Notes under the pieces: generated by a model
What the model saw: the letters and a program-made list of their open reading frames with translations, nothing else
Told to the model about the DNA's origin: nothing
Databases searched by the model: none
Shown: piece by piece, positions 1 to 64,000 of the stretch
Numbering within the stretch: position 1 is the stretch's first letter
Layout: the number at the start of each line of letters is the position of its first letter
Assembly (NCBI GenBank): GCA_921293015.1
Contig: OV121081.1
Coordinates: 78,509,022 to 78,573,021 of the forward strand
Reading direction: 5' to 3'
From: Phorcus lineatus
Taxonomy: Eukaryota > Mollusca > Gastropoda > Trochida > Trochidae
DNA length: 64,000 bases
Made by a program: the position numbers and the translations under genes

Positions 1-700
1 TCTGACCAAATTATCATTATTATAGATCTAGCAATACAAACTGTAAGAATTAGTTAGAAGGCTCCACTTGCTGGTTGTTTTTTAATATTTTATACAGACA
101 TGACGATTGTGTGTCTATATAGGATCATTTTCATTAAATTATTTCACCTTTGTCGAAAACTTATTTGACAATTACATATTCATGAAGAGAATGTCATCAA
201 TTATATGTCTATATTTTCAAGAATTTTTTAAGGTTAGAATTAATTGTCCTATTAATGAGATGATCTTTTCACAGACTTTAGGCCTATATATGTTTAATCC
301 ATGAATATAGTATTTCATCAATGTTTTCATGAGATTATTTTTTATTTAATCTGACATTCTATTAATTGGTATCACATCTAATGGAAACTTGGAAAAATAT
401 AATTAAATTAGTTTTTAATCTATGAAATTCCAATTCATACATCTATTTAGCTTTCAAATTGTTTAATGTTTGATTAGAATAATTATTGTGTTATTTGTTT
501 CACCCCAACCTGTCGGGGAACAAATGCCTTCTATCGATCGATTTCAACTTAGCCTTTAGAAATATATTATTTGAAAAAGAATATTTGATTCTATTCATTC
601 ACCTCGCCTGAGGCAAACTTACCTTTAAATTAATTCAACTTATTTTACTGTACTGGAAAATTTAGCTTGAAATAACCCCCAAAACACACTTTTATTTATG
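1..700. other. No gene recognised, AT-rich flank
   Basis: AT-rich sequence with only short chance frames. If the minus-strand gene proposed at 728-950 is real, this stretch is the beginning of its first intron. I see no convincing exon, RNA gene or repeat in it. Confidence 0.4.
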
Positions 701-727
701 TAAACAAACCGAGCATGGTGCACTCAC

Positions 728-833
728 CTCTCATTATTTTATTGATACATCTCCGATGTGAGTCGGATATGCTGTCTCCGATGTATTTTTCTGAAATAAA
801 GGACCCTTTTTGCAATGTTACTAACACTGCCAT
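728..833 (-). CDS. Candidate first coding exon of an unidentified minus-strand gene
   Basis: On the minus strand an ATG at 833-831 opens a frame of 35 codons (MAVLVTLQKG... ending NKIMR) that runs to a consensus GTGAGT donor at 727-722. The CpG-rich promoter at 940-1090 lies upstream in this orientation. An earlier ATG at 915-913, in a Kozak-like GCAACATGGCG context, gives only 20 residues (MAGCLYDTGF...) before a stop. So either the longer frame is the protein start behind upstream ORFs, or the whole exon is 5' untranslated. I do not recognise the peptide and found no second exon to the left. A plus-strand GTAGGT donor near 953 leaves open a divergent transcript. Confidence 0.25.
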
Positions 834-939
834 CGACTATATTGACTTGATATTACTGCAATTTCTTCGTAAAATGTCTGGACGAAAATCCTGTGTCATA
901 AAGACAGCCCGCCATGTTGCCTGTTGATGTCCGAGGAAG

Positions 940-1090
940 CGATCGCGGGAAGGTAGGTCAAAAATACGGCGCGCCGATTGGTCGAAAACCTGTAGGGGCG
1001 GGGCTTAATGGATCGGTCTATTGGGTCGGCGGGAACAGTTAGGTATTATGACGTCATCGCACAATGACGTCACTTAGCATGACGTCATGA
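940..1090 (-). promoter_or_regulatory. CpG-rich promoter with three CRE sites
   Basis: Three perfect palindromic CRE/ATF sites (TGACGTCA) lie at 1049-1056, 1065-1072 and 1080-1087, spaced about one and a half helical turns. Closer to the presumed start are a GC box (GGGGCGGGGC, 995-1004), an inverted CCAAT box (ATTGG, 977-981) and the CpG-rich GGCGCGCC at 969-976. In minus orientation the order CREs, GC box, CCAAT, transcript matches housekeeping promoters of animals. It could be bidirectional. Confidence 0.55.
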
Positions 1091-1173
1091 AACAGTCTAA
1101 CAATCAAACAAGCCACAGATAAGGAAACCCGCCATAGATTAGGGACCCGGCACAGATCTGAGTCCTACATATG

Positions 1174-1191
1174 TATATATATATATATATA
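1174..1191. repeat. Short (AT)n microsatellite
   Basis: Uninterrupted TATATA tract next to the CRE promoter. Confidence 0.8.
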
Positions 1192-1199
1192 CATACCTC

Positions 1200-4100
1200 G
1201 CGATATGCTTAGAAAGATATACCTCCACAACTCTATGTAGTTTTGTTCTGCTTCTTCTTTGTTTTCATTTGCTTATTTTCTTCACTGGGGCGTAAATCAA
1301 TTCCTCTTTGGGATAAATTGGTGACCTCCCTTTGCTATAGAGGATTATATAACTTCAAGAGAACAACAGTTTATTTGCTTTAATAGGGCAGTTACATAAC
1401 GTAGTTTAATGCGTATGAATCTTTCAAAATTACAAATTACCCGGAAATGTTTATAAATACACTGGCTTGCGTGTTGTGTTTGCAGTTGTTTTATTGTTTA
1501 AAAACAATAGATAAATCAAGTCCGGAGGGATATTTTGGTCCCTTTATGTCATGTTCACTCCTTGCAGGAACAACGTCATTAAAAATCGTTCTCGTGAAAT
1601 GTTTTTCGTCGTACCTTGTTTTGATACTAAATATAAATGCCTCTAGCAACCTATATTTGTAAAATGCTACGCTGTAATTAACGAAATGGAATTAAAGGAA
1701 TGACTGCTTTGATCTTTCGTTAGTTCGCTTAACGGAATTCATGAATACAGCGTTGCTACGTTCCTGCTCAATTTAAAGATACCAATGAATAAATCACAAT
1801 TTACTTTTCCGAAATAGTGTTCCTATAGGTTACAGTCAGATTATAACTGATATGTGGATATTTATAATGCGCACATTTAGCCTTATAAATTAACATTATT
1901 ACCGTTTTCTATCCCAAGCTGACATAGTTGACGCTCATAGGCAGGGGTGAGCGCCCAACCCAAGAAAAGTCCAAATATAGTAAATGTTGCGAGTCGTATT
2001 CAGTTCTCATACCTGATAAAAGATATACAAAGTAAGTTTGGGGCAGGGAACTACAATTCAAAATAAAAAAAGAATACGCATAACAGTAACTAATTTGTAA
2101 CTTTTGACACCCATGGGGCGAACCCATCCAAACGAAAATCCTGCATCCGCCCATGCTTGTCGCTCTATGGTTACCATCACCTCACTGCTTTAAAACACCC
2201 CAACTCTTTTAGTTCGTGTCTCAGTGTCGGCCAGGGAATCACCCTTCAAACTCTCAGTTTATCCAGCTCTGTCACGGTCAACCCACCCTTTGGGCTAGCC
2301 GCGCCAGATGATGCTGAACTTTATTATTAGCGGTCAACTGAGCTTACACAGGACCACGAGCAAAGGGTCTTTTCCTTCTAATCATTAATACATTCATTTT
2401 TTTGTGTTTCGCTTCTCTACCAACTCCCAATAATATTCAGTATATCCTATAAGACATACGTTTGGACGGCTTGTTACTGTATACGTGCACTCTAGTTACG
2501 AGTAGTTTTATGAGAGAAATTCTCAGTATTTTATGCAACTGACAAACAAAGGTAACGATACTTATTATTGAATAGGTCCACCGTTCATTCGGAGAGTTGT
2601 TTGTTATCACCCCTTTTTAAATGTTGCATTCATGAACTTAAAATGTGTACATATGATTCATTTACCAAAACAACAACAGATTTATCAAAAGGATTTTGAC
2701 AAAATGCCTTAAGGCACTTCGTCTACATTAAAGCATTACTCTTTTCCGTTAGCTTGTATAGAATAAAAACACTAAGTTTCTATACAGCGTTATGAAATTT
2801 AAATCATGCTAATGTTTTTTTACTCTGTTTACATCTTTCAACAGTTCATAATATATTTTGATTATTAATTATTTCGAGTTGTACAATCAAGGTTCCAGAA
2901 TTTACATTCCAATGATAAGTTTTGACGTTGCATTGTGCCAAAAGAACTACCGCACAATGTCAATGTCAAATTATTAATCTTTCATGATCCGCACAGGTGC
3001 ATGCTTCATTCTCTACAAAAACAGACTCAACATACACAAGGCACTAATGTCATCTGCAATTTGGAATTAATTGCAGTAGACCTGTTTCATGGGTTCAAAA
3101 TTCACATTCATGTTCGTGTTATCTAGCTAAGGAAAATGTTATGTAAGAGATTCGGACATTCTTATCCAATAATAAGTTTCCAACCACTTGACTGGAAAAT
3201 TTATCTCGGTGTGGTGATTTGGGTGCTTCAGGGACCCTGGGAGCTACCTTCAAAGGTGAACGAATAGAAGCTATGTCAAATTTGAATCGTTATAAAACCT
3301 GCTGTTTTCCTCCCTGATCTGTCCACCCTCTTTCGGATGATTTTAATCCACGTGGAAATAACTTAAATATTGTTGAAAGTTTAATCCAAACTCAGTCACT
3401 CACTTATTTCAGGGTTGTTGATATTCAGCCATATATGTCATGTATGTCCCATCATCTACATGTACATTGCATCCAATCTGGGGTTTTTTTGTCAATCACG
3501 AGGAGAGAAATATTAACCGCGTATCTCTTCCATTGTTTGATTACCTCGTACCTTGATTAATACCTTCGCCAAATGATGTGTGTAAGTAGATCATTCGTGG
3601 CCCGCTCATGTGCACAATCTAAAGAAATATGTATGAAAGTAAATTCATTCTGAAGAAAGTGAAAGGTGTCTTCTTCACATCGAGAATATGTCCTTTCAGA
3701 TTACCTTCACTTAAAGTCCCTAACTCCTGAGACAAATGTGAAGAACTGGGGTAAATCGTCTTCTCTGGACCTCGATCAGGACCTATGTGCGAAGCTGTCG
3801 TAGCCTTGTGATAGTCGTTGGCTACGTTCATGAATAGTACAAGACTACGTACCTAACACTAAGATAGCTTTGAGAATCTAGGTCCTGGCAGTTAGTAATA
3901 AGAATGGGAGTAGGGCTAGTGTCAGATACATCCCACTGTCAGTTGTCATGCCTGTAGTGAGTCACGCTTCACTGGCGCTGAGTCTTCCTGGTTCAAAATA
4001 TTGCACGAATGTTGTTGAAAGACAACCCAATTACTAATACTTAACAGTGTTACACAATAATTCCACTGCTTTAGGATGAAATCAACAGAAATGAAATTTA

Positions 4101-4400
4101 AGGGATAATGCCCTGTGGCTTGACGAACAACGATTTGTGTTATTTCTCCTTGCATTTGGAACTTCAACCAAAATAACTAAAATCTTTCTTTACTAAACAT
4201 GTTTCTCATATATAGACTATATCATTCCCTTTCAAAATATGAAAATTTATTAGTTATGCTTGACGTGAGGCGTCGTTAAAAATCTTCTATATATCTTACG
4301 GTAACAGACACATTGCAATGTTTGACAGTGTAGCTTCCGACTATAGGTCCCTGTGGCCGAACTTCGAATTTGATCCTTCATTGAGAGTTATTTCTTAAAT
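1200..4400. other. Intergenic, no gene recognised
   Basis: Intergenic DNA between the CRE promoter and the repeat upstream of frataxin. Around 2100-2155 a GC-richer patch (reverse strand GGGCGGATGCAGGATTTTC) resembles interspersed repeat ends I associate with molluscs. The patches at 2220-2350 and 3680-3830 are also more complex than their surroundings. No open frame here has recognisable domains or splice-flanked structure. Confidence 0.4.
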
Positions 4401-4401
4401 T

Positions 4402-4565
4402 TGGTCCTGTTTCATAATGACTTTTCCCGGCTTCACGTTCATTATAACTCAATAACAAAACAAAAATACAGATTTTCAAAATCAACCACTACTTCTCGAT
4501 AAAACAACACCATTTGTGAACTTTAACACATTTGACCCCAGCAACATACTCAGTGGCCCTTTAAT
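4402..4565 (-). repeat. Dispersed repeat R2, 5' fragment
   Basis: Read on the minus strand, this segment (TATGTTGCTGGGGTCAAA, then TTTATCGAGAAGTAGTGG) matches the start of the element at 50808-51403 and the copy in frataxin intron 4 at 7500-7715. The similarity to 50808 onward includes the shared TTATCGAG(A/G)AGTAGTGGTTG stretch. The fragment lies about 220 bases upstream of the frataxin start codon. Confidence 0.6.
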
Positions 4566-4784
4566 TCATTGTAAGAAAAACTATAAGAATATATTTTCTG
4601 ATATCTCAAAATAGGTAAATGGGGAGCATAGAATATAGTTTGTATTTAAGCAGAACTATTCTTGTAGGATAAATTCCCTAGGCCTCGTGATATGAGGTAT
4701 TTTACTGTTCAGTGAAGCCAGGCTTTGTAGTTGAAGGGAGATAACTCTAATTCTTCGTCCCCTGGCTCATGAAATTGTGAGAAA
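4566..4784 (+). promoter_or_regulatory. FXN: Frataxin upstream region and 5' UTR
   Basis: Non-coding stretch between repeat R2 and the proposed frataxin start. It holds the motif GGGAGATAACTC at about 4736-4747, some 40 bases before the ATG; I associate this motif with molluscan genomes. I see no clear TATA box, GC box or CpG island, so the transcription start is not placed. Confidence 0.35.
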
Positions 4785-4883
4785 ATGACAACGAGGGTTC
4801 TCGGGTACAAGTTAACGAGAAACTTGTGTAAACGATTTAAGTGGTCTGATGTCAGAATACCGACTTCTTGCATGAGCAGTGAG
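4785..4883 (+). CDS. FXN: Frataxin exon 1 (proposed)
   Basis: ATG followed by 33 codons ([18 protein letters not shown]...) rich in Arg, Lys, Thr and Ser with one acidic residue before position 22, typical of a mitochondrial presequence. It ends GAG|GTATGG, phase 0. Chosen because it is the nearest upstream frame with presequence character whose phase fits exon 2. No homology supports it. Confidence 0.6.
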
Positions 4884-7800
4884 GTATGGTTCGTTATGTG
4901 TAAATGAAACGATGTTAGAATGACTTCGCAGTCTTCGGTTAAAAAGTCCGCATGGTGATTTCGTTCTGTAGGCCTACTCAGGCCAAATTTAGCGATATAT
5001 ATCCAGATTTCAGGTTTGTACTATATGCGAACGATGTATGAAATGTTGGAAAGATTTTCTCTCGACTCGAATTGAAATAATTTGTGTATGTCTGTATGAC
5101 GACATTCATTGCTCCTAAAATTCAAACAACACATCAACATCCACTCAGGGTCGTGATCTCCTGTTTCCAGCCTCATATGTTTCAATTACTTACGTACCTA
5201 AAAAAATAGTTTATGCATCATTTTAAGCGCTCAACTCTGCCACTTCGAGTCCATCACCCCCACCATCTTCCCACTTGCACAAATCACGTGGTCTAGCTAA
5301 GATAGGCCACCCCAACTTTTCTGTGCTTGTCTAGCTGATGCCGCGAATTGGGATAGACCAAAGAGAAATCATATGAGACCTGCAACTTTTCGCCAAAGAA
5401 ACCGCAGCACTCAAAACACAAATACTGGCAGGTTGCAGCAAGGTTTAAATTAGCCAGAGACAGAGACTGGTGCAATTTAAGGCCATGCAGGGGAAGATGC
5501 ACCAATCCTACTCTCTCCCTGCTTCAACAAGCTTACGGAATACGAAGTAAATGAAGAACAATGGAGGCATCTCTCTGTTTGCTTTAACCAACGAAAAAGA
5601 ATTTGGATTAACAGTCTTTTCTGTATTTGCAGCTTCGAGTGCCACCACTTTGGCGTCATACAGCGTCAATTTCACTTCAGCTCAATGACAAAGTGAAACA
5701 CAAATTGACAGTTGTTTCAACCAACACCTGGATGTTCTCTACAGACTCGCACAATGGGTCAGTCATCTATCAAATAATACCTTATCAGTTTCTCCATTAT
5801 CTAGTTCACTTCATGTAAGCTTTATTTGATAAGATTTAAGAAAAATTAATTTTGCTTTCTTTGGAAATCTAATTATGAGTTATGACATCATTAAAGTAAA
5901 ATTATTTTTATTCATTCAACAATGTTTATAATTTTAGGTCAAATTAATGAAATCAAGTGGCATTGTGTCACATTGCTCAAGTGGTATACTCCCTCAAGTA
6001 TATTATTTTACTTCTCTGAGTGAACAATAAGCACATAAAAAGACAAACTTTGACTTGCAGTTTTCAGATGTGATTCAAGTGGTTGCATATCATAACTTGT
6101 TATTTTATTCTGAAAGATTCTCCAACCCTAGAAAAAATAATTTTACTAATAGAGTTTGTTTGTAGGACTATTGAGTTTGTGTGCAGTAATACTCTGTTTG
6201 TATGTTGTATTATTGAAATTGTATGTTGTACAATTGAGTTTGTATGATGATCAATTGATTTTGTTTGTTTTACTAACTAAGTGTTTGTTGAACAAGTGAG
6301 TAGGTATAATGTACAACTAAGTTAGCGATGTTGTATAATTGAGTTTATGTTGTACTATTGAGTTTGTGTGTTGAACAGTGGGTTAGATTACATTCCAGTG
6401 ACATAGTGAATAAATGTAATATTGTTATATTTGGGATCACATTAATTGCAGCAGTACAAATGATTGTACCTTTTTTTAGAACAGTTGCAGCACAGTGGTC
6501 GTATGGTAAGGTGCTACGCCTGTCATTGCTGGCAGTGTTGCCTGACTAAGGATGTTGGTTAGAATCATGCAAGAGATTCGACCTAAAAGAGTATAAGAAT
6601 CTTTACTATTGCAGATATGTATGGAGATAACTTGTTCATTTGTGTCTCATTTGTGTATAACAATCTTGTACAATGAGGTTGTATGTTGCAGAGAGCTGAC
6701 GGAGAAGCACTATGAGGAGCTAGCAGATGAGACCCTCGACTCACTGGCGGAATACTTCGAGGATCTTCCAGAACACATTGACTGTCACCAAGACTATGAT
6801 GCTGCACTCGGGGTGAGTAACACCTGACTCTCCCACACTCTTCCTATTAGAGTCATAGGGTGCTTGATATTATGATTGGTTTAATACCTATAATGATATT
6901 TATTGATTATGCTACAATTGACCATAATGTCAATCTAAGTTTGAGAAATTTTCTTAAACAATTTTCTACATGATGAGGTAAATATGAATATGCCTTGTGT
7001 TGTTGGTAGAGTGGAGTGCTGACCATAGCTTTAGGGGGAGACAATGGAACGTATGTCATCAACAAACAGACCCCCAACAAACAGCTCTGGCTCTCCTCAC
7101 CTGTCAGGTAAAGTAAACAGTTATTGATGGTCTGATGAAGCCGTCCTCAGAGATTGGCAATTTTAATGTAAAGATCTTCAATGACGTATGTAATATTTTC
7201 ATTATTCATTCTAGGAAACTTCAATGTAAAGATCTTCGCTGACGTATGTAATATTTCCATGATTTATTATCTAATGTGACACAGAGTATGTTTCATGATT
7301 TGTTATGTGCCTCGAATAGAGTCAAAATATCATGTGACTAGAGTTGAATTCAACTCCCCTATTTAAACGTGCATCTTTATCTCTTACATGCCATAATTAT
7401 GACATTTACTTGTTTTCATTTGCAATTAAAAACGGCCATTTTAATTATAAGGATTTGAAATCTGGTGTCCAATTTGCAGGTATACCAATCTATATTTCTC
7501 ATTGTGTCAGCTATACATAGGTTTCCAAAATTACGTTTGAGTCATGGATGTGCCCCATTGTCCAGTTTTCGATCATAAATCTCAACTTTTTCCCTTTCCT
7601 TGTCACTGATAAGCATTGAGATGTTAATTTCCAGAAACAAACAATAGATGTCAATGAAATAACACCATTTATGAAGTTTGACATAGTTGACCCCAACAAC
7701 ATACTGTGCCCCCTTAGTTAAAACTTAATTCCTTGTTGTGATTAATTTTGAAAAATGGTATAATCATCGTCAGCATCATGTACTGTAGTGTTACTTTTCT

Positions 7801-7961
7801 AACATAAAATTATATAATGTTGCAGTGGCCCAAAGCGGTATGATTTCCAGAATGGAAGATGGATATACAAGCGTGACGGAATCTCGCTACACGAACTCAT
7901 CAGCCGGGAGCTAAAAGATAAAAACATAGACACAGACCTTACAAAGTGTTCCTACAGCTAA
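4785..7961 (+). CDS. FXN: Frataxin, mitochondrial Fe-S cluster assembly factor (five exons)
   Basis: Coding exons 4785-4883, 5633-5757, 6692-6812, 7010-7107 and 7826-7961 join in frame (579 nt) to a 192-residue protein; the human form has 210. Frataxin acts in the mitochondrial matrix, where it binds the NFS1-ISD11-ISCU complex and stimulates sulfur transfer for Fe-S clusters. Residues 1-70 are basic and hydroxylated, as expected of a targeting peptide. The acidic first helix spans about 79-100 ([14 protein letters not shown]). The beta sheet contains [15 protein letters not shown] (128-142) and SGPKRYD (148-154), then the last helix ([10 protein letters not shown], 168-177). Residues equivalent to human D122, G130, N146, Q148, W155 and R165 are present; human I154 is Leu. 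Intron phases are 0, 2, 0, 2. Exons 3-5 are certain. Exon 1 and exon 2 rest on phase, splice sites and plausible targeting character only. Confidence 0.93.
5251..5499 (-). repeat. Dispersed repeat R1, copy in frataxin intron 1
   Basis: Read on the minus strand, CATCTTCCC, the block around CACCAGTCTCTGTCTCTGGC, then TTTGAGTGC, GCACAGAAAAG and GTGGGAAGATGGTG recur in the same order at 50051-50300 on the plus strand. About 250 bases long with moderate identity. Short open frames across both copies are not conserved as protein, so I treat it as a non-coding interspersed repeat. Confidence 0.65.
5633..5757 (+). CDS. FXN: Frataxin exon 2 (proposed)
   Basis: The acceptor TTTTCTGTATTTGCAG is strong. 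The frame reads [16 protein letters not shown]... to [11 protein letters not shown] and ends at a GTCAGT donor in phase 2, exactly what exon 3 needs (GG plus A gives Gly75). FSTD next to the exon junction resembles the mitochondrial processing region of other animal frataxins. The GTCAGT donor is usable but not ideal. Confidence 0.6.
6167..6382 (+). repeat. Degenerate ~22-bp minisatellite in frataxin intron 2
   Basis: About ten imperfect units around TTGAGTTTGTATGTTGTACAA. A further unit-like segment at roughly 6667-6690 (TTGTACAATGAGGTTGTATG) runs directly into the exon 3 acceptor. Confidence 0.7.
6494..6570 (+). repeat. Degenerate tRNA-like SINE head in frataxin intron 2
   Basis: GTCGTATGGTAAGGTGCTACG resembles an A box region, and GGTTAGAATCA about 50 bases later resembles a decayed B box (GGTTCGAATCC). 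The order and spacing fit a tRNA-derived SINE head. It does not fold as an intact tRNA. Confidence 0.35.
6692..6812 (+). CDS. FXN: Frataxin exon 3
   Basis: Encodes [20 protein letters not shown] and onward to DYDAALG, the acidic first helix and start of the sheet (residues 76-115), closely matching human frataxin at the same exon limits. The donor is GTGAGT. The acceptor ATGTTGCAG lacks a clear pyrimidine tract and sits in a minisatellite-like unit. Confidence 0.95.
7010..7107 (+). CDS. FXN: Frataxin exon 4
   Basis: Encodes residues 116-147, [20 protein letters not shown] and onward to LWLSSPV, the most conserved part of the family. The acceptor is TTGGTAG and the donor GTAAAG, phase 2. Intron 3 before it is only 197 bases. 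Confidence 0.96.
7154..7270 (+). repeat. 58-bp tandem duplication in frataxin intron 4
   Basis: AATGTAAAGATCTTC...GACGTATGTAATATTT occurs from 7165 and again from 7223, a 58-base period with few differences, shortly after exon 4. Confidence 0.8.
7500..7715 (-). repeat. Dispersed repeat R2, copy in frataxin intron 4
   Basis: On the minus strand: GTATGTTGTTGGGGTCAA, ATTTATGATCGAAAACTGGA, CATGACTCAAACGTAATTTT. These blocks match 50808-51010 in order (TGTGATCGAAAACCGGACAG, then the identical GACTCAAACGTAATTTTG). This is the 5' part of the element only. Confidence 0.7.
7826..7961 (+). CDS. FXN: Frataxin exon 5 and stop
   Basis: The acceptor ATAATGTTGCAG is followed by [19 protein letters not shown] and [10 protein letters not shown], then a tail ending KCSYS and TAA at 7959-7961. 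This completes the C-terminal strands and second helix. Confidence 0.96.
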
Positions 7962-8233
7962 ACAAAGGGGCATTTAACAGTTGACTTAGATTTAAAATAA
8001 GCATTATAGTCATAATAATTGCTATGGAAGTGAGTCTTGCTAACAGCTCAGTAACATCAATGGTAACAAAGAGAGGGTCCTATCAGAATCATTTTCATGC
8101 CTTAGCAAGACTTTAACATTTGCAGCAATAATGATTTGTCATTATTTTGCATTATTTTTTGTAAAATTTTCAAATATGAAGAAAAATAAAACTTTTACTC
8201 TCAGTAATATGATTCAAGTGAGTAGTGAATAAA
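7962..8233 (+). terminator. FXN: Frataxin 3' UTR and polyadenylation signals
   Basis: Consensus AATAAA hexamers at 8185-8190 and 8228-8233 follow the stop codon by roughly 225 and 270 bases. A T-rich stretch lies between them. The first is the likelier cleavage signal. Confidence 0.65.
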
Positions 8234-8239
8234 TGTTAT

Positions 8240-9530
8240 TATTAATGATAATGGAAATTTTCCCTCAAATTTTGTTTCCACAAAATCATTATAATAGCGT
8301 TTTCTATTTCAACTTGGCCAAATGTAGTTATGTTTGAGTTGAATATTACATGGAATTTCATTGCCATATAACCAGCTAGTGCATGCAGGTTTCACCTCAT
8401 TTAGCCACAATGGTGTTGAAGACTTTATCCCTCCAATATGAATAGCTGGCATGATTTATGTGTAGGATATGGTCAGAAAAAGTCTTGATTAGTTTGTCAC
8501 AAGGGACTCGTCCAAGGCCGTTAGGAAAAGAACAAGCCCATGTGCCAAACTATAGGAGACTTTAAGGACCATATCTAACTTAATGCAAAGTCACTTCCAA
8601 CTCTTGGTTGATACCCACTGCCCTATTTATCATAACTAAGTATCAAAACACTTCAGACTCAAATGAAAATCTTCTTATTTTGCTTTCAAGTAAAACATTA
8701 ATGTTAATTATATTACTTATTTAATATGTTTACCAAAATAAATTGGTAACCCTTGAATAAACTATTGGAGGTTGGACATTACTTGATAACTATTGGAGGG
8801 TATCTCCACTATATTATATCTAATGGAGACAACGCAGGGGCGAGACAGAACTAATGTTATCATAACTTTGTTTAAAGTGAACTTATATATATGTGAACAC
8901 AGTATGAAATGCAAAATATCTCTCCTAACCTTGTCTGTCAATAAAAGATTTGTCGTTTTATCATTATATTTTTTTTCCTTTATCAGGAAATGTTTTGAGT
9001 TATTAATTTCTTGTATTTGAGTGAATGTGAAATCAATAAAAAAATCATTTTTGAAATTTTTATACCCACCCCATTTATCATTTTTTAAAACTGAAATCAA
9101 TGATTAATGCTCTTGGGATGCAGTGTTTAAAATGTTTTAAAATATTGAGTAACAAATATGATAATGATGATGGTCAAAATGTTTGTATGATTTTGAGAAG
9201 ATTTTCGTTGGACTGAGTTAAAAGCAATATCCAACTGAGGAAATGTTATACAGAGGACCTAAAAAGGCATGATGGAGAAACCTCATAGGTGGACACTGTT
9301 TCTATTTATTACAGGGAGTATTTATTGTATCACAGATGCAGAATTTGTTGAAGCAGTCGTAAAATACTCAATTTCGCCTTATTCCCGTGTCCTTTTCTCC
9401 ACAAGAAAGAACTCGCATCATCATTGATATTCATTTTTTACATGTATATTTTGTGAAAGAATTAGAATTAAGTGTCAAAAACAATTGGTACCCTCCTTTG
9501 GTATTCATTTTCAAGTTCATACTAACTCTA
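8240..9530. other. Intergenic downstream of frataxin
   Basis: AT-rich sequence with a SINE-tail fragment at 8388-8500 and no recognised gene. The open frames at 8762-9100, on both strands, are low-complexity and look like chance. Confidence 0.4.
8388..8500 (+). repeat. SINE-tail fragment
   Basis: GCAGGTTTCACC..TAGCCACAATGGTGTTG..GCTGG parallels 19128-19200 (GCAGATTTCATC..TAGCCACAATAGTGTTG..CTAGCAGC), followed in both by GTGTAGGAT. This is the body or tail of the tRNA-headed element at 18960, without its head. Confidence 0.5.
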
Positions 9531-9535
9531 ATTAC

Positions 9536-9740
9536 TCATATGGTTAATCAAAGGTGATGACATACTAGTATTTTCAATATGAGCACTTGTGCGCATATCA
9601 CTTTTGCCTAGCAACGATTGTTTCAGCGCGAGTAACCGCATTTCGTCGTCTGTGACGTCATTAAATCTCGCTCTAGCTCGGATAATACAAAAAATCACAC
9701 TCATTTCGTAAAAGTCATAATTATGACACACTAAAAATCT
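9536..9740 (+). repeat. Dispersed repeat R2, 3' fragment
   Basis: Matches 51038-51385: ATATGAGCACTTGTGCGCAT, then ATCACTTTTGCCTAGCAACG, then GTCGTCTGTGACGTCAT. The match then skips the left hairpin arm present at 51264-51327 and resumes at the right arm (GATAATACAAAAAATCACAC). It is therefore an internally deleted copy that kept one arm only. Confidence 0.75.
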
Positions 9741-12700
9741 CTATATATTGTCTAAGGTATACACGTACCTAGCGGTGCATCATACATACAAGGTTAAGTC
9801 ATTAGCACCTGATATGATAATACTTAAGGCTTTTTTGCCATTAATGTAAGTTGAAACTTTGTTATTTTCAAATCAAAGCTTACACACTGACTAAAATTGC
9901 AACACATGACATTTACAAATGTTTCAGTCGAAACAAGGGTTCAAAACTATGATCTGTAGATTTCAGGCCAGGTGAACTATCCTTTCGACCACGGAGGCCA
10001 TTTGACATTACATTGCCTTCTTGACCAATTTATCATGTTTACTGCCTAAAAGAGAACACGACCTTGTTTAATACTGAATATATTGATAAGTTTAAGTGAT
10101 CTCGGGCTCAAAATGTTTATGAACATCAAATTGTGATAGGCTTTCTGTAAACTGGGGTCTTTTGACAATGGCCATTAATTCTATTGCGATAGCTTGTGCA
10201 TTTCAGTGGGATGCCCGTGCTGCACGAGAAGCGCATGTCAGCTATCTGAAATAGACATTGTTTCTCTAACGGAGAGGGAAGTGCAGGTTGCAATATAAAT
10301 ATATTTACAAATATAATGGCTCCGGCGTTCATGATTCACGTTTGCTAATGTTCATATTCATATAGAGGGTATGTGAATTACAATTAGTTTAGATAATTGT
10401 ATTTTTTAGGGACGAGTTCCTTGCGTTATTCGAAACGTTATTGAAATACTAATGTTTTTTTTACAATTCATTCTATTACAAAATCATATTAGTGAGTAAT
10501 TGTTTATTTATCACAAGCCAAAATCGTCCTTGAAATGATTGAGATACTTAGACGAAAATATTTGATTGCTTGATTCAGATGATCTGGATCAGTGTCTGAT
10601 AAATTGATATCAACTTGTACCTCTGGGATGCTGGTCTGCTCGCTTTGATGAAATCCCTCCCTTTGGTACAGTAGTGAGTTTAATTATGTATAGTGTTATA
10701 CATTGATATCTTTTATCAATTCACTAACATTTATCATGAGGATCTTTTAATAATACAGGATATATTAAGGAAAGATAAATTTGGAAATCTAAATGCAAGA
10801 TGATATACCTGATAAAGGATTTAGAATAAATTCGTGTTAATCACAATTAAGGAGATATATCTACGTTTTTCCCTTCCTACACACAGGGTATGTTTCTTAT
10901 TTCAATCACAGTTTGTAGTCCATATTGTGTCGGACATATCTTAACAAATTTATGGACCAATACTGTAGAGTTATGTTGTGTTCACTTCTTAGATTCTTCA
11001 AGAAGAACCACATCAGTTGCATTTTATAGGTAAATTCTTTGAATTTATGTTCTTCTAGCATGTGGTAACTAACTCATAAATAGATGAGAATGATATTTTA
11101 GATTGTTTTTACATTATTTTGAGAAATTTGCTATTGGTGTTACATATATGAAGCACAAATGGATGGGTTGGTTTTGTCTTCATGTTGAACAATACGCCTA
11201 GATGGGGGCAGAGGATAGAAGCATAATCTGCAGTGATTCATACACTAACAAATAGTCTCTGAAATGAAAAAATGGTATGAAATATAACTAAAACTCCAGT
11301 TCATTGGTAGTCGTGTTAACTAGATCTACCTGATGATAGTCAAGAAAGCTTTTTCACATTATCAATTGACATCTTCTTGAGATGTTACGCAAGCATGGCG
11401 TCTACTCCGTGGTAGCGCTTCAGTCTGGAGCCATGATTTTTGATGTGGTTCCATTCTAGGTTCATAACGATATTTTCCTGCCGCTTTGACAGTCTATCCA
11501 ATTTGAGACTCAACATTAGCATTTAGCTATCTTGCTGCTAGTTTTCAAAACTATTTTGTCAATAACTTATTGATTTCGAAAAAATGCTGGTTGTGATCCC
11601 CCCCTCCCCCCCTGTGGATCCGCCACACTGAGCAGTAAACAGTAAATGGTATATCAACTGCACCAACATCGGCAATAAACTGTCTCATTATTAAAATCAA
11701 TTTTGAATTTTATAATTCAATTTTTATAAGATAATGAATCTCTGGTTCCAACGCTCTGCTTAACGACGCATAGCTCCATAGTTTAGTTCCAATCTATCTG
11801 GCACTTATAATCATAACATGCAGATTTTGTCAAATGTTTGATCTGCGGCCAAAAGTGAGCTCAACAGGTTGACAGTAAACAGACCGCAGACCAATGCCAG
11901 TGAGCTTGTTAGTTCACAGTATACTTATCGTCAGATAATATACCATGTACTGAGAACTCTCACAGACGTTGCCAACCCTCTGCTTAGTAACATCTGTTTT
12001 TAATTTTCGTATGGCATTCTTCATTATCATCAGATTATAACAACGTAATCAACCATTTCCCTGGTGCCACCTGAATATGATAGAACACTGTGTTAAGTTG
12101 TATTGCTCTTGTTTGTTGATATAAACTGCCACTGTTTGGCTTGCTGTCATTGTAGCAGAATGTAAGCCTTGATGAAGAATAACGAAGTTCTAGTCCAACT
12201 GTCTTTCATTCCTAGTATAGATGCCACAGAGACATTTTCACTTGCTGTCATACATACCTGACCTCACACAGGGAAGTGTCATAGCTTTTGCTTTGGTATG
12301 AAGTAATAAAACAAGGGTCTGAGAGGTCGGAGATTGTACCGTTCCACGTATGGAAGAAAAGATTTAAAATCCCGATTCGAATTTGATCTGAGGGTAGACT
12401 CCTGTCCAAGTGATATTGAGAGACGTAGAAATGACTGTTCAAGCGTTGCACTCGTTAAATAACGAAAGCATTTCAGAAAGTGATCTTCAGTCTAATCGAG
12501 AGGAATCATTCAATTTGATTTGGGCTATCGACCAAATCTGTTAGACCAATACCTATAAATATGGGCAAAAGAACATCCCCAAAAATTGTTTATTCATGTT
12601 TATCTTATATTTGATTTTTTTTAAAGTAAGAAACTGGTTTAAGCATCTTCACCAAATGCAACTTCTATATCTTACGCATTGGATTTCATAGAGTTTTCGT

Positions 12701-12990
12701 TTATATGTTAAAATCCGCAATTTGGGCTGGATTAAAAAATCTTTTCATTACTAACCGTTAGGAATTTATGTATGAAGATGAGAAATAATGTAATGCATTG
12801 TTACATCCTGTGATAGAAAGAAAACATGCCATGATTAACAATTGAACACAGAGAAGGGGCTACGGTACACTGCATGAAGAAGCGACTGATCCTTATATTG
12901 GAAAGTGTGATGAATTGTTAAAAATCTATTTTTAAAAGTTGTGTCAATCTTTACAGACAAACGTCTGACAAGTTTAAAAGGAGTCATTTA
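9741..12990. other. Intergenic, no gene recognised
   Basis: AT-rich non-coding DNA. A C-rich patch sits at about 11599-11613. The patches at 11385-11480 and 12240-12460 are more complex but have no supported exon structure. I see no RNA gene. Confidence 0.35.
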
Positions 12991-12999
12991 CGGCTGCTT

Positions 13000-13330
13000 C
13001 ACTTCATGAGTCATCAGAAGGAACTGCTCGGGGGTATCAAGTCAGCATAAAAACTATTGCCAGATATTTTCGCCACCATACTCTCAAAGCACTCCGACCG
13101 CTGAAGCCGATAACGTTGATGCCTCAAAATCAACATATGAAAGAGCTTGGCGAGAACTGTGAAGCGATGGATAGAAAAATTTATATCTAGACATGTTCCC
13201 GCTTCAACACATGTGGGACCACTTGGACGACAAACCAAGAAGTGCCAGCCATTCATAAAGTTAAGAGACTCGTTGGCAAAGCTCCTGTCAAAACATGGAA
13301 TTTCCAAACGTCATATTTACATTACATGAA
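13000..13330 (+). other. Complex island with unrecognised open frames
   Basis: Higher-complexity island open on both strands. A plus-strand frame (13147-13329) contains RTVKRWIEKF, which loosely recalls helix-turn-helix segments of transposases, but nothing else supports that family. The minus frame of 97 residues has no recognisable motif. It may be a decayed mobile element or a conserved non-coding block. Confidence 0.25.
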
Positions 13331-13339
13331 AGTTTGTTG

Positions 13340-14680
13340 CTTTGTAACATGTTCAAAATGCGAGGTGGGGTTTCTTTTTCTCGTAAGTTTATATGAACCT
13401 TGACAAAACAAAACAGTCCATCATTTTTCAGAAGAAGACTTAAAATAGACTTGAACTTAATAAATTAACGTTTCGTTGCAGTGTCCAATATTACTTATAT
13501 GACAACTAAAACACTTGCAATTTTTTCAAACTAGAATTGCTGGAAAGTACTCTTAACTTAAATTATCTATGAGGTTAGCGTTGTCTTCTCAAAGCACGGT
13601 CACTGCACAGCGAAAATAAGTTAAGTTTAGATCACAGACCTCACTTAGTTCTGGCTGAGGGGAGGCTTGTGATGTTTAACTGGGATGTTCATCAGCTGTT
13701 CACGATCATGTTCTCTCGTACACTACTCGAGCCAGTTTGTGATGTTACGAGAGTGTTTCAACTATAGAGATCATTTTCTCGTAGGCGAATGAGGCCGTAA
13801 CTATGACATACCCATGAATTTACATTTAATTCTACTGTCGTTAATTACATGTGTATAATATTTCAAGATAAGTAATGTGTGATAAAGCGACTAAAGATAG
13901 AGTTGAAAATTCTTGAATTTTTTTTCATGGAACTTCGTTGTTTATGTCAATATTGATTTGTAAGAACATGACGTGTGTGAACGATTGGATTGTTCTGTAG
14001 TTCTCTTGTTCCTGATCTCCGTTTCAAATCAAATGAGAAGGCATTGAATTGATCTAGTAATTATGCATGTGTATTTCGCATCAGTGTATTTGGGTAACAT
14101 TTCGGTGATAACTTAGTAATTCAGCCTTCCCAATCTGTTTTTCACATTTCATGGAAGAGCACCACACCCGGATAGAAGGTGTCAGAGGGGGAACTCGACA
14201 CCAGACAAGTGCCCGCTGTTGCCAGGAACAGATAATCAAGCTCACGCCAGATACGTCAGCAGCTACTGTTTCAAGAATTTCTATGTCCGGCTCCATGATT
14301 GTGTCTTAAAATGTATGGACTTTACCAAAATGTTTAATGTACTTGAAATTCAATCATGTTGTAATTTTACTTAAACGATAATGGTATGCAGTTAAGCTTT
14401 TTGCGTCCCATCGCATAATGCAAACTTATTGGAACAATATTGTGTTAGACTTGACGATGGAAAACTCGTTTTCATTTGTCACCATCAGAAGAACGTGGTT
14501 AATTATTTTAACATTGATGACATGAATGTCGCCATTGTAACGACAGTGAATCAATTAAGAGAACACCGTGGGCATGTTTGCAGTAAAGGGTACGAGGTAT
14601 AAATGTTGGGTACCAAAATACGTCCCTTCCCTTATGATCTTATGAGGACACATTGGTTTGGAGTTGCCGGTACACATAGT
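13340..14680. other. Intergenic with complex patches
   Basis: No gene recognised. The patches at 13570-13800 and 14130-14300 have a balanced, non-repetitive composition unlike the surrounding AT-rich DNA and could be conserved non-coding sequence. This is judged by eye only. Confidence 0.3.
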
Positions 14681-14689
14681 GTAAACATC

Positions 14690-15025
14690 TCTGTATCAAG
14701 TTGCGAGTACAAGTTGAGGAAGCATAGTACGATACAGTGTGTAGGAAATACACCTGTATATATTCACATTCAGGTACGGTTGAAGTTAAGGTAGGAGTTA
14801 GATGACATACATATCTTGAATGTTATATGATCAGTAAATCGTTTTCATGAGAGGAAATTAAACGTTTCTGTTACTTACGGTATCTATAAACAACCTTGAG
14901 GATGCCTCATATGATACAGTGTGTTACAAATAAACACCTCTATACATTCACATTCAGGTACTGCAGTAGTTAATATAAGGATTTTAGATGTTATACATAT
15001 GTTGACTGCTATGTTTTCTGTTTTT
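14690..15025 (+). repeat. Tandem duplication, ~183-bp period
   Basis: GATACAGTGTGTAGGAAATA..ATTCACATTCAGGTACGG at 14731 recurs at 14914 as GATACAGTGTGTTACAAATA..ATTCACATTCAGGTACTG, with flanks also similar (TTAGATGACATACATAT and TTAGATGTTATACATAT). Confidence 0.75.
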
Positions 15026-15029
15026 GATC

Positions 15030-17150
15030 TATGAGCACCCGTAAAAAATTAGCACCACGCACGCTTTTACTGTAGAAATTTGTCTGTAAAGGTGATAAAA
15101 CATAATAAAAGATATTTATAGTAGAGATACTTCTGAAATTTAAATATGTTGCTAGTAGCATATCAACAGAAACTTGTCAACTGAAGAAAGTTGAAGATTT
15201 TGTCACATGAACGTTAGATTTATCGGGTCCCTTATTTTCACAACCTTTCACCAAGGGAAAAATTTCAGTAAATTAAAATTTTACTTCTCAAGTTCTTAGA
15301 TTGTTCACATGAATGAGTTTTAATTTCAATAAAGTGGTCAAACTGTATGGATTTTATGTCAGGGGTTTGATTCATTCACCAATTCAACATTCGCACAAAT
15401 CATATTGCAGTTTTTATCTTGCTGAACTTTGTCAGGGGGTATTTGATTCATTAAGTCAGCCGAGAGAGCGTACCGTTGAGACTTTGGGTTACTTTGAGGT
15501 ACACGTTATGATGCAACATACTCCCAGTGGACATCAAATGCAATACAAGATCTATATACGATCATGCTTAATCATTCATCCTAATGGGATATAAGTAGAT
15601 TAGCCACTGAATTAATAACCTAGTCAATATCGATTTCATATTCAAAATGTTGATGTGACATGCCATATGAATCGTTACGAAAAAATTGAGACGCATTCGT
15701 GAGACCCGATTTTATTTTTAGAATTAAGTTTATATATGCTTTAATTAATTTATATATTCATTTCGTTGTTTTCAGTCCGTGATTCCTTCCGGAAAGGTTT
15801 AGAAAAAATAGTTATGAAATATCTTTAAACATAATTTAATGGGTTTTTTAAAAAGAATTTTTCAGAAGTTCCAGGCATCACTTTTTCAAGTGTACGATCT
15901 TTTTGGACGAAGATTTCGAAGGACAGGAATCTGATCGCAGCTGTAGTGATGACACTTATTTTAACTTGTGTAATCTTTGCTTTTTATGTATCGTTTTAGT
16001 TCATGAATAATTTTTTTGATGACTTCTTCAAATAAGCATATTTCTGAACGTATGTCATATTTTAGAAAATAACTCTTCTACCTTCGATATTACGTTTCAC
16101 ATTACAGCAACACACCCAAACTTGGAATCAATGGAAACAAGGCACACACATCTTCCCGTCGACGCAAGGGGCAGATAACCCAGGCCACCATTATGATCTG
16201 CGACTGTGCGATACCGATTTGTTAGATCATTTCTAAACAATTCTGTCTAATTAAGACAACTTATAAAGTTTAAGAAAAAGAATGAAATGAACAGATACCG
16301 GTTTCTCTATATATTCATTTCGTTACTGTTTATTCCTTCCCTCCCAGTCGACACTTAGGCACTTGATATCACACCCTCTCGTGAACATGTCATCGCTCCC
16401 TCAGTATCTGCACTGGGATAAGAAATGATTCATGGGATTTCGTGAAACTGAAACGTCGTTCAAAAGACATTTGTTTCAAATATGTGTTTAAGTCATACAC
16501 GTTTTCTGTATTTGTACGTAAGAATATGAACCAAGATATGGTATTTGAACAATATCTAAATTTTTAAAATGAACAAAGACGACAAAAATCATTGTATGTT
16601 TCCATGTTTTGTACCTTGGAAACTAGCTAAATTATGTTTTTGTTTGAAAAGAAGATCTTGATGGAAGACAATGGAAATAGTAAGAACGTTTGATTACTAT
16701 ATAAGTGATCATATTCTTAACTCAGAACTGACTTCTGTTAGCATTTTTACTAACATAGCAGTAAAGTTCTTTTAACTACTCTATCACAATGTAATGAAAG
16801 TACACGTTACACGTGACTCTCGAAAAATTGAGCAAGCCCGCTTAGACTAAAAGTTACTCTGCGGAATATTTTACATATGCATGTATTATAGTTTTTGCTT
16901 AAGGAGAACTTCATGCAGAGATTGGTATTTCTCAATTACATAATCGTTGGTGAAAATCTTGAAACGTTCTATTAAAAATTGGGTTCTTTTTATCAGCGAA
17001 TGTATATTCATTGTCAAGTGCTTGATATGTTTATTCTCCATTAAATCGTCTAAACGTTGTGACGAAAGATAAAACGGATAACATTGAAACATTTAAGGAG
17101 GGTTCCGAGCTATTTGTGTTACCTAAATAATACGTCACAGGAGCACAAAC
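15030..17150. other. Intergenic, no gene recognised
   Basis: AT-rich. The 93-codon frame at 15313-15594 has no recognisable motif, and I regard it as chance. A complex patch lies at 16100-16230. Confidence 0.35.
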
Positions 17151-17159
17151 GCAGGACTG

Positions 17160-17300
17160 ATGTTTAAACGTATGTAACGTAATATGTTATCACCACTGGT
17201 GTGATTCGGGCTGCATCGAGCTGTAAGAAGATAGCTAGAGTGGTAGAGCTAGAGGGTCCCCCTGGCTGGTGATATGGAGATCTGTCACGGGACTGTGTTG
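17160..17300 (+). repeat. Duplicated block I1, copy 1
   Basis: TTTAAACGTATGTAACGTAA..GCTGTAAGAAGATAGC..CTGGCTGGTGATATGGAG..GTCACGGGA aligns with 23105-23250. The best gap between the copies is 7 bases, so the block is not being kept as protein. It marks the left end of the 17-22 kb duplicated unit. Confidence 0.65.
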
Positions 17301-17309
17301 GGAGAATTC

Positions 17310-18950
17310 TTATTATTTATCCAAGTTTCATTTGTTGGAGACTGTCTTTAAAAATGAACTGGACAACTGGATCCTCGGATATCGTTTTAATGAAAACAGC
17401 TTTATGTTGTTGTTTTTGCTTTTGATTAATAAATAAGTGTATTTAGTAAAACGTCTCCCTCCTTAAAAATTCTAAGATTAGTTTACCATGAAGCAAACAA
17501 AATTTTAATGCAGTAGATTTTAAACTCCAAGAAGGAAACCAAAGAGTATTGTATCTGCAACACGATTTTAAGGAGACACCCTGCGAGTGTTATCGCAGAG
17601 TGTTATGTTACTTCATATGGCTTTCATTCTTACATAAACACCAATTATGGTAATAGTCATTCAAACATTCTACTCTATTTCCTTACAGCAGTAAAAAGAA
17701 ATTCTTCAGCAAGGACCGGTACTTCATGAATGATTGACACCATTGACAAAAGATATTTGGCAACTGTTTGACTTCTCCACTGAGTACTTTAGCTCTGCTC
17801 CATTTTTTGTGTCGAAATGAAATTATCTTGTAGACATACTAAATTTCAACCTGTAACTGCCTACTACATAAAATTTGGAATTTGAAGTTCAATAAAATGC
17901 AAATATAATATTGTATAGACTAACTTTATTGTATTTGGTCTTGTGTTTTGTCATCACTGAATGGGCTACTCAGTGACGTGACTCAGACATCTGTTATGTT
18001 CTGCCCTGCCTTGTACCCAACAACACGTGATGAAGGGTTCTTTCAGAAGCAGAGGCTGGTACTGACACCATACCTCAATTCTCTCGTTTGATCTTGCTGA
18101 TATGCTGTAAACGAATACCGTCAAGCTGAACTCATGCCTTTAGTTAATTATTTACAATAGAAACCATTCTTCCTAAGTAAGTCCTGATGATACTTAGATC
18201 CCTTTTCGATGACGTTGAAGCTTGTTATACAAAAGACAGATATTTTCCTTAATGAAAAAGAATGCTTCTGCTTCTAAACAAAACAATCGTTTGTTTATGT
18301 TCTTCCCTTCCTGCTTATATTCGCTTTTGTGTGTCTCAGAAAGAAACTATGTCGATGCAATACAAGGCGCAGGCCGACTACTTTATATTGATCTGTTATG
18401 TAGAAGTAAACTCCGAAAAGATGTGTTATACAAAAATGAAAAGCTTCCTTCTATGAATTCAAATTTATATACTAGTGCTAATGAAGGTCTACAGGTCGAA
18501 AGCAGAACCAAACGCTTTTGTAAACATTGCCATCTGTAAAAGAGGGTAACATGTTTACTGACATCCAGAAAGCTTCTATTTACAGGTAACAGGTGTGCGA
18601 TTGAAATCAGTAAACACCTGCCATTGGTACCTACCAACTAAAAAAACGAAGAGCTAGATAATCTGGATAACAGTATCTGGAATACTGTAAGTGTAGTTTA
18701 AACAGGCCTTTGAAGCAGAGTAAGATAAGGTATATTTATATAATAATAATAAGGTATGATCATAAAAATTACTGAAGATATTCTTACCTAAACATTTAAA
18801 CATTGATGGTAATGATTACTTAGATACGCACATTTTAAACATCACACAAAGCTTGTACTTAAGATAATACTAATCAGTAGGTAATGGTTAATCTGCTGCA
18901 ACAGCTTTGTAATGGTTACACTTTGAAGCACACGTACTCATACCCCTCCT
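17310..18950. other. Non-coding stretch inside duplicated unit 1
   Basis: No gene recognised and no clear counterpart in unit 2. Overlapping frames at 18222-18637 on both strands lack motifs. Confidence 0.3.
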
Positions 18951-18959
18951 TTTATATCC

Positions 18960-19300
18960 TGGGGCGGGATAGCGCAGTGGTTAGCGCTTTCGGCTTCGGA
19001 TCAAGAGGTCCGTCGTTCGAATCCCGCCAGGGGCTCGGCAACTTTGTCTGAAGTAGAGAACTGTACTACATGCAGTAAGGTTTGGGTGCAATTCAATACT
19101 GAAATTCAGGGTAGTACCACCCATGGTTCCAGCCGATGCTCGCAGATTTCATCGCAATGCGTAGCCACAATAGTGTTGCAGGCTTTCTCCCTGCAGTAAT
19201 ACTAGCAGCCGCGATATAAGTGAAATACTCTTGTTTTGAGTGCATGTGAGCTGTGTAGGATGTTGACCGAGTCAGGTGGAACGCTTGTGAAAACATTGTG
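18960..19300 (+). repeat. SINE-like element with tRNA-like head
   Basis: The head at about 18963-19031 has an A box (TAGCGCAGTGGTTAGCG, a good D arm GCGC/GCGC) and a B box (GTTCGAATCCC). GGCGGGA can pair with TCCCGCC, but no proper T stem forms, so it is not a functional tRNA. The following ~250 bases match the headless fragment at 8388-8500. I infer a tRNA-derived SINE family with at least two copies here. Confidence 0.6.
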
Positions 19301-20390
19301 TCAGTATCAACAAAAAAATAAAAGCGAATTATATAACAAAATAAATTTGGAAAACAAATATGAGTTAACTCTATTACTTTTTTTCGTAATTAACAATACA
19401 GGCACTGCCAATTATGACTTATGGATAGTAAACATGAATTAACCAGCTACATCTACTGTGTTAATAATGAGAAAATAATACATCTCCATTTGTAAGGGGG
19501 AAGGGAGAGGAGTGTTATTTTATATTCAAATTCACAAGAGTCTTCCATATGAATCTTTCACTGTAATAATAAGGGTTTACTTGAGACAATGGGTGCAAAT
19601 ATGTAAATATTGTGTTTTCGTTATGATGTCAATAATGTCTATAAAACTTTAAGTTCTTATAAAATGTGATTTTGAAGGTCTTTGAAGCACCCAAACCACC
19701 ACGCCGTGATAAAATATTGAGTGGACCAATGCAGAGGTCAGCTTTACTATGAGCAATTGAACGTGCTGTGTTGTTCAGGTTGATGCAGATCCAATGATTA
19801 AGCCAGTCCGTCAGTTGGTTTTCGTAGAACACTATTTTGTCAACATATATAAATCATATAAATATTGTTTATCTTTATGTCTACCTTCTCCAGTAACTTG
19901 CACCAATTTTATACTTACAAGAACATAGATTGTTTTTTCAGTTGCACTATATTTTGATTTTAAAATAGGCAAAATTCCTGATATCGATGAATTGATGTCC
20001 TTGTCTTTTCAGGTATAAGATATGGAAACAATTTTTTCTTTTATTTTGGAAAGTTTATCTCCATAAGAGAATCTGTAGAAGATTTGCCGAATGATTATAC
20101 ACTAATTCAACATCAAACAGAAAAAATTTCAAGGTTTTAGATGTGGTGTACTCACAACAATCGGAACCATATAAAAATAGTTTAGGCGATGATTTATATT
20201 TGCACCTTCCTACTTTATAAATTTGTCTAAACTAATTACAAGAATTCAAATCAAAGATCTATCATATTAGAAATGCAGTCTAAAACGTAGATCAAATTGC
20301 ATACAAACAGTTTATGAAATATTATATTAGTTCATTCATCGGGTCCTCTAAAGACGTCAGAGAATTGATCTAGATTAGAAAAAATATCTC
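19300..20390. other. Non-coding stretch, no gene recognised
   Basis: AT-rich, without repeat or exon that I can support. Confidence 0.35.
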
Positions 20391-20397
20391 TGTACCC

Positions 20398-22290
20398 TAG
20401 GAGAGTGGAACTCTTGATTTACTTTCTGCTCCTGGCCATGTTGCTGAAGGAAGATGTGGATATCAGATGGACACCTGTACAAACCACCACACCGGTGGTA
20501 GGATCATAAACTGTATTTGGGTTTCTTCTCTTTTAATGGCACGGTCCGCCAGTCTCTGCAATCACATTACTGCTGTGTATGAAGATTATCCTGCAAAGCA
20601 ATCAAAGGAATCCTGAAAAACCGCATAACAAAGTTTTGGTAAGCAATGTGGTTTATGTTTACCAATTCCCTATGATAAAGGCCATTAAATGAGAAAATTG
20701 CATAGAACGTAGTTCATGCTGTCCATTATATTTTTCAAAATGTAAAATGCATTGAATTTTTAATTGGTACGATTTACCATCCCAAGAATAGGTGGAAGGA
20801 GTTATAAAACAACGAGGATATCAGAATACTTTGGTTACAAGGGGATTTCAACGTGATTATTAAGATCAACGGCGTGGTTAGGATTGTAACATGAAGATAA
20901 GCTATGCTGTCTGTTTGAACTCCTTGTGGTGTTAATGTAGAGAAAGATTTCTTGCGACAATGAAACGTTAGTGAAATGAAGTAACATCATCCTTTGAACA
21001 TCTGCCACATGGAATACTCATCTAACTGTAGACTGACGTAATATAGTAACGTTACATATGATCACAGCTCTCGTCTAGACGGTTTAAGCAGAGAAGTCTG
21101 GTTAATGCATTACATTTTAGATGCTTACTCTTTGGTAAACTATTTGAAGTTGAGTTAACTGCTTCAAAGATTTGGGTCAATTTTGAAAATTAGCAATTGT
21201 ATATTGCCGTGAAAATGCACACGTGTCCACAATGTTCAAGGCCTAGCATAAAGTGATGTTAAAATTCATCCCAATAATTTCTTTGTTTTGCTTGCTGCCT
21301 TGTACAGTTTTGATGTAGCAAGTTCCATTTCATTTTGTTGTTTTTTGTTTGTCTGATATTTTTCCATCATGTTCCAAAACAAACATGTATTGTTTTTAAA
21401 CTTGTGAAAGTAAAAATTATCTCTGTGGATATTCAAAATGTATTTTAGATGCATTAATGTGCATTCGGCAATATATGTGTAACATGTAGATAACAAAAAC
21501 ACTTAAATGGTGATCATAGACAGAAGATCAGATGTAAAGATCAAAGAGTACGACCTTGAAAGAAATACATCTGATCTAAGTCCATTTAAGATCATCAGCT
21601 GAACACAGAGTTCTGTGTATATCAGTTACTTTCTCAATATCAGCTATCTCCTTGTATTGCAATCATAAGAACACTGAACACAACGCCCTTAGTGAAATAT
21701 TATTGTAAGAGTTATGAAAATACCTTGGCTCTTGATCTCATAACCACCCCATCACGACGCGTAATGGCCAAGAGTCTCTGCATAGCTGGTGTTTGGGTGA
21801 TAACCTTCATCCTTAACACGTCATATATTATATATTAGCAATAGCATATCAATTTCCATGTAGAAAGATGCGTTTAGACGTTTTATTTCAACAATTGAAT
21901 AACAAAATTTCAATGCATCTTATACCTATGATTGAAGAATAATGATAAGTGATAGCACTACTTGCATTTACAATTAACAATATTATCTGATTAATTTTTT
22001 AAAATTTCAAATTTAATCATATTATTCGGCAACAAGTCAAAGAGCATTTAAGATTATATTGTGAAGCAATAAGTTGGTATACAGGGAGGTTTTTTTTTAT
22101 AGATTGAGGATGTTTCAGAACCGCACTATTCATTGTGCTAATGACGATTATAGAATGGAAATAAAGTATACAATTTGGAACTATCTAGATAACAAAACCA
22201 TAATTCCTTCATTTCCATCTTTATAACTGAGTGTCATTTGCTATACAGATACACATTGACAAAGAATTGTCCATAACCAAACCAATGAAT
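20398..22290 (+). repeat. Segmental duplication, copy 1
   Basis: Continuous alignment by eye with 25620-27270. It starts at GAGAGTGGAACTCTTGA and passes TCAGATGGACACCTGTA, GGGTTTCTTCTCTTTT, ATATGTGTAACATGTAGATA, AACACAACGCCCTTAGTG, CTCTTGATCTCATAACCA and ATAATTCCTTCATTTCCAT. About 21030-21265 is extra here. Indels and stops break every frame in one copy or the other, so it looks non-coding. Confidence 0.85.
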
Positions 22291-22769
22291 ACCTAGCAAA
22301 CCCTTTTTCTTACAAAATAATTTCGATAAAAAAACATTGCTATCAAACATTACATTTAAATATTGTTTTATTTGAGAAAAATATCTTTTTTTTATTTTTT
22401 TGCATTACATGGACATCTAATTACACTAAAATAAGCTCGTGGTTTGAATTATCTTTGAATTGGAGTGTATAGGTTAACATATCCTGCTCCTATATAATAT
22501 GCACGTTTCAACACTTTTGATGAAAATATCAAAGTTACCACTAAAGATTAAAAATTAATTGATCAGTTGCTAAACCGACTTTCCAACTGACCTCTGATGG
22601 CGGGGGTCAATTTTAACAATGGAATTATAACGATAAGGTTAGTTTGATTTGAGTTAAAAGTTACACTTGTAAATACAATAGATGAGATTGAAATAGATAG
22701 TATAAGTTTTCATGTGTAACGCAAGTTTAAATGAAATATCTTCAAAATCAAAACTTGACATCTACATCT

Positions 22770-22958
22770 AATTGTTTATTAGTTGTACCAAGTTTTTATT
22801 GAAGCGTACGGTTCTTTATATACTATTCACTGAATTGTTTATTAGTTGTACCAAGTTTTTATTGAAGCGTACGGTTCTTTGTATACTATGCACTGAATTG
22901 TTTATTAGTTGTACCAAGTTTTTATTGAAACATACGGTTCTTTATATACAATTCACTG
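22770..22958 (+). repeat. 63-bp minisatellite, three units
   Basis: Units begin at 22770, 22833 and 22896. Unit start is AATTGTTTATTAGTTGTACC. Units 1 and 2 are nearly identical and unit 3 has several changes. As 63 is divisible by three, an open frame repeating a 21-residue hydrophobic motif results, with no sign that it is a gene. Confidence 0.95.
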
Positions 22959-23104
22959 AGATACACCAGATAACTTTTATTCGACCATAAATATGTTTAA
23001 TCGTATATAAGTTTTGACAAAATACTTTTTAGGAACTATTTATAGATGTTCCCGGCTGTTCATGGTTCCCTTAATTGTTTACCGAGGCACATCAATTTGA
23101 ATGA

Positions 23105-23250
23105 TGGTTTAACGTATGCAATGTAATATGTTATCAGAACTGATTCCTGCTACTCTCAGACTGGCTGTAAGATAATAGCCATCTGATTGTGGAACACCAG
23201 GGCTGGTCGTATGGAGGTGTGTCACAGGAATGAGCTGAAAGGACTCAGTC
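23105..23250 (+). repeat. Duplicated block I1, copy 2
   Basis: Partner of 17160-17300: GGTTTAACGTATGCAATGTA..GGCTGTAAGATAATAGCC..GGGCTGGTCGTATGGAGGTG. It starts duplicated unit 2. Confidence 0.65.
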
Positions 23251-23259
23251 TTCAAATTT

Positions 23260-25610
23260 ATCAGTGCTTCACTTTTCATAGCAGCACATCTCAGCATGAC
23301 CTACAGTGTAAAAGTTAAATGTCATGTGAAGTACATTTTACACATTAATCAATTAAACTCATCGGTAAAAGAAACTTATCCTTTTTTACCTGGAATACTG
23401 AAAAAGATGAATATTGATGTTGACATAACAACAGTATTCACAGTGCCTAAATCAAAATTTTATTCGACAACTTGTCAAGATTGTCACGCATTTTGAAAAA
23501 CAATTTGTTAAAAGGTGGGAAATGCATCACCTTGCTACTTGTACAAAATCATGTGATTGTCATTATTTAAAATGACCTTTCTAAATCGATGATTGTCCAC
23601 AACATTATGGGAAAAAGTAACCACGATAAAGTACACCACAAAAATGTGGTCGTCGTCTGAAAATTTACAAACCTGTCTACAACTGACAACGTCAGAAATA
23701 ATAGATCTTGCATATCAATGGGAAATATGTTTTCAAAATACACACTGATTACTGGACATGCTGCATGCATTTATCAAACTAATTTCAATCTCAAATTTCT
23801 CGAAGTTTTATAATTTACTGATTCTTATTCTGACTTTATTTAGCATTTCACATTTACAAGAAGAAGTATTAACGTATTTCCCTAAATGTGAATTTTAACT
23901 ACAGAAGAGCACACATTACAACCCTGATAAATTGGTTACTCTTTGAACAGAGCAATGTTGAGAATTACCTCTGCACCAGGACTTTGGTTTTTGAAGGAGC
24001 ATTTTATACAATCTATAGTCTACAGTTGCTGAACGCATGACATTGCTAGAGAACAATGAATGTTCTATCATTTTTAAAAATTCAATTTTCAAACTTACAC
24101 GGAAAATCGAAATAGAAAAAATAAATATAAGAATAAATAGTGTCCATAGTGTCCATGGCGATTTCTGAATGTATGAAATTAAATATGAGATTCATAGTTT
24201 CGAACATCAATAGTCATGCAATAAATTCTTGAAAGGAACCCAAAATAAATGTTGTCGATCTTCTAAAGTTTTGAATATCTGTACATTCACATAGGTTGAT
24301 ATCAATACCAATATCAATCCAATAACTTGAAAAAATACTATTACATACAGAGAAGAAAAAGTACGACCAAAGAAAGGAGCATAGAATAAAAGAAGGATAG
24401 AAAGCAAATTGAGGAAAATGATAGTTTGTAAGAAATCGATAAATTATACATGAAATTTGTAAACTATGCTTCAGATTTACACTTGCAATGTTTGATATTT
24501 GACTTCTGAAATTGATTTGTAAGATCATGATTATGTTTTACTGAATATTATAATTGCCCTAATTTAGAATTAATGTTGCTTTCTTGGCAATGTTGTATAC
24601 GGCGTTTTGTTCTTATAAAAATGCAACATTGAACTTTTGAATAAGGAAGGAACTGATGTAGATAACGTTTATTGTCAATATGTTCAACTTTCAAACAAGC
24701 TCTTGAGCGTTTTTCTGGTTATCAAAGTTTGAACCTGTTGAAATGTTCAAGTGTTTCATTTTGATTGGGCAAGAGTACAGAGATTTACCTTTGCTTAAGT
24801 GTCTGTCAGACAGTTTTGTATAAAAATAATCAGATTGGTAATTTTCAGATATGTGTACATGCAATTTAAGATCAATTTTCGTTATCGTAAAATATATGTA
24901 TTCATTTCCAACTGTTCTCGTCCAGTTTTTTAGCATTGATTTGCTTCCTTGAAAAACTTGTACCGCTAATAGGACCCAATCCTTTGTATAAACATTGACT
25001 AAAAGATATCATTCACGACAAAATGTTTACATTACGCCAGTAAAATACATTGCTGTTAGTAGAACGTCAAATTGTCTACATACAAATGTAGATATTATCT
25101 TTATCTACCTTCTTGATTGCATGCACCACTGAATTCAAAGGATCTCAAGACTGACATATTGACAGCCTCATAAAATCAACTCTTTCATAATTTTGCTTAG
25201 ACTTTCACCAAAACGGAAATGTTACACAATTCTATTTAGGCAACGACTAAAACAACAACGCAAAAGTTATATTGAAATTTGTTTCGAAAATTTCTCAATA
25301 ATACCTGTTACCATGTTACAAACATAAAGCCAATTTTAACTATAGTTACAAAAATGTTTACCTCCGTGGAACATACAGTTATCGCAGCATCGCAAATATT
25401 CATGCAATTTTATATTTTGTCAATGCTGGTTTTTAACCAGTACGCACTCCCTCATGTACTTATGTGCTTTGTGGAATGATGAATGCTTATATATTCATAA
25501 CCCCTTAACTTCTAAAGCTGCTGAAAGGAATGCAAAATGAAGAAATCAAAAGATTTATTCATAATGATTTATTATATCCTAGAGCATAAAGACCTTAACT
25601 ATGTGACTCA
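23260..25610. other. Non-coding stretch inside duplicated unit 2
   Basis: AT-rich, no gene recognised. It corresponds by position to 17300-20390 but I cannot align the two by eye. Confidence 0.35.
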
Positions 25611-25619
25611 AACATCATG

Positions 25620-27270
25620 TGCCCAATAGAGAGTGGAACTCTTGACTCACTTTCTTCCCTGTCTCATGACCATGTTGCTGGTTGAAGATGTGGTTATCAG
25701 ATGGACACCTGTATAAACCCACACACAGGTGGTCGGATAATCAACTGTTTTTGGGTTTCTTCTCTTTTTAATGACAAAGTCCGAATGTCTACAATCTAGT
25801 GATGCTGTTCATTAATGATCTCCTGACAAGCAATCAAAAGAATCCAGACAAACGGAATAACAAAGTTTTTATATGGCTTTGATTTGAAAATTCACCATGG
25901 AAAGGTCATTGCTAAGAAGGGTGTATTGGATGTAAATGAAATGGTACAATTCTCCATCCCCAGAGTATGTGGTGGGATAATACAACAAGGACATAGCAAG
26001 ACCCTCAGGTTTCAAAGAGATATAAAAGTGATTATTATAAGGGTTCTATAAGATCAATGCCGTGGTTGGGATGGTTACATGGAGCTAAGCTATGTTGATT
26101 GTTTGAACTTACTGTGGTGTTAATTGAAAGTGGAATTCCCGCGATGAAGAAAGGAAAGTGGAAAGTTAGTACCGTTATCGTTTCATATTGCCAGGAAAAG
26201 TAACACTTGTTCTCGATTGAAGTCATTGAACACTTAGCATGCAGTTATGTAAAAAAGACTAATTTTGTTGTAGTTTAGTGCCTTGCGGACTGTTGCTATA
26301 ATAAGTTTCAATTCTTAATGTTGTTTTTTGTTGTTTCGTTTGTCTAATTATTTTCTATCGTGTTCCGACAATACTGTTATGTGTAACTTGAGAAAAATGA
26401 TCTCTGTGTATATTTCAAAGGTGTTTGTTTTCAGATGCATGAGTGTACATCCAGCAATATATGTGTAACATGTAGATAACAAAAACATATAGACAACAGA
26501 ACATCAGTTGAGAGATACCGTTTATGACCTTAAAGATATACATCTGATATGAGACTAAAGATCAGGAGTCAAACACAGGGTTCTGTGTACATCGGTTTCT
26601 TCTATCAATACCAACTACCTCCTTGTATTACAATCACCAAAACATTGCAATTGAACACAACGCCCTAAGTGAAATATTATTGCAAGAGTTATAAAAACAC
26701 CTAAGCTCTTGATCTCATAACCAGCGCATAATTACCAGCATGGCAGACCAGTCTCTACACCGTGGCGGTGTAAGGATAACCCCCATCCCTGACACGTCAT
26801 ATATTTTACATAAGGACTTATTTATCATATACAAAGATGCCCTGAACACGGTGTTTCATTTCAATCATAAAAATAGAAATATCATATCATGTGATAGAAG
26901 CAGTATGGTAGACAAACGCAATCCACGTATCTAAAAGTACCACTATTTTCATTTATTCGGACATAATTACAAGAGAATATCTATTGCAATCAAATTATCA
27001 ATAATTTAAAGTTTTACAATATATCAGCAAAATATTCAAAGCGATTGGATGCTGTACAAGTTGATGCATGCTGGGATTTTGGATAAATTGAAGATGTTCC
27101 TGAAACGAATTATTCATTGCAACAATGACATTTGGGGACAGTGAATTGAATATGCCCATGTGGGAGTGTATATATGGCAAAAGCATAATTCCTTCATTTC
27201 CATGTTTATCACCGAGTGTCACTTGCTATATAGATACATGTGGATGTGGAGCTGTCCTCAACTGAACCTA
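25620..27270 (+). repeat. Segmental duplication, copy 2
   Basis: Counterpart of 20398-22290, shorter by one roughly 235-base segment. The strongest identity is at the block ending ATATGTGTAACATGTAGATA (about 26455-26475), at 26650-26690 and at 26790-26815. Direct orientation, 3.3 kb after copy 1. Confidence 0.85.
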
Positions 27271-27279
27271 AGAGTTAAG

Positions 27280-27730
27280 AACACGTCTCAGTATAGTTGC
27301 CAGGTATAGTTTAGTACGAAATTTGAAAAATATTTTAAATAATGTATAGAAAAAATTACTGAACAGTAAATTATAATGCTCCTTTCTATTCTTAATTTAA
27401 TAACGAAAATTTTACATAACATCGTTCTCTTGCTTACTTCTTTATAGATATTTTTGAGCATAAACAAGGGGAAAGATTCAATCATGCAAACAAAGATAAA
27501 CATTCTTCCAGTTTCATAGTTCACATCAGAAATAGAATATAAAAAAACAGCGATTTATTTTGCAAATAAACAATAAGGTTTCTTTAATTTCAAAGATACA
27601 TGTGAAAGACTACAGATTAAGTTTTCAATATTTAAGTCTGCTAGCAATAAAATAAAACAGCATACCATCACAGTGCGATATCCTTATTCGCGTAATTTGT
27701 CTGAAAAGTAGCACTTCTAGTAAAAGTACC
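27280..27730. other. Non-coding, no gene recognised
   Basis: AT-rich spacer between the duplication and the trinucleotide repeat. Confidence 0.35.
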
Positions 27731-27739
27731 GTTAGAAAT

Positions 27740-27788
27740 AGTATTAGTAGTAGTAGAAGTAGTAGTAGTAGTAGCAGTAGTAGTTGTT

Positions 27789-27875
<87 letters not shown>
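27740..27875 (+). repeat. (TAG)n trinucleotide microsatellite
   Basis: About 135 bases of TAG/AGT repeats with a few interruptions (AAG, CAG, TTG) at the left and a pure run at the right, which suggests recent length change. Confidence 0.95.
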
Positions 27876-27899
27876 ATTATTAGCTTTCTCACGTCTGTG

Positions 27900-30470
27900 T
27901 TGGTAAAATAAACCTTCTATTTACATAGCTTGTTAACCTAAATGTATTTCCTGCAAATGAATTATCGCTAAACATTTCCCTCATTTTGTCAATCTTTTGA
28001 CACAAAATGTACACCAATGACATGCTTTGGAAGTAAACTATTTTGATTTACTTTTCGTGAAAGAATAGAAAATTATAGGGTAATCTCCTTAACACTCAGA
28101 CATTGGTTTCAATTTAATGTCTTTATCAGAGGCGGCTCTCAATGAGATTGGGCGTTACCAGCTTCTAATACATTACTTTTGACGCTGAAAGATATCTTGA
28201 GTCCGCAAGAAATCCCCATGTCAGAGGATGGGTAAACTTGGCTTCACATAACAGAAAGATGAAATCCGAAACTCGTTATCCATATGTTTGGAATTTCCAA
28301 GAATGTGGAAATGTATCTGACGATGTGGCCTTTTTAAAGAGACTCCGTATAGAATTAGGTATTCAATCTTTGTACGAGAAAAATAGTTATATCTTCAAAC
28401 GTTCACATATTGACCTCATTTATAACAGGATAGATATCAAAGTGCACATATTGATGAAGATTGAGAATGAAAAGAAGAACGACACCCTAATTAAGATCCA
28501 TTCTGTGAGCGTTCTAATTTTAAAACAATTGATATTCAGTTTCGTTATTTACGTAACGAAATATCTGTTGTCATTATCTAACGTAACAAAAGTCATATTT
28601 TACAAAACTTTTCTTATAGTCAAAGGTTAAGAAACTTACGTGAAAACGAAAAAGAAATTTATAGAAGTAGTTAATCTCCAACTGCACATTGGACATTGTG
28701 TAACTGTTTTGCATGAATCCATGCATTATCTTTATTTGTCTCTCCATTGTCCGCATCGTATGTATACATGTATCTCGATCGATTACAAATGAAGATGAAT
28801 GTTTCTTTAGCCTTGAGCATATCAGGGAAATAAATTGATATCTTTGTCATCTAAATATTGTAATTAATCAACATAAACGCTGAAATATTGACAGGAAATC
28901 AATCAAGCATCATAATGAAAAGTCAGTGTACAAACGATGAAAAGCTTAAAACTTGTTATGGTAATGAAACATTATTACATCTCTGAAACACAAACTCATG
29001 TTGACAACATTTAATCAGAAACGTGAGGTATGTTCGAGTTTGCGATGAGTGGGGATAAATTGAATCGTGTAGATAAACCATGAAATAATTATGATTGAAT
29101 AATGAGATGAAGCATGAAATCTCCTTCGATTTATGAACCCTCAATTTAACAATTTGTAACTCGAAATGAACTTCTTTCCCATTGATAACAAGTCGAATGT
29201 CATGGTGCCTAAGGCCGATTTCGAGTAAAGGTGATTTTTAACTTTTCGACTTTAGTCAGGTAGGATGGCATCGCAGCAAACCAAACATTCATCAAAACAT
29301 TTGATCTGTGGGCTACGTTGAAACTTGGGACGGTCGGTTGGAACTACAAAGATTGGTTTAATTTCACTGGATTACACTCAATGTGGACAAAGTCTTTTCT
29401 TTTGAAAGAAAATGCCAAACTAATAAAAGGAAATACTTCATGACTGTATATCTTCTATGGTTGGAGAACATTGATACCTTCTCTATGTTATGTGTTGGTG
29501 TGATGTAGCGCCGACAGGTAAAGATGGCAGACAACATCTCACTCAACAGCTAAGTTGCTAAGGTAAACACAGTGAAACAATTCTCCCTCGTTATTTGGGT
29601 TTGCTCTGAATACTCCAATAGAGTTGATGATCTGTTACCCGACATAAGCTCGAAGGATGAGGTAATGAGGAAACTATCTGGAAGTGCTAACATGGTGTAG
29701 TAATTTGCTTAAAGATGAGTACGTGTTAAATAGCTAATGTGAATCATTACAGAGGCGTGGGCTAAACCTTCGAATAGTAACTTGGCATCCAAGTTTAATA
29801 CCAATAAAGTTACTTTCACAAAAATGGTATATCATCGTCATAAAGGCAGATGTTACGAACATGTTCTGACCGTGTATGAAAGGCTTACTGAATAGGTCTA
29901 TTAGGTCAGTTTTCATTGCCAAATTGTTGTTAGATATAGCCACCTTTCAATCAAATAATTAAACTTCAATACATCAAAATTCTAAATTGGTGAAAAGCTT
30001 TCAATTCAGACCTACAACTGCTGAACAAAAGATTAAATGTTCAGGAGATCCCATGCAAAACCATCATTTTTGGAAATGTTGAATTTACCGCCAATTCTTA
30101 ACAGAATTCTTCAGCGGCAAGTTTTCGATCAATCTGTAAAAGGAATCATATATACATAACATATGCAAGGGGGAAATTTGAGGTTTTCGTATTCAAAAAA
30201 GGAGGCTTTCAAGAGTAAAAATTAGAACAATTTAACTTTCTTATTTCTGCAATGAAAAATTACTTGAACTATTTGTTTTCTTATACTAACCATCATTACC
30301 GACTTCAATTTAGTGAATAAACTCTGATCGATGCATTATAGTAGGAAGGTTAGTAGTTACCAAATACTTCATCGTAGAGTTGCAGGAAATCAAAATATAA
30401 ATTATTTATTTCCAGTTCTTTCAAGCATCATAATATGTACATGACCGAGGCAAACTGCAACTAACAGTAC
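27900..30470. other. Intergenic, unrecognised 130-codon frame
   Basis: The frame at 28238-28630 (starting MASHNRKMKSETRYPYVWNF) is longer than expected in this AT-rich DNA. Its second half is low-complexity, and I recognise no domain, splice sites or promoter. The remainder is non-coding, with a more complex patch at 29250-29560. Confidence 0.3.
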
Positions 30471-30479
30471 ACAAATGTA

Positions 30480-30790
30480 TATACTGGTACACGAGAACGG
30501 TTTCAAGTGGAAGGCCGCCTCACGTCATTACCATGGCTGGTAAGAGCAATTTCCTTTGACAGAAGTTGATTCAAAGTTGGCAAGCCTAATTAACCCCACA
30601 TTACACGGATATTTTAGACCCTCTGCCTGCGCATATATTAATGGATGCGGAAATGGGGTTACCATCGCCTGTCATCTCCAGCCGCATGTTTATACTGGGT
30701 CCTGGTGGAGGAGAGTGAGTTCTTACATCAGACTCCGCTGTATATCAATAGACTTGCTCTTGGTCTCTGGAATGTCATAGAGGTCCTTAG
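30480..30790 (+). other. Complex non-coding island
   Basis: Balanced composition with CTAATTAACCC, a homeodomain-type core, and several GC-rich words, standing out from AT-rich flanks. It resembles a conserved non-coding element, but conservation cannot be checked from one sequence. Confidence 0.3.
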
Positions 30791-30889
30791 GTTTTATCTA
30801 ATAAATAGATGATCACTTTTGAATGGTAACATATACTGGCTGGGTCTATTAGAGGGATATCTTACATTATTATTTAAGCTTATTTTTCC

Positions 30890-31090
30890 GGCGACCCGAT
30901 TAGTCGAGAAGCGGTCACGTGTCAGTCGACAGAAAAGCATACTGACTTCACTCCGAGTCCGACCAAAAGTGATATTGACTTGAAACAGACATAATGACGT
31001 CAAACCGTTGTTACATAACGTCATGCTATGCTTGTTATCGTGACGACATTTGACCGTCTTGTTGAACAATTGATCCAAAGTGCTGTTCAT
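30890..31090. promoter_or_regulatory. CRE-rich candidate regulatory region
   Basis: Contains ATGACGTCAAA near 30992, ATAACGTCATG near 31016, a CACGTG E-box (GTCACGTGTC near 30916) and other CpG-containing words within 130 bases. A minus-strand frame of 134 codons crosses it, without recognisable domains. No transcript start can be placed. Confidence 0.3.
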
Positions 31091-31136
31091 TTCTGTAGTT
31101 TTTCTTTCTTTTATTTTCGTATTTGTTTCGAAACAT

Positions 31137-31264
31137 GATAAAACAATTATGGACTGGTGAATTCGGTCAATACTTGTTTTGACTTCGTCTTCTGTCAATA
31201 TTGCTTTCCTTGGGTCTATAAAAACAGGTATTGACCGAATTCACCAGTCTATAATTGTTTTATC
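31137..31264. repeat. Foldback (inverted repeat), 37-bp arms
   Basis: Arm 31137-31173 (GATAAAACAATTATGGACTG...) is the reverse complement of 31228-31264 with one mismatch. The 54-base spacer contains TCTATAAAAACAG. Confidence 0.9.
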
Positions 31265-31466
31265 ACCAGTCCATAATTGTTTTTACTTCGTCCTCTGTCA
31301 ATATTGCTTTCCTTGGGTCTATAAAAACAGGTATTGACCGAATTCACCAGTCCATAATTGTTTTATCACCAGTCCATAATTGTTTTTACTTCGTCCTCTG
31401 TCAATATTGCTTTCCTTGGGTCTATAAAAACAGGTATTGACCGAATTCACCAGTCTATAATTGTAT
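31182..31466 (+). repeat. 103-bp tandem array, nearly three units
   Basis: Units start (ACTTCGTC(T/C)TCTGTC) at 31182, 31285 and 31388 and differ at only a few positions. Each unit carries the right arm of the adjacent foldback and a short piece of the left-arm side, so the array grew from the hairpin. Confidence 0.95.
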
Positions 31467-31699
31467 GTAGTTGAACTTCTATCTTTGAATTAATGGACTT
31501 GAAGTTAGTCTCTGAATAGCATGAGGTCTCATGATTTGATTTGACGAAAAAATTATTTTTTTAGAATAGATAATATCGAAAATGAAATCCCTGTACACCA
31601 TAAGTTCCAGTATTCTCCCCCAACAGAGTAGCTCAAGGCATTAAATCCTGCGCTAACCCGGAACATTCTGAATACCGGACTGGATGTGCAGTGATGCAT

Positions 31700-31714
31700 G
31701 AGTTATCTCCCCTT
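31700..31714 (-). other. Mollusc-type GGGAGATAACTC motif
   Basis: GAGTTATCTCCCCTT on the plus strand is the inverted form of the motif found just before the frataxin start codon. Confidence 0.4.
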
Positions 31715-31719
31715 GACAC

Positions 31720-33470
31720 CAGAATCCATTTGCCAGAACTCTCTTGCCCTTGGCTGACTTAGAGTTATTAAAAGGATGCCCCTAATGTACAAACACTTTA
31801 GACACGGTGTCTGCTTGAACTGATCTCCCTATCCTTAGGTATTGGCGATTTTCGTAAAGAGTTGTATTCTAAAGAAAAACATCTCTGACATCGTTTCAGG
31901 AATTAACAATTTCGTATCCTAGGCTATTAAAACATTTGCCACCTTATGATTATATTATAGAATGTGTGACATTTCAGCATATGATTGCTATCGACAGGCT
32001 ACAGGCAAAGTTATAACGTAATCTATTCATTCAACAACATCCAAATACAAGATATTGTTCATTACTTCATCTTTTCAAGTTTTCCAAGTTTTCTAGCACT
32101 TACAGTTTTTGGCAAATGCCAGTTCGATTCAGTTGCATTGTAATTGATATCACATCAGTGACGATATTTCTTAATGTTTGACGTTGCTTACTACATGTAT
32201 GATTGACATATTCTAAATATTGAATGATACATGAGTTTACGTCCGTCAGAAAAACATAAGAGCAGACTTCCATTTCCCATACATACATATGACATACACA
32301 ATATACGAGTAAAGCATTGTTTAGCTTTGACGCAGCTAACCGTCTACTAGTGGATAAATCTAACCCGAAGCTTGCATTTTGTATCATTTCATTTGTTTCA
32401 AGCTTTAAATTCACCCTAGGCCGAAACATAACCTCTCGAAAAACACATTTTGATTTAAGATGAATATGTTTTGAAAATTTCTTTCTCATAGGCCCCTTTC
32501 CTATATCTAATAAAACTTTTTTCACAAATAATCATTGGCTGGTCTGCCAATAGTTCTAAATAGGTGCTACAGATCGACCTGGTCATAGTACGTCCATGGG
32601 ACCTTTTTATTTACAATACTTCAATTCGAAATTAGTAATACGTAATGTGATCCTCTTAAACACCATTTTTTAACTTTGTTTGTGGATGAGTACAATTCTA
32701 CCTCTCTTCTCTTGAGTTAAATGAAATTTGTTGGAAATGTAAACGTTTTCAGGAACAATTAGTGGTATCTTTGTAAATATTTATATATCATAAAACAAAA
32801 CTTCTATTTATATTACTCTGTTGTCTATTACTTTTTTGCACTAAAGCAGGCTTTTTTAGTTTCAAATTGCCTATTGTAAGGCATTTGGGGATATAGACAC
32901 TCACTTTAGCTTTCTATCGATTAAATGTAATACTTATTATTCTATGGTCGGCTTAGAGATATAAAAGATGTGCATAAATGGAAAAACTATGGGCACTTGG
33001 AAACGGCTGAATTTGTAATATGTTCAGCTTTTGAATTTACCTGAACTCTGAACCGAAAATAAAGGATGACATATTGTTTGTTTATGCACTCTTGTAACTT
33101 AACCAACTTTCAAAATGTAGTATAAGCATTGCTATTGGATTTAAAAACGGGCTGCCGTTTTCGCTCTTATGACTGTAAACAAAATTTAAATATTACCGAT
33201 ATCGTAATTCATGCTGATTTAATGCAACTTGTCAATAAATACTTCCAGTTTTTTAGAATCAACTTTATGACCTGAATACGTACACATTTGTCAAATGAAT
33301 TACGAGGTAGATTACCTGAATAGGGAGCGTTAGTTATATCGAGAAATATACATCATCTGTGAATTCGTTGTATATACGAAATATTTGTGTACACTGGTGC
33401 CTTTAATGTGAAACAAACAGTATACAGATCTATGATAAACGCTTGCTCAGTCGCAAATGATAATGTACAG
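31720..33470. other. Intergenic, unrecognised 141-codon frame
   Basis: The minus-strand frame at 32100-32525 (start MKKVLLDIGKGPMRKKF) is the longest in the window but shows no recognisable domain, and there is no promoter or paired exon around it. The rest is AT-rich. Confidence 0.3.
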
Positions 33471-33479
33471 GAAAATCGT

Positions 33480-34660
33480 CCTAGATCCTGGCGAATGGCA
33501 GGTGGCGTGGTATGAACGAACGTCTTGAAGGTCAGGTCTTCAGAACGCTGACAGCGCTACATGCAATTAGATGGGTTATTGCGTTTTGCATTTGGTCCAA
33601 GTTTAACTATCTAAAGATGAAGTGATCGATGCAAATATCAAAGCAGTCAGTCTCGCGATGAACTGAAAAAGCTGAGGATGTCTCATTTCCTTTCCCCGTC
33701 AACTACTTCTGACAAGTGATTCTTACCCTCTAATTTCGCACTTGTCTTTTTTGAAGACGCCTTTCATTGAATACATTTTGTAAAGATGGTTTGGACACAT
33801 CAGAAATTATGATAGACAGGCTTAAATTTTGTGAATACGTTCTTAAAACATTATTGCCGATTAAAGCGGTTGCAACAGCAGCTGTCAGCCATATATAATT
33901 TCTAGTCTTTACTGTGAGTCTTCATATTTGATTACCGTTGTCTTGACTCCTTTTGAAAGTTAACTTCAATAGATATAACCTTTAAAAGAAATATATGTAG
34001 ATCATAGAGTTCTTCTAAGTAAATGCACTATGTATTTACCGATTATAAGGAAATTTTTAAAAACTTTACCTTTACTTAGAATTATATCTTAAACGCATTT
34101 TCCTTTGATTTAGCATATTTTCGGACCAAGAAGTTTGAAATGCTATCGTAGATATTTGAGTTTATACCTCTAAAACGCGTGATAATGACATTAATGAACG
34201 TCTACTATGGCGAATAGTGAATGCGCGTTGAAACCTTGCATCACGGCGCCGGTCTGACAAGTTTAGGATGCTTATGCTAATATTGTAAATGGCAGATGTC
34301 GTGTTTGGCAACAACACAGCACCTTTTTTGCCTAAGCCTTTCCGACAGTTTTATCAGGGTGTTTGTCGCTTTGTGGTGATCGATGTGAGATTGCATCTTT
34401 TACGGCTGTAAACTGGACCCTGTCACTCTTTCGGATGATGTAAAAATACCGGATTAAAATCCCTCTCCCTGTTTTAAAAATCACACTGTTCGCACGAGAC
34501 CAGTTTTAATGGATGAGAGTGCAATTTCCCTTAGGGCGAGATTGGAAACACAGATTCTACAGCGACAAGCCGTAACCACAACAGAATGTGCAGTTCCCAT
34601 CTTATCCCAATAGAACATCTGTTGGACATTTTGGGACGATGCGTACGTCGTAGAAACCCT
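33480..34660. other. Complex non-coding island, possible conserved element
   Basis: Two patches (33480-33720 and 34190-34660) have mixed composition and CpG words such as CATCACGGCGCCGGTCTGAC, unlike the AT-rich surroundings. No open frame spans them. They are candidate regulatory elements by appearance only. Confidence 0.3.
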
Positions 34661-34669
34661 TCTTTTTAA

Positions 34670-37180
34670 CTTGTGACTGCGTATGATGCATCATTGCAAT
34701 GGGAGTGTATTCCTTAAATAGGTCTTTCAGAGATTTGATACATGTCGCAGAGGGTCAATCTAGTGTTTAATGTTCATACTTACAATTGGCTGGGTTGTAC
34801 TTCTTGAGGGTTTACTGTTTCCTCATAAGACAGTATCCATTTGTACATGTATAACTGGCAAATGTCACCTATAACAATAGTATTCCTCATTGAAGGATTG
34901 ATAAAAACACATTGTTACTGCGTTTAGGCTATAAAGACAATAAAATGAGTTTTATGAGGTAGACATAATAAACATTAGTCACATGTTTTACATTATGAGA
35001 AATGATTGTGAATTGCACTTATTTAGAAAATTATTTGTAATCCCATTACGCATAACCTATTGTGATAATACATTACAAGGTAAACTGTTAAGAATTCCTA
35101 ATTCAATTTCCTGTACCGTATAAGCAGGTCCCGTCATTCTCCTAAAAAAACGTACCAAATGTTCTAAACGTGACAAACCGTTGAAGAGTTTTGAAGCATA
35201 CCAAAGTATTGATCAACGCATTTTCTCTCCACAGAGGTAGCTCCATCGTAACTTCCGGTACTGCCCTCTGTTGTGATACGAGCTATTCTCGGGCTTAAGG
35301 CAGGTTCTCCTCAGCGGCAAAAAATCCCTTTTGATATTGGTATTTCCTTAAAAGAATTCTTCCAATACATCATGATCCTTCCAACACGGTTGACTGGCGC
35401 TCGGTCAGATCCTAACATTGCTTAAATACTAATCTTCAGTGCAATATCGATAGATACACACTTTAATAAGGACGACATCTTTGGAATTATTGATAAACAT
35501 ATTAACAAAATATGAAAATACTTTTAAGGAGCTTTTTCACCTTTTAAGCCTCTTTTTAATGAGTTTAGGTTTTAATTTAAACTTGAATTAAAATCTACTT
35601 TTCCATGGTCTGACATGATTATCTCTCGGGTTAAGAGGTACAACCACATCGTAATACATAAATTGCTCAACTGCACCAGTGTCTATGCCATCAGCTAAGG
35701 AGGAACTTCAAGTACCACACAGCTTGAAACATTAGCAGCCTACCAAGTTTAAATGACGTAATTAAAACACTCAGTACATCTAAATTGAAAAAGACAAACG
35801 GATAAGGAAACTGTAAATGAAACAAATTATGGGTTACATCTCTTAGAAATACACTTAAATTTGATATCTTAACTTTACCTCACGTAAAAAGTATTCCGCA
35901 CATCTGTTTTTGATTATCTCCAATAACTTAATCATATAAAAGTCATATATAAATACAAAAGTCGATAAGAGAACAAAAAGAGGGCTCCTACACTTGGTGA
36001 ATTGTGATATAACTTTTATATGGGAGTACCTTTGTCACACTAATAAATTTTAATCTGCTTTTAGGATGTGCTCGTCTTGTAATGCCGTATTAACACGCAA
36101 TGAACTTCCTTTTGGATTGCTTTAAATAAATAAAATAATCTGTTGTATTTATGATAATGTGTATTTTCTTTTGAATTATTATTGGCCGTAAGAGATGGTA
36201 ATAGGAAAATATTTCAAACATACGATAACGTACAACTTTAATATCTTCAGTCAATATATTAATTGAATACCTCTGGGCGAACACTTTTGCAATAAATCCG
36301 GCTCTGACATCATACGATTTCTGTCTACTGTCTACAGAATTGCCTTTAAGTAGTAAACGTGTGCAGAAACCTTCAGGATTCTCTGGAAAAAGCAGGAACA
36401 GTTGTTAGACCGATCTCAACTTTGTGTTTTGTAAATCATTGTCTGACAAAAGTAGAAAGTAACTCTCGTCTAAATGGTAGACTGGTTTACGAGTGTAAGA
36501 TTCACAACACATCCCATGCTATCCGTCATTGTTATCTTCTCCTTATTCCTATAAATGAACAGAACCATAGGTGTGCTGAATATATCCCTGTTCTATGCCT
36601 ACTGAGAAGAACTTTGTAAAAATAAAAGTGTTGTTAAATTTTGCTTTACATGGAAAATAATAAATTTGCAGATGATCAAAGTGATGAGATGAACAATTTA
36701 ATTCTTATTTCTAATAATTTTAGGTTGCAAACGTCCAATGGAAAAGATGTTAAGGTATGTATTCTCGTTTTAAATCGTTACATGCGCCCGTGAACTGTCC
36801 GACATAAAGAGAAAGGAATCATATTAGACTGGCCGATTCCCTTAATTTTATTTAAGTGGGACATGAAAAATCTTTAGTCTCTATAACTAAGCTGACATAA
36901 TGACTTTATATATGTGCAATAGATACAAACATTGAAATGTAAATAAATTAACAAATATTGAGACACATACACTCCATTTGTATATAACTATAACTACTTG
37001 CAAGTTGTGAAGTAGAGTTCTGCGTTCTGAGTTCTTCGGTGATCTCTGAAATTAAATTAAACGTCTTAAGACTCTCAATTAAATTTCTCTTATTGAAATG
37101 ACATATTACAGGAACTAAAACCATTGCCGACATTGGCTGTATCCTATTTGACTGTCTTTATAGGCATTAGAGATTGAGAA
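34670..37180. other. Intergenic, no gene recognised
   Basis: AT-rich. The 86-codon frame at 36359-36619 is followed by AATAAA near 36621, but it has no recognisable motif or upstream exon, so I do not call a gene. Confidence 0.35.
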
Positions 37181-37189
37181 ACCACAGAA

Positions 37190-37310
37190 AGAAACCTCGT
37201 TATAGCATGTCGATGTACACATTGATCTCAGCTTATAACTACCTCTGATTACAGGACTTTAAGCACCATTAGGACATGCACACAGAAACGTGTTGGAGGG
37301 ATTGGTGGAT
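37190..37310 (+). repeat. Array block A, copy 1
   Basis: TAGCATGTCGATGTACACAT..GCTTATAACTACCTCT..CTTTAAGCACCATTAGGACA matches 44970-45085. Confidence 0.7.
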
Positions 37311-37789
37311 CCACTTTTTAGTTGAACAGTTTTTCAAATGTGTATACGCATAGAACTATTTAAAGTCAAGTCTTTTACAGTGTCCATCAATGTGAGTATA
37401 ACCTCTATCTAGAAGTTTATGTCACCCTTAATTGTGTAAAAGTTCACAAGAAATGTTCACGTTGAAAGTAATGAGGCTTCACAGATTTTTCAGAAGAAGA
37501 CATATCTGTTTAGAAAGATTTAAAATTGAATAAGTTTTTAAATTTTTTTAATGCTTGTATTTCTAGTACACACTTTATAAGGAAGAAATTTAGGTCTGTT
37601 TAAGGTTGCCACTTCAATATTTCATGCATCTTTTGTGTACTTGATTAAGTGTAAATGACACGAATCATTCTAGACATAAGGATTTTGCAAAAATATTATC
37701 TCAAAGTTAGTCAAATATTATGAATAACCTCATATAGCTCAACTATTTTAAATAAGGGTAAAACATATTTCTTATGTTCTTGAAGAAAT

Positions 37790-37985
37790 ATGGCATAGCG
37801 GACATTAAGCCAGTCTGGCTTCTCTTGTGCATGGACTGCACTAAAAGATTGAGTCACGCTATGTGCACCTTGTCAACGTGACATTTCTTCTTGTCGACTG
37901 GGTCGGGTTGCTCTTATACGAAAAGAAACGTGATATACACATATCTGTTTGGAGGCGATATGCCTCTACAGCTATCTTAAGTTGT
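37790..37985 (+). repeat. Array block B, copy 1
   Basis: GTGCACCTTGTCAACGTGAC, ATTTCTTCTTGT, GGTTGCTCTTATACG and CGTGATATACACATATC match 45905-45990 in order. Confidence 0.65.
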
Positions 37986-37999
37986 GTTTTGAAATAAAC

Positions 38000-40900
38000 A
38001 TTAAAGAACAAAATCTTTATAAGAGGAAATCATAAAAACTTTGTGCACGAGTCTATTTGTTTATTTACTTCTTATCACGAAAATTTCAGAAATAAAGTAA
38101 GTGATGGTCAAAAGATTGTAAGATACAATTTCAAAAGGGTATACCAAGAAGTCGTTATATATGAAACATGTTTTCTTGATTGAACAAAGACCACTGTTGC
38201 CATTAAGAAGAAACATACTTTCAATAAACATGACTTTAGCTCGGTCTTTCTGTAATGATCATAAGTGATTGGTGACAATGATATTACATGACCAAAAACA
38301 CATTCACAATGTTAGGAAATCAAAGAATTAGAGAATCGTTATAGTTTAATAGTTGCAGTTAAACATTAATGGAACATTGTACCTTTAAAGTTGAAGAAAA
38401 TATAACTTAAAGGAATTTCTCAACTCTTTTATTACTGTTTCAATCAGAGAAAGAAAAAATGCATAAAATGCATACAATCCAAAAAGCAAAGTATGTTTTG
38501 AATCGTTTATCAAATTATTGATAAAGTGGTTTATTGCTTTCGGATACCTAATGATGCAATATATCAATGAATATATAAAGGATATTCATATAATATACAT
38601 ATAGGTATACATAAGGATACATACGAGAAGGCATAACACCTGTTGGCTATGGTCATTTTCATATGGCTAAATTATTCTTGCTTATCTTGATATCCACATT
38701 CTGGATAACCTATGCCTTATTTTAATGATTGCCTCAATGAACAGACAGTAACTATATATTATCTAATCTAATGACAATTTAGTGCTGAAACAGTTTCAAA
38801 TAGTGTATTTGCCTACATATCACCTGCAAAAGTAAACAATTGGAACATTTGTTCTTATTTGGTACATTTGGCCAATTGGTTTCCTTTTCTATGTCAATAC
38901 AGAATACATTTATCATAATCAATACCTGTATATCTTATTGACTTTCACAAAATTATTATCGCTTGATAAATCACTCTGAATCTTGTTCTTTTCTAGTATA
39001 ATTGTTGGGATTTTTCTGGTGAAATTCACGTCTCCAAATCCTCCAATGAGTCTTGAAGACGTCAGGAAAAAAGACATTAAAGTAAAATCAAATCAACCCA
39101 AAGGCACTTTTTTACCTGAGAACATCGGCGTTAATTGGTAAAGATATTAACTCCTTTCTGTCAATCGTGAACCAATGACCGAAACAAAAAACAATAGTAC
39201 AAATTGTTACCCTTTATCTAGCATTGTTTAACCTATAAGCAGAAACACACATCACCTATATATAGCATTGTTCAACCTAAGAGCAAAACAAAAATTAGAA
39301 TGACCAGGATATTTCTGAATGTTAAAACAACAGCACAAAATTCTTCTGTAAGTAATATAATAATGACTTTCAAGTACAGCTGCATACCGAAAGTTTGTTC
39401 ACATACCTGCGTGTCCTAGTGCAATTATCATGTAATTTGGGATGTCTTTCAGGCATCATAGGATTGCGAAAAAGAAACGGATAATGTTAAAATTTCAGTA
39501 CAGAAGTGAAGATTCATTGTACTTTAACATAATCGTATATCATACCCAACATTTAACCATAACAGTTTTGGCATGTCATTTAAGTGACCAGGGGTCAAAA
39601 TTCCGAAAACACTCATTTTCATTTTCCGCTACAAAATCCATTTTTTAGTTATCAACAGCTTTAAACACAAGTCATGTTTGTTCCCATGCAAAACATCAAT
39701 GTGATTGTGTTGATTTTTTTCTCGCAGATGGGAACTGTAGTATTTTAATAGAAATTTAAGGAAATAGGAATATCGAAAATATGACCCCTTCTGTTTATTT
39801 CAACATGTTAAAATTCCAATTTTTGCACATTAGAGTAAATGATCCCAAACTAAGTTAAGGAATGGCTATATTTAACATGGACAATAATTGATTCACTTTC
39901 AGTTTTGTGGAAGTAACTTTATTAACGTCAAAACAAAACCCAAATTACATGATATTTGCACTACGATACAGTGGCATACAGCTGTAGATTTGCTTCTGCT
40001 AGATACGGTTATTCTGGAAACCACAACACCTACTAGTAAAAGCATTCTTATTTAGAAATTAAATGGCAGAAATGAACATGAATGTGATTCAACATGTTTC
40101 GAGAGGCTTAGGGTACCATAATAATCTTATTGGCATTAATTTGGCTTACTCTTCGTTCAAATGATGTTTGTTTCCCAGGTGCACCTGTGCAGGACTAGAC
40201 TGTTAGTTAACCAATCGATGACTTACAATGTAAATTTATATATCTATTTTTTTTTGCTGTATACATGACAACAATAATTTTCTTGAAATTAAAATAAAAT
40301 ATAGTTTTGAATATTTCATGTTTTGTTTACAAAGGAAAACAATAAGGTTGTTTTAGACAAAATTTAACTTATAACCTTTCCCCTTTTTATCAATTTAAAA
40401 AAAGTATCTCTAACGTATTGATAACATTTAATAATAGTATAAATGTGTCAATGAAATGAAAAACCACAAAAAGATATATCATCAATGAACTCAACGTACA
40501 ATTACCTTTGAAAGTTTTATTGGCACAAATTTCAATGGCTGAAAAATCCTTTTTCACAACTTCTACCCTAAAAAAGTAAAAAAATAATTTTAAATTAAAA
40601 ACTTCAATGAATCAGCGCACTTTGCAAGAGTGTATTCAACACAAAGAGGATATATTGATGACGCAACGAGTGTGTATTTATATTTTATGTCAACGTGGCT
40701 GAAGAAGTTATTCAATCACATCAACAACTCTATTTGTTGAAATGTTAAAGCAATTTGCCTCTTGTTTAATGTTAAATTTTGTCGTCAGTGTGACATTTAT
40801 AAGCTTCAAATGACACTGTTAATCGTCAAATGACTAATATTGGTGATTATCTTTTTCCGATATCTTCCGTGACCAATAATTGTTGAATAATGACTTTAGT

Positions 40901-41050
40901 AAACGAACCCATATTAGATAGAAACAGTCGTATAGCACTTTCAATATATTGCTATCTATTTACCCTTAGTTATTTTTGTCATAAATATGTTTGTACAAGA
41001 GCATTGTTGAGAGGGAATAGTTTGTATAGTTTATGAATACAAAAACATTC
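38000..41050. other. Diverged DNA between array blocks B and C
   Basis: AT-rich and without recognised genes. Faint similarities to 46-47 kb (for example around 39030 and 47030) are too weak to annotate. Confidence 0.3.
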
Positions 41051-41060
41051 TTTGTTCTTC

Positions 41061-41131
41061 ATTCATTTATCATTATATAATTCATTTATCATTATACAAT
41101 TCATTTATCATTATATGTAATTCATTTATCA
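41061..41131 (+). repeat. ~19-bp tandem repeat, four units
   Basis: ATTCATTTATCATTATATA repeated from 41061, 41080, 41099 and 41120. The last unit is partial. Confidence 0.9.
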
Positions 41132-41184
41132 AACAGAGAAACATTTACATGTACTACACTTGCAACGAGCAACACTATTCAAAA

Positions 41185-41335
41185 GCTGACAGTCACTGAC
41201 CCCTACCAATAAAGATGGAAATCAGCCAATTTGCTCTCGTTATAAGAAACGTCAACCTGGGGCACGAGAATTGGCTGCATTCTTGAATAACAGGAGGGTC
41301 TGAGAAACAGAAACGCCATTTTGGACCAGAATTAT
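41185..41335 (+). repeat. Array block C, copy 1
   Basis: CACTGACCCCTACCAATAAA, GATGGAAATCAGCCAATTTG, GACGTCAAC-type words and GCCATTTT align with 47285-47425. One gap is 2 bases, arguing against coding. Confidence 0.75.
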
Positions 41336-41879
41336 ATATCTTCAATTGAAATGGACAGAAAGAAAAGCTAGATGTTTACCAATCTCCCTAAAACTGATTC
41401 AATGCTAACTACGTCTGCTGAATAATAGTTTGTTTAACTGTGTAAGAGTTTCCAATCATTTTGGAAAATATAGAAGTATAAGTAATATATTGGAAAACTT
41501 TGATATTCCTAATTTGACAATTAGATATCAACTGAAAACATTTTGAGCAAGATTTTTGTTAAAAGAGTCTATATTTGTTAAGATATTTTTAAATGACAAT
41601 TTATAAAGATAATCCGGAAACTACAATTTTTCGCTACGACATGTTTACCTTGTGTACTATATGTGAGTGTAATCTTTAAATGCGTGAAAGTCGAACTTAA
41701 GCAAAAGCAAAAAGACTTTGCAACTTTGAAACAATTTTTAAGCAGCTGTACTGAGAGAAATGTAGGCAACAACATAGAAACAGTCTGCAAAAATATCACT
41801 ACACATCCAAGTATAGAGATATAAGGTGACTTAATCTTACCAAATATAAATTACATTTATGAAACGTGAATGAATTCTA

Positions 41880-42080
41880 CACATCTACTGACAAAGTCCG
41901 TTTCGAGTCACATCAAATCTTGTTTATTTGTATCAGCACGCAAACACTCGGAAAGTGAACGAACGTCGAGAGGAATGAAAGAAATGGAAAAAATTATCTT
42001 GAAAGAAGTTTGTTCAAAAGTTCCAACTTCTAGTTTACTATTTTCACAGCTGCTGTTTTATAAGTACGCATGCCATAAAA
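41880..42080 (+). repeat. Array block D, copy 1
   Basis: CATCAAATCTTGTTTATTTG..GAAAGTGAACGAAC..AGTTCCAACTTCTAG..CAGCTGCTGTTTTATAAGT aligns with 48255-48425. A 74-codon frame is open here, but copy 2 is interrupted by stops. Confidence 0.65.
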
Positions 42081-42604
42081 ATGAAGGCTATTGATTTTAG
42101 ATTTGTTGAAAAAACGTATATTTTAAAATAGATTTTGACACACTATAGTCGAACATTGCCTATACATAGGATATAGATGTGAACACATCTTGTTGGTACA
42201 TTTCGCCATTACACATACCAAAAACAAGAATGAGACAATAAGGTTAACGAGTTGAAGTGTTACACATCAATCTTTATTTCAGTACTGAGGAGGCCACAGG
42301 CCTATAGTACATTTCTTAGATACATCTTTCTTAACATGATTGCTTGGTGAATGAATACTGCAACATTCCGGATAATATTTTCATTCAAACAATTCATTAA
42401 AGGAGAAAATTTATCAATAGATGGATGGACAAAATAAATTTGTTTAATATACTTTCTACGTAATGTGTTATATGTTGGACACACAAGAAGAAAATGATAT
42501 TATATTATAACAGGGATCAAACTTTGATATATGTATTCCATTCTAAGATAACGTTCTTGGGCCCTCTGTCATTTTAACATAAAGTATACATTTCGTCCCA
42601 ACTA

Positions 42605-42890
42605 TTCGTTGCATGTTCTTGCACTTGTATCATTGTATGTTCTTCTGTCCTATAGCAATATCCTGATATATTATATTAACTGTGTGACAGAACCCTGTGT
42701 CAACCCGTTATGCTCGGACGTGACTGGTGTTTCCCATGCTGCATATCATCTTCCCAGACGTGACAAGTCTACAGCGAGACTCATTATCCTCCATTACACA
42801 CATAATTGTTCCTTTCCTCTGTTAGTTAGGATAATTGTTAATTGAATCGGTTAGAACAATCAGTGCCATCCTCCATAGATGACATACTTG
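42605..42890 (+). repeat. Array block E, copy 1 (open frame)
   Basis: Aligns with 53440-53750 and more weakly with 48780-48900. Copy 1 and copy 3 are open in the same frame: CVTEPCVNPLCSDV here and CVTQPHIGPLYTDV there, then RRDKSTARLIILHY and RRDVGSVRLMILDY. The two gaps between them are 18 and 6 bases. This is the only block with any coding-like signature, and I recognise no protein family. Confidence 0.55.
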
Positions 42891-43424
42891 GAATATCAGC
42901 TGTGATGTTCAAGATGATGTTATGCTTTTGCTTGGCTTGGCTATTTTGATACCACGGTGTTCTGTCGGTCGATGCAAGTGTATGTCATTATATGGCAATA
43001 TGCAGTTTATGTTATGGACTATCATTGTCATTAAGAAAACAATGAATAAACCCTGTAGTCGTTTTTGAGTAGGAATAAACATGGACCAACACTCTTATTC
43101 ATTAATTTCCTGTAAGTCGTGTTGTAAATGAACATGTTGTAAAAGTGTTTTTACAAAATATTGATAAGCTTACATAATTGATGTACAAATATGCTCTTTC
43201 TGAGGCAACCCTGCTTAGCAATATTCGGTAAGATGCAATGACAATTTGATGGAAATTTTAAGACAATTGGACCGAATTGCAATAGACATCTCTCTGGCTA
43301 ACTGAATTTGATCTGGATTTAGGTCATTGTTTTATTGCTGGTTTTGACAGATGATTGGCATAGCTGTGCCAATCAATTTTCCCATACAGTTTGATGAAGT
43401 GCCTTGGAATGGTATGAATAGATG

Positions 43425-43500
43425 GTATGAAGACCGAATGAGAAACTTCTGTAGCCGGACAGCTTTATATTTATAGGGAAATGCAATCGAATGAATTAGA
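43425..43500 (+). repeat. Array block F, copy 1 (partial)
   Basis: GACCGAATGAGAAACTTCTG and nearby words resemble 49115-49130 and 54190-54210. The second half found in copies 2 and 3 is absent. Confidence 0.4.
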
Positions 43501-44154
43501 TAAAAGGAAGGAAGACATTTTTCTTAACAAAAGCTATAACAAAGCTCAGTCGTTGTGTAGTCATAATATCTATTTTAGCAATTTATAGAATCGCCTTAGG
43601 AAGATCTAACCTATTGTTTCGTAATATGTAATGTTAAAATTGTGTAACTGCTCTGTTTCCTTACATGTATGTATATTTTGGAGAGACTAGAGAAAATAAG
43701 AAAACAACCATTTATACATGTTTTTTGTCTCATTGTGAATGTAAATAAAAAAATTATACACTCCATTGAACAAAAATTAAAAGACAATTAAAACAATTCC
43801 TTTTAATTGATAAATATGTCCTACATGTAGAATGGCTTGCTTAAAATCGCAAATATAAAGATTGTATATTGATTAGCACCATTCCTAAAAATGGTCTTGA
43901 GACATACCTTTTCCACCGTTATTCTCTATAAAATGTTCCGGATTGTTATTGTTGTATCTATGCGATTGTACATATATAAACACTGAACATTTCCCATATA
44001 TGGTGGAGGTCATTGCTATCTGTATGATTTATATCATCAAAATTCATATAATGATAAAAATGCATGAAACGTTTTTGATTAACTGACTATCTACATTGTC
44101 CATTAATAACCGATCGTACTAAATCATCACAAAGATAGATACCGAATGGTTTGC

Positions 44155-44290
44155 CCGTTTAGGCCTTCTGAAGAAACTATCTTTCACTCCATCCTGTTGA
44201 AGTCACATCAACAGATTCATGGCTCGTCCATCAGCTGTGCTGACGTCAGAAGTGGTGTGGAGTATCTGTAGTCATGCATGTATAGCCAAG
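44155..44290 (+). repeat. Array block G, copy 1
   Basis: CCTTCTGAAGAAACTATCTTTCA..CATCAGCTGTGCTGACGTCAGAAGTGGTGTG aligns with 49428-49540. It includes a CRE-like TGACGTCA that copy 2 lacks. Confidence 0.65.
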
Positions 44291-44299
44291 ATGGATAGA

Positions 44300-44960
44300 T
44301 TAAACACCGACCTGCTCCCCTATCTATTAGTTTCATCCAAAAAAACTATGTCAATAGCTGTTAACGTGCCGACTAGGGTCAGAGGCGGTTCTGGTATTGA
44401 CGTTTGTCTCTGACAAAATTCTTGAACTTCCTGTTTGTGCCATCTGGTATTGCGAAATACTGAAATAACTTCCTGACTAGTGTACCAATGTTATTTCTTG
44501 ATATGAATATCGATTATTGATTTGTTCGTTTGTGAAATGAAATTTGAAGGAAACTTATAAATGTCAAAAAGAGATGCTGATTTTTTCGTAAAAATCCTTT
44601 GAATAATCCTATTAATCTATTGAGATGTTATTTGACATGTAAACGGGTTTTACTTCCTGCGTTTGAACACGTTGAGGACATAGTTGAACACTTCATATGC
44701 GACGTATCGTATGACTATTCACATCTTAAGTATGTAGATGCTAAGAAAGACATTCAATTCATGACCCAAAAATATTCAATGACTTTTAAATCATGGATTG
44801 GAATCACCTGGTCTGTAGTATCAGGAAAATGAGGCACGTCTGATTTCATCCTGATAGGAGGTATATATTTAATAGTGAATATTATATGTGAATAGATTCC
44901 ATACTATTTGACTTGAGCTGAATCCGTCCCAAGTACTGCGGATAGACAGATGCAAGCTTG
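44300..44960. other. Spacer between array units 1 and 2
   Basis: No gene recognised. The 77-codon frame at 44599-44832 has no known motif. Confidence 0.35.
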
Positions 44961-44969
44961 ACAGGAAGT

Positions 44970-45085
44970 CCTGTTTTAGCATGTTGATGTACACGTTGAC
45001 CCCCGCTTATCTTTACCTCTAACTACACCACTTAAAGCACCATTAAGATATACACAGAGTGACGTGATGGGTGGGAGGGGCACAT
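44970..45085 (+). repeat. Array block A, copy 2
   Basis: TTAGCATGTTGATGTACACG..CTTATCTTTACCTCTAACTA..CTTAAAGCACCATTAAGAT, partner of 37190-37310. Confidence 0.7.
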
Positions 45086-45779
45086 TTCATAACATTTCAA
45101 ACGTTTCTATCCACAAGACAGTATCTTAGTTATAGGTTTCTTACTTTTTGCTATAAAATGGCAAAAAAATCAATCATGTATTTACTCAAACTGACAAAAA
45201 CCTCATCTTTAATTAATTGTTACACCTATTGGTAATAAAGTTTCATTTCAATCGTTGCTTCGATGTTCTGTTGCTTTTTACATTAAACCCTCATATTAAC
45301 GTCTTTTGAATAACTATAGTTTTATGTTATCTTTAAAAATCAAGGACCTGTTTTATCTGGTATAGAAACATCTATACAACTCTTGCAATGATGACGCGTT
45401 TAATTTTAATGGTTTAATTCTAGAATATTCTGAGTTATCGTATGCAATTCGAATTTGTTGTTTTCTTTATTATGTAGTACCTTATCACATCAACACACGA
45501 AATTGAGAAATTTCATTGAGAATGTTTCATAGCTATAGAATTTACAATTCTTTTTATTCGAACAGAGAACATTTAATAACCATAATGCAATTCACACTAT
45601 CTCTTTGTTGTCTGGATATACCATATTCATTGTTTATCAATGCAATTATTTCATCCCAAGAAGATATCTGACCGCATATTATATAATATATATATATTCA
45701 TAAAATTAAACTTTTTTTAAAGGTTTCTGAATTTTATTTCAAATTTTTTTGATTAAGTTTGCAAGATGGAATCGGCATC

Positions 45780-45995
45780 AATGAATCTGGGTACCACAAA
45801 GTCTAGCTTTGAAGAGTTAAGTTTTACATGTGAAGTTGCAAAATATTCCTCATGGGCTGAAGCACAGTCTAGCTTGTTCCTGGTTTGCACATTTAATAAG
45901 AGTCGTGATGGTTTGTGCCCTTTGTCAAGTTGACATTTCTTCATGTATAGGTTGCTGCTATACAACTGGTAATGTGATATTTACATATCAGTTAA
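45780..45995 (+). repeat. Array block B, copy 2
   Basis: GTGCCCTTTGTCAAGTTGAC, ATTTCTTCATGTATAGGTTG and TAATGTGATATTTACATATC parallel 37865-37960. Confidence 0.65.
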
Positions 45996-45999
45996 TGGG

Positions 46000-47270
46000 T
46001 GATGTTTAAGGTCTATGTATATGTTTTCCGTTTCTTAACAAACATATGAATTCATACAAGAACTAAAGTATTGTTTTTCAAGTCAAAACATAACGAAAAT
46101 CTAAAATATCAATCCAAATTTATGTTTAACAACAAGATTTGAATTGATAACCGTACGATGCTAAATATAAGTATATCATATCAATAATGTTGTAACGGAT
46201 ATTGATGAGGAGACATGCAGGGGTTGCAAGTGGGTAATTGCTATGGTCTAACTCTAAGGCGTTAAATAGTGATTTGTTATTTATGTTGTAATGAAATATA
46301 TCGAAGAGTTTATCTACAACGGGCGATTACCAATGAAACCATTAAACAAATCCAATATTGTGACATATATATCAATAACCGTAAACAAAAATTCAAAATA
46401 TCATTTCAATTTAAAATCGTTGCTATGAGATGCGTCTAAAAGTGACTGAAGTCGTTCTTAGAGTATATTCTTTACTCAACAGTAAAAATGAAATGGTTTA
46501 AATACTTTTAAAGATAATTCAGTGAAATGATATACTTTAATTCAAAATGGTTCATTGTCCATCTTTGTAAAGCAGTTTAATAATAAATTGTCATGACATT
46601 GTGTCTATCTTGCCAGGGTTAGCTTTTCAACACAACACACAACAAGTCAGACTAGTATTTTGTAGAGATCAGCGCATTTGTATATGTCAAAAACAATATC
46701 AAATTTATAAACTTCCATCTTTCACCAATTCAATTAAAATTGCGTATATGTTAATAATAGCTTTATTGCTATAATAGCCAAGAAGAATTTACAGATACTG
46801 AAATAAATTTAATAGCTAGGACTATCATTAGCAAGTGTATGTTCTGGGTATTATTATTGAGATTGTTTCGTATATTTTAAATGATAAATTAATTTATTGA
46901 TTCACTCATTCTGATCATCTTTTTACAGCTAGATGCAACAACCTTCAATGTGTTAGATCTTCATACATATTAAAATGATCAATTATACAGGTTTGGATTT
47001 AAAGAAAGTTAGTGTTCCCTCAAATCCTCGAGATTCTCTTTGTCCATTAACTGAAAACTATTATCAAAATTATTTCATTTATTGTATCTAGATGGAGAAA
47101 ATCAATGTATTATAAACTGTGCAAATATTTAAAAATATGTTGGCAGTATGAGTATATAACAACTTAAAGGAAACTTTCATTGTGTCGAGTTGTACGTGTG
47201 TGGTTTCAAACTTCTGTATGCAGAGAGAATCATTTATACCCTTATCTTATCCAACGTATCCACTGAACGT
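46000..47270. other. Diverged DNA between array blocks B and C, unit 2
   Basis: AT-rich, no gene or strong repeat recognised. Confidence 0.35.
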
Positions 47271-47279
47271 AACTGCATC

Positions 47280-47430
47280 AATATGCGCTGTCTACAGCCA
47301 CTGACCCACCAATAACGATGGAAATCAGAGAATTTGTTCTGGTTAAAGGAGACGTCAACACGGGTCAATCGTATTTGATCTCTTGCTGGCGTAGCAGAAG
47401 GATCTCTGAACTTCCATTTTATGGTTTCGG
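47280..47430 (+). repeat. Array block C, copy 2
   Basis: CACTGACCCACCAATAACGA, TGGAAATCAGAGAATTTGTT and AGACGTCAACACGGG pair with block C at 41185-41335. Confidence 0.75.
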
Positions 47431-47439
47431 ATACTTTTC

Positions 47440-48220
47440 TATCTTTTCTATCTCATATGAAATGTTCATTATTTATCGTTTTCGCGTAGATTTCTAAGAG
47501 GTTTTCACTTGAGATATGAATTGAGATAATACGGATATGATATATTCAACAGTCACTATAGCAAGATCGTCTACTGTATATATAATTTGATGAAAACTGT
47601 CCTGCAGCTGTCAAAAAAATATTCAGCTGTTGCATACTTGTAAAAATAATAACTTTGATCTCTTTAGGCGATAAAATAAACACGTGATATAGTAATACAT
47701 TTATTTTCATATTTTTTTCTCATTTCTCTGTTAACAGCTATTACATTTTGCTCAACCTAATTTTCGGCTGGGTATTTCATACACTTTACTTATGCCTCAT
47801 TACAAGTAGGAAACGTCAAGAAGCACTCATCAACAACCTTTGTTTCCAGAAAGTGATCCTGTTATACAATAAAACTCTTGTTTCTTTTGCACTAGCAACA
47901 TTCTTTTACATACAAGTTGAACGTTGGTCAGAACTGATTAACTAAAAACACTCACATTTCTACATCTGCCCACAATGTGTTATTCGGTGTAAGTGATGAA
48001 TTATTGATCAAGCTCAAAGGTTAAATAAGATAAAAAGCATTTACGCAGTGTCATTAAGGTTTGGGTGTTATAACTTATATAATCATACTTGTTTTATATT
48101 TTCTTAATGATTACCAACATTCTTATACTTTAATTAACCATTTTAAACTATATTTCAGGCGTTGTAATAGTAAAGTCTGCAACATTTATAAGTAGCACTA
48201 CTTTATCAAATTCGAAAAAG
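47440..48220. other. Spacer between array blocks C and D
   Basis: AT-rich, no recognised gene. The frame at 47748-47945 has no known motif. Confidence 0.35.
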
Positions 48221-48234
48221 AACCCCGTGCCCAC

Positions 48235-48425
48235 CTTAGGTCAGCTCATTTTCATAAACAACATCAAACGTGTTTATTTACTTGCACTCAAGGATGAAGA
48301 GAGTAAACAAACTCTAGACAGCTTAAACAAATGAAAAAGCAGTTTCTCGATAAAATTCTTTTGAAGTGCCAACTTCAAATAAGGACATGTGTATTAATAT
48401 CTCAGCTGTTCTATAAGTGCTCATT
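48235..48425 (+). repeat. Array block D, copy 2
   Basis: CATCAAACGTGTTTATTTAC..GAGAGTAAACAAACTCT..AAGTGCCAACTTCAAAT..CAGCTGTTCTATAAGTGC, partner of 41880-42080. Confidence 0.65.
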
Positions 48426-48779
48426 ACGTACGTACCTCAGACTTAACCTCCAATCGTGATATAAATACTACTCCTGTCAGAGATTGAGATATCAGTCGAA
48501 AATATAACTCATATGAAATATAATATATATATAAAACATAAACTATAATCATATCATAGGAATCCATTTGCTCTTGATGAGAAAGTTTAAAATTATGTAT
48601 TACGGATTTTTGATACTGCATTATATATCACAGGAATACAAGAACGAAATATCGAGTCAACTTATGTGTAATACGGACATTTGATGTGCATTCGATATGG
48701 GAGAACCTTCTACATCTAAAGAACCTCTCTTTAAATTACACGCAGAATATCTTCTGACTCGTTCTTTCTTGTCGTTGTA

Positions 48780-48920
48780 ACCTGTATCAATATCCTGACA
48801 TAAAACATTGTATATAACTTTCCAAGGTCAATCTATATAGAAATAGGCATTTTAGCACTGACGTGACGAGTAACGCCAATATTTGTGGCTGGTATGTAGT
48901 CTAGTCCGTCAGCCAGATCC
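48780..48920 (+). repeat. Array block E, copy 2 (decayed)
   Basis: GTATCAATATCCTGACATAA and ATAGGCATTTTAGCACTGACGTGACGAG resemble copies 1 and 3. A single-base gap breaks the frame shared by the other two copies. Confidence 0.45.
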
Positions 48921-49084
48921 TACAATATGATAACAGCCTAAGCAAGTCTATAATAGGACTTGAGAGCTTGTAAAGAAAAAAATATTTAATTATTAACTAG
49001 ATCAATCTTCTATTGTCATCGTATTGGATTCGAAGATAATCTAGATGACCTTGTATTCCTGTTTCTACACCGATCAGCCTCCCA

Positions 49085-49240
49085 TTGCCGTAATGGCATG
49101 AATAGTTATCGCTAGAGCCGGCGAAGAACTTCTTCAGGTGGACATCGATGTTTTACACTGAAATACAAGAGTCTACTGGGGACAGAAGCAGCGATCACTC
49201 GATGGTCATGAATATACACACCACACACTGTCTCCTGGTG
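49085..49240 (+). repeat. Array block F, copy 2
   Basis: CACTGAAATACAAGAGTCTA, CTGGGGACAGAAGCAGCGAT and CACTCGATGGTCATGAATAT align with 54225-54290. Confidence 0.75.
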
Positions 49241-49424
49241 ACATGTCTGTGGAATAGCTATTTAACAATGTATTGTTTTCCTCTGTAATGTACATACATG
49301 TAGCCGACTCGACTTAACCAAGATAAAGTTAAGAATAAGATGAGCAATACGATTACTGAATGTTTATAAGTTAATAACCAAAAAGGTAATAGCTCAAATC
49401 TTCAACGTCGTACAAACCAATAAC

Positions 49425-49560
49425 GCATTCTGAAGAAACCTATTTTTCATTGTGTCAAACTGACATTCACAGCTATACTGTCTCACCCACCAGCTGCGCT
49501 GACAAGGGAAGTTGTGTGTTTTCATAATAGTATAAAGATTCAAAATCCCAGATGGGACGT
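49425..49560 (+). repeat. Array block G, copy 2
   Basis: CATTCTGAAGAAACCTATTT..CCACCAGCTGCGCTGACAAG..GAAGTTGTGTG pairs with 44155-44290. Confidence 0.65.
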
Positions 49561-49737
49561 CTCAAGCAGAGCGTCTGTTCCTCTTTTGAGTGAAAGTAAG
49601 CTAGAAATATCTCATTTGTGTATGAGTCATTTAATGCAAAATTCTGTTATCTTATTTAAATGCCTCAATTTCTAACGTGGTATTCATTTTTTAATGGACT
49701 TACACTAAAAGAGCCAGATTCCTCCTCTTTATGTTAA

Positions 49738-49985
49738 TTGAAATACAGCAAATTAACCATTTCCTCATTCATTTAGTCTATGAAAAATTAAATAAATGTT
49801 CCTTCATCCATGATATTGTTTTCTCTGGGCTCCTTATTTCATAATTTGTGTATTCAGTCAAACTAGACTTGCTAAATGTGGACCTAGACTGCATTAAAGG
49901 CTCCTTTATATACACAGTCATGTAGCAGGAATATCTAAATTGAAATACAGCAAATTAATCAATTTCTCATTCTTATATATGAAAG
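49738..49985 (+). repeat. 45-bp direct repeats 198 bp apart
   Basis: ATTGAAATACAGCAAATTAA occurs at about 49739 and 49940 and is followed in each case by a similar CATT/TCTCATTC stretch. The second copy leads into repeat R1. Confidence 0.75.
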
Positions 49986-50050
49986 TCTTAAAGGAACATT
50001 ACAGTCACCAATTTGGAAAACTCCAAACGAAGTATATTTTAGAGAAATCT

Positions 50051-50300
50051 CATCTTCCCTCGCATGGCTTTCAATCGTACCAGTCTCTATCACTGGCTAA
50101 TTCAAACCTTGCTCTCAACTCATCAGAATTCGTGTTTTGAGTGCAGTTGCAAGCCTCATCTCTTCTTATTGAACTATCACGATGCCAGTCTGCGTGACAT
50201 GCACAGAAAAGGTAGGAAAATTCGGCAAGGCCTATTCTTGCAAATCATTGGGTCTGACGTAAGAAACGGCCATGCGTGGGAAGATGGTGTAATCTCGGCC
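50051..50300 (+). repeat. Dispersed repeat R1, intergenic copy
   Basis: Partner of 5251-5499 in opposite orientation (CATCTTCCCTCGCATGGCTT, ACCAGTCTCTATCACTGGCT, TTTTGAGTGCAG, ATGCACAGAAAAG, GTGGGAAGATGGTG). Confidence 0.65.
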
Positions 50301-50807
50301 TCTCATGATAAGAACCTTCATAGCTGATCCTATACACAGCTACGTTTAAATATCACTAATTGCATGAAATCATGGCACAGCAAAGATGAACTCCCAAAAT
50401 TTTGTATAATAAAACAATCCAGCTTTGCTATGAAAATGTAAGTGTAGGTTCATGGTATGTTAGTGTCAATTGTGTATACTTTTGGGTCAAAGGTTAATGC
50501 TGTGTATAAGTAATAACCAAATTTTTCATTTGATATCAGCATTAACTACATGACAATTGCACATAAACTACACAAACTTTTAATGCATATTCTTTTTACA
50601 AAGCTATGAAAATCATAATATATAAAATCTGTTAAAATCTAAGACGCTTTCTTTAAGCACATATTTATTTTTTTCCAAATTCTTTCATTCTACACTTGAC
50701 ATGCTTAACATACTTAAAATTTTTGCCTTTGCATTATGTACATCAACTTTTTGATATTATGTGAAAATATACGCACATTTGCTAAAATTGCACTATGAGG
50801 CAACATT

Positions 50808-51403
50808 TAAGTGGCACAAAGTACGTTGTTCGAATTTTTTTATCGAGGAGTAGTGGTTGTCTCTGAAAATCAGAACCATAAAGCTTATAAGTTTTTTATG
50901 TGGGCAATAAACAGGTTTAAGTCGTGTTTTGTGATCGAAAACCGGACAGTTACGCGCGCCAATGACTCAAACGTAATTTTGACAACTTATTTACAGCAGT
51001 CGCTAACACAAACATGGATTGATTGTGTTAATTATTACACATATGGTTATTCATAAGCGGTGTCATATGTTCAATATGAGCACATGTGCACATATCACTT
51101 TTGCCTAGCAACGATTTTCTTAGCGCGAGTTACCGTATTCGTCGTCTGTGACGTTATAAAATCATTGTTCGTGACGTCACTGTAGCGGGCCGGCGGAAGG
51201 GAAGGATGCCGTTTTCTGAATATTTCCATGCCTTTGAAATTGAGTAGAATTGGTAAAAAAGAAATTATTATCCTCGGAAGCGTGCCATATGCCTTTTACG
51301 AAACTCGTGCGAATTAGTGTATTACCCTCGCTCTCGCTCGGGTAATACAAAAATTCACACTCGTTTCGTAAAAGTCATATGACACACTTCCTCGGGTAAT
51401 AAT
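50808..51403 (+). mobile_element. Dispersed element R2, most complete copy, non-autonomous
   Basis: About 600 bases. The 5' part recurs at 4402-4565 and 7500-7715 (both inverted). The 3' part recurs at 9536-9740. The 3' end is a hairpin with 64-bp arms. No transposase frame is seen: the 81-codon frame at 50811-51056 is not kept in the other copies. I see no target-site duplication. It looks like a non-autonomous element or a composite of two. Confidence 0.6.
51264..51403. repeat. Long hairpin, 64-bp arms with 12-base loop
   Basis: Arm 51264-51327 (ATTATTATCCTCGGAAG... to GTGTATTACCC) pairs with 51340-51403 at roughly 85 percent. The loop is TCGCTCTCGCTC. The core CTTTTACGAAAC / GTTTCGTAAAAG is perfect. 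Confidence 0.93.
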
Positions 51404-51409
51404 CTCTAT

Positions 51410-52045
51410 GTAGATCATCTTATTAAGATACATGTAAATGGGACGCAGTAATTCAACTAGGTAACATTGTAACAACCGTCTTCCGATTGAAAACAAGAAA
51501 ATTTCATAATTATGGCTTTTTATAGATAAAGATGTAAGTTTCAAGGAAGAGATTTGAGCATAACTCAGTTTACAAAGTATATACGCCGTATTTTGGAGTT
51601 TACACAAAATGCTGCCTTTTGACTGAATGAAACGAGATTATTTGAACGTCTGGACTACTTTGCTAATTATCATTGCGCAGTGATGAACTATCATTACATG
51701 CTGTTTTTACAAATATCGTTTTGAAAGTGCATAGATAAAACTTAATATTTATAATCGAGTAAAACGATTGATCATAACACTTAATTGAAAATTGTTAAAA
51801 GACATTTCATTATCTTATATGCGAACTCTATATTTTAGTGAAGCGGCGTTAATGTTGGCTGGGCCTGTTAAATATGTCAAGTGTTTTTGCTGTAATTGGT
51901 TTTTGCATTAAATTGAACTTTTAAATTCAATAGAAAACTTCCCTTATATTTCAAAGTTTGATTTTATAAAAATAGATTTCATAATTTGTTTGTTCATTGG
52001 CTCATAAGCGGCGAGTTTCGTTCACAGGGAAAGGTATGTGATGTA
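51410..52045. other. Spacer, no gene recognised
   Basis: AT-rich DNA between the hairpin element and array block H. Confidence 0.35.
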
Positions 52046-52049
52046 GTTC

Positions 52050-52290
52050 TCCAAACCAGTATGTGTAGGTTGAATGAACACCAAGCTGTGTGTGTCTAGA
52101 GTTTGCACTCGTTGACAGCTAACGAAGAATCTGTAAGGTTATCACATTAACTCAGTTTTCACACTATCAGTTATTTAGACAGGAACTTGTTGTAAATAAT
52201 TCAATGCCTTTCAACTGTTGTCTTACTTGAAATACTCCTACATCTGTTTTACCGGTACCACAAGAAGATCGTTAATCCGATTGTAATTTC
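52050..52290 (+). repeat. Array block H, copy 1
   Basis: GTGTGTGTCTAGAGTTTGCACTC, GTAAGGTTATCACATTAACTC, TTGTTGTAAATAATTCAATG and CTTGAAATA recur in the same order at 55510-55670. Confidence 0.8.
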
Positions 52291-52299
52291 AAAATAAAG

Positions 52300-53325
52300 C
52301 ATCTTCATAGTTCCTATTTTGATGAACATTGAATAAAAATGTATGTTAATTTCTTGCACTTCATTTCTGCTCAGTGTAGATTTAATGAAAAATTATTAAA
52401 CGTTTTCACAGCAAACACTGAACATTATTGGTAGTTACTTACAAATGACATAAACGAAAGTAATTTGATAATAATTGAAAGCCTTGCTTACAGCATCATC
52501 CATCAACTGGTCGCTAAGAGTTTGTTTACTCTCTAATTCTTTTACGAGCTCACACTTTGTACGCAAAGTGGCTTTTTGAGATCAAGAGGTTCTGTGTTTT
52601 TTCATGACTCTTAGAACAACATTACATTGAGGGCGTTATACAGCGACTTATATTGGTCGGTCTTCTATTGCTTCTATTTCTAGGTAGAATGGACGTATCT
52701 TTACTTCCTCTTTAACTCTTTTATATCTAGTAATTGTCAACTTCAACATGCCGCGCCTCTTCATCTTGATCGCCAATCTCAATTTTTTCAAGTCAGCATA
52801 TTATTATTAGGTGGTTTACAGTCTATATGTACCACGGCCCTTGAATCTCAGAAAATGGTAGCCATGGTCTTAAACTCAGCTAACGACATTGCAACAGTAG
52901 AATATTGAGAGTCTCATTTCCCATACATATTGGTCTTACGTTTATGTATTTCGGTCGCATTCACCCCTTCTTTCGTGAGAAACTTAACAACTGCACGATG
53001 CTTGATTACAGGAGGTTACCTGTGTTCAACAGGCCGTAAATCTGAAATAAATGACCGGGAAGGGTTGTTTATGTCTGGAAGATGTTGTCAGATGGCTATC
53101 TCAATAATGACATCAACGATGATGACTTCAAGGGTTTATCAATATTCGTGAACTTATTGACTTCCCCTCGCATCTACGTCTCTGTATCTATAGTTTCTCC
53201 AATTCTTTATCCTATCGATGCCTTTCTTACAATCGTATAAACCTCTTTCTCTTCCTTGTTTCTACATCTACCGACTGTCAGATAATTTCTCTCTGTGAAT
53301 CTCTGCTTTTTATGTTGATATTTCA
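52300..53325. other. Spacer with possible minus-strand exon-like frame
   Basis: On the minus strand, 52575-52477 is open (TLRTKCELVKELESKQTLSD..) between an AG and a GTAAGC. It is short, unmatched and probably chance. The rest is non-coding, with a GC-richer patch near 52740-53160. Confidence 0.25.
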
Positions 53326-53329
53326 ATCA

Positions 53330-53345
53330 CCCCCCCCCCCCCCCC
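53330..53345 (+). repeat. Poly-C run, 16 bases
   Basis: Uninterrupted C16 followed by TCC. Confidence 0.95.
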
Positions 53346-53439
53346 TCCTTTTCATCTGTTTATTAACCCCTCTCTTTGTCTTACGTTGTCAGTGATGTTT
53401 TGTTTTGCGACCCACAAGGAATATGTCCCTGCTTTACAT

Positions 53440-53750
53440 ATTTTGTATGCCGTTCTTGTATGTCATCTATAACAATAACCTGACATACTATTGTGTAACA
53501 GGTGCGTGACACAACCTCATATAGGCCCATTATACACAGACGTGATGAGCTATCATAGAATCCTATCATTGCCTCTCACGTCCTTCACTATGAATAGACG
53601 TGATGTGGGCAGTGTCAGACTTATGATCCTCGATTATGCACTGTCGCATAATTATCCCTTTGACCTTTCCTTTTCATAAGGATGTTTATTGTTAATTGAT
53701 TCGATATAATTACCTTGAACAATCAGTGTCATCCACAATCAATTACATAT
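53440..53750 (+). repeat. Array block E, copy 3 (open frame)
   Basis: GTATGTCATCTATAACAATA, ACCTGACATACTATTGTGTA, GACGTGATGAGC, AGACGTGATG, GTTAATTGATTCG and AACAATCAGTGTCATCC match 42630-42880. The frame CVTQPHIGPLYTDV..RRDVGSVRLMILDY parallels copy 1. Confidence 0.7.
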
Positions 53751-54144
53751 TTTGAAAGACAATTGTAATTACTTCAAGATATCATTATATTTCTCCAGAT
53801 TGTTCATCTTTAACGATTTCAGAGATATTTCTATCGGGCCGACGTACGAGTATATTTGTACATGAGTATATTTTTATATGGCAGTATTGAGATTACACAT
53901 ATACAAAGATGGGCATTAGGAATGTAATACATAACTTAAAAAGTTCACTCGTGTACTAATTCTTCTTGAATCGTACATGGTATTCTTATCCATGATGAGC
54001 ACATTAGTGTGAAAACTATTTGCAAGTCTTAATATATTTAATCATTAGCATTTTAATCAAATGATTATGCATGTTGTAAGTACACACAAAAAAATAATAA
54101 ACACAATTAGGAATTCGCTTGACTTTGCGTCCCTCAATCTCCGA

Positions 54145-54295
54145 TAAGCCATTGAATTACGGGATTTTATTAACAGCCATTTGTAGACCGGTTAAGAAAC
54201 TTTTCCTTCTTGACTAGGTGTATTCACAGTGAAATGCAATAGTCTACAGGGGATTGCAGCATTGATCACATGATGGTCGTGGATATCTGTCCTCC
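54145..54295 (+). repeat. Array block F, copy 3
   Basis: CACAGTGAAATGCAATAGTC, TACAGGGGATTGCAGCATTG and ATCACATGATGGTCGTGGAT match block F at 49150-49220. Confidence 0.75.
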
Positions 54296-54299
54296 CCAT

Positions 54300-55480
54300 G
54301 GTAAGATTTCTCTGCTAAAAGCTATTCTTAAAAAGGTTGTGTTGACCTGCAATCTTGACGATTCTTTAAAAAATTAAAGAAACCAATTTGGAACATCTAG
54401 TTTTAGAAAGTCAAAACCTTTAATAAAGTATATGTGTTTCATTGGCTTTCTTTTGTCTCACTTCTTCTGTAGTTAAAACGGTTGTATTTCAGTCTCTCAT
54501 GTCTCAAACAAATCCCATGAATATCAGTTAAGAATTCGAATATGTAACTGAAATACGTGTTTTTTGTGCGTTTACAATCCCAATCACACGCGTATATTTC
54601 TCTATAAAAGTAAGAATGTTATATCTTATTTGTATCGTATTCATTTTTGCCTTATGTTCTCATCTCGTCAAATGTTATAAATTCTCAAGATAAATTCTTA
54701 TTCCGCTTTTTTTTCAATGAATGAGCGTACAGTACACGATACACCAATGGGTTATATATTTTCCCGTTTTGTTTCTAGTACTTATTCCTCAATGTAACTT
54801 ATTAAATGATGTATCTACCACTCCAATATTCTCTTAAGCGTTCTCTGAAAGTCCTACAGTCACATATGCTAAACGTATCAGAACTTTCCTTTATACAACT
54901 TATCATCAATAGTTCTCCTAGGTACAGACACTATGCAATGCATGCAAACATGGTACGACGAACGGGAGTTCTCCAAATTGTTTTACTAATGAATATATTT
55001 AGACTTTCGAAAAGGATAATACCAAAGCAATTAAATAGGATATTAATGTCAAATGTATCTATTTTGGTATTAAAGGTCAACACTATTCTAATTTTAGCTA
55101 CGTGACAAACAATCTAATTCACGAATATATACATGAACTACTTGACATGTACACATTGTAAATGTCAGTTTTTGCCTAATCACACAGAATGATATTCAAT
55201 ATTCATTTGCAATTAAAATTGTATCGTTTCGAAAGCTGTAGTATGAAAAAAAATAATGTTATTCCTGTTTTTACTGTGTTACACTTCTCCGCAAAACTTT
55301 AAACTTCAGCATATGAAAATGCCTAGCTTAAAAAGCAACAAGAAAAAATTATTGATTTAAAGGAGAAGTAATAGCGTCAAATGAACATCAGCATGTGCCA
55401 GTTCACGTGCGAGCTAAATTCATGGAAAAATTTGAAGAAAGATGTAAAAAGATTACAGTGAAACAGCCTGTTTTCTAGAA
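54300..55480. other. Spacer, no gene recognised
   Basis: AT-rich. The 99-codon frame at 54806-55105 has no motif and is probably chance. Confidence 0.35.
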
Positions 55481-55489
55481 AATCGCCCC

Positions 55490-55720
55490 AAGTTTAGTCT
55501 GAACACAGAGTTGTGTCTGGGTAGAGGCTGCACTCGTTCACACCCACAGATGAAACTATTAGGTTATCACAATAACTCGTTTCTCACATCATCAGGCCTA
55601 GGTCCTTTGACCGTACTGTGTTGTAAATGATTCCTTTCAACAGTTTTTTCCTTGAAATAGCCGTGTCATTTATTGTGCAGTTGCTACAAGTAAGAGTTCA
55701 CTAATAATACGGAAGATTTT
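55490..55720 (+). repeat. Array block H, copy 2
   Basis: GAGTTGTGTCTGGGTAGAGG, CTGCACTCGTTCACA, TTAGGTTATCACAATAACTC, GTTGTAAATGATTCCTTTC and CTTGAAATAGC pair with 52075-52240. Confidence 0.8.
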
Positions 55721-56030
55721 AAAAACATTGTTACTAGTTTATCATTTGTTGAATAGAAAGATGCAGGTTTCAAGCAAATACTGTCTGCTCATTGAAGAAA
55801 TCATCATGTATGTAAAACTTTACATACTGTATGTTCATAAGTTGATAATATGTCATAATAAATGAATGCCTAGCCTTGCCCACAGAGAATGTTTACTTCT
55901 TAATCTTTCTGCGAGTTTGAACATTTTGAAGTACACATTACTACTTAGTGAACATTATTACTTAGTCTTTGAACATTATTATACTGAGGGTGTTTCCATG
56001 TCTATCTGTCTGTTTCTATGTCTCTGTTTG

Positions 56031-56132
<102 letters not shown>

Positions 56133-56199
56133 CACAGAGAGTGCACAAAACACAATGTGTTGTAATAATATCTGTTTGTTAGAGTTAATTAGTTAATAT

Positions 56200-57750
56200 G
56201 GCAAGCTTCCAAATTCCTGGATATGATCACACAAGTTCATTTTTGATAGTGGTTACTGTGTATATGGTCTTGCTTTACGTGAAGACTTTGTCATCCTACC
56301 ACAACGTTAACCAATCGTTCAAGTGGGCATTGCTGAACTACATTGCTTGAAATTTAGGCAGAGTACATATTTTTATTTGTTTAGATTAAATCCATAGATC
56401 GAACAAATGATTACTTTTTTGGCAAGCAGATAGATATTGGTTTAACAATGAATTCAATTACCCACATCATTTACTGAAGTGTAATCAAGTTGTTGCGATC
56501 GCTTCAAAGCTTTTCAAGATGAAGAAACTACTAGCATGAGGAACTTGTTTCTGGTCCTGGTGATAATTTTTTTCCGGTAATTTTATAAATCAAATTTCAA
56601 TATTATATCAACGGTTGGCATATATAATACAATGTCATTTTCTCTTAACTCTACTCAGAGTAGTCTTCGTTATGTACTTTTGCTTCACATCATATTATAA
56701 GTATCATTTCTCTCTTCAGAAATTATGATATCTTCATGGAGACTGACCACGTTCAAAGTTGGTTCGCAAAGGACGCTTGAGTGGCAATTTAAAAAACGTT
56801 CAATTTATGAAGCCTTTGTAACTGTCTCTAGACACAAGTTCCCATATAAATAATCTGATGTGATCGACCTCGTCCGCTAGTATTTTACTTTTTTGATCTT
56901 TTAACTACGCGAACCGAGAAGTTCGTCATCATGATGATGGTGACAAGGTCAAAAGTTCCATACATCAAAAAGGTTCAAAACAGGAGGAAGAGGATGTGGT
57001 TATCATATGAAAGAACAAACAGAAAGGGTCAACTCTTTATCCTTTCAATGTCGATGTTCTAGCTTGGAATAGGATGGAAGGGAGTCATCATTATCATAAT
57101 GATGGTTAAGACAAGAGTTACCCTTAGAAAAAGGTATATCAATATCCAAATTAAGCGCAATCTCGTTGAAATCAGCTTGAAAAAGTGTCCCTAGTACCTC
57201 GCTGCGTTTACCGATGTACGATGGACAAGTTTCGAGCTGATCTCAATGAGGTTTAATTAAACGAAAAGGAATTATTTATAACAAGGAATCAGTAGACTTT
57301 GTATTCCATAAATGCCCCGGAAGAAGTTCGATTTGCGTACAATGTTTCCAATGTGATATAGCAAATGTTCAAAAGTCAAAAGAACTTATTTGTCAAACAT
57401 TTCACGACCATGTTCAAATATTCCTTGGTATGATTATTAATGTAAAAACAGAGACTAAATGCTGTTAATTTCAACGAGGATGTTACGTGATGAAGTTGAT
57501 AATCCTTTCTCTTTTATCTTTTTAGAGGGATTTTGACACTGTGAGTAATTGATCTTCAAACTTATGGTTTATAGGATTTTATATGTAATAATAGTCATCC
57601 TCCCCCAAGAATTCATTTCTAAAAGTCGCTTTTCATAATCCACACAGAAGGCGTGTCTCTCTCACCAATCCAGTTCATTTAAACATTATACACTTAATTA
57701 TGTGCAAGTCTTACTAATTGTCGAGAAAAACGTTCTACTGCATCGAACTG
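56200..57750. other. Non-coding, internal ~154-bp duplication
   Basis: GTCATCATGATGATGGT..AAAAAGGTTC near 56930 is echoed at 57084 by GTCATCATTATCATAATGAT..AAAAAGGTAT. Otherwise no gene recognised. Confidence 0.4.
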
Positions 57751-57759
57751 GGTCGATGA

Positions 57760-58380
57760 GAATAATTCACTTACGTCGCATAGATCACCAAAGACCACAC
57801 ATTTGAAATGACAGTCCTAATTATTTCAAGGATAATTTGATAACGGGCTGATCTCCATCTAGTATTTGCTCGCTATCTGTACATCCCCTCGGGTCGATAT
57901 ATTTAGTTGAGCCTTGTTATTGATCTGCCCGACTCGCCTCGCCTCGTTTTTCTTTCGGGGTTAGTGTTTGGTCATAACTGACAAATATTGATACCATTTA
58001 CCGAAAAGATAACTCTGATGATTCATCCGAGAAAGAGAGAAAGCCTTTTCCTTTCAGTATTGGACGTCTCGCCATAAATATTCTTTGTCCGGTGATTAAG
58101 AGTGCCACTGCAAGAGAGGCAAGGAGTTTCTTCACTTGTTGATAAAACTGTTGAATTCATCGTGTTATCTGTTGGAGAACATACGCCCCCTGGACTTTTC
58201 GAAACATGGCGATATGATAACTTTCAGCCCCCAAACAATCTGAACCATTTATCTCAGCTGAACAGCAGCTCACTAATTGTCGAATCTCTCCGTAACGGCC
58301 CGGTTGCTCTATGAAAATCATTTTAATTATGACGTTGGTATAATTGAATAAACCCACTTAATTGAGCGAGTAACTTTGAT
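57760..58380. promoter_or_regulatory. Complex upstream region, candidate enhancer
   Basis: Non-repetitive, GC-moderate sequence ending in homeodomain-type cores (TTTTAATTATGACG near 58320, ACTTAATTGAGCG near 58357). It lies 0.5-1.1 kb upstream of the signal-peptide exon. Frames here on both strands have no recognisable protein. The regulatory role is inferred from position and composition. Confidence 0.35.
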
Positions 58381-58559
58381 GTTGCCGATTAAAAAGCATC
58401 AAACAATACCCTTTAAAAGGAAACTGTCCTCAAAATCAATTCAGCGTTCTGAACCGATGCACGTGCAGCGTTCCTCGCTCACAAGAAAAGCATCAGCAGT
58501 GAAGGATGTAAAATATGTTGAAATGACTGAAAGTGATACGCTAAAAGACCAGAAAAAAT

Positions 58560-58846
58560 AGCTTGCTTGGCGTACCGTTACCAGCATCCCAAGCCTAGAG
58601 CTCGGAACGCTATACTCCTCCCTCCTGCTTTTTGCTTCCCTCACTCCCTCCCCTCCCTCTCTCTTTCTCCGGCTGCTCATTTGGGTCAACACTGGCTAGG
58701 AGGAGACATGTAACGGGCTCGGCGCCGAGTACAAAGCATTGGTTCCTGGTGTACTGTGTGTATCTTCATAGCTGTGTCCAGGAGTTAACTATACAATACT
58801 AACTGGGATTACGTTAGTTGGAGTTCTTACTAGGATAAGCAGGACT
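58560..58846 (+). promoter_or_regulatory. Promoter and 5' UTR of the signal-peptide gene
   Basis: A pyrimidine-rich tract (58615-58675) is followed by a CpG patch with the palindrome CTCGGCGCCGAG at 58718-58729, then about 117 bases to the start codon. No clear TATA box. Transcription probably starts around the CpG patch. Confidence 0.4.
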
Positions 58847-58904
58847 ATGAAGAACTTGTGGATATTAGTGTATTTATGTGCTGGGATTCTAGCAAATGAA
58901 AATG
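58847..58904 (+). CDS. First coding exon, signal peptide of a secreted or membrane protein
   Basis: The ATG at 58847 starts MKNLWILVYLCAGILANENG: a Lys, a hydrophobic core of about 12 residues, and a likely signal peptidase site after ILA (AxA-like, before NENG). The exon stops after the first base of codon 20 at a perfect GTAAGT donor, phase 1. Phase-1 introns right after the signal peptide are usual in multidomain extracellular proteins of animals, so a receptor or adhesion molecule is plausible. No further exon could be identified in the 5.1 kb to the window end, so the first intron is probably long. The family cannot be told from 19 residues. Confidence 0.65.
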
Positions 58905-58909
58905 GTAAG

Positions 58910-61290
58910 TTAATATTTTCAACTCCCTCTTTGCGCAAATAGACTTTTGGACATTTTTGTATCTTTGGGTTGGTTTTTTTCAGATACCGTTCTTTTCGGA
59001 AGCTTTTTTAAAGCTAAATCATACGAAACATTGTTGAGACATTGAATGACGATGGGTTTTTTCATCCATTTTAACACTTTAACAATTATAACTCATAATA
59101 CATTAACAATATCCTAACGTTATACCATTTCTAACTTCTTAATTCAGTGCAGTGTCCGCAATACATGAGAGAGATTACACAACAAATCCTGTAGAGACGA
59201 TGAGGCATTGTCCGCGCTTTAAAGTTATGAAAAATATGAATAATGTATGCAATCCTTTCAATGGATGGCTGAAAGTTTTTATAGTTTGGTTGCTATCCGG
59301 TTTGTTCTTCATGCTGCGTGTCTGTGAGAGAACTGAACGAGTTTAGAGTTGTGCTGTTTCATGGGTTTGTATAATTGAAGTCGCCGAGTCTGAGACTTGC
59401 ACATGGTTGGTGGATTACTGACTGCTGTAGCTATTACATGGCACGCTCTGCATGGGGTGAATCACTCCGACATGCAGAGTTCGAATCTCACTCGAGTCCT
59501 ATTGTTGTCTGGCTCACTGGGACCAAGTATTGTTTGGTAATATTTTGCTAATGGAACTTAGATGAACCGATTATTGATTATTATTTGAGGATTGATGTTT
59601 TATTTCGGGCACATGGTATTCCATCAGAAAATATTTTATTCCTTTTTTGTAGTAAAGAAAATCATTCAAATCCTGCATATTACATATTTCAGTCGTGTAA
59701 ATTTATATGATATATTTGTTATTATATAATACAGTTGATAAGGAATAATCATAAAACACGTTATGGCAATTTCAAAAGAACTTGTTATTACACTTTTAAA
59801 TTAGCTATTACTTGCCATTTTTTATAGCAGTTTTCTTGAACCTTCTCCGGGAACTACCATTTAAACATTTCTCCTTGTATAGGTAGGCATGGATCCTTTT
59901 GTTCTAACTGAGAACCACAGATCGCGACTTTCACTTTGTAACTTCACTTTTCATAAGTCTTATCTTGACGACACGTCTGCCTTTGAGAAAACATGAAACC
60001 ATTCTTTACACTCTAAACACTCTAAAAGTGACCAGACCATGTTTAGTTGTCCACTGTTAGAATCAGCATATTTTACTTGTACTGCGTATAACTCGTGAAA
60101 TGTTAGCATTATGTTACAAAACCTTTCTGCCAAGAAGCTAACTTACATCAAGTACGTGTATAGACCTAATTAAAACCTTGGTTATATCTTTAATAGAGCA
60201 CGTAAAATATTCCTGTACTGAGAATAAGGTAGCAAGTTTTTAACTGTGATTTCACAATTTGCAAATACTTGAAATAATGTTTTGACTGTAGTAAAGTACT
60301 TTACCCAGTAGCCATTTTCATATACATTACCTACATGCTTACTGACGAGACATTGACAGATGAATGCCTCACCGTTCCGCCAATCTACAGTGTGTACAAG
60401 CACCACGTCTTCACAGAGTTCTACTCTACAGACCACGATAGGAACGCGGCATGCACTCACTGTGTTACACAATAGTGCATGTTACACGTGCACTTGCAGG
60501 AGAGGGGGATTAAGCGCATTAGTGAAGTTCTTGTTAATGATCAGTGATACACCAGAGTGTACACATGCTTACGATTTACTCTACACTGAGTCTATGCGTG
60601 CAGTATTTGTATGTGCACTGCGATCACTTACTGCAGGATTGATGAAGTCGCTTACCGCCAACACGACCAATTGCTGAAGCTCACTCGAGGAGTCTCCATA
60701 CATCGGACAATCCAGAGATGATTTGCATGTTCGACTTCTGAGGAACGTTACTAACTTTTGATATATGATCTTAGAGGGTTTGAACTCCTTGCCTCAAACC
60801 AAATAGGAACTAGGAGGAATGTGCGCTCAAGCAGACCGTTAGCCTCTGAAATCAATTTTGGAATTTAAAAAATGTAACTTCCATTTCAAACAATTACTAT
60901 GATAATATGAAAAAGAGGTCTGGATAGATTTTCAATAATGTTTCATTGACGATTTGATTTATATTTCCATTTCAGTTTAAAAGTAAACTTCTGCAAGGTC
61001 CATTAGAATAAACTTGATGCTTAAGCCATTATGAGTGAAACCAGTATCATGGTCGTGTTGCTGAGTAGCCTACAAAACAACTTGAAAATCTAGTGTAAGT
61101 TTAGGAGGCACAACATTCTAAAAATTACTTAACTTTGATACAATTAATTCATATATAAAATATATATTTATCATATAGAAGATCATCAATTTTCTACTAG
61201 TAAAAAAGTAACCTGTTACGGCATAGATTCCAAACCCCGACCCCTCCCCACCCCACCCTTTATCCTTCCATGCCATCCCATACTTACCCG
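58910..61290. other. Probable first intron of the signal-peptide gene, 5' part
   Basis: No exon recognised. Overlapping frames at 60182-60677 on both strands lack motifs. A tRNA-like repeat head lies at 59420-59500. Confidence 0.35.
59420..59500 (+). repeat. Possible tRNA-like SINE head
   Basis: GTAGCTATTACATGGCACGC resembles an A box, and GAGTTCGAATCTCAC is a good B box about 45 bases on. It does not fold as a complete tRNA and has no second copy here. Confidence 0.3.
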
Positions 61291-61295
61291 ATTGT

Positions 61296-61318
61296 CCCCC
61301 CTCCCCCCCCCCCCCCCC
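61296..61318 (+). repeat. Poly-C tract
   Basis: C6, one T, then C16. Confidence 0.95.
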
Positions 61319-61489
61319 TTCCATCGTCACTCAACAAATCCAATTTCCCTCTAGCATTCCATCCTCTTTCAATACAACGATTATTTTATGAACAGTTGGT
61401 AGGATGGAATCAAACTCGAATAATTCAAAAAAGACAAAATAATTGTCCGTCCGTGTCTTGTTATTAACGTAATTGGCTTTAGCTGACTT

Positions 61490-62400
61490 CAATCATTGTC
61501 ATCAGCGTGTTTATCGGGCTGAGATTTAACTTTTCAACAGATGCGGCGATGCGTGGATGACGAATGGAGACGTATGACGCGGAAGGATACATTATCAGCG
61601 TAGTGATCATTCACTTCACTCTTGTTTGTCGTAAAAGTAAACACATCCGCCATCTTGGTTCTATCACATTTCGTAAGCGTGGAACGAGAACGTGGAATCT
61701 GGCGTCTGTCATTGACTCATAGTTTATCCGAGTCGCAATCACTTCCCAGATTGTTGTTTATGACGAGTATTTACCCCAGGAGTCGCTCTGACGGTCTGTC
61801 CGGCGGCGGACAAAGAGCTTAGCAACACACGTCAACCGGTGTCAGGACACGTGCAGCTGGATTTAAATCATAATCACCTTAATTGATCATATGACATTTG
61901 AATATCAATTTGACTCATTATTTTAGGACTTTGTATCGACTTGATGACTGGCTTTTCAGCGACATATTAAAACTAATGTAACATGTTGGTTCAGGCACCC
62001 AGCTGTGCAGGGTCAGTTGAAATAGAAAGTTCGTCTTTTTGAGACCAATGATTTCAATAGAGGCGTCAGGCTGAAAGGTACTCAACCGGATTTGTCCAAC
62101 TTCAACAAAGAAGTCGCTTTTTTAAGCCGTGGGTTCGAACGAAGCTCCGTAACAAAGTTTATTGGCTTTTCAAGTACAGGCCAATTGTTGCCCCAGAAGC
62201 GAAGCCTTAGTACGCTTCCAAGCCCTCGCCGCCGTTTAATTACTATTGAAAATGACTTTGCCACTTGTAATACCTTGTGAAGCCTTATGAATAGAACGGT
62301 AGTTGACAAAGAGACCACAATGAAGCGCACGCCCAGCAGAACCTCCCTTTGTGAGGCGCTCATCTGTGTGATTCATGGAAAACAGGCCCGCCTCCAGATT
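61490..62400. promoter_or_regulatory. Complex intronic block, candidate conserved non-coding element
   Basis: About 900 bases of balanced, non-repetitive sequence with many CpG words, CACGTGCAGCTGG (E-box cluster near 61849) and GGATTTAAATCATAATCACC followed by TTAATTGATCA. Frames on both strands have no recognisable protein. By appearance, it is the strongest regulatory candidate near the signal-peptide gene. Confidence 0.4.
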
Positions 62401-62409
62401 ACCTTTTCG

Positions 62410-64000
62410 ATTTATCCTTATTAATATTTCAATTTCAAACCGGTAGCAAATGTTCGGTATTCTGCATTAGCTTTTGTGAGAACATGTTGGTAATGTTCTG
62501 GTAATATTGATAGTACTGACAAGAAAGTGAAATATAATATACAATAAAAATGCAAATCTTCCTATCATTACTTACTGAAATTTAATAATCAATGCAGAAG
62601 TGTCTTTAAGTGCAGAATGTCGGATATCTGCTGTGTGAAACAACTTTATATAATGTAATTTTAATAAATCTTTATATAGAATATAGAAAAAAGTCATATC
62701 TGTTGAGCGACACGTATAGCGGGTACAGTAGCCATGTGCTGTGTATGCGTCACCCCTTTCTGTCAGCCTGTCCCCGCAATACATCAACAATCTGTCGCGC
62801 CGTAAGACTCCTCCCCCACCCCTTGCGACCCTCTCCGTCTAACCTCAGCTGTAGTATCTCAGTCGCGAACTCCGACAGGAAGCTAGAACTGTACAAGAAC
62901 ATGCATTTCAAATATCTCACAAATTAACTATTCAAGAAATGCCATTTGATTCTGTTATCTAAATGATTAAAAAGGGACCTAACAGTTTCCACCAAGGAAG
63001 CGAAGTTGCTTTTGAATCTCTAGTTTGTGCAGAACTTCACTAGCTTTTAACACAGCAAAGCGAATTTTATGCGTTCTTGATCTGGAGGGATTATAGTGCG
63101 GTTCCATTTAAAGACAATGTTTGTTATTGGCTTACTAATTGCTATTGTGGTGTTATAGTGGACTTATGATAAGAAGCAGATGCTGTTTAGATAGGAGAAT
63201 GCGCTTTAATAAACAGAGTAGTGTTTATCATACTGCAATTTACTTTTAAATTTCCCCAAGAGACTACTTTGGGGTTGAAACGTTCTACAAAGCGTATATG
63301 ATTCCACGTGATTACACCGCTAATGGCATGCACGACTGGTTTGCTAATGCTCCATCTGTCCCCCTCTCTCTCTAAACACCGCCTCCCCCACCCCCTTAGT
63401 TCTTACAACCCTTCGTTTCCCCTAAACTGGACCCTCACCACACCCCACAGGAGGGGCCATAAACATTATTGCCCTACTCATTAAACTGCCGTTATTCTAC
63501 CCGCACCATCTTGAACTAATTCTAGACAAGCAGTTAGATTTAATTTCCCTTAAATGTCGCCTCTCTGAGTACTTTCAGTTGTCAGTTGTAGTCATGTGAA
63601 ATGTTGACTCTCATTTACAGGACCATTTTAGATTCTTTTCTGGTTACTTTGCGTCTTAGACGTAGTCTCCAGCTTAATGTTACAAAATTACTGGAACATG
63701 CATCAAGCCTAACAGAAATTGCTGCTTGCGAGAAGAACCCTACTTCTTCCAAAGGCAGATAGATAATGACCTGCGTTGAAGTTTGTACTCTACGATCAGC
63801 AGTAATTGAAGAAAATGATGCCTCATTGGTGCTTCATGATTCAAGGTCCCTTAGGTTTCGAGGAGCTACTGCTTTGGTCTGTTGGTCATAGCTTGAAATG
63901 ATTCCAGGATTCCAGTGGAGAAATTATATAATGATGTCTTTATGTTGTCACAATACAGACAAATGAAGGGCAGAAACACTGAGACACCGCCACGCCTTTG
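62410..64000. other. Remaining intron or intergenic sequence
   Basis: Non-coding. Pyrimidine-rich patches lie at 62800-62850 and 63355-63450. No exon recognised up to the window end. Confidence 0.35.

Follow-up and report, generated by a model that had tools for sequence, protein, structure and literature searches.

A 64,000-nucleotide stretch of the Phorcus lineatus genome (the window) contains old tandem duplications in which short islands have stayed similar, in a common order and on the same strand, while the spacers between them score at the level of noise; the islands tested show no coding sign and no fold common to their copies. Judged by sequence, they are probably cis-regulatory elements that were multiplied by local duplication without duplication of a gene, retained by selection and to some extent shared out among the copies.

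Layout and reality of the islands

Islands A, B, D, J, E, F and G, seven in all, follow one another in that order on the same strand at 37.2-44.3 kb and again at 45.0-49.6 kb (copies 1 and 2, Table 1). E, F and I are found again at 53.4-54.7 kb (copy 3), downstream of H and K, and the H and K of copy 3 recur at 55.5-56.0 kb (copy 4). Using blastn between segments, the colinear chain of copy 1 against copy 2 scored 355.9, compared with 196.6 for reversed sequence. Against the copy 4 stretch, the chains of copy 1 (123.3 versus 115.0 reversed) and copy 2 (121.8 versus 106.8 reversed) barely exceeded this control, so copy 4 has only H and K in common, and these with copy 3.

In a pair-HMM forward test, A, B, D, J, E, F, G, H, I and K all scored above every dinucleotide shuffle (n = 60 each in one run and n = 40 each in another), with a range of 5.5 to 82 bits over the islands. 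They measure approximately 110 to 460 bases, align at 56 to 71% identity with many indels and have a G+C content of 37.1%, compared with 31.5% in the spacers. Spacer scores were at shuffle level, those between copies 1 and 2 being -3.1 to -1.0 bits with J cut out. The same-strand, colinear blocks of the original prediction are thus borne out by blastn, the chain score and the pair-HMM comparison with shuffles, and its view of ancient tandem duplication, with similarity surviving in some pieces alone, is upheld by islands above shuffle level and spacers at it; uniform identity across the spacers, which it held would speak against it, was not seen, as they score like shuffled DNA.

Table 1. Islands and other features of the window, with the evidence for each. 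Bits are pair-HMM scores unless stated; fractions of shuffles are those scoring as high.
Feature	Positions	Strand	Evidence or remark
Open stretch with frataxin exon	6597-6824	+	Pfam PF01491, E 0.0016, 19 bits (Pfam), below curated cutoff of 21.3
Next frataxin exon	7824-7937	+	Pfam PF01491, E 1.8e-8, above cutoff
dup2 copy 1	20317-22290	+	Noncoding; partner of 25549-27275; same interval as array
K-like element in dup2 copy 1	21681-21741	-	nhmmer, model K, E 2.6e-5
dup2 copy 2	25549-27275	+	Same interval as array
K-like element in dup2 copy 2	26658-26718	-	nhmmer, model K, E 4.8e-5
Island A copy 1	37184-37417	+	154/238 aligned with 44961-45183; 64 bits, 0/60 shuffles; blastn 37189-37417/44963-45183, E 1e-16
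Island B copy 1	37754-38001	+	44 bits, 0/40 shuffles; alignment; blastn 37754-38001/45812-46045, E 5.5e-11
Repeated element, ~600 bases	39374-39977		Apparently with terminal inverted repeats; insertion in copy 1 only, outside conserved array
Island D copy 1	41169-41322	+	55 bits, 0/40 shuffles; alignment; blastn 41169-41306/47275-47410, E 1.2e-14
Island J copy 1 (found here)	41880-42090	+	23 bits, 0/40 shuffles
Island E copy 1	42613-43012	+	281/465 with copy 3; 69 bits, 0/40 shuffles; blastn with copy 3 42613-43001/53423-53871, E 3.2e-16
Island F copy 1 (weak)	43395-43608	+	Copy 3: 9.1 bits, 0/40; copy 2: 7.7 bits, 0/60; nhmmer E 5.5e-5
Island G copy 1	44155-44294	+	31 bits, 0/60 shuffles; blastn 44155-44259/49417-49518, E 2.3e-7
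Island A copy 2	44961-45183	+	blastn, alignment, pair-HMM with copy 1
Island B copy 2	45812-46045	+	blastn, alignment, pair-HMM
Island D copy 2	47275-47420	+	blastn, alignment, pair-HMM
Island J copy 2	48220-48430	+	pair-HMM
Island E copy 2, 5' part only	48747-48880	+	5.5 bits versus copy 1, 11.2 versus copy 3; 0/40 each
Island F copy 2	49046-49282	+	52 bits with copy 3, 0/40 shuffles; blastn with copy 3 49046-49282/54120-54348, E 5.7e-16
Island G copy 2	49417-49555	+	alignment, pair-HMM
Island I copy 2 (found here, weak)	49560-49690	+	8.7 bits, 0/40 shuffles
Island H copy 3	52075-52410	+	224/348 with 55500-55826; 82 bits, 0/40 shuffles; blastn 52075-52410/55500-55826, E 3.4e-26
Island K copy 3 (found here)	52461-52679	+	13 bits, 0/40; nhmmer E 2.6e-5, 4.8e-5
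Island E copy 3	53423-53879	+	alignment, pair-HMM
Island F copy 3	54120-54399	+	alignment, pair-HMM
Island I copy 3 (weak)	54578-54702	+	pair-HMM
Island H copy 4	55500-55826	+	blastn, alignment, pair-HMM
Island K copy 4	55846-56029	+	pair-HMM

Copies 1 and 2 are weakly linked through E and F (5.5 and 7.7 bits), and these links are absent from the BLAST chain, island E copy 2 being reduced to approximately its first 110 bases; they rest also on copy 3, which bridges both (pair-HMM, E 1 versus 3 at 69 bits, F 2 versus 3 at 52, E 2 versus 3 at 11 and F 1 versus 3 at 9.1). A twofold order from A to G had been predicted, and seven islands do recur, but the candidate C of the BLAST chain (38317-38622/46250-46555, blastn E 2.5e-4) fell away as AT-rich chance similarity, 15 of 60 shuffles scoring as high, and the seventh island is J, between D and E. 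The prediction gave no coordinates for single blocks, and its C and D may be D and J here. Its series H-E-F followed by H stood in full and gained I and K. The BLAST chain held two more weak pairs (40349-40403/46685-46738, E 0.2, and 42488-42551/48973-49039, E 0.002). Homology between the H-E stretch in copy 3 and the D-E stretch in either copy 1 or copy 2 was rejected, with 26 of 60 and 6 of 60 shuffles as high. No gene was recognised between the copies by a codon scan, which may miss small or unrecognised genes.

Uniform decay, coding sequence, RNA and repeats as alternatives

A plain old duplication changing at one rate, its islands being chance remnants or old patches of gene conversion, can produce a comparable BLAST hit list: a uniform rate of ∼0.25 substitutions per site per copy gave a median of 7 BLAST hits and a best of 86.9 bits (20 trials), although in none of the 20 did 6 or fewer hits coincide with a top score of 80 bits or more. 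Because a uniform rate can come this close, BLAST hit lists were dropped as proof of islands and the spacer test was used instead. At 0.25 per copy, the median score of 500-base pieces was still 47.7 bits (lowest 5.0, n = 40), compared with -3.1 to -1.0 for the real spacers of copies 1 and 2. A uniform 0.4 per copy brings 500-base pieces to noise, the highest of 40 trials reaching 9.1 bits. This value is exceeded by A, B, D, J, E (1 versus 3), F (2 versus 3), G, H and K, and E (1 versus 2), F copy 1 (versus copies 2 and 3) and I are within its reach, so they are not in themselves a sign of slow change. Recent conversion should have left near-identical tracts, and not islands of 56 to 71% identity with many indels. 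We consider the one-rate account improbable; uneven rates along the sequence, or gene conversion long ago, might still conceivably underlie the pattern in place of selection.

Tandem protein-coding genes that have decayed or evolve very fast are another alternative. In some island pieces short open frames resemble each other in the two copies, on the minus strand for D (E value 3.2e-7) and F (E value 5.6e-6) and on the plus strand for D, B and E; stop-free frames were also present in D copy 2 (two) and G copy 2 (one). However, the open pieces lie on both strands, and in full-length alignments of A, B, D, E, F, G, H and I none of the frames stays open in both aligned copies, gaps do not come in threes and mismatches are spread about evenly over the three phases. 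The codon scan, trained on ∼1,900 codons, was low throughout 37-56 kb, with nothing above 13.4 except a simple repeat; since a true frataxin exon scores only 11.7, array-region segments of up to 12.8 leave room for small exons. A Pfam search of one plus frame per stretch gave a single weak match (RepA_N, E 0.026), below cutoff. A noncoding nature, as predicted originally, is supported for these eight islands, and we regard a protein-coding origin as very improbable.

Another hypothesis takes the islands for exons of a long noncoding RNA gene that was duplicated in tandem and whose introns drifted while the exons were kept. Order and strand are alike, the sizes are exon-like and the spacers intron-like; however, no conserved splice borders were seen by eye in the alignments, the copies have no RNA fold in common, and the inversion of K in dup2 (described below) is easier for orientation-independent elements, and we judge this explanation unlikely. 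Fold z scores of -2 or below were obtained in 4 of 36 strand folds and never in both copies of one island (all islands other than I, J and K), and no Rfam family reached its gathering threshold in the array, so the structured RNA that had been proposed was not borne out. The sole Rfam match in the window resembles a tRNA and lies outside the array, at 18963-19029.

The islands might also be pieces of ancient low-copy transposons or repeats. Repeats are present directly left of H and, as an element of ∼600 bases, in the stretch from B to D in copy 1, where it partly explains the greater length of that copy. The ends of this element give short opposite-strand matches, and 85 other genome matches of a 7211-base query sit at query positions 2120-2789 (40 of 5092 candidates scored). 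Such an origin of the islands is nevertheless decidedly improbable: seven islands share an order, nhmmer found no strong island copies beyond the array within the 264 kb searched except K in dup2, and the core of A has no copy excess, with 7 genome places compared with 6 for a control (pattern with at most 3 mismatches). Its exact copies number only two genome-wide, both inside the window, and the many genome copies that the original prediction had named as contrary evidence are thus not found for this core.

Candidate regulatory function and known systems

That pieces stayed similar while the intervening DNA changed past recognition suggests control switches kept by selection, and we infer both selection as the cause and enhancer activity. 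An enhancer-like cluster, set in a long interval where no genes are recognised, would have grown through several local duplications, none including a recognised gene, and each copy would then have decayed save for short functional islands kept by purifying selection. Some islands would persist in two or three copies and others be trimmed or lost in one, so that the original set of elements would be divided unevenly. Several transcription factors likely bind each island, and the islands may act additively, or in partly different cells, on an adjoining gene. The array sits between frataxin on the left and an immunoglobulin-domain gene on the right, the first tested exon of which is ∼37 kb from the array; going by position, our guess is that the immunoglobulin-domain gene rather than frataxin would be the target. 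Recurrent conserved 7-mers across islands numbered 16 (null 95% value 13, maximum 16, 300 trials), and a common 7-mer vocabulary so barely over chance was unconvincing; most of the sharing involved dup2, and the islands yielded no common motif code.

Once duplicated, redundant enhancers are in many cases expected to degenerate or drift apart, and the array would let one ask why redundancy was kept, be it for dosage, robustness or divided activity. Vertebrate dCNEs are described in outline as noncoding, with more than one related copy and with retention and loss divided among copies, and as located near paralogous trans-dev genes (PMC1896008). The islands resemble them in being noncoding (A, B, D, E, F, G, H and I) and in occurring in the genome as two or more related copies; unlike dCNEs, the copies here are adjacent, no gene is seen to be co-duplicated, and the recognised neighbours are frataxin and the immunoglobulin-domain gene. 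Worm CNEs were reportedly found by species comparison; like them, the islands are noncoding elements of an invertebrate, the evidence here being paralogous copies in one genome. Worm CNEs are reported to be tied to a core gene set common with vertebrate CNEs (PMC1852409). Shadow or redundant enhancers (PMC10234526) are comparable in that the array has several similar elements, which may serve one gene. Shadow enhancers are defined by common target and activity, both of them putative for the islands. None of the literature titles and abstract openings listed concerned such an array. Paired copies that outlive erased surroundings would make functional bases readable from a single genome, as a paralog footprint.

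Other duplications in the interval

Two further noncoding duplications are present in the interval of the array, one of them clearly island-like: besides the array, the interval contains another island array beyond the window and a third duplication that has decayed less and shares K. Island K is common to the array and dup2, inverted, with none in the reversed control, and 52574-52639 within K copy 3 also matches dup2 on the opposite strand. We tentatively raise the possibility that the regulatory landscape grew by repeated self-copying, tandem and inverted, without a gene, giving at least two arrays and a further duplication in an interval of ∼85 kb, and that the copies were kept by selection after the spacers had saturated. 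If so, it would represent a lasting 'amplified enhancer' design, unlike the gene-linked duplicates of vertebrates. D-like minus-strand matches in dup2 (E 0.15 and 0.38; covariance model 0.0028, in one copy) were too weak to retain. A colinear, inverted match of the whole of dup2b to the array was rejected: copies 1, 2 and 4 did not exceed their 50 shuffles, and the K-bearing copy 3 alone did so, scoring 263 compared with a maximum of 232 in 50 shuffles.

Order and conservation of the islands

Segment-against-segment searches bore out the predicted blocks and their order. Copies 1 (37.2-44.3 kb) and 2 (45.0-49.6 kb) have islands A, B, D, J, E, F and G in common, the links at E and F being weak; copies 2 and 3 (the latter reaching 54.7 kb) share the first part of E, F and I; E is common to copies 1 and 3 over 400-457 bases, and H and K are common to copies 3 and 4 (55.5-56.0 kb). 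Identity across whole island alignments is ∼56-71%, with cores of A (98 bases) and D (76 bases) at ∼79-82%. J and K also carry an exact inverted match of 18 bases (48298-48315 and 52517-52534, E 0.003), containing what we take to be a forkhead-like site.

Islands and spacers were scored with a pair-HMM forward score, which sums over local alignments, against dinucleotide shuffles (60 or 40 each). In a first round, 2 of 13 spacer comparisons lay above all 60 shuffles, the D-E spacer and the stretch following H; these contained J and K. With J and K excised, none of eight further array spacers exceeded all 40 shuffles; the closest were the post-K spacer, equalled by 1/40 shuffles, and D-J, by 3/40. 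Every array island tested beat all shuffles, from 5.5 bits (E, copy 1 versus 2) to 82 bits (H), with the exception of candidate C (38317-38622/46250-46555), which failed this test and was rejected as an island.

Simulations gave support but also called for caution. When a single rate of 0.25 per copy was applied throughout, the BLAST hits obtained were near the real list (median 7 hits, best 86.9 bits), with both ≤6 hits and ≥80 bits in 0/20 trials, and 500-base pieces simulated at that rate scored a median of 47.7 bits and a minimum of 5.0 (n = 40). Noise-level spacers required ∼0.4 per copy, at which the top piece reached 9.1 bits (n = 40). Islands A, B, D, J, G, H, K, E (1 versus 3 and 2 versus 3) and F (2 versus 3) exceed this value; E (1 versus 2), F (1 versus 2 and 1 versus 3) and I do not. 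The stronger islands have thus been slower to change than the spacers. The original prediction of old tandem duplications with only certain pieces left similar is supported, the spacers without J and K falling within the shuffle range and the stronger islands well above it.

Coding potential, RNA structure and copy number

Full-length alignments of islands A, B, D, E, F, G, H and I contained no frame open in both copies (single copies had two in D and one in G, all in copy 2), gaps did not come in multiples of three, and mismatches were roughly even across phases; for these islands a non-coding role is, as expected, likelier than protein. Both copies do share short, similar open stretches on the minus strand in D and F and on the plus strand in B, D and E, and this occurrence on both strands speaks against coding. 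Among islands other than I, J and K, 4/36 strand folds had z ≤ -2 and no island did so in both copies; Rfam at the gathering threshold returned no match in the array, and the suggestion of structured RNA was not upheld. The sole Rfam match in the whole window was a tRNA-like stretch at 18963-19029 (32.8 bits, uncalled by ARAGORN), perhaps a tRNA-derived short repeat.

A 111-base A query against the genome (957.8 Mb, 74 contigs) returned only its self-match, and this search was insensitive because even the second copy of A was missed. Allowing up to three mismatches, the A-core pattern occurred at 7 places genome-wide versus 6 for the control, and exactly at two, both inside the window. The hundreds of copies expected of ordinary transposon fragments are therefore not seen for the A core, A being the one island with a known genome-wide copy number. 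Profile searches covered 264 kb, where A, J and G matched just their two copies and extra matches of B, D, I and H were no better than E 0.15. Third copies of E and F were recovered at E 0.018 and 5.5e-5, respectively; E had additional weak matches (E 0.035 and 0.12), and K had two matches in the second duplication of the interval (dup2) and one more at E 0.39. The best value in the reversed control was E 0.17.

Genes around the array and its possible origin

The window spans positions 78509022-78573021 of contig C1, in a genome whose size and genes suggest an animal. The array lies between frataxin exons and exons right of the window, where immunoglobulin domains were detected in 6/6 tested (segments L006, n = 1; L007, n = 3; L008, n = 2). 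Between these genes a codon-usage scan (training set ∼1,900 codons) gave no convincing exon, only ambiguous segments, most at 57 kb or beyond. Within 37-56 kb the top segment outside simple repeats scored 13.4 and was G-rich, the best otherwise scoring 12.8; small exons may still lie here, because a true frataxin exon scored just 11.7. No gene was recognised across these ∼85 kb, which falls short of demonstrating a gene desert. Two short stretches that resemble each other lie near the frataxin exons (4402-4675 and 7558-7810; best 50 columns 84%).

Genes and duplications in and beside the window (window coordinates unless a segment is named)
Feature	Position	Evidence or character	Location
Frataxin exon	6597-6824	Pfam E 0.0016, below cutoff	window
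Frataxin exon	7824-7937	Pfam E 1.8e-8	window
Second duplication (dup2)	20317-22290/25549-27275	direct, old, noncoding	window, same interval as array
Third duplication (dup3)	80759-80979/86594-86826 and 83640-83995/87825-88185	direct	outside window
First immunoglobulin-domain exon tested	93205-93414		outside window
Class II tRNA synthetase exon	L016:414-731 (segment right of window)	E 1.2e-14	beyond immunoglobulin-domain exons

The explanation that fits best is repeated local duplication with decay outside protein-binding islands: regulatory DNA would have been duplicated locally and repeatedly, the copies then decaying save at these putative islands. Retention is uneven: copy 2 has a truncated E, F is weak in copy 1, and G and I were detected in only some of the copies. 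This is reminiscent of the way elements are shared out between duplicated fish genes (PMC1896008), although no gene was found to be copied along with the present array. We infer an enhancer function and a target gene for the array. Judged from copies within a single genome, it may work like the duplicated conserved noncoding elements (dCNEs) of vertebrates, although the recognised neighbour genes do not bear out membership.

Other duplications and repeats

The dup2 copies reach 90% identity in 50-column windows, with an identical run of 34 bases and a roughly even mismatch phase. Their similarity runs almost without a break, and faint signal extends into the flanks and the gaps, so that dup2 has no clean island-spacer contrast. 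The core of K has a match in each of the two dup2 copies, in reverse orientation (E 2.6e-5 and 4.8e-5; converse search 2.8e-6), and falls where dup2b, one portion of this duplication, is well conserved. By the pair-HMM, dup3, which belongs to the same interval, is island-like, with islands of 44 and 131 bits and spacers comparable to shuffles, and a third piece resembling its part dup3a occurs at 78215-78272 (E 5.4e-4). Low-copy nearby pairs inspected by eye across 264 kb showed no further multi-piece direct colinear duplication outside the interval, short-range tandem repeats aside.

Two tandem repeats lie in the window, at 22770-22959 (unit 63 bases, 3 copies, 94% matching) and 31166-31464 (unit 103 bases, 2.9 copies; part inverted at 31136-31180). 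The stretch directly left of H (50919-51544) has two direct and two inverted matches to 7362-9732, perhaps dispersed repeats.

Follow-up and report, generated by a model that had tools for sequence, protein, structure and literature searches.

A local family of tandem and inverted non-coding blocks as candidate enhancers of a predicted adhesion gene in Phorcus lineatus

In an intergenic stretch of the Phorcus lineatus genome, bounded by frataxin and by the likely exon 1 (58.85 kb) of a predicted adhesion gene, we identified a local family of non-coding blocks carried by six related segments (units 1 to 4, L and L') in tandem and inverted arrangement. Judging from sequence, we assign a probability of roughly one half, marginally on the favourable side, to the reading that these blocks are related enhancers of the predicted immunoglobulin (Ig)-type adhesion gene that appears to start at about 58.85 kb. 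Positions are those of the window, the whole 64-kb stretch of DNA that was analysed, and feature coordinates are collected in Table 1.

Results

Colinear islands in four tandem units

Self-comparison of 36-57 kb returned eight same-strand HSPs at E<=1e-3, comprising seven island pairs and one local repeat (49730/49932), against a mean of 0.03 and a maximum of 1 HSP in 100 local dinucleotide shuffles. The matched copies of islands A, B, C, E, F, G and H are colinear and on the same strand, and are distributed over unit 1 (37.2-44.3 kb), unit 2 (45.0-50.6 kb), unit 3 (52.1-55.1 kb) and unit 4 (55.5-56.0 kb). This bears out the initial annotation, which had described blocks recurring in one order on one strand, except that its block D, together with the unit 2 copy of E and the unit 1 copy of F, stands as a weak match only; islands I and J, absent from its block list, are additions of the present analysis. 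Chain scores lay above all 20 shuffles for unit pairs 1/2, 1/3, 2/3 and 3/4, and did not surpass all 20 for pairs 1/4 and 2/4.

Aligned identity directly beyond the islands drops to about the level of unrelated DNA, and identity peaks over 60 columns reach 0.63-0.90 in the islands against a maximum of 0.60 for unrelated pairs (359 windows). The old local duplication that the initial annotation had proposed is upheld.

Table 1. Positions of the flanking exons, islands, units and shared cores in the 64-kb window
Feature	Position	Strand	Remarks
Frataxin, final three coding exons, upstream neighbour	6690..7961	+	
Island K, copy 1	17041..17333	.	62% to copy 2 over 303 columns, E 6e-13
Island K, copy 2	22996..23274	.	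62% to copy 1
Unit L, conserved, about 1.9 kb	20382..22288	-	inverted relative to 37-56 kb array; 71% identity with 25610-27273 over aligned columns
Unit L', second inverted copy	25610..27273	-	paired with unit L
Core M in unit L	21665..21760	-	matches 52574-52639, opposite strand
Core C in unit L	22181..22261	-	reciprocal profile matches with the C islands of units 1 and 2
Core M in unit L'	26642..26737	-	profile match and pattern
Core C in unit L'	27166..27245	-	profile match and pattern
Island A, unit 1	37184..37296	+	77% to unit 2 copy, E 2e-17
Island A, unit 2	44961..45070	+	77% to unit 1 copy
Island B, unit 1	37824..38001	+	65% to unit 2 copy, E 2e-10
Island B, unit 2	45873..46045	+	65% to unit 1 copy
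Island C, unit 1	41189..41306	+	73% to unit 2 copy, E 9e-15; holds four-copy core
Island C, unit 2	47294..47410	+	73% to unit 1 copy; holds four-copy core
Island D (weak)	42488-42551 ~ 48973-49039	same strand	E 0.01
Island E, unit 1	42633..42915	+	62% to unit 3 copy, E 3e-15
Island E, unit 2 (weak)	48757..48870	+	profile match E 5.8e-4
Island E, unit 3	53443..53780	+	62% to unit 1 copy
Island F, unit 1 (weak)	43406..43488	+	profile match E 8.6e-5
Island F, unit 2	49046..49282	+	64% to unit 3 copy, E 2e-14
Island F, unit 3	54120..54348	+	64% to unit 2 copy
Island G, unit 1	44163..44259	+	70% to unit 2 copy, E 5e-7
Island G, unit 2	49425..49518	+	70% to unit 1 copy
Island I, unit 2 (colinear, weak by itself)	49560..49690	+	61% to unit 3 copy, E 0.026
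Island I, unit 3 (weak alone)	54578..54702	+	61% to unit 2 copy
Island J, unit 2 (colinear, weak by itself)	50361..50553	+	59% to unit 3 copy, E 0.004
Island J, unit 3 (weak alone)	54939..55136	+	59% to unit 2 copy
Island H, unit 3	52075..52408	+	64% to unit 4 copy, E 2e-25
Island H, unit 4	55500..55824	+	64% to unit 3 copy
Core M, unit 3	52562..52645	+	profile match and pattern
Core M trace, unit 4 (weak)	55964..55994	+	E 0.08; near position predicted by unit 3 H-M spacing
Likely exon 1, predicted immunoglobulin-type adhesion gene	58847..58904	+	signal peptide MKNLWILVYLCAGILANEN, GTAAGT donor

Inverted copies and shared cores

A second part of the array, missed by the initial annotation, lies at 17.0-27.3 kb and is inverted relative to the 37-56 kb array. 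It contains units L and L' and both copies of island K, of which copy 1 gave no match within the 37-56 kb array. Units L and L' share two cores with the 37-56 kb array, C (four copies) and M (three copies and one weak), and the cross-array matches of M and C, on opposite strands, reached z 9.9 and 7.4 (0/200 shuffles each) and were the top two of 132 comparisons. The presence of both cores on both strands at the locus may serve as a weak proxy for orientation-independent enhancer action. In a search of 214 kb with the block profiles, every match with E below 0.05 fell inside 17-56 kb.

Two other candidates were rejected: a match between F and J (17 columns, z 4.5, 0/200 shuffles) was treated as chance among the 132 comparisons, and 1647-1713 (L-end profile E 0.02, between C islands at 0.01 and 0.05) aligns poorly and was dropped as a family member. 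The only Rfam match in the window, a tRNA-like one at 18963, falls outside the block family, and ARAGORN found no tRNA.

Copy number in the genome

DNA searches of the genome placed unit L at two places, both at the locus, and the A-B-C stretch of unit 2 at one place, where "one place" holds at the sensitivity of a search that misses short copies at 62-81% identity and did not itself return the sister islands at the locus. Exact pattern searches, with no mismatch permitted, found C at four places in the 958 Mb genome and M at three, all at the locus, while backward-pattern controls for both found none. The many dispersed copies by which the initial annotation would have recognised ordinary transposon fragments were not found for L, for A-B-C of unit 2 or for the C and M patterns. 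Searches with 36900-44400 and 48740-49700 returned scored lists filled by spacer repeats, which lie at 39375-39977 (5092 first-look places), 43886-44019 and about 48902-48970 (413). Two further stretches, at 48.9 and 49.8-49.95 kb, matched 72.8-74.4 kb and were also taken as repeats; of these, 48902-48970 was shown to be repeated.

Those block parts that can be tested genome-wide are not dispersed repeats, though some spacers contain repeats. Such spacers speak for an origin of the blocks as old copies of a transposon family, but the islands tested differ from the spacer repeats in their few and local places, and we regard this origin as barely credible.

Coding and RNA potential

Six-frame Pfam scans of 18.5-64 kb on both strands, with stops as X, yielded nothing credible (nor any credible domain in 36-64 kb), and Pfam coverage of 8-18.5 kb consisted of three single open frames. 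Pfam matches at E 0.007-0.09 fell under the cut-offs and were set aside, as was PNK3P at about 19788-20034 (-), which has 5 stops in 82 residues. No signal of synonymous change emerged from 174 coding tests, the best of which reached z 1.9. A threshold of 14 on an amino-acid composition score left no candidate in 36.5-57 kb but a CT repeat, and the phase of mismatches is flat and frame-breaking gaps are many. By the tests made, the blocks are non-coding, and the preference of the initial annotation for a non-coding over a protein-coding nature holds.

These results bear directly on the proposal that the blocks are decayed protein-coding tandem genes. Gene clusters typically show such a mixture of tandem and inverted copies, and by eye L and L' read alike in one frame at 20450-20530; the equivalent of that stretch in L', also by eye, is nevertheless broken by an in-frame stop and by a shift of frame, and with the absence of a credible Pfam match, the flat mismatch phase and the negative coding tests this makes a pseudogene cluster very improbable.

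One or more duplicated long non-coding RNA genes, with the islands as exons or conserved parts, would agree with the non-coding character of the islands and with tandem units that resemble a duplicated gene, but we consider this unlikely given the folding results and the cores, which keep their similarity in either orientation. When single copies of eight islands were folded on both strands (16 strands), z ranged between -2.1 and +1.1; no fold was strong, the lowest values belonged to island C, on each of its strands, and to the minus strand of island G, and Rfam gave no match in 36.5-57 kb even at E<=2. The structured RNA offered in the initial annotation as one possible function thus finds no support in the single copies folded or in Rfam.

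Selection or uniform decay

The alternative that weighs most on the interpretation is that an old duplicated intergenic segment has decayed without function, the islands being chance survivors. We simulated uniform decay, and one of 20 runs at a substitution rate of 0.36 per branch passed the best-hit criterion for units 1 and 2, with a simulated mean coverage of 15% against the 11% seen; none of the other 140 runs did so (1/160 over all rates). The comparison of units 2 and 3 (coverage 0.32, best score 74 bits) and that of the H region (coverage 0.24, best score 111 bits) both fall inside the simulated ranges at rates of 0.33-0.36, and the spacers are broken by repeat insertions, which also favours this alternative. 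Uniform decay can yield numbers like those obtained for the 37-56 kb units. Island G+C is higher than that of the spacers (0.376 vs 0.321), a difference reached by 0.3% of 5000 circular shifts, which speaks against a neutral origin.

The inverted copies provide further evidence against such an origin. Identity along L is uneven and over-dispersed (chi2 74.7 over 26 windows, p 7e-7), with higher-identity stretches at about 20470, 20874, 21453, 21686 and 22200. The top window of L (52/60) is inside the permutation range (maximum 57, 2000 permutations), which places the excess in how widely identity varies, troughs included. Two of the three highest stretches, M with 0.90 and the C end with 0.87, are parts common to both arrays, and the third, at about 20470 (0.87), is not common to the 37-56 kb array. 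The uneven 20-27 kb copies and the cores common to both arrays support selection, and it is for these that the earlier proposal of similarity kept only in functional pieces finds backing, whereas for the 37-56 kb units uniform decay can mimic the pattern. Because units 2 and 3 and the H region lie within simulated ranges and the top L window within permutation, we place less weight on the enhancer reading and more on neutral remnants than we otherwise would; a functionless origin for the family nonetheless appears rather unlikely to us.

The neighbouring genes

The likely exon 1 of the adhesion gene ranked first among six candidates combining a signal peptide and a donor in the whole 64-kb window, and is 2.9 kb from the array; a relative of this exon was looked for and none was found. 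Ig exons follow downstream at window-equivalent 92.5-109.5 kb, and their relatives are lachesin-like, amalgam-like and NCAM. We infer that exon 1 and the Ig exons, 34 kb off, form one gene model. By eye, the Ig exons terminate in a GPI-like tail.

Genuine cis-regulatory elements might instead serve frataxin, the other neighbour, or some gene beyond the sequence analysed, or have a boundary function. Enhancers are able to skip genes, but the array sits past the 3' end of frataxin, which is a housekeeping gene, and the likely first exon of the adhesion gene is the close one; such a role seems improbable.

Discussion

We favour the reading that the blocks are related enhancers of the adhesion gene. 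Under it, local duplication, both tandem and inverted, would have copied an ancestral regulatory module at least six times while leaving its gene single; short clusters of transcription-factor sites would have been kept by selection while spacers decayed and gained repeats; and the copies would act additively or divergently on a single promoter, in either orientation. A more specific version, possible but doubtful, holds that one enhancer module was multiplied at least six times in place without a gene, giving an array of about 40 kb that may drive a gastropod neural-type adhesion gene with multiplied Ig domains, its copies sharing a core code (C and M) and having gained islands of their own.

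Most work on enhancer multiplication has dealt with cases that follow the duplication of genes or genomes or that derive from transposons, and to our knowledge conserved non-coding DNA in molluscs is little mapped. If the enhancer reading is true, a single genome acts as its own comparison for a gene-free, local, inverted-and-tandem element family at one promoter, in which shared cores would indicate required binding sites and copy-specific islands would reveal the divergence of duplicated switches. C and M are short sequences ready for testing.

The blocks are non-coding, as conserved non-coding elements are, their copies being compared within one genome. As far as they are described in PMC2781166, vertebrate dCNEs are likewise old paralogous non-coding elements that retained cores after duplication; the present blocks share with them the existence of paralogous non-coding copies in one genome, whereas dCNEs lie near paralogous genes and the copies here are adjacent at one mollusc locus, in both orientations. 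No duplicated gene accompanying the block copies was found in the intergenic stretch by Pfam scans or composition score. The human regulatory element families characterised in PMC13333887 likewise originate, in that account, from a duplicated DNA segment and not from transposons, but are defined by similarity and open chromatin, with a subset tested by STARR-seq and CRISPRi, whereas our blocks are strongly diverged and known from sequence alone. Shadow or redundant enhancers, as commonly described, similarly involve sets of related elements that presumably share a single promoter, and differ in being defined by overlapping activity. Clusters of conserved non-coding elements, or genomic regulatory blocks, also have numerous non-coding islands next to a gene, in a region otherwise poor in genes; in their usual description they are known by between-species conservation around developmental regulators, whereas the elements here are copies of each other in one genome, and their neighbour is a predicted adhesion gene.

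Colinear islands in the first array

Permissively scored self-comparison of 36–57 kb recovered the recurring blocks A–H of the initial annotation, on the same strand and colinear as it had described. Seven island pairs and a short local repeat (49730/49932) make up the eight HSPs found at E ≤ 1e-3, compared to a mean of 0.03 and a maximum of 1 in 100 shuffles that kept local dinucleotide content. Chain scores between array units exceeded all 20 shuffles for U1–U2 (355 vs a shuffle maximum of 209), U1–U3 (210 vs 164), U2–U3 (231 vs 189) and U3–U4 (279 vs 141), and fell below the shuffle maximum (20 shuffles) for U1–U4 (162 vs 217) and U2–U4 (96 vs 162). Block D (E 0.01) and the later additions I (E 0.026) and J (E 0.004) are individually weak, yet colinear.

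Coordinates of the main features (positions counted in the window)
Feature	Position	Paired copy	Remarks
Frataxin exons	6.69–7.96 kb		
K	17041–17333	22996–23274	62% identity
L	20382–22288	25610–27273	71% of aligned columns identical
L high stretches	about 20470, 20874, 21453, 21686, 22200		
Units U1–U4	37.2–44.3, 45.0–50.6, 52.1–55.1, 55.5–56.0 kb		
Likely first exon	58847–58904		signal peptide MKNLWILVYLCAGILANEN, then GTAAGT donor in phase 1

A second, inverted array shares two cores

Comparison of the whole window revealed two further colinear duplications, K and L, in an inverted array at about 17–27 kb. Identity along the L pair is uneven (chi2 74.7, 26 windows, p = 7e-7), and its troughs weigh as much as its peaks because the best window (52/60) is within the permuted range (maximum 57, n = 2000). 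Two of the three highest L stretches are common to the first array on the opposite strand; that at 20470 is not shared. The core M, at 21682–21743 and 26659–26720, matches 52637–52574 on the opposite strand (E 1e-5 and 2e-6; E 8e-9 in a profile search). The end of L and island C are reciprocal profile matches: L profiles detect C of unit 2 (E 0.01) and of unit 1 (E 0.05), and both L ends are the top off-target matches of the C profiles (E 0.09 and 0.24). A candidate family member at 1647–1713, ranked between the two C islands by an L profile (E 0.02), was dropped after alignment.

When cross-block comparison was limited to columns where both copies agree (132 comparisons, 200 shuffles each), L–M (z 9.9) and L–C (z 7.4) ranked highest and neither value was reached by any shuffle; F–J came third (z 4.5, 17 columns, 0/200 shuffles). 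Unit 4 carries a trace of M close to the position predicted by H–M spacing (E 0.08). We infer a single ancestral module, in which C preceded M, as compatible with both arrays. Young tandem repeats with 63-base and ~103-base periods, 95–97% identical, lie at 22770–22959 and 31166–31464.

Copy number across the genome

In the 958 Mb assembly (74 contigs), where the window spans C1:78509022–78573021, IUPAC patterns spanning the four C cores and the three M cores match exactly those four and three places, with no matches for backward controls; as the patterns were built from these very copies, the only news is that there are no others at zero mismatches. As DNA queries, L finds two places, both at the locus, and the A-B-C stretch of unit 2 (44940–47500) finds one, as does E-F-G of unit 1 aside from a short dispersed repeat in its F–G spacer (43886–44019; six other places). 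Spacer repeats flooded the results of two queries: one through a MITE-like element, ~600 bases long with inverted ends, in the spacer that precedes C of unit 1 (39375–39977; 5092 first-look places, copies 82–91% among the best 40 scored), the other through a short dispersed repeat in the E–F spacer of unit 2 (about 48902–48970; 413 first-look places, best 40 scored). DNA search missed sister islands of 62–81% and is therefore blind to short islands whose copies are old. In the 214 kb surrounding the locus, no block profile had a match with E < 0.05 beyond 17–56 kb, the best one there being J at 142 kb (E 0.065). The initial annotation had named ordinary transposon fragments as the reading that many copies would favour; for the testable parts, few and local places lead us to reject a dispersed transposon family.

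Coding and RNA potential

A protein-coding origin is rejected, in agreement with the earlier non-protein reading: Pfam gave no credible match in 18.5–64 kb, none of 174 block-frame tests found an excess of synonymous changes (best z 1.9), and in the L pair mismatch phase is flat and many gaps are not divisible by three. At 20450–20530, L and its second copy L' are alike in one frame (24/27 residues by eye; coding-test z 1.9), with a stop and a frame shift in L'. Exons of a non-coding RNA remain a rival explanation; no known RNA family was found in 36.5–57 kb, and single copies of eight islands, when folded, gave no strong structure. A tRNA-like sequence at 18963–19029 (Rfam RF00005, 32.8 bits; no ARAGORN call), with a similar translated stretch at about 145.65 kb in the downstream flank, is perhaps a SINE head.

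Selection or uniform decay

Beside the seven profiled islands, 60-column identity drops to roughly that of unrelated pairs (maximum 0.60 among 359 windows), from peaks of 0.75 (A, F), 0.70 (C, H) and 0.63–0.65 (B, E, G), with 0.90 in L. Islands have a G+C content of 0.376 vs 0.321 in spacers, an excess reached by 0.3% of 5000 circular shifts. Simulated uniform decay at a rate of 0.36 gives coverage resembling that of units 1–2, with 1/20 runs at this rate and 1/160 over all rates reaching the benchmark set for that pair, and the U2–U3 and H-region values also lie inside simulated ranges at rates of 0.33–0.36. Since uniform decay can mimic the first-array figures, the main grounds for selection are the unevenness of the L pair and the cores kept in both arrays. 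For those parts they favour the original proposal that only functional pieces stayed similar, against which stand the matching simulated figures for U1–U2, U2–U3 and the H region, and neutral remnants remain an alternative.

Genomic setting and a possible regulatory role

The window is animal DNA of about 34% G+C, and its frataxin is closest to those of Haliotis (69–70%), Patella (70%) and Lottia (68%), which makes a gastropod source likely. Repeat pieces at 50051–51566, among them an 82% inverted repeat (51260–51407), are shared with the frataxin region (5311–5499, 7341–7662 and 9531–9732). The likely first exon is the best of six signal-peptide-plus-donor candidates when both strands of the window are considered, and we infer that it belongs with immunoglobulin-domain half-exons in the 140 kb beyond the window. 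These lie on the + strand between about 92.5 and 108.8 kb (numbered on from the window start), after which the frame closes near 109.5 kb with a hydrophobic tail, GPI-signal-like by eye. When this exon is approximately joined with eight Ig pieces, the closest similarities are to fish Ig-domain proteins and to lachesin-like, amalgam-like and NCAM proteins. At 92.5–109.5 kb, V- and I-set-like Ig half-exons of the predicted adhesion gene recur many times, as though the Ig modules had been multiplied too. Further downstream lie a 662-codon open frame (163947–165932), presumably a piggyBac-type transposase, and what we take to be collagen-like repeat exons on the + strand at 180–191.5 kb with a mariner-like frame between them on the other strand.

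The islands may be clusters of putative transcription-factor sites, in a module copied in either orientation 3–42 kb upstream of the likely first exon. Strings are common to both copies of C (GATGGAAATCAG), E (ATTGTTAATTGA and GAACAATCAGTG) and H (AGGTTATCACA), and one M string is kept in three copies (TGAGATCAAGAG). Judged by its sequence, such a layout would be expected of a duplicated enhancer array.

A literature search whose coverage takes in few subscription papers found nothing joining conserved noncoding DNA, a gastropod genome and tandem duplication. Regulatory DNA conserved across animals is described as an exception, with mention of an Id enhancer found in gastropods (PMC10735318), and the closest known systems appear to be vertebrate duplicated conserved elements (PMC2781166) and families of human regulatory elements arising from segmental duplication (PMC13333887).
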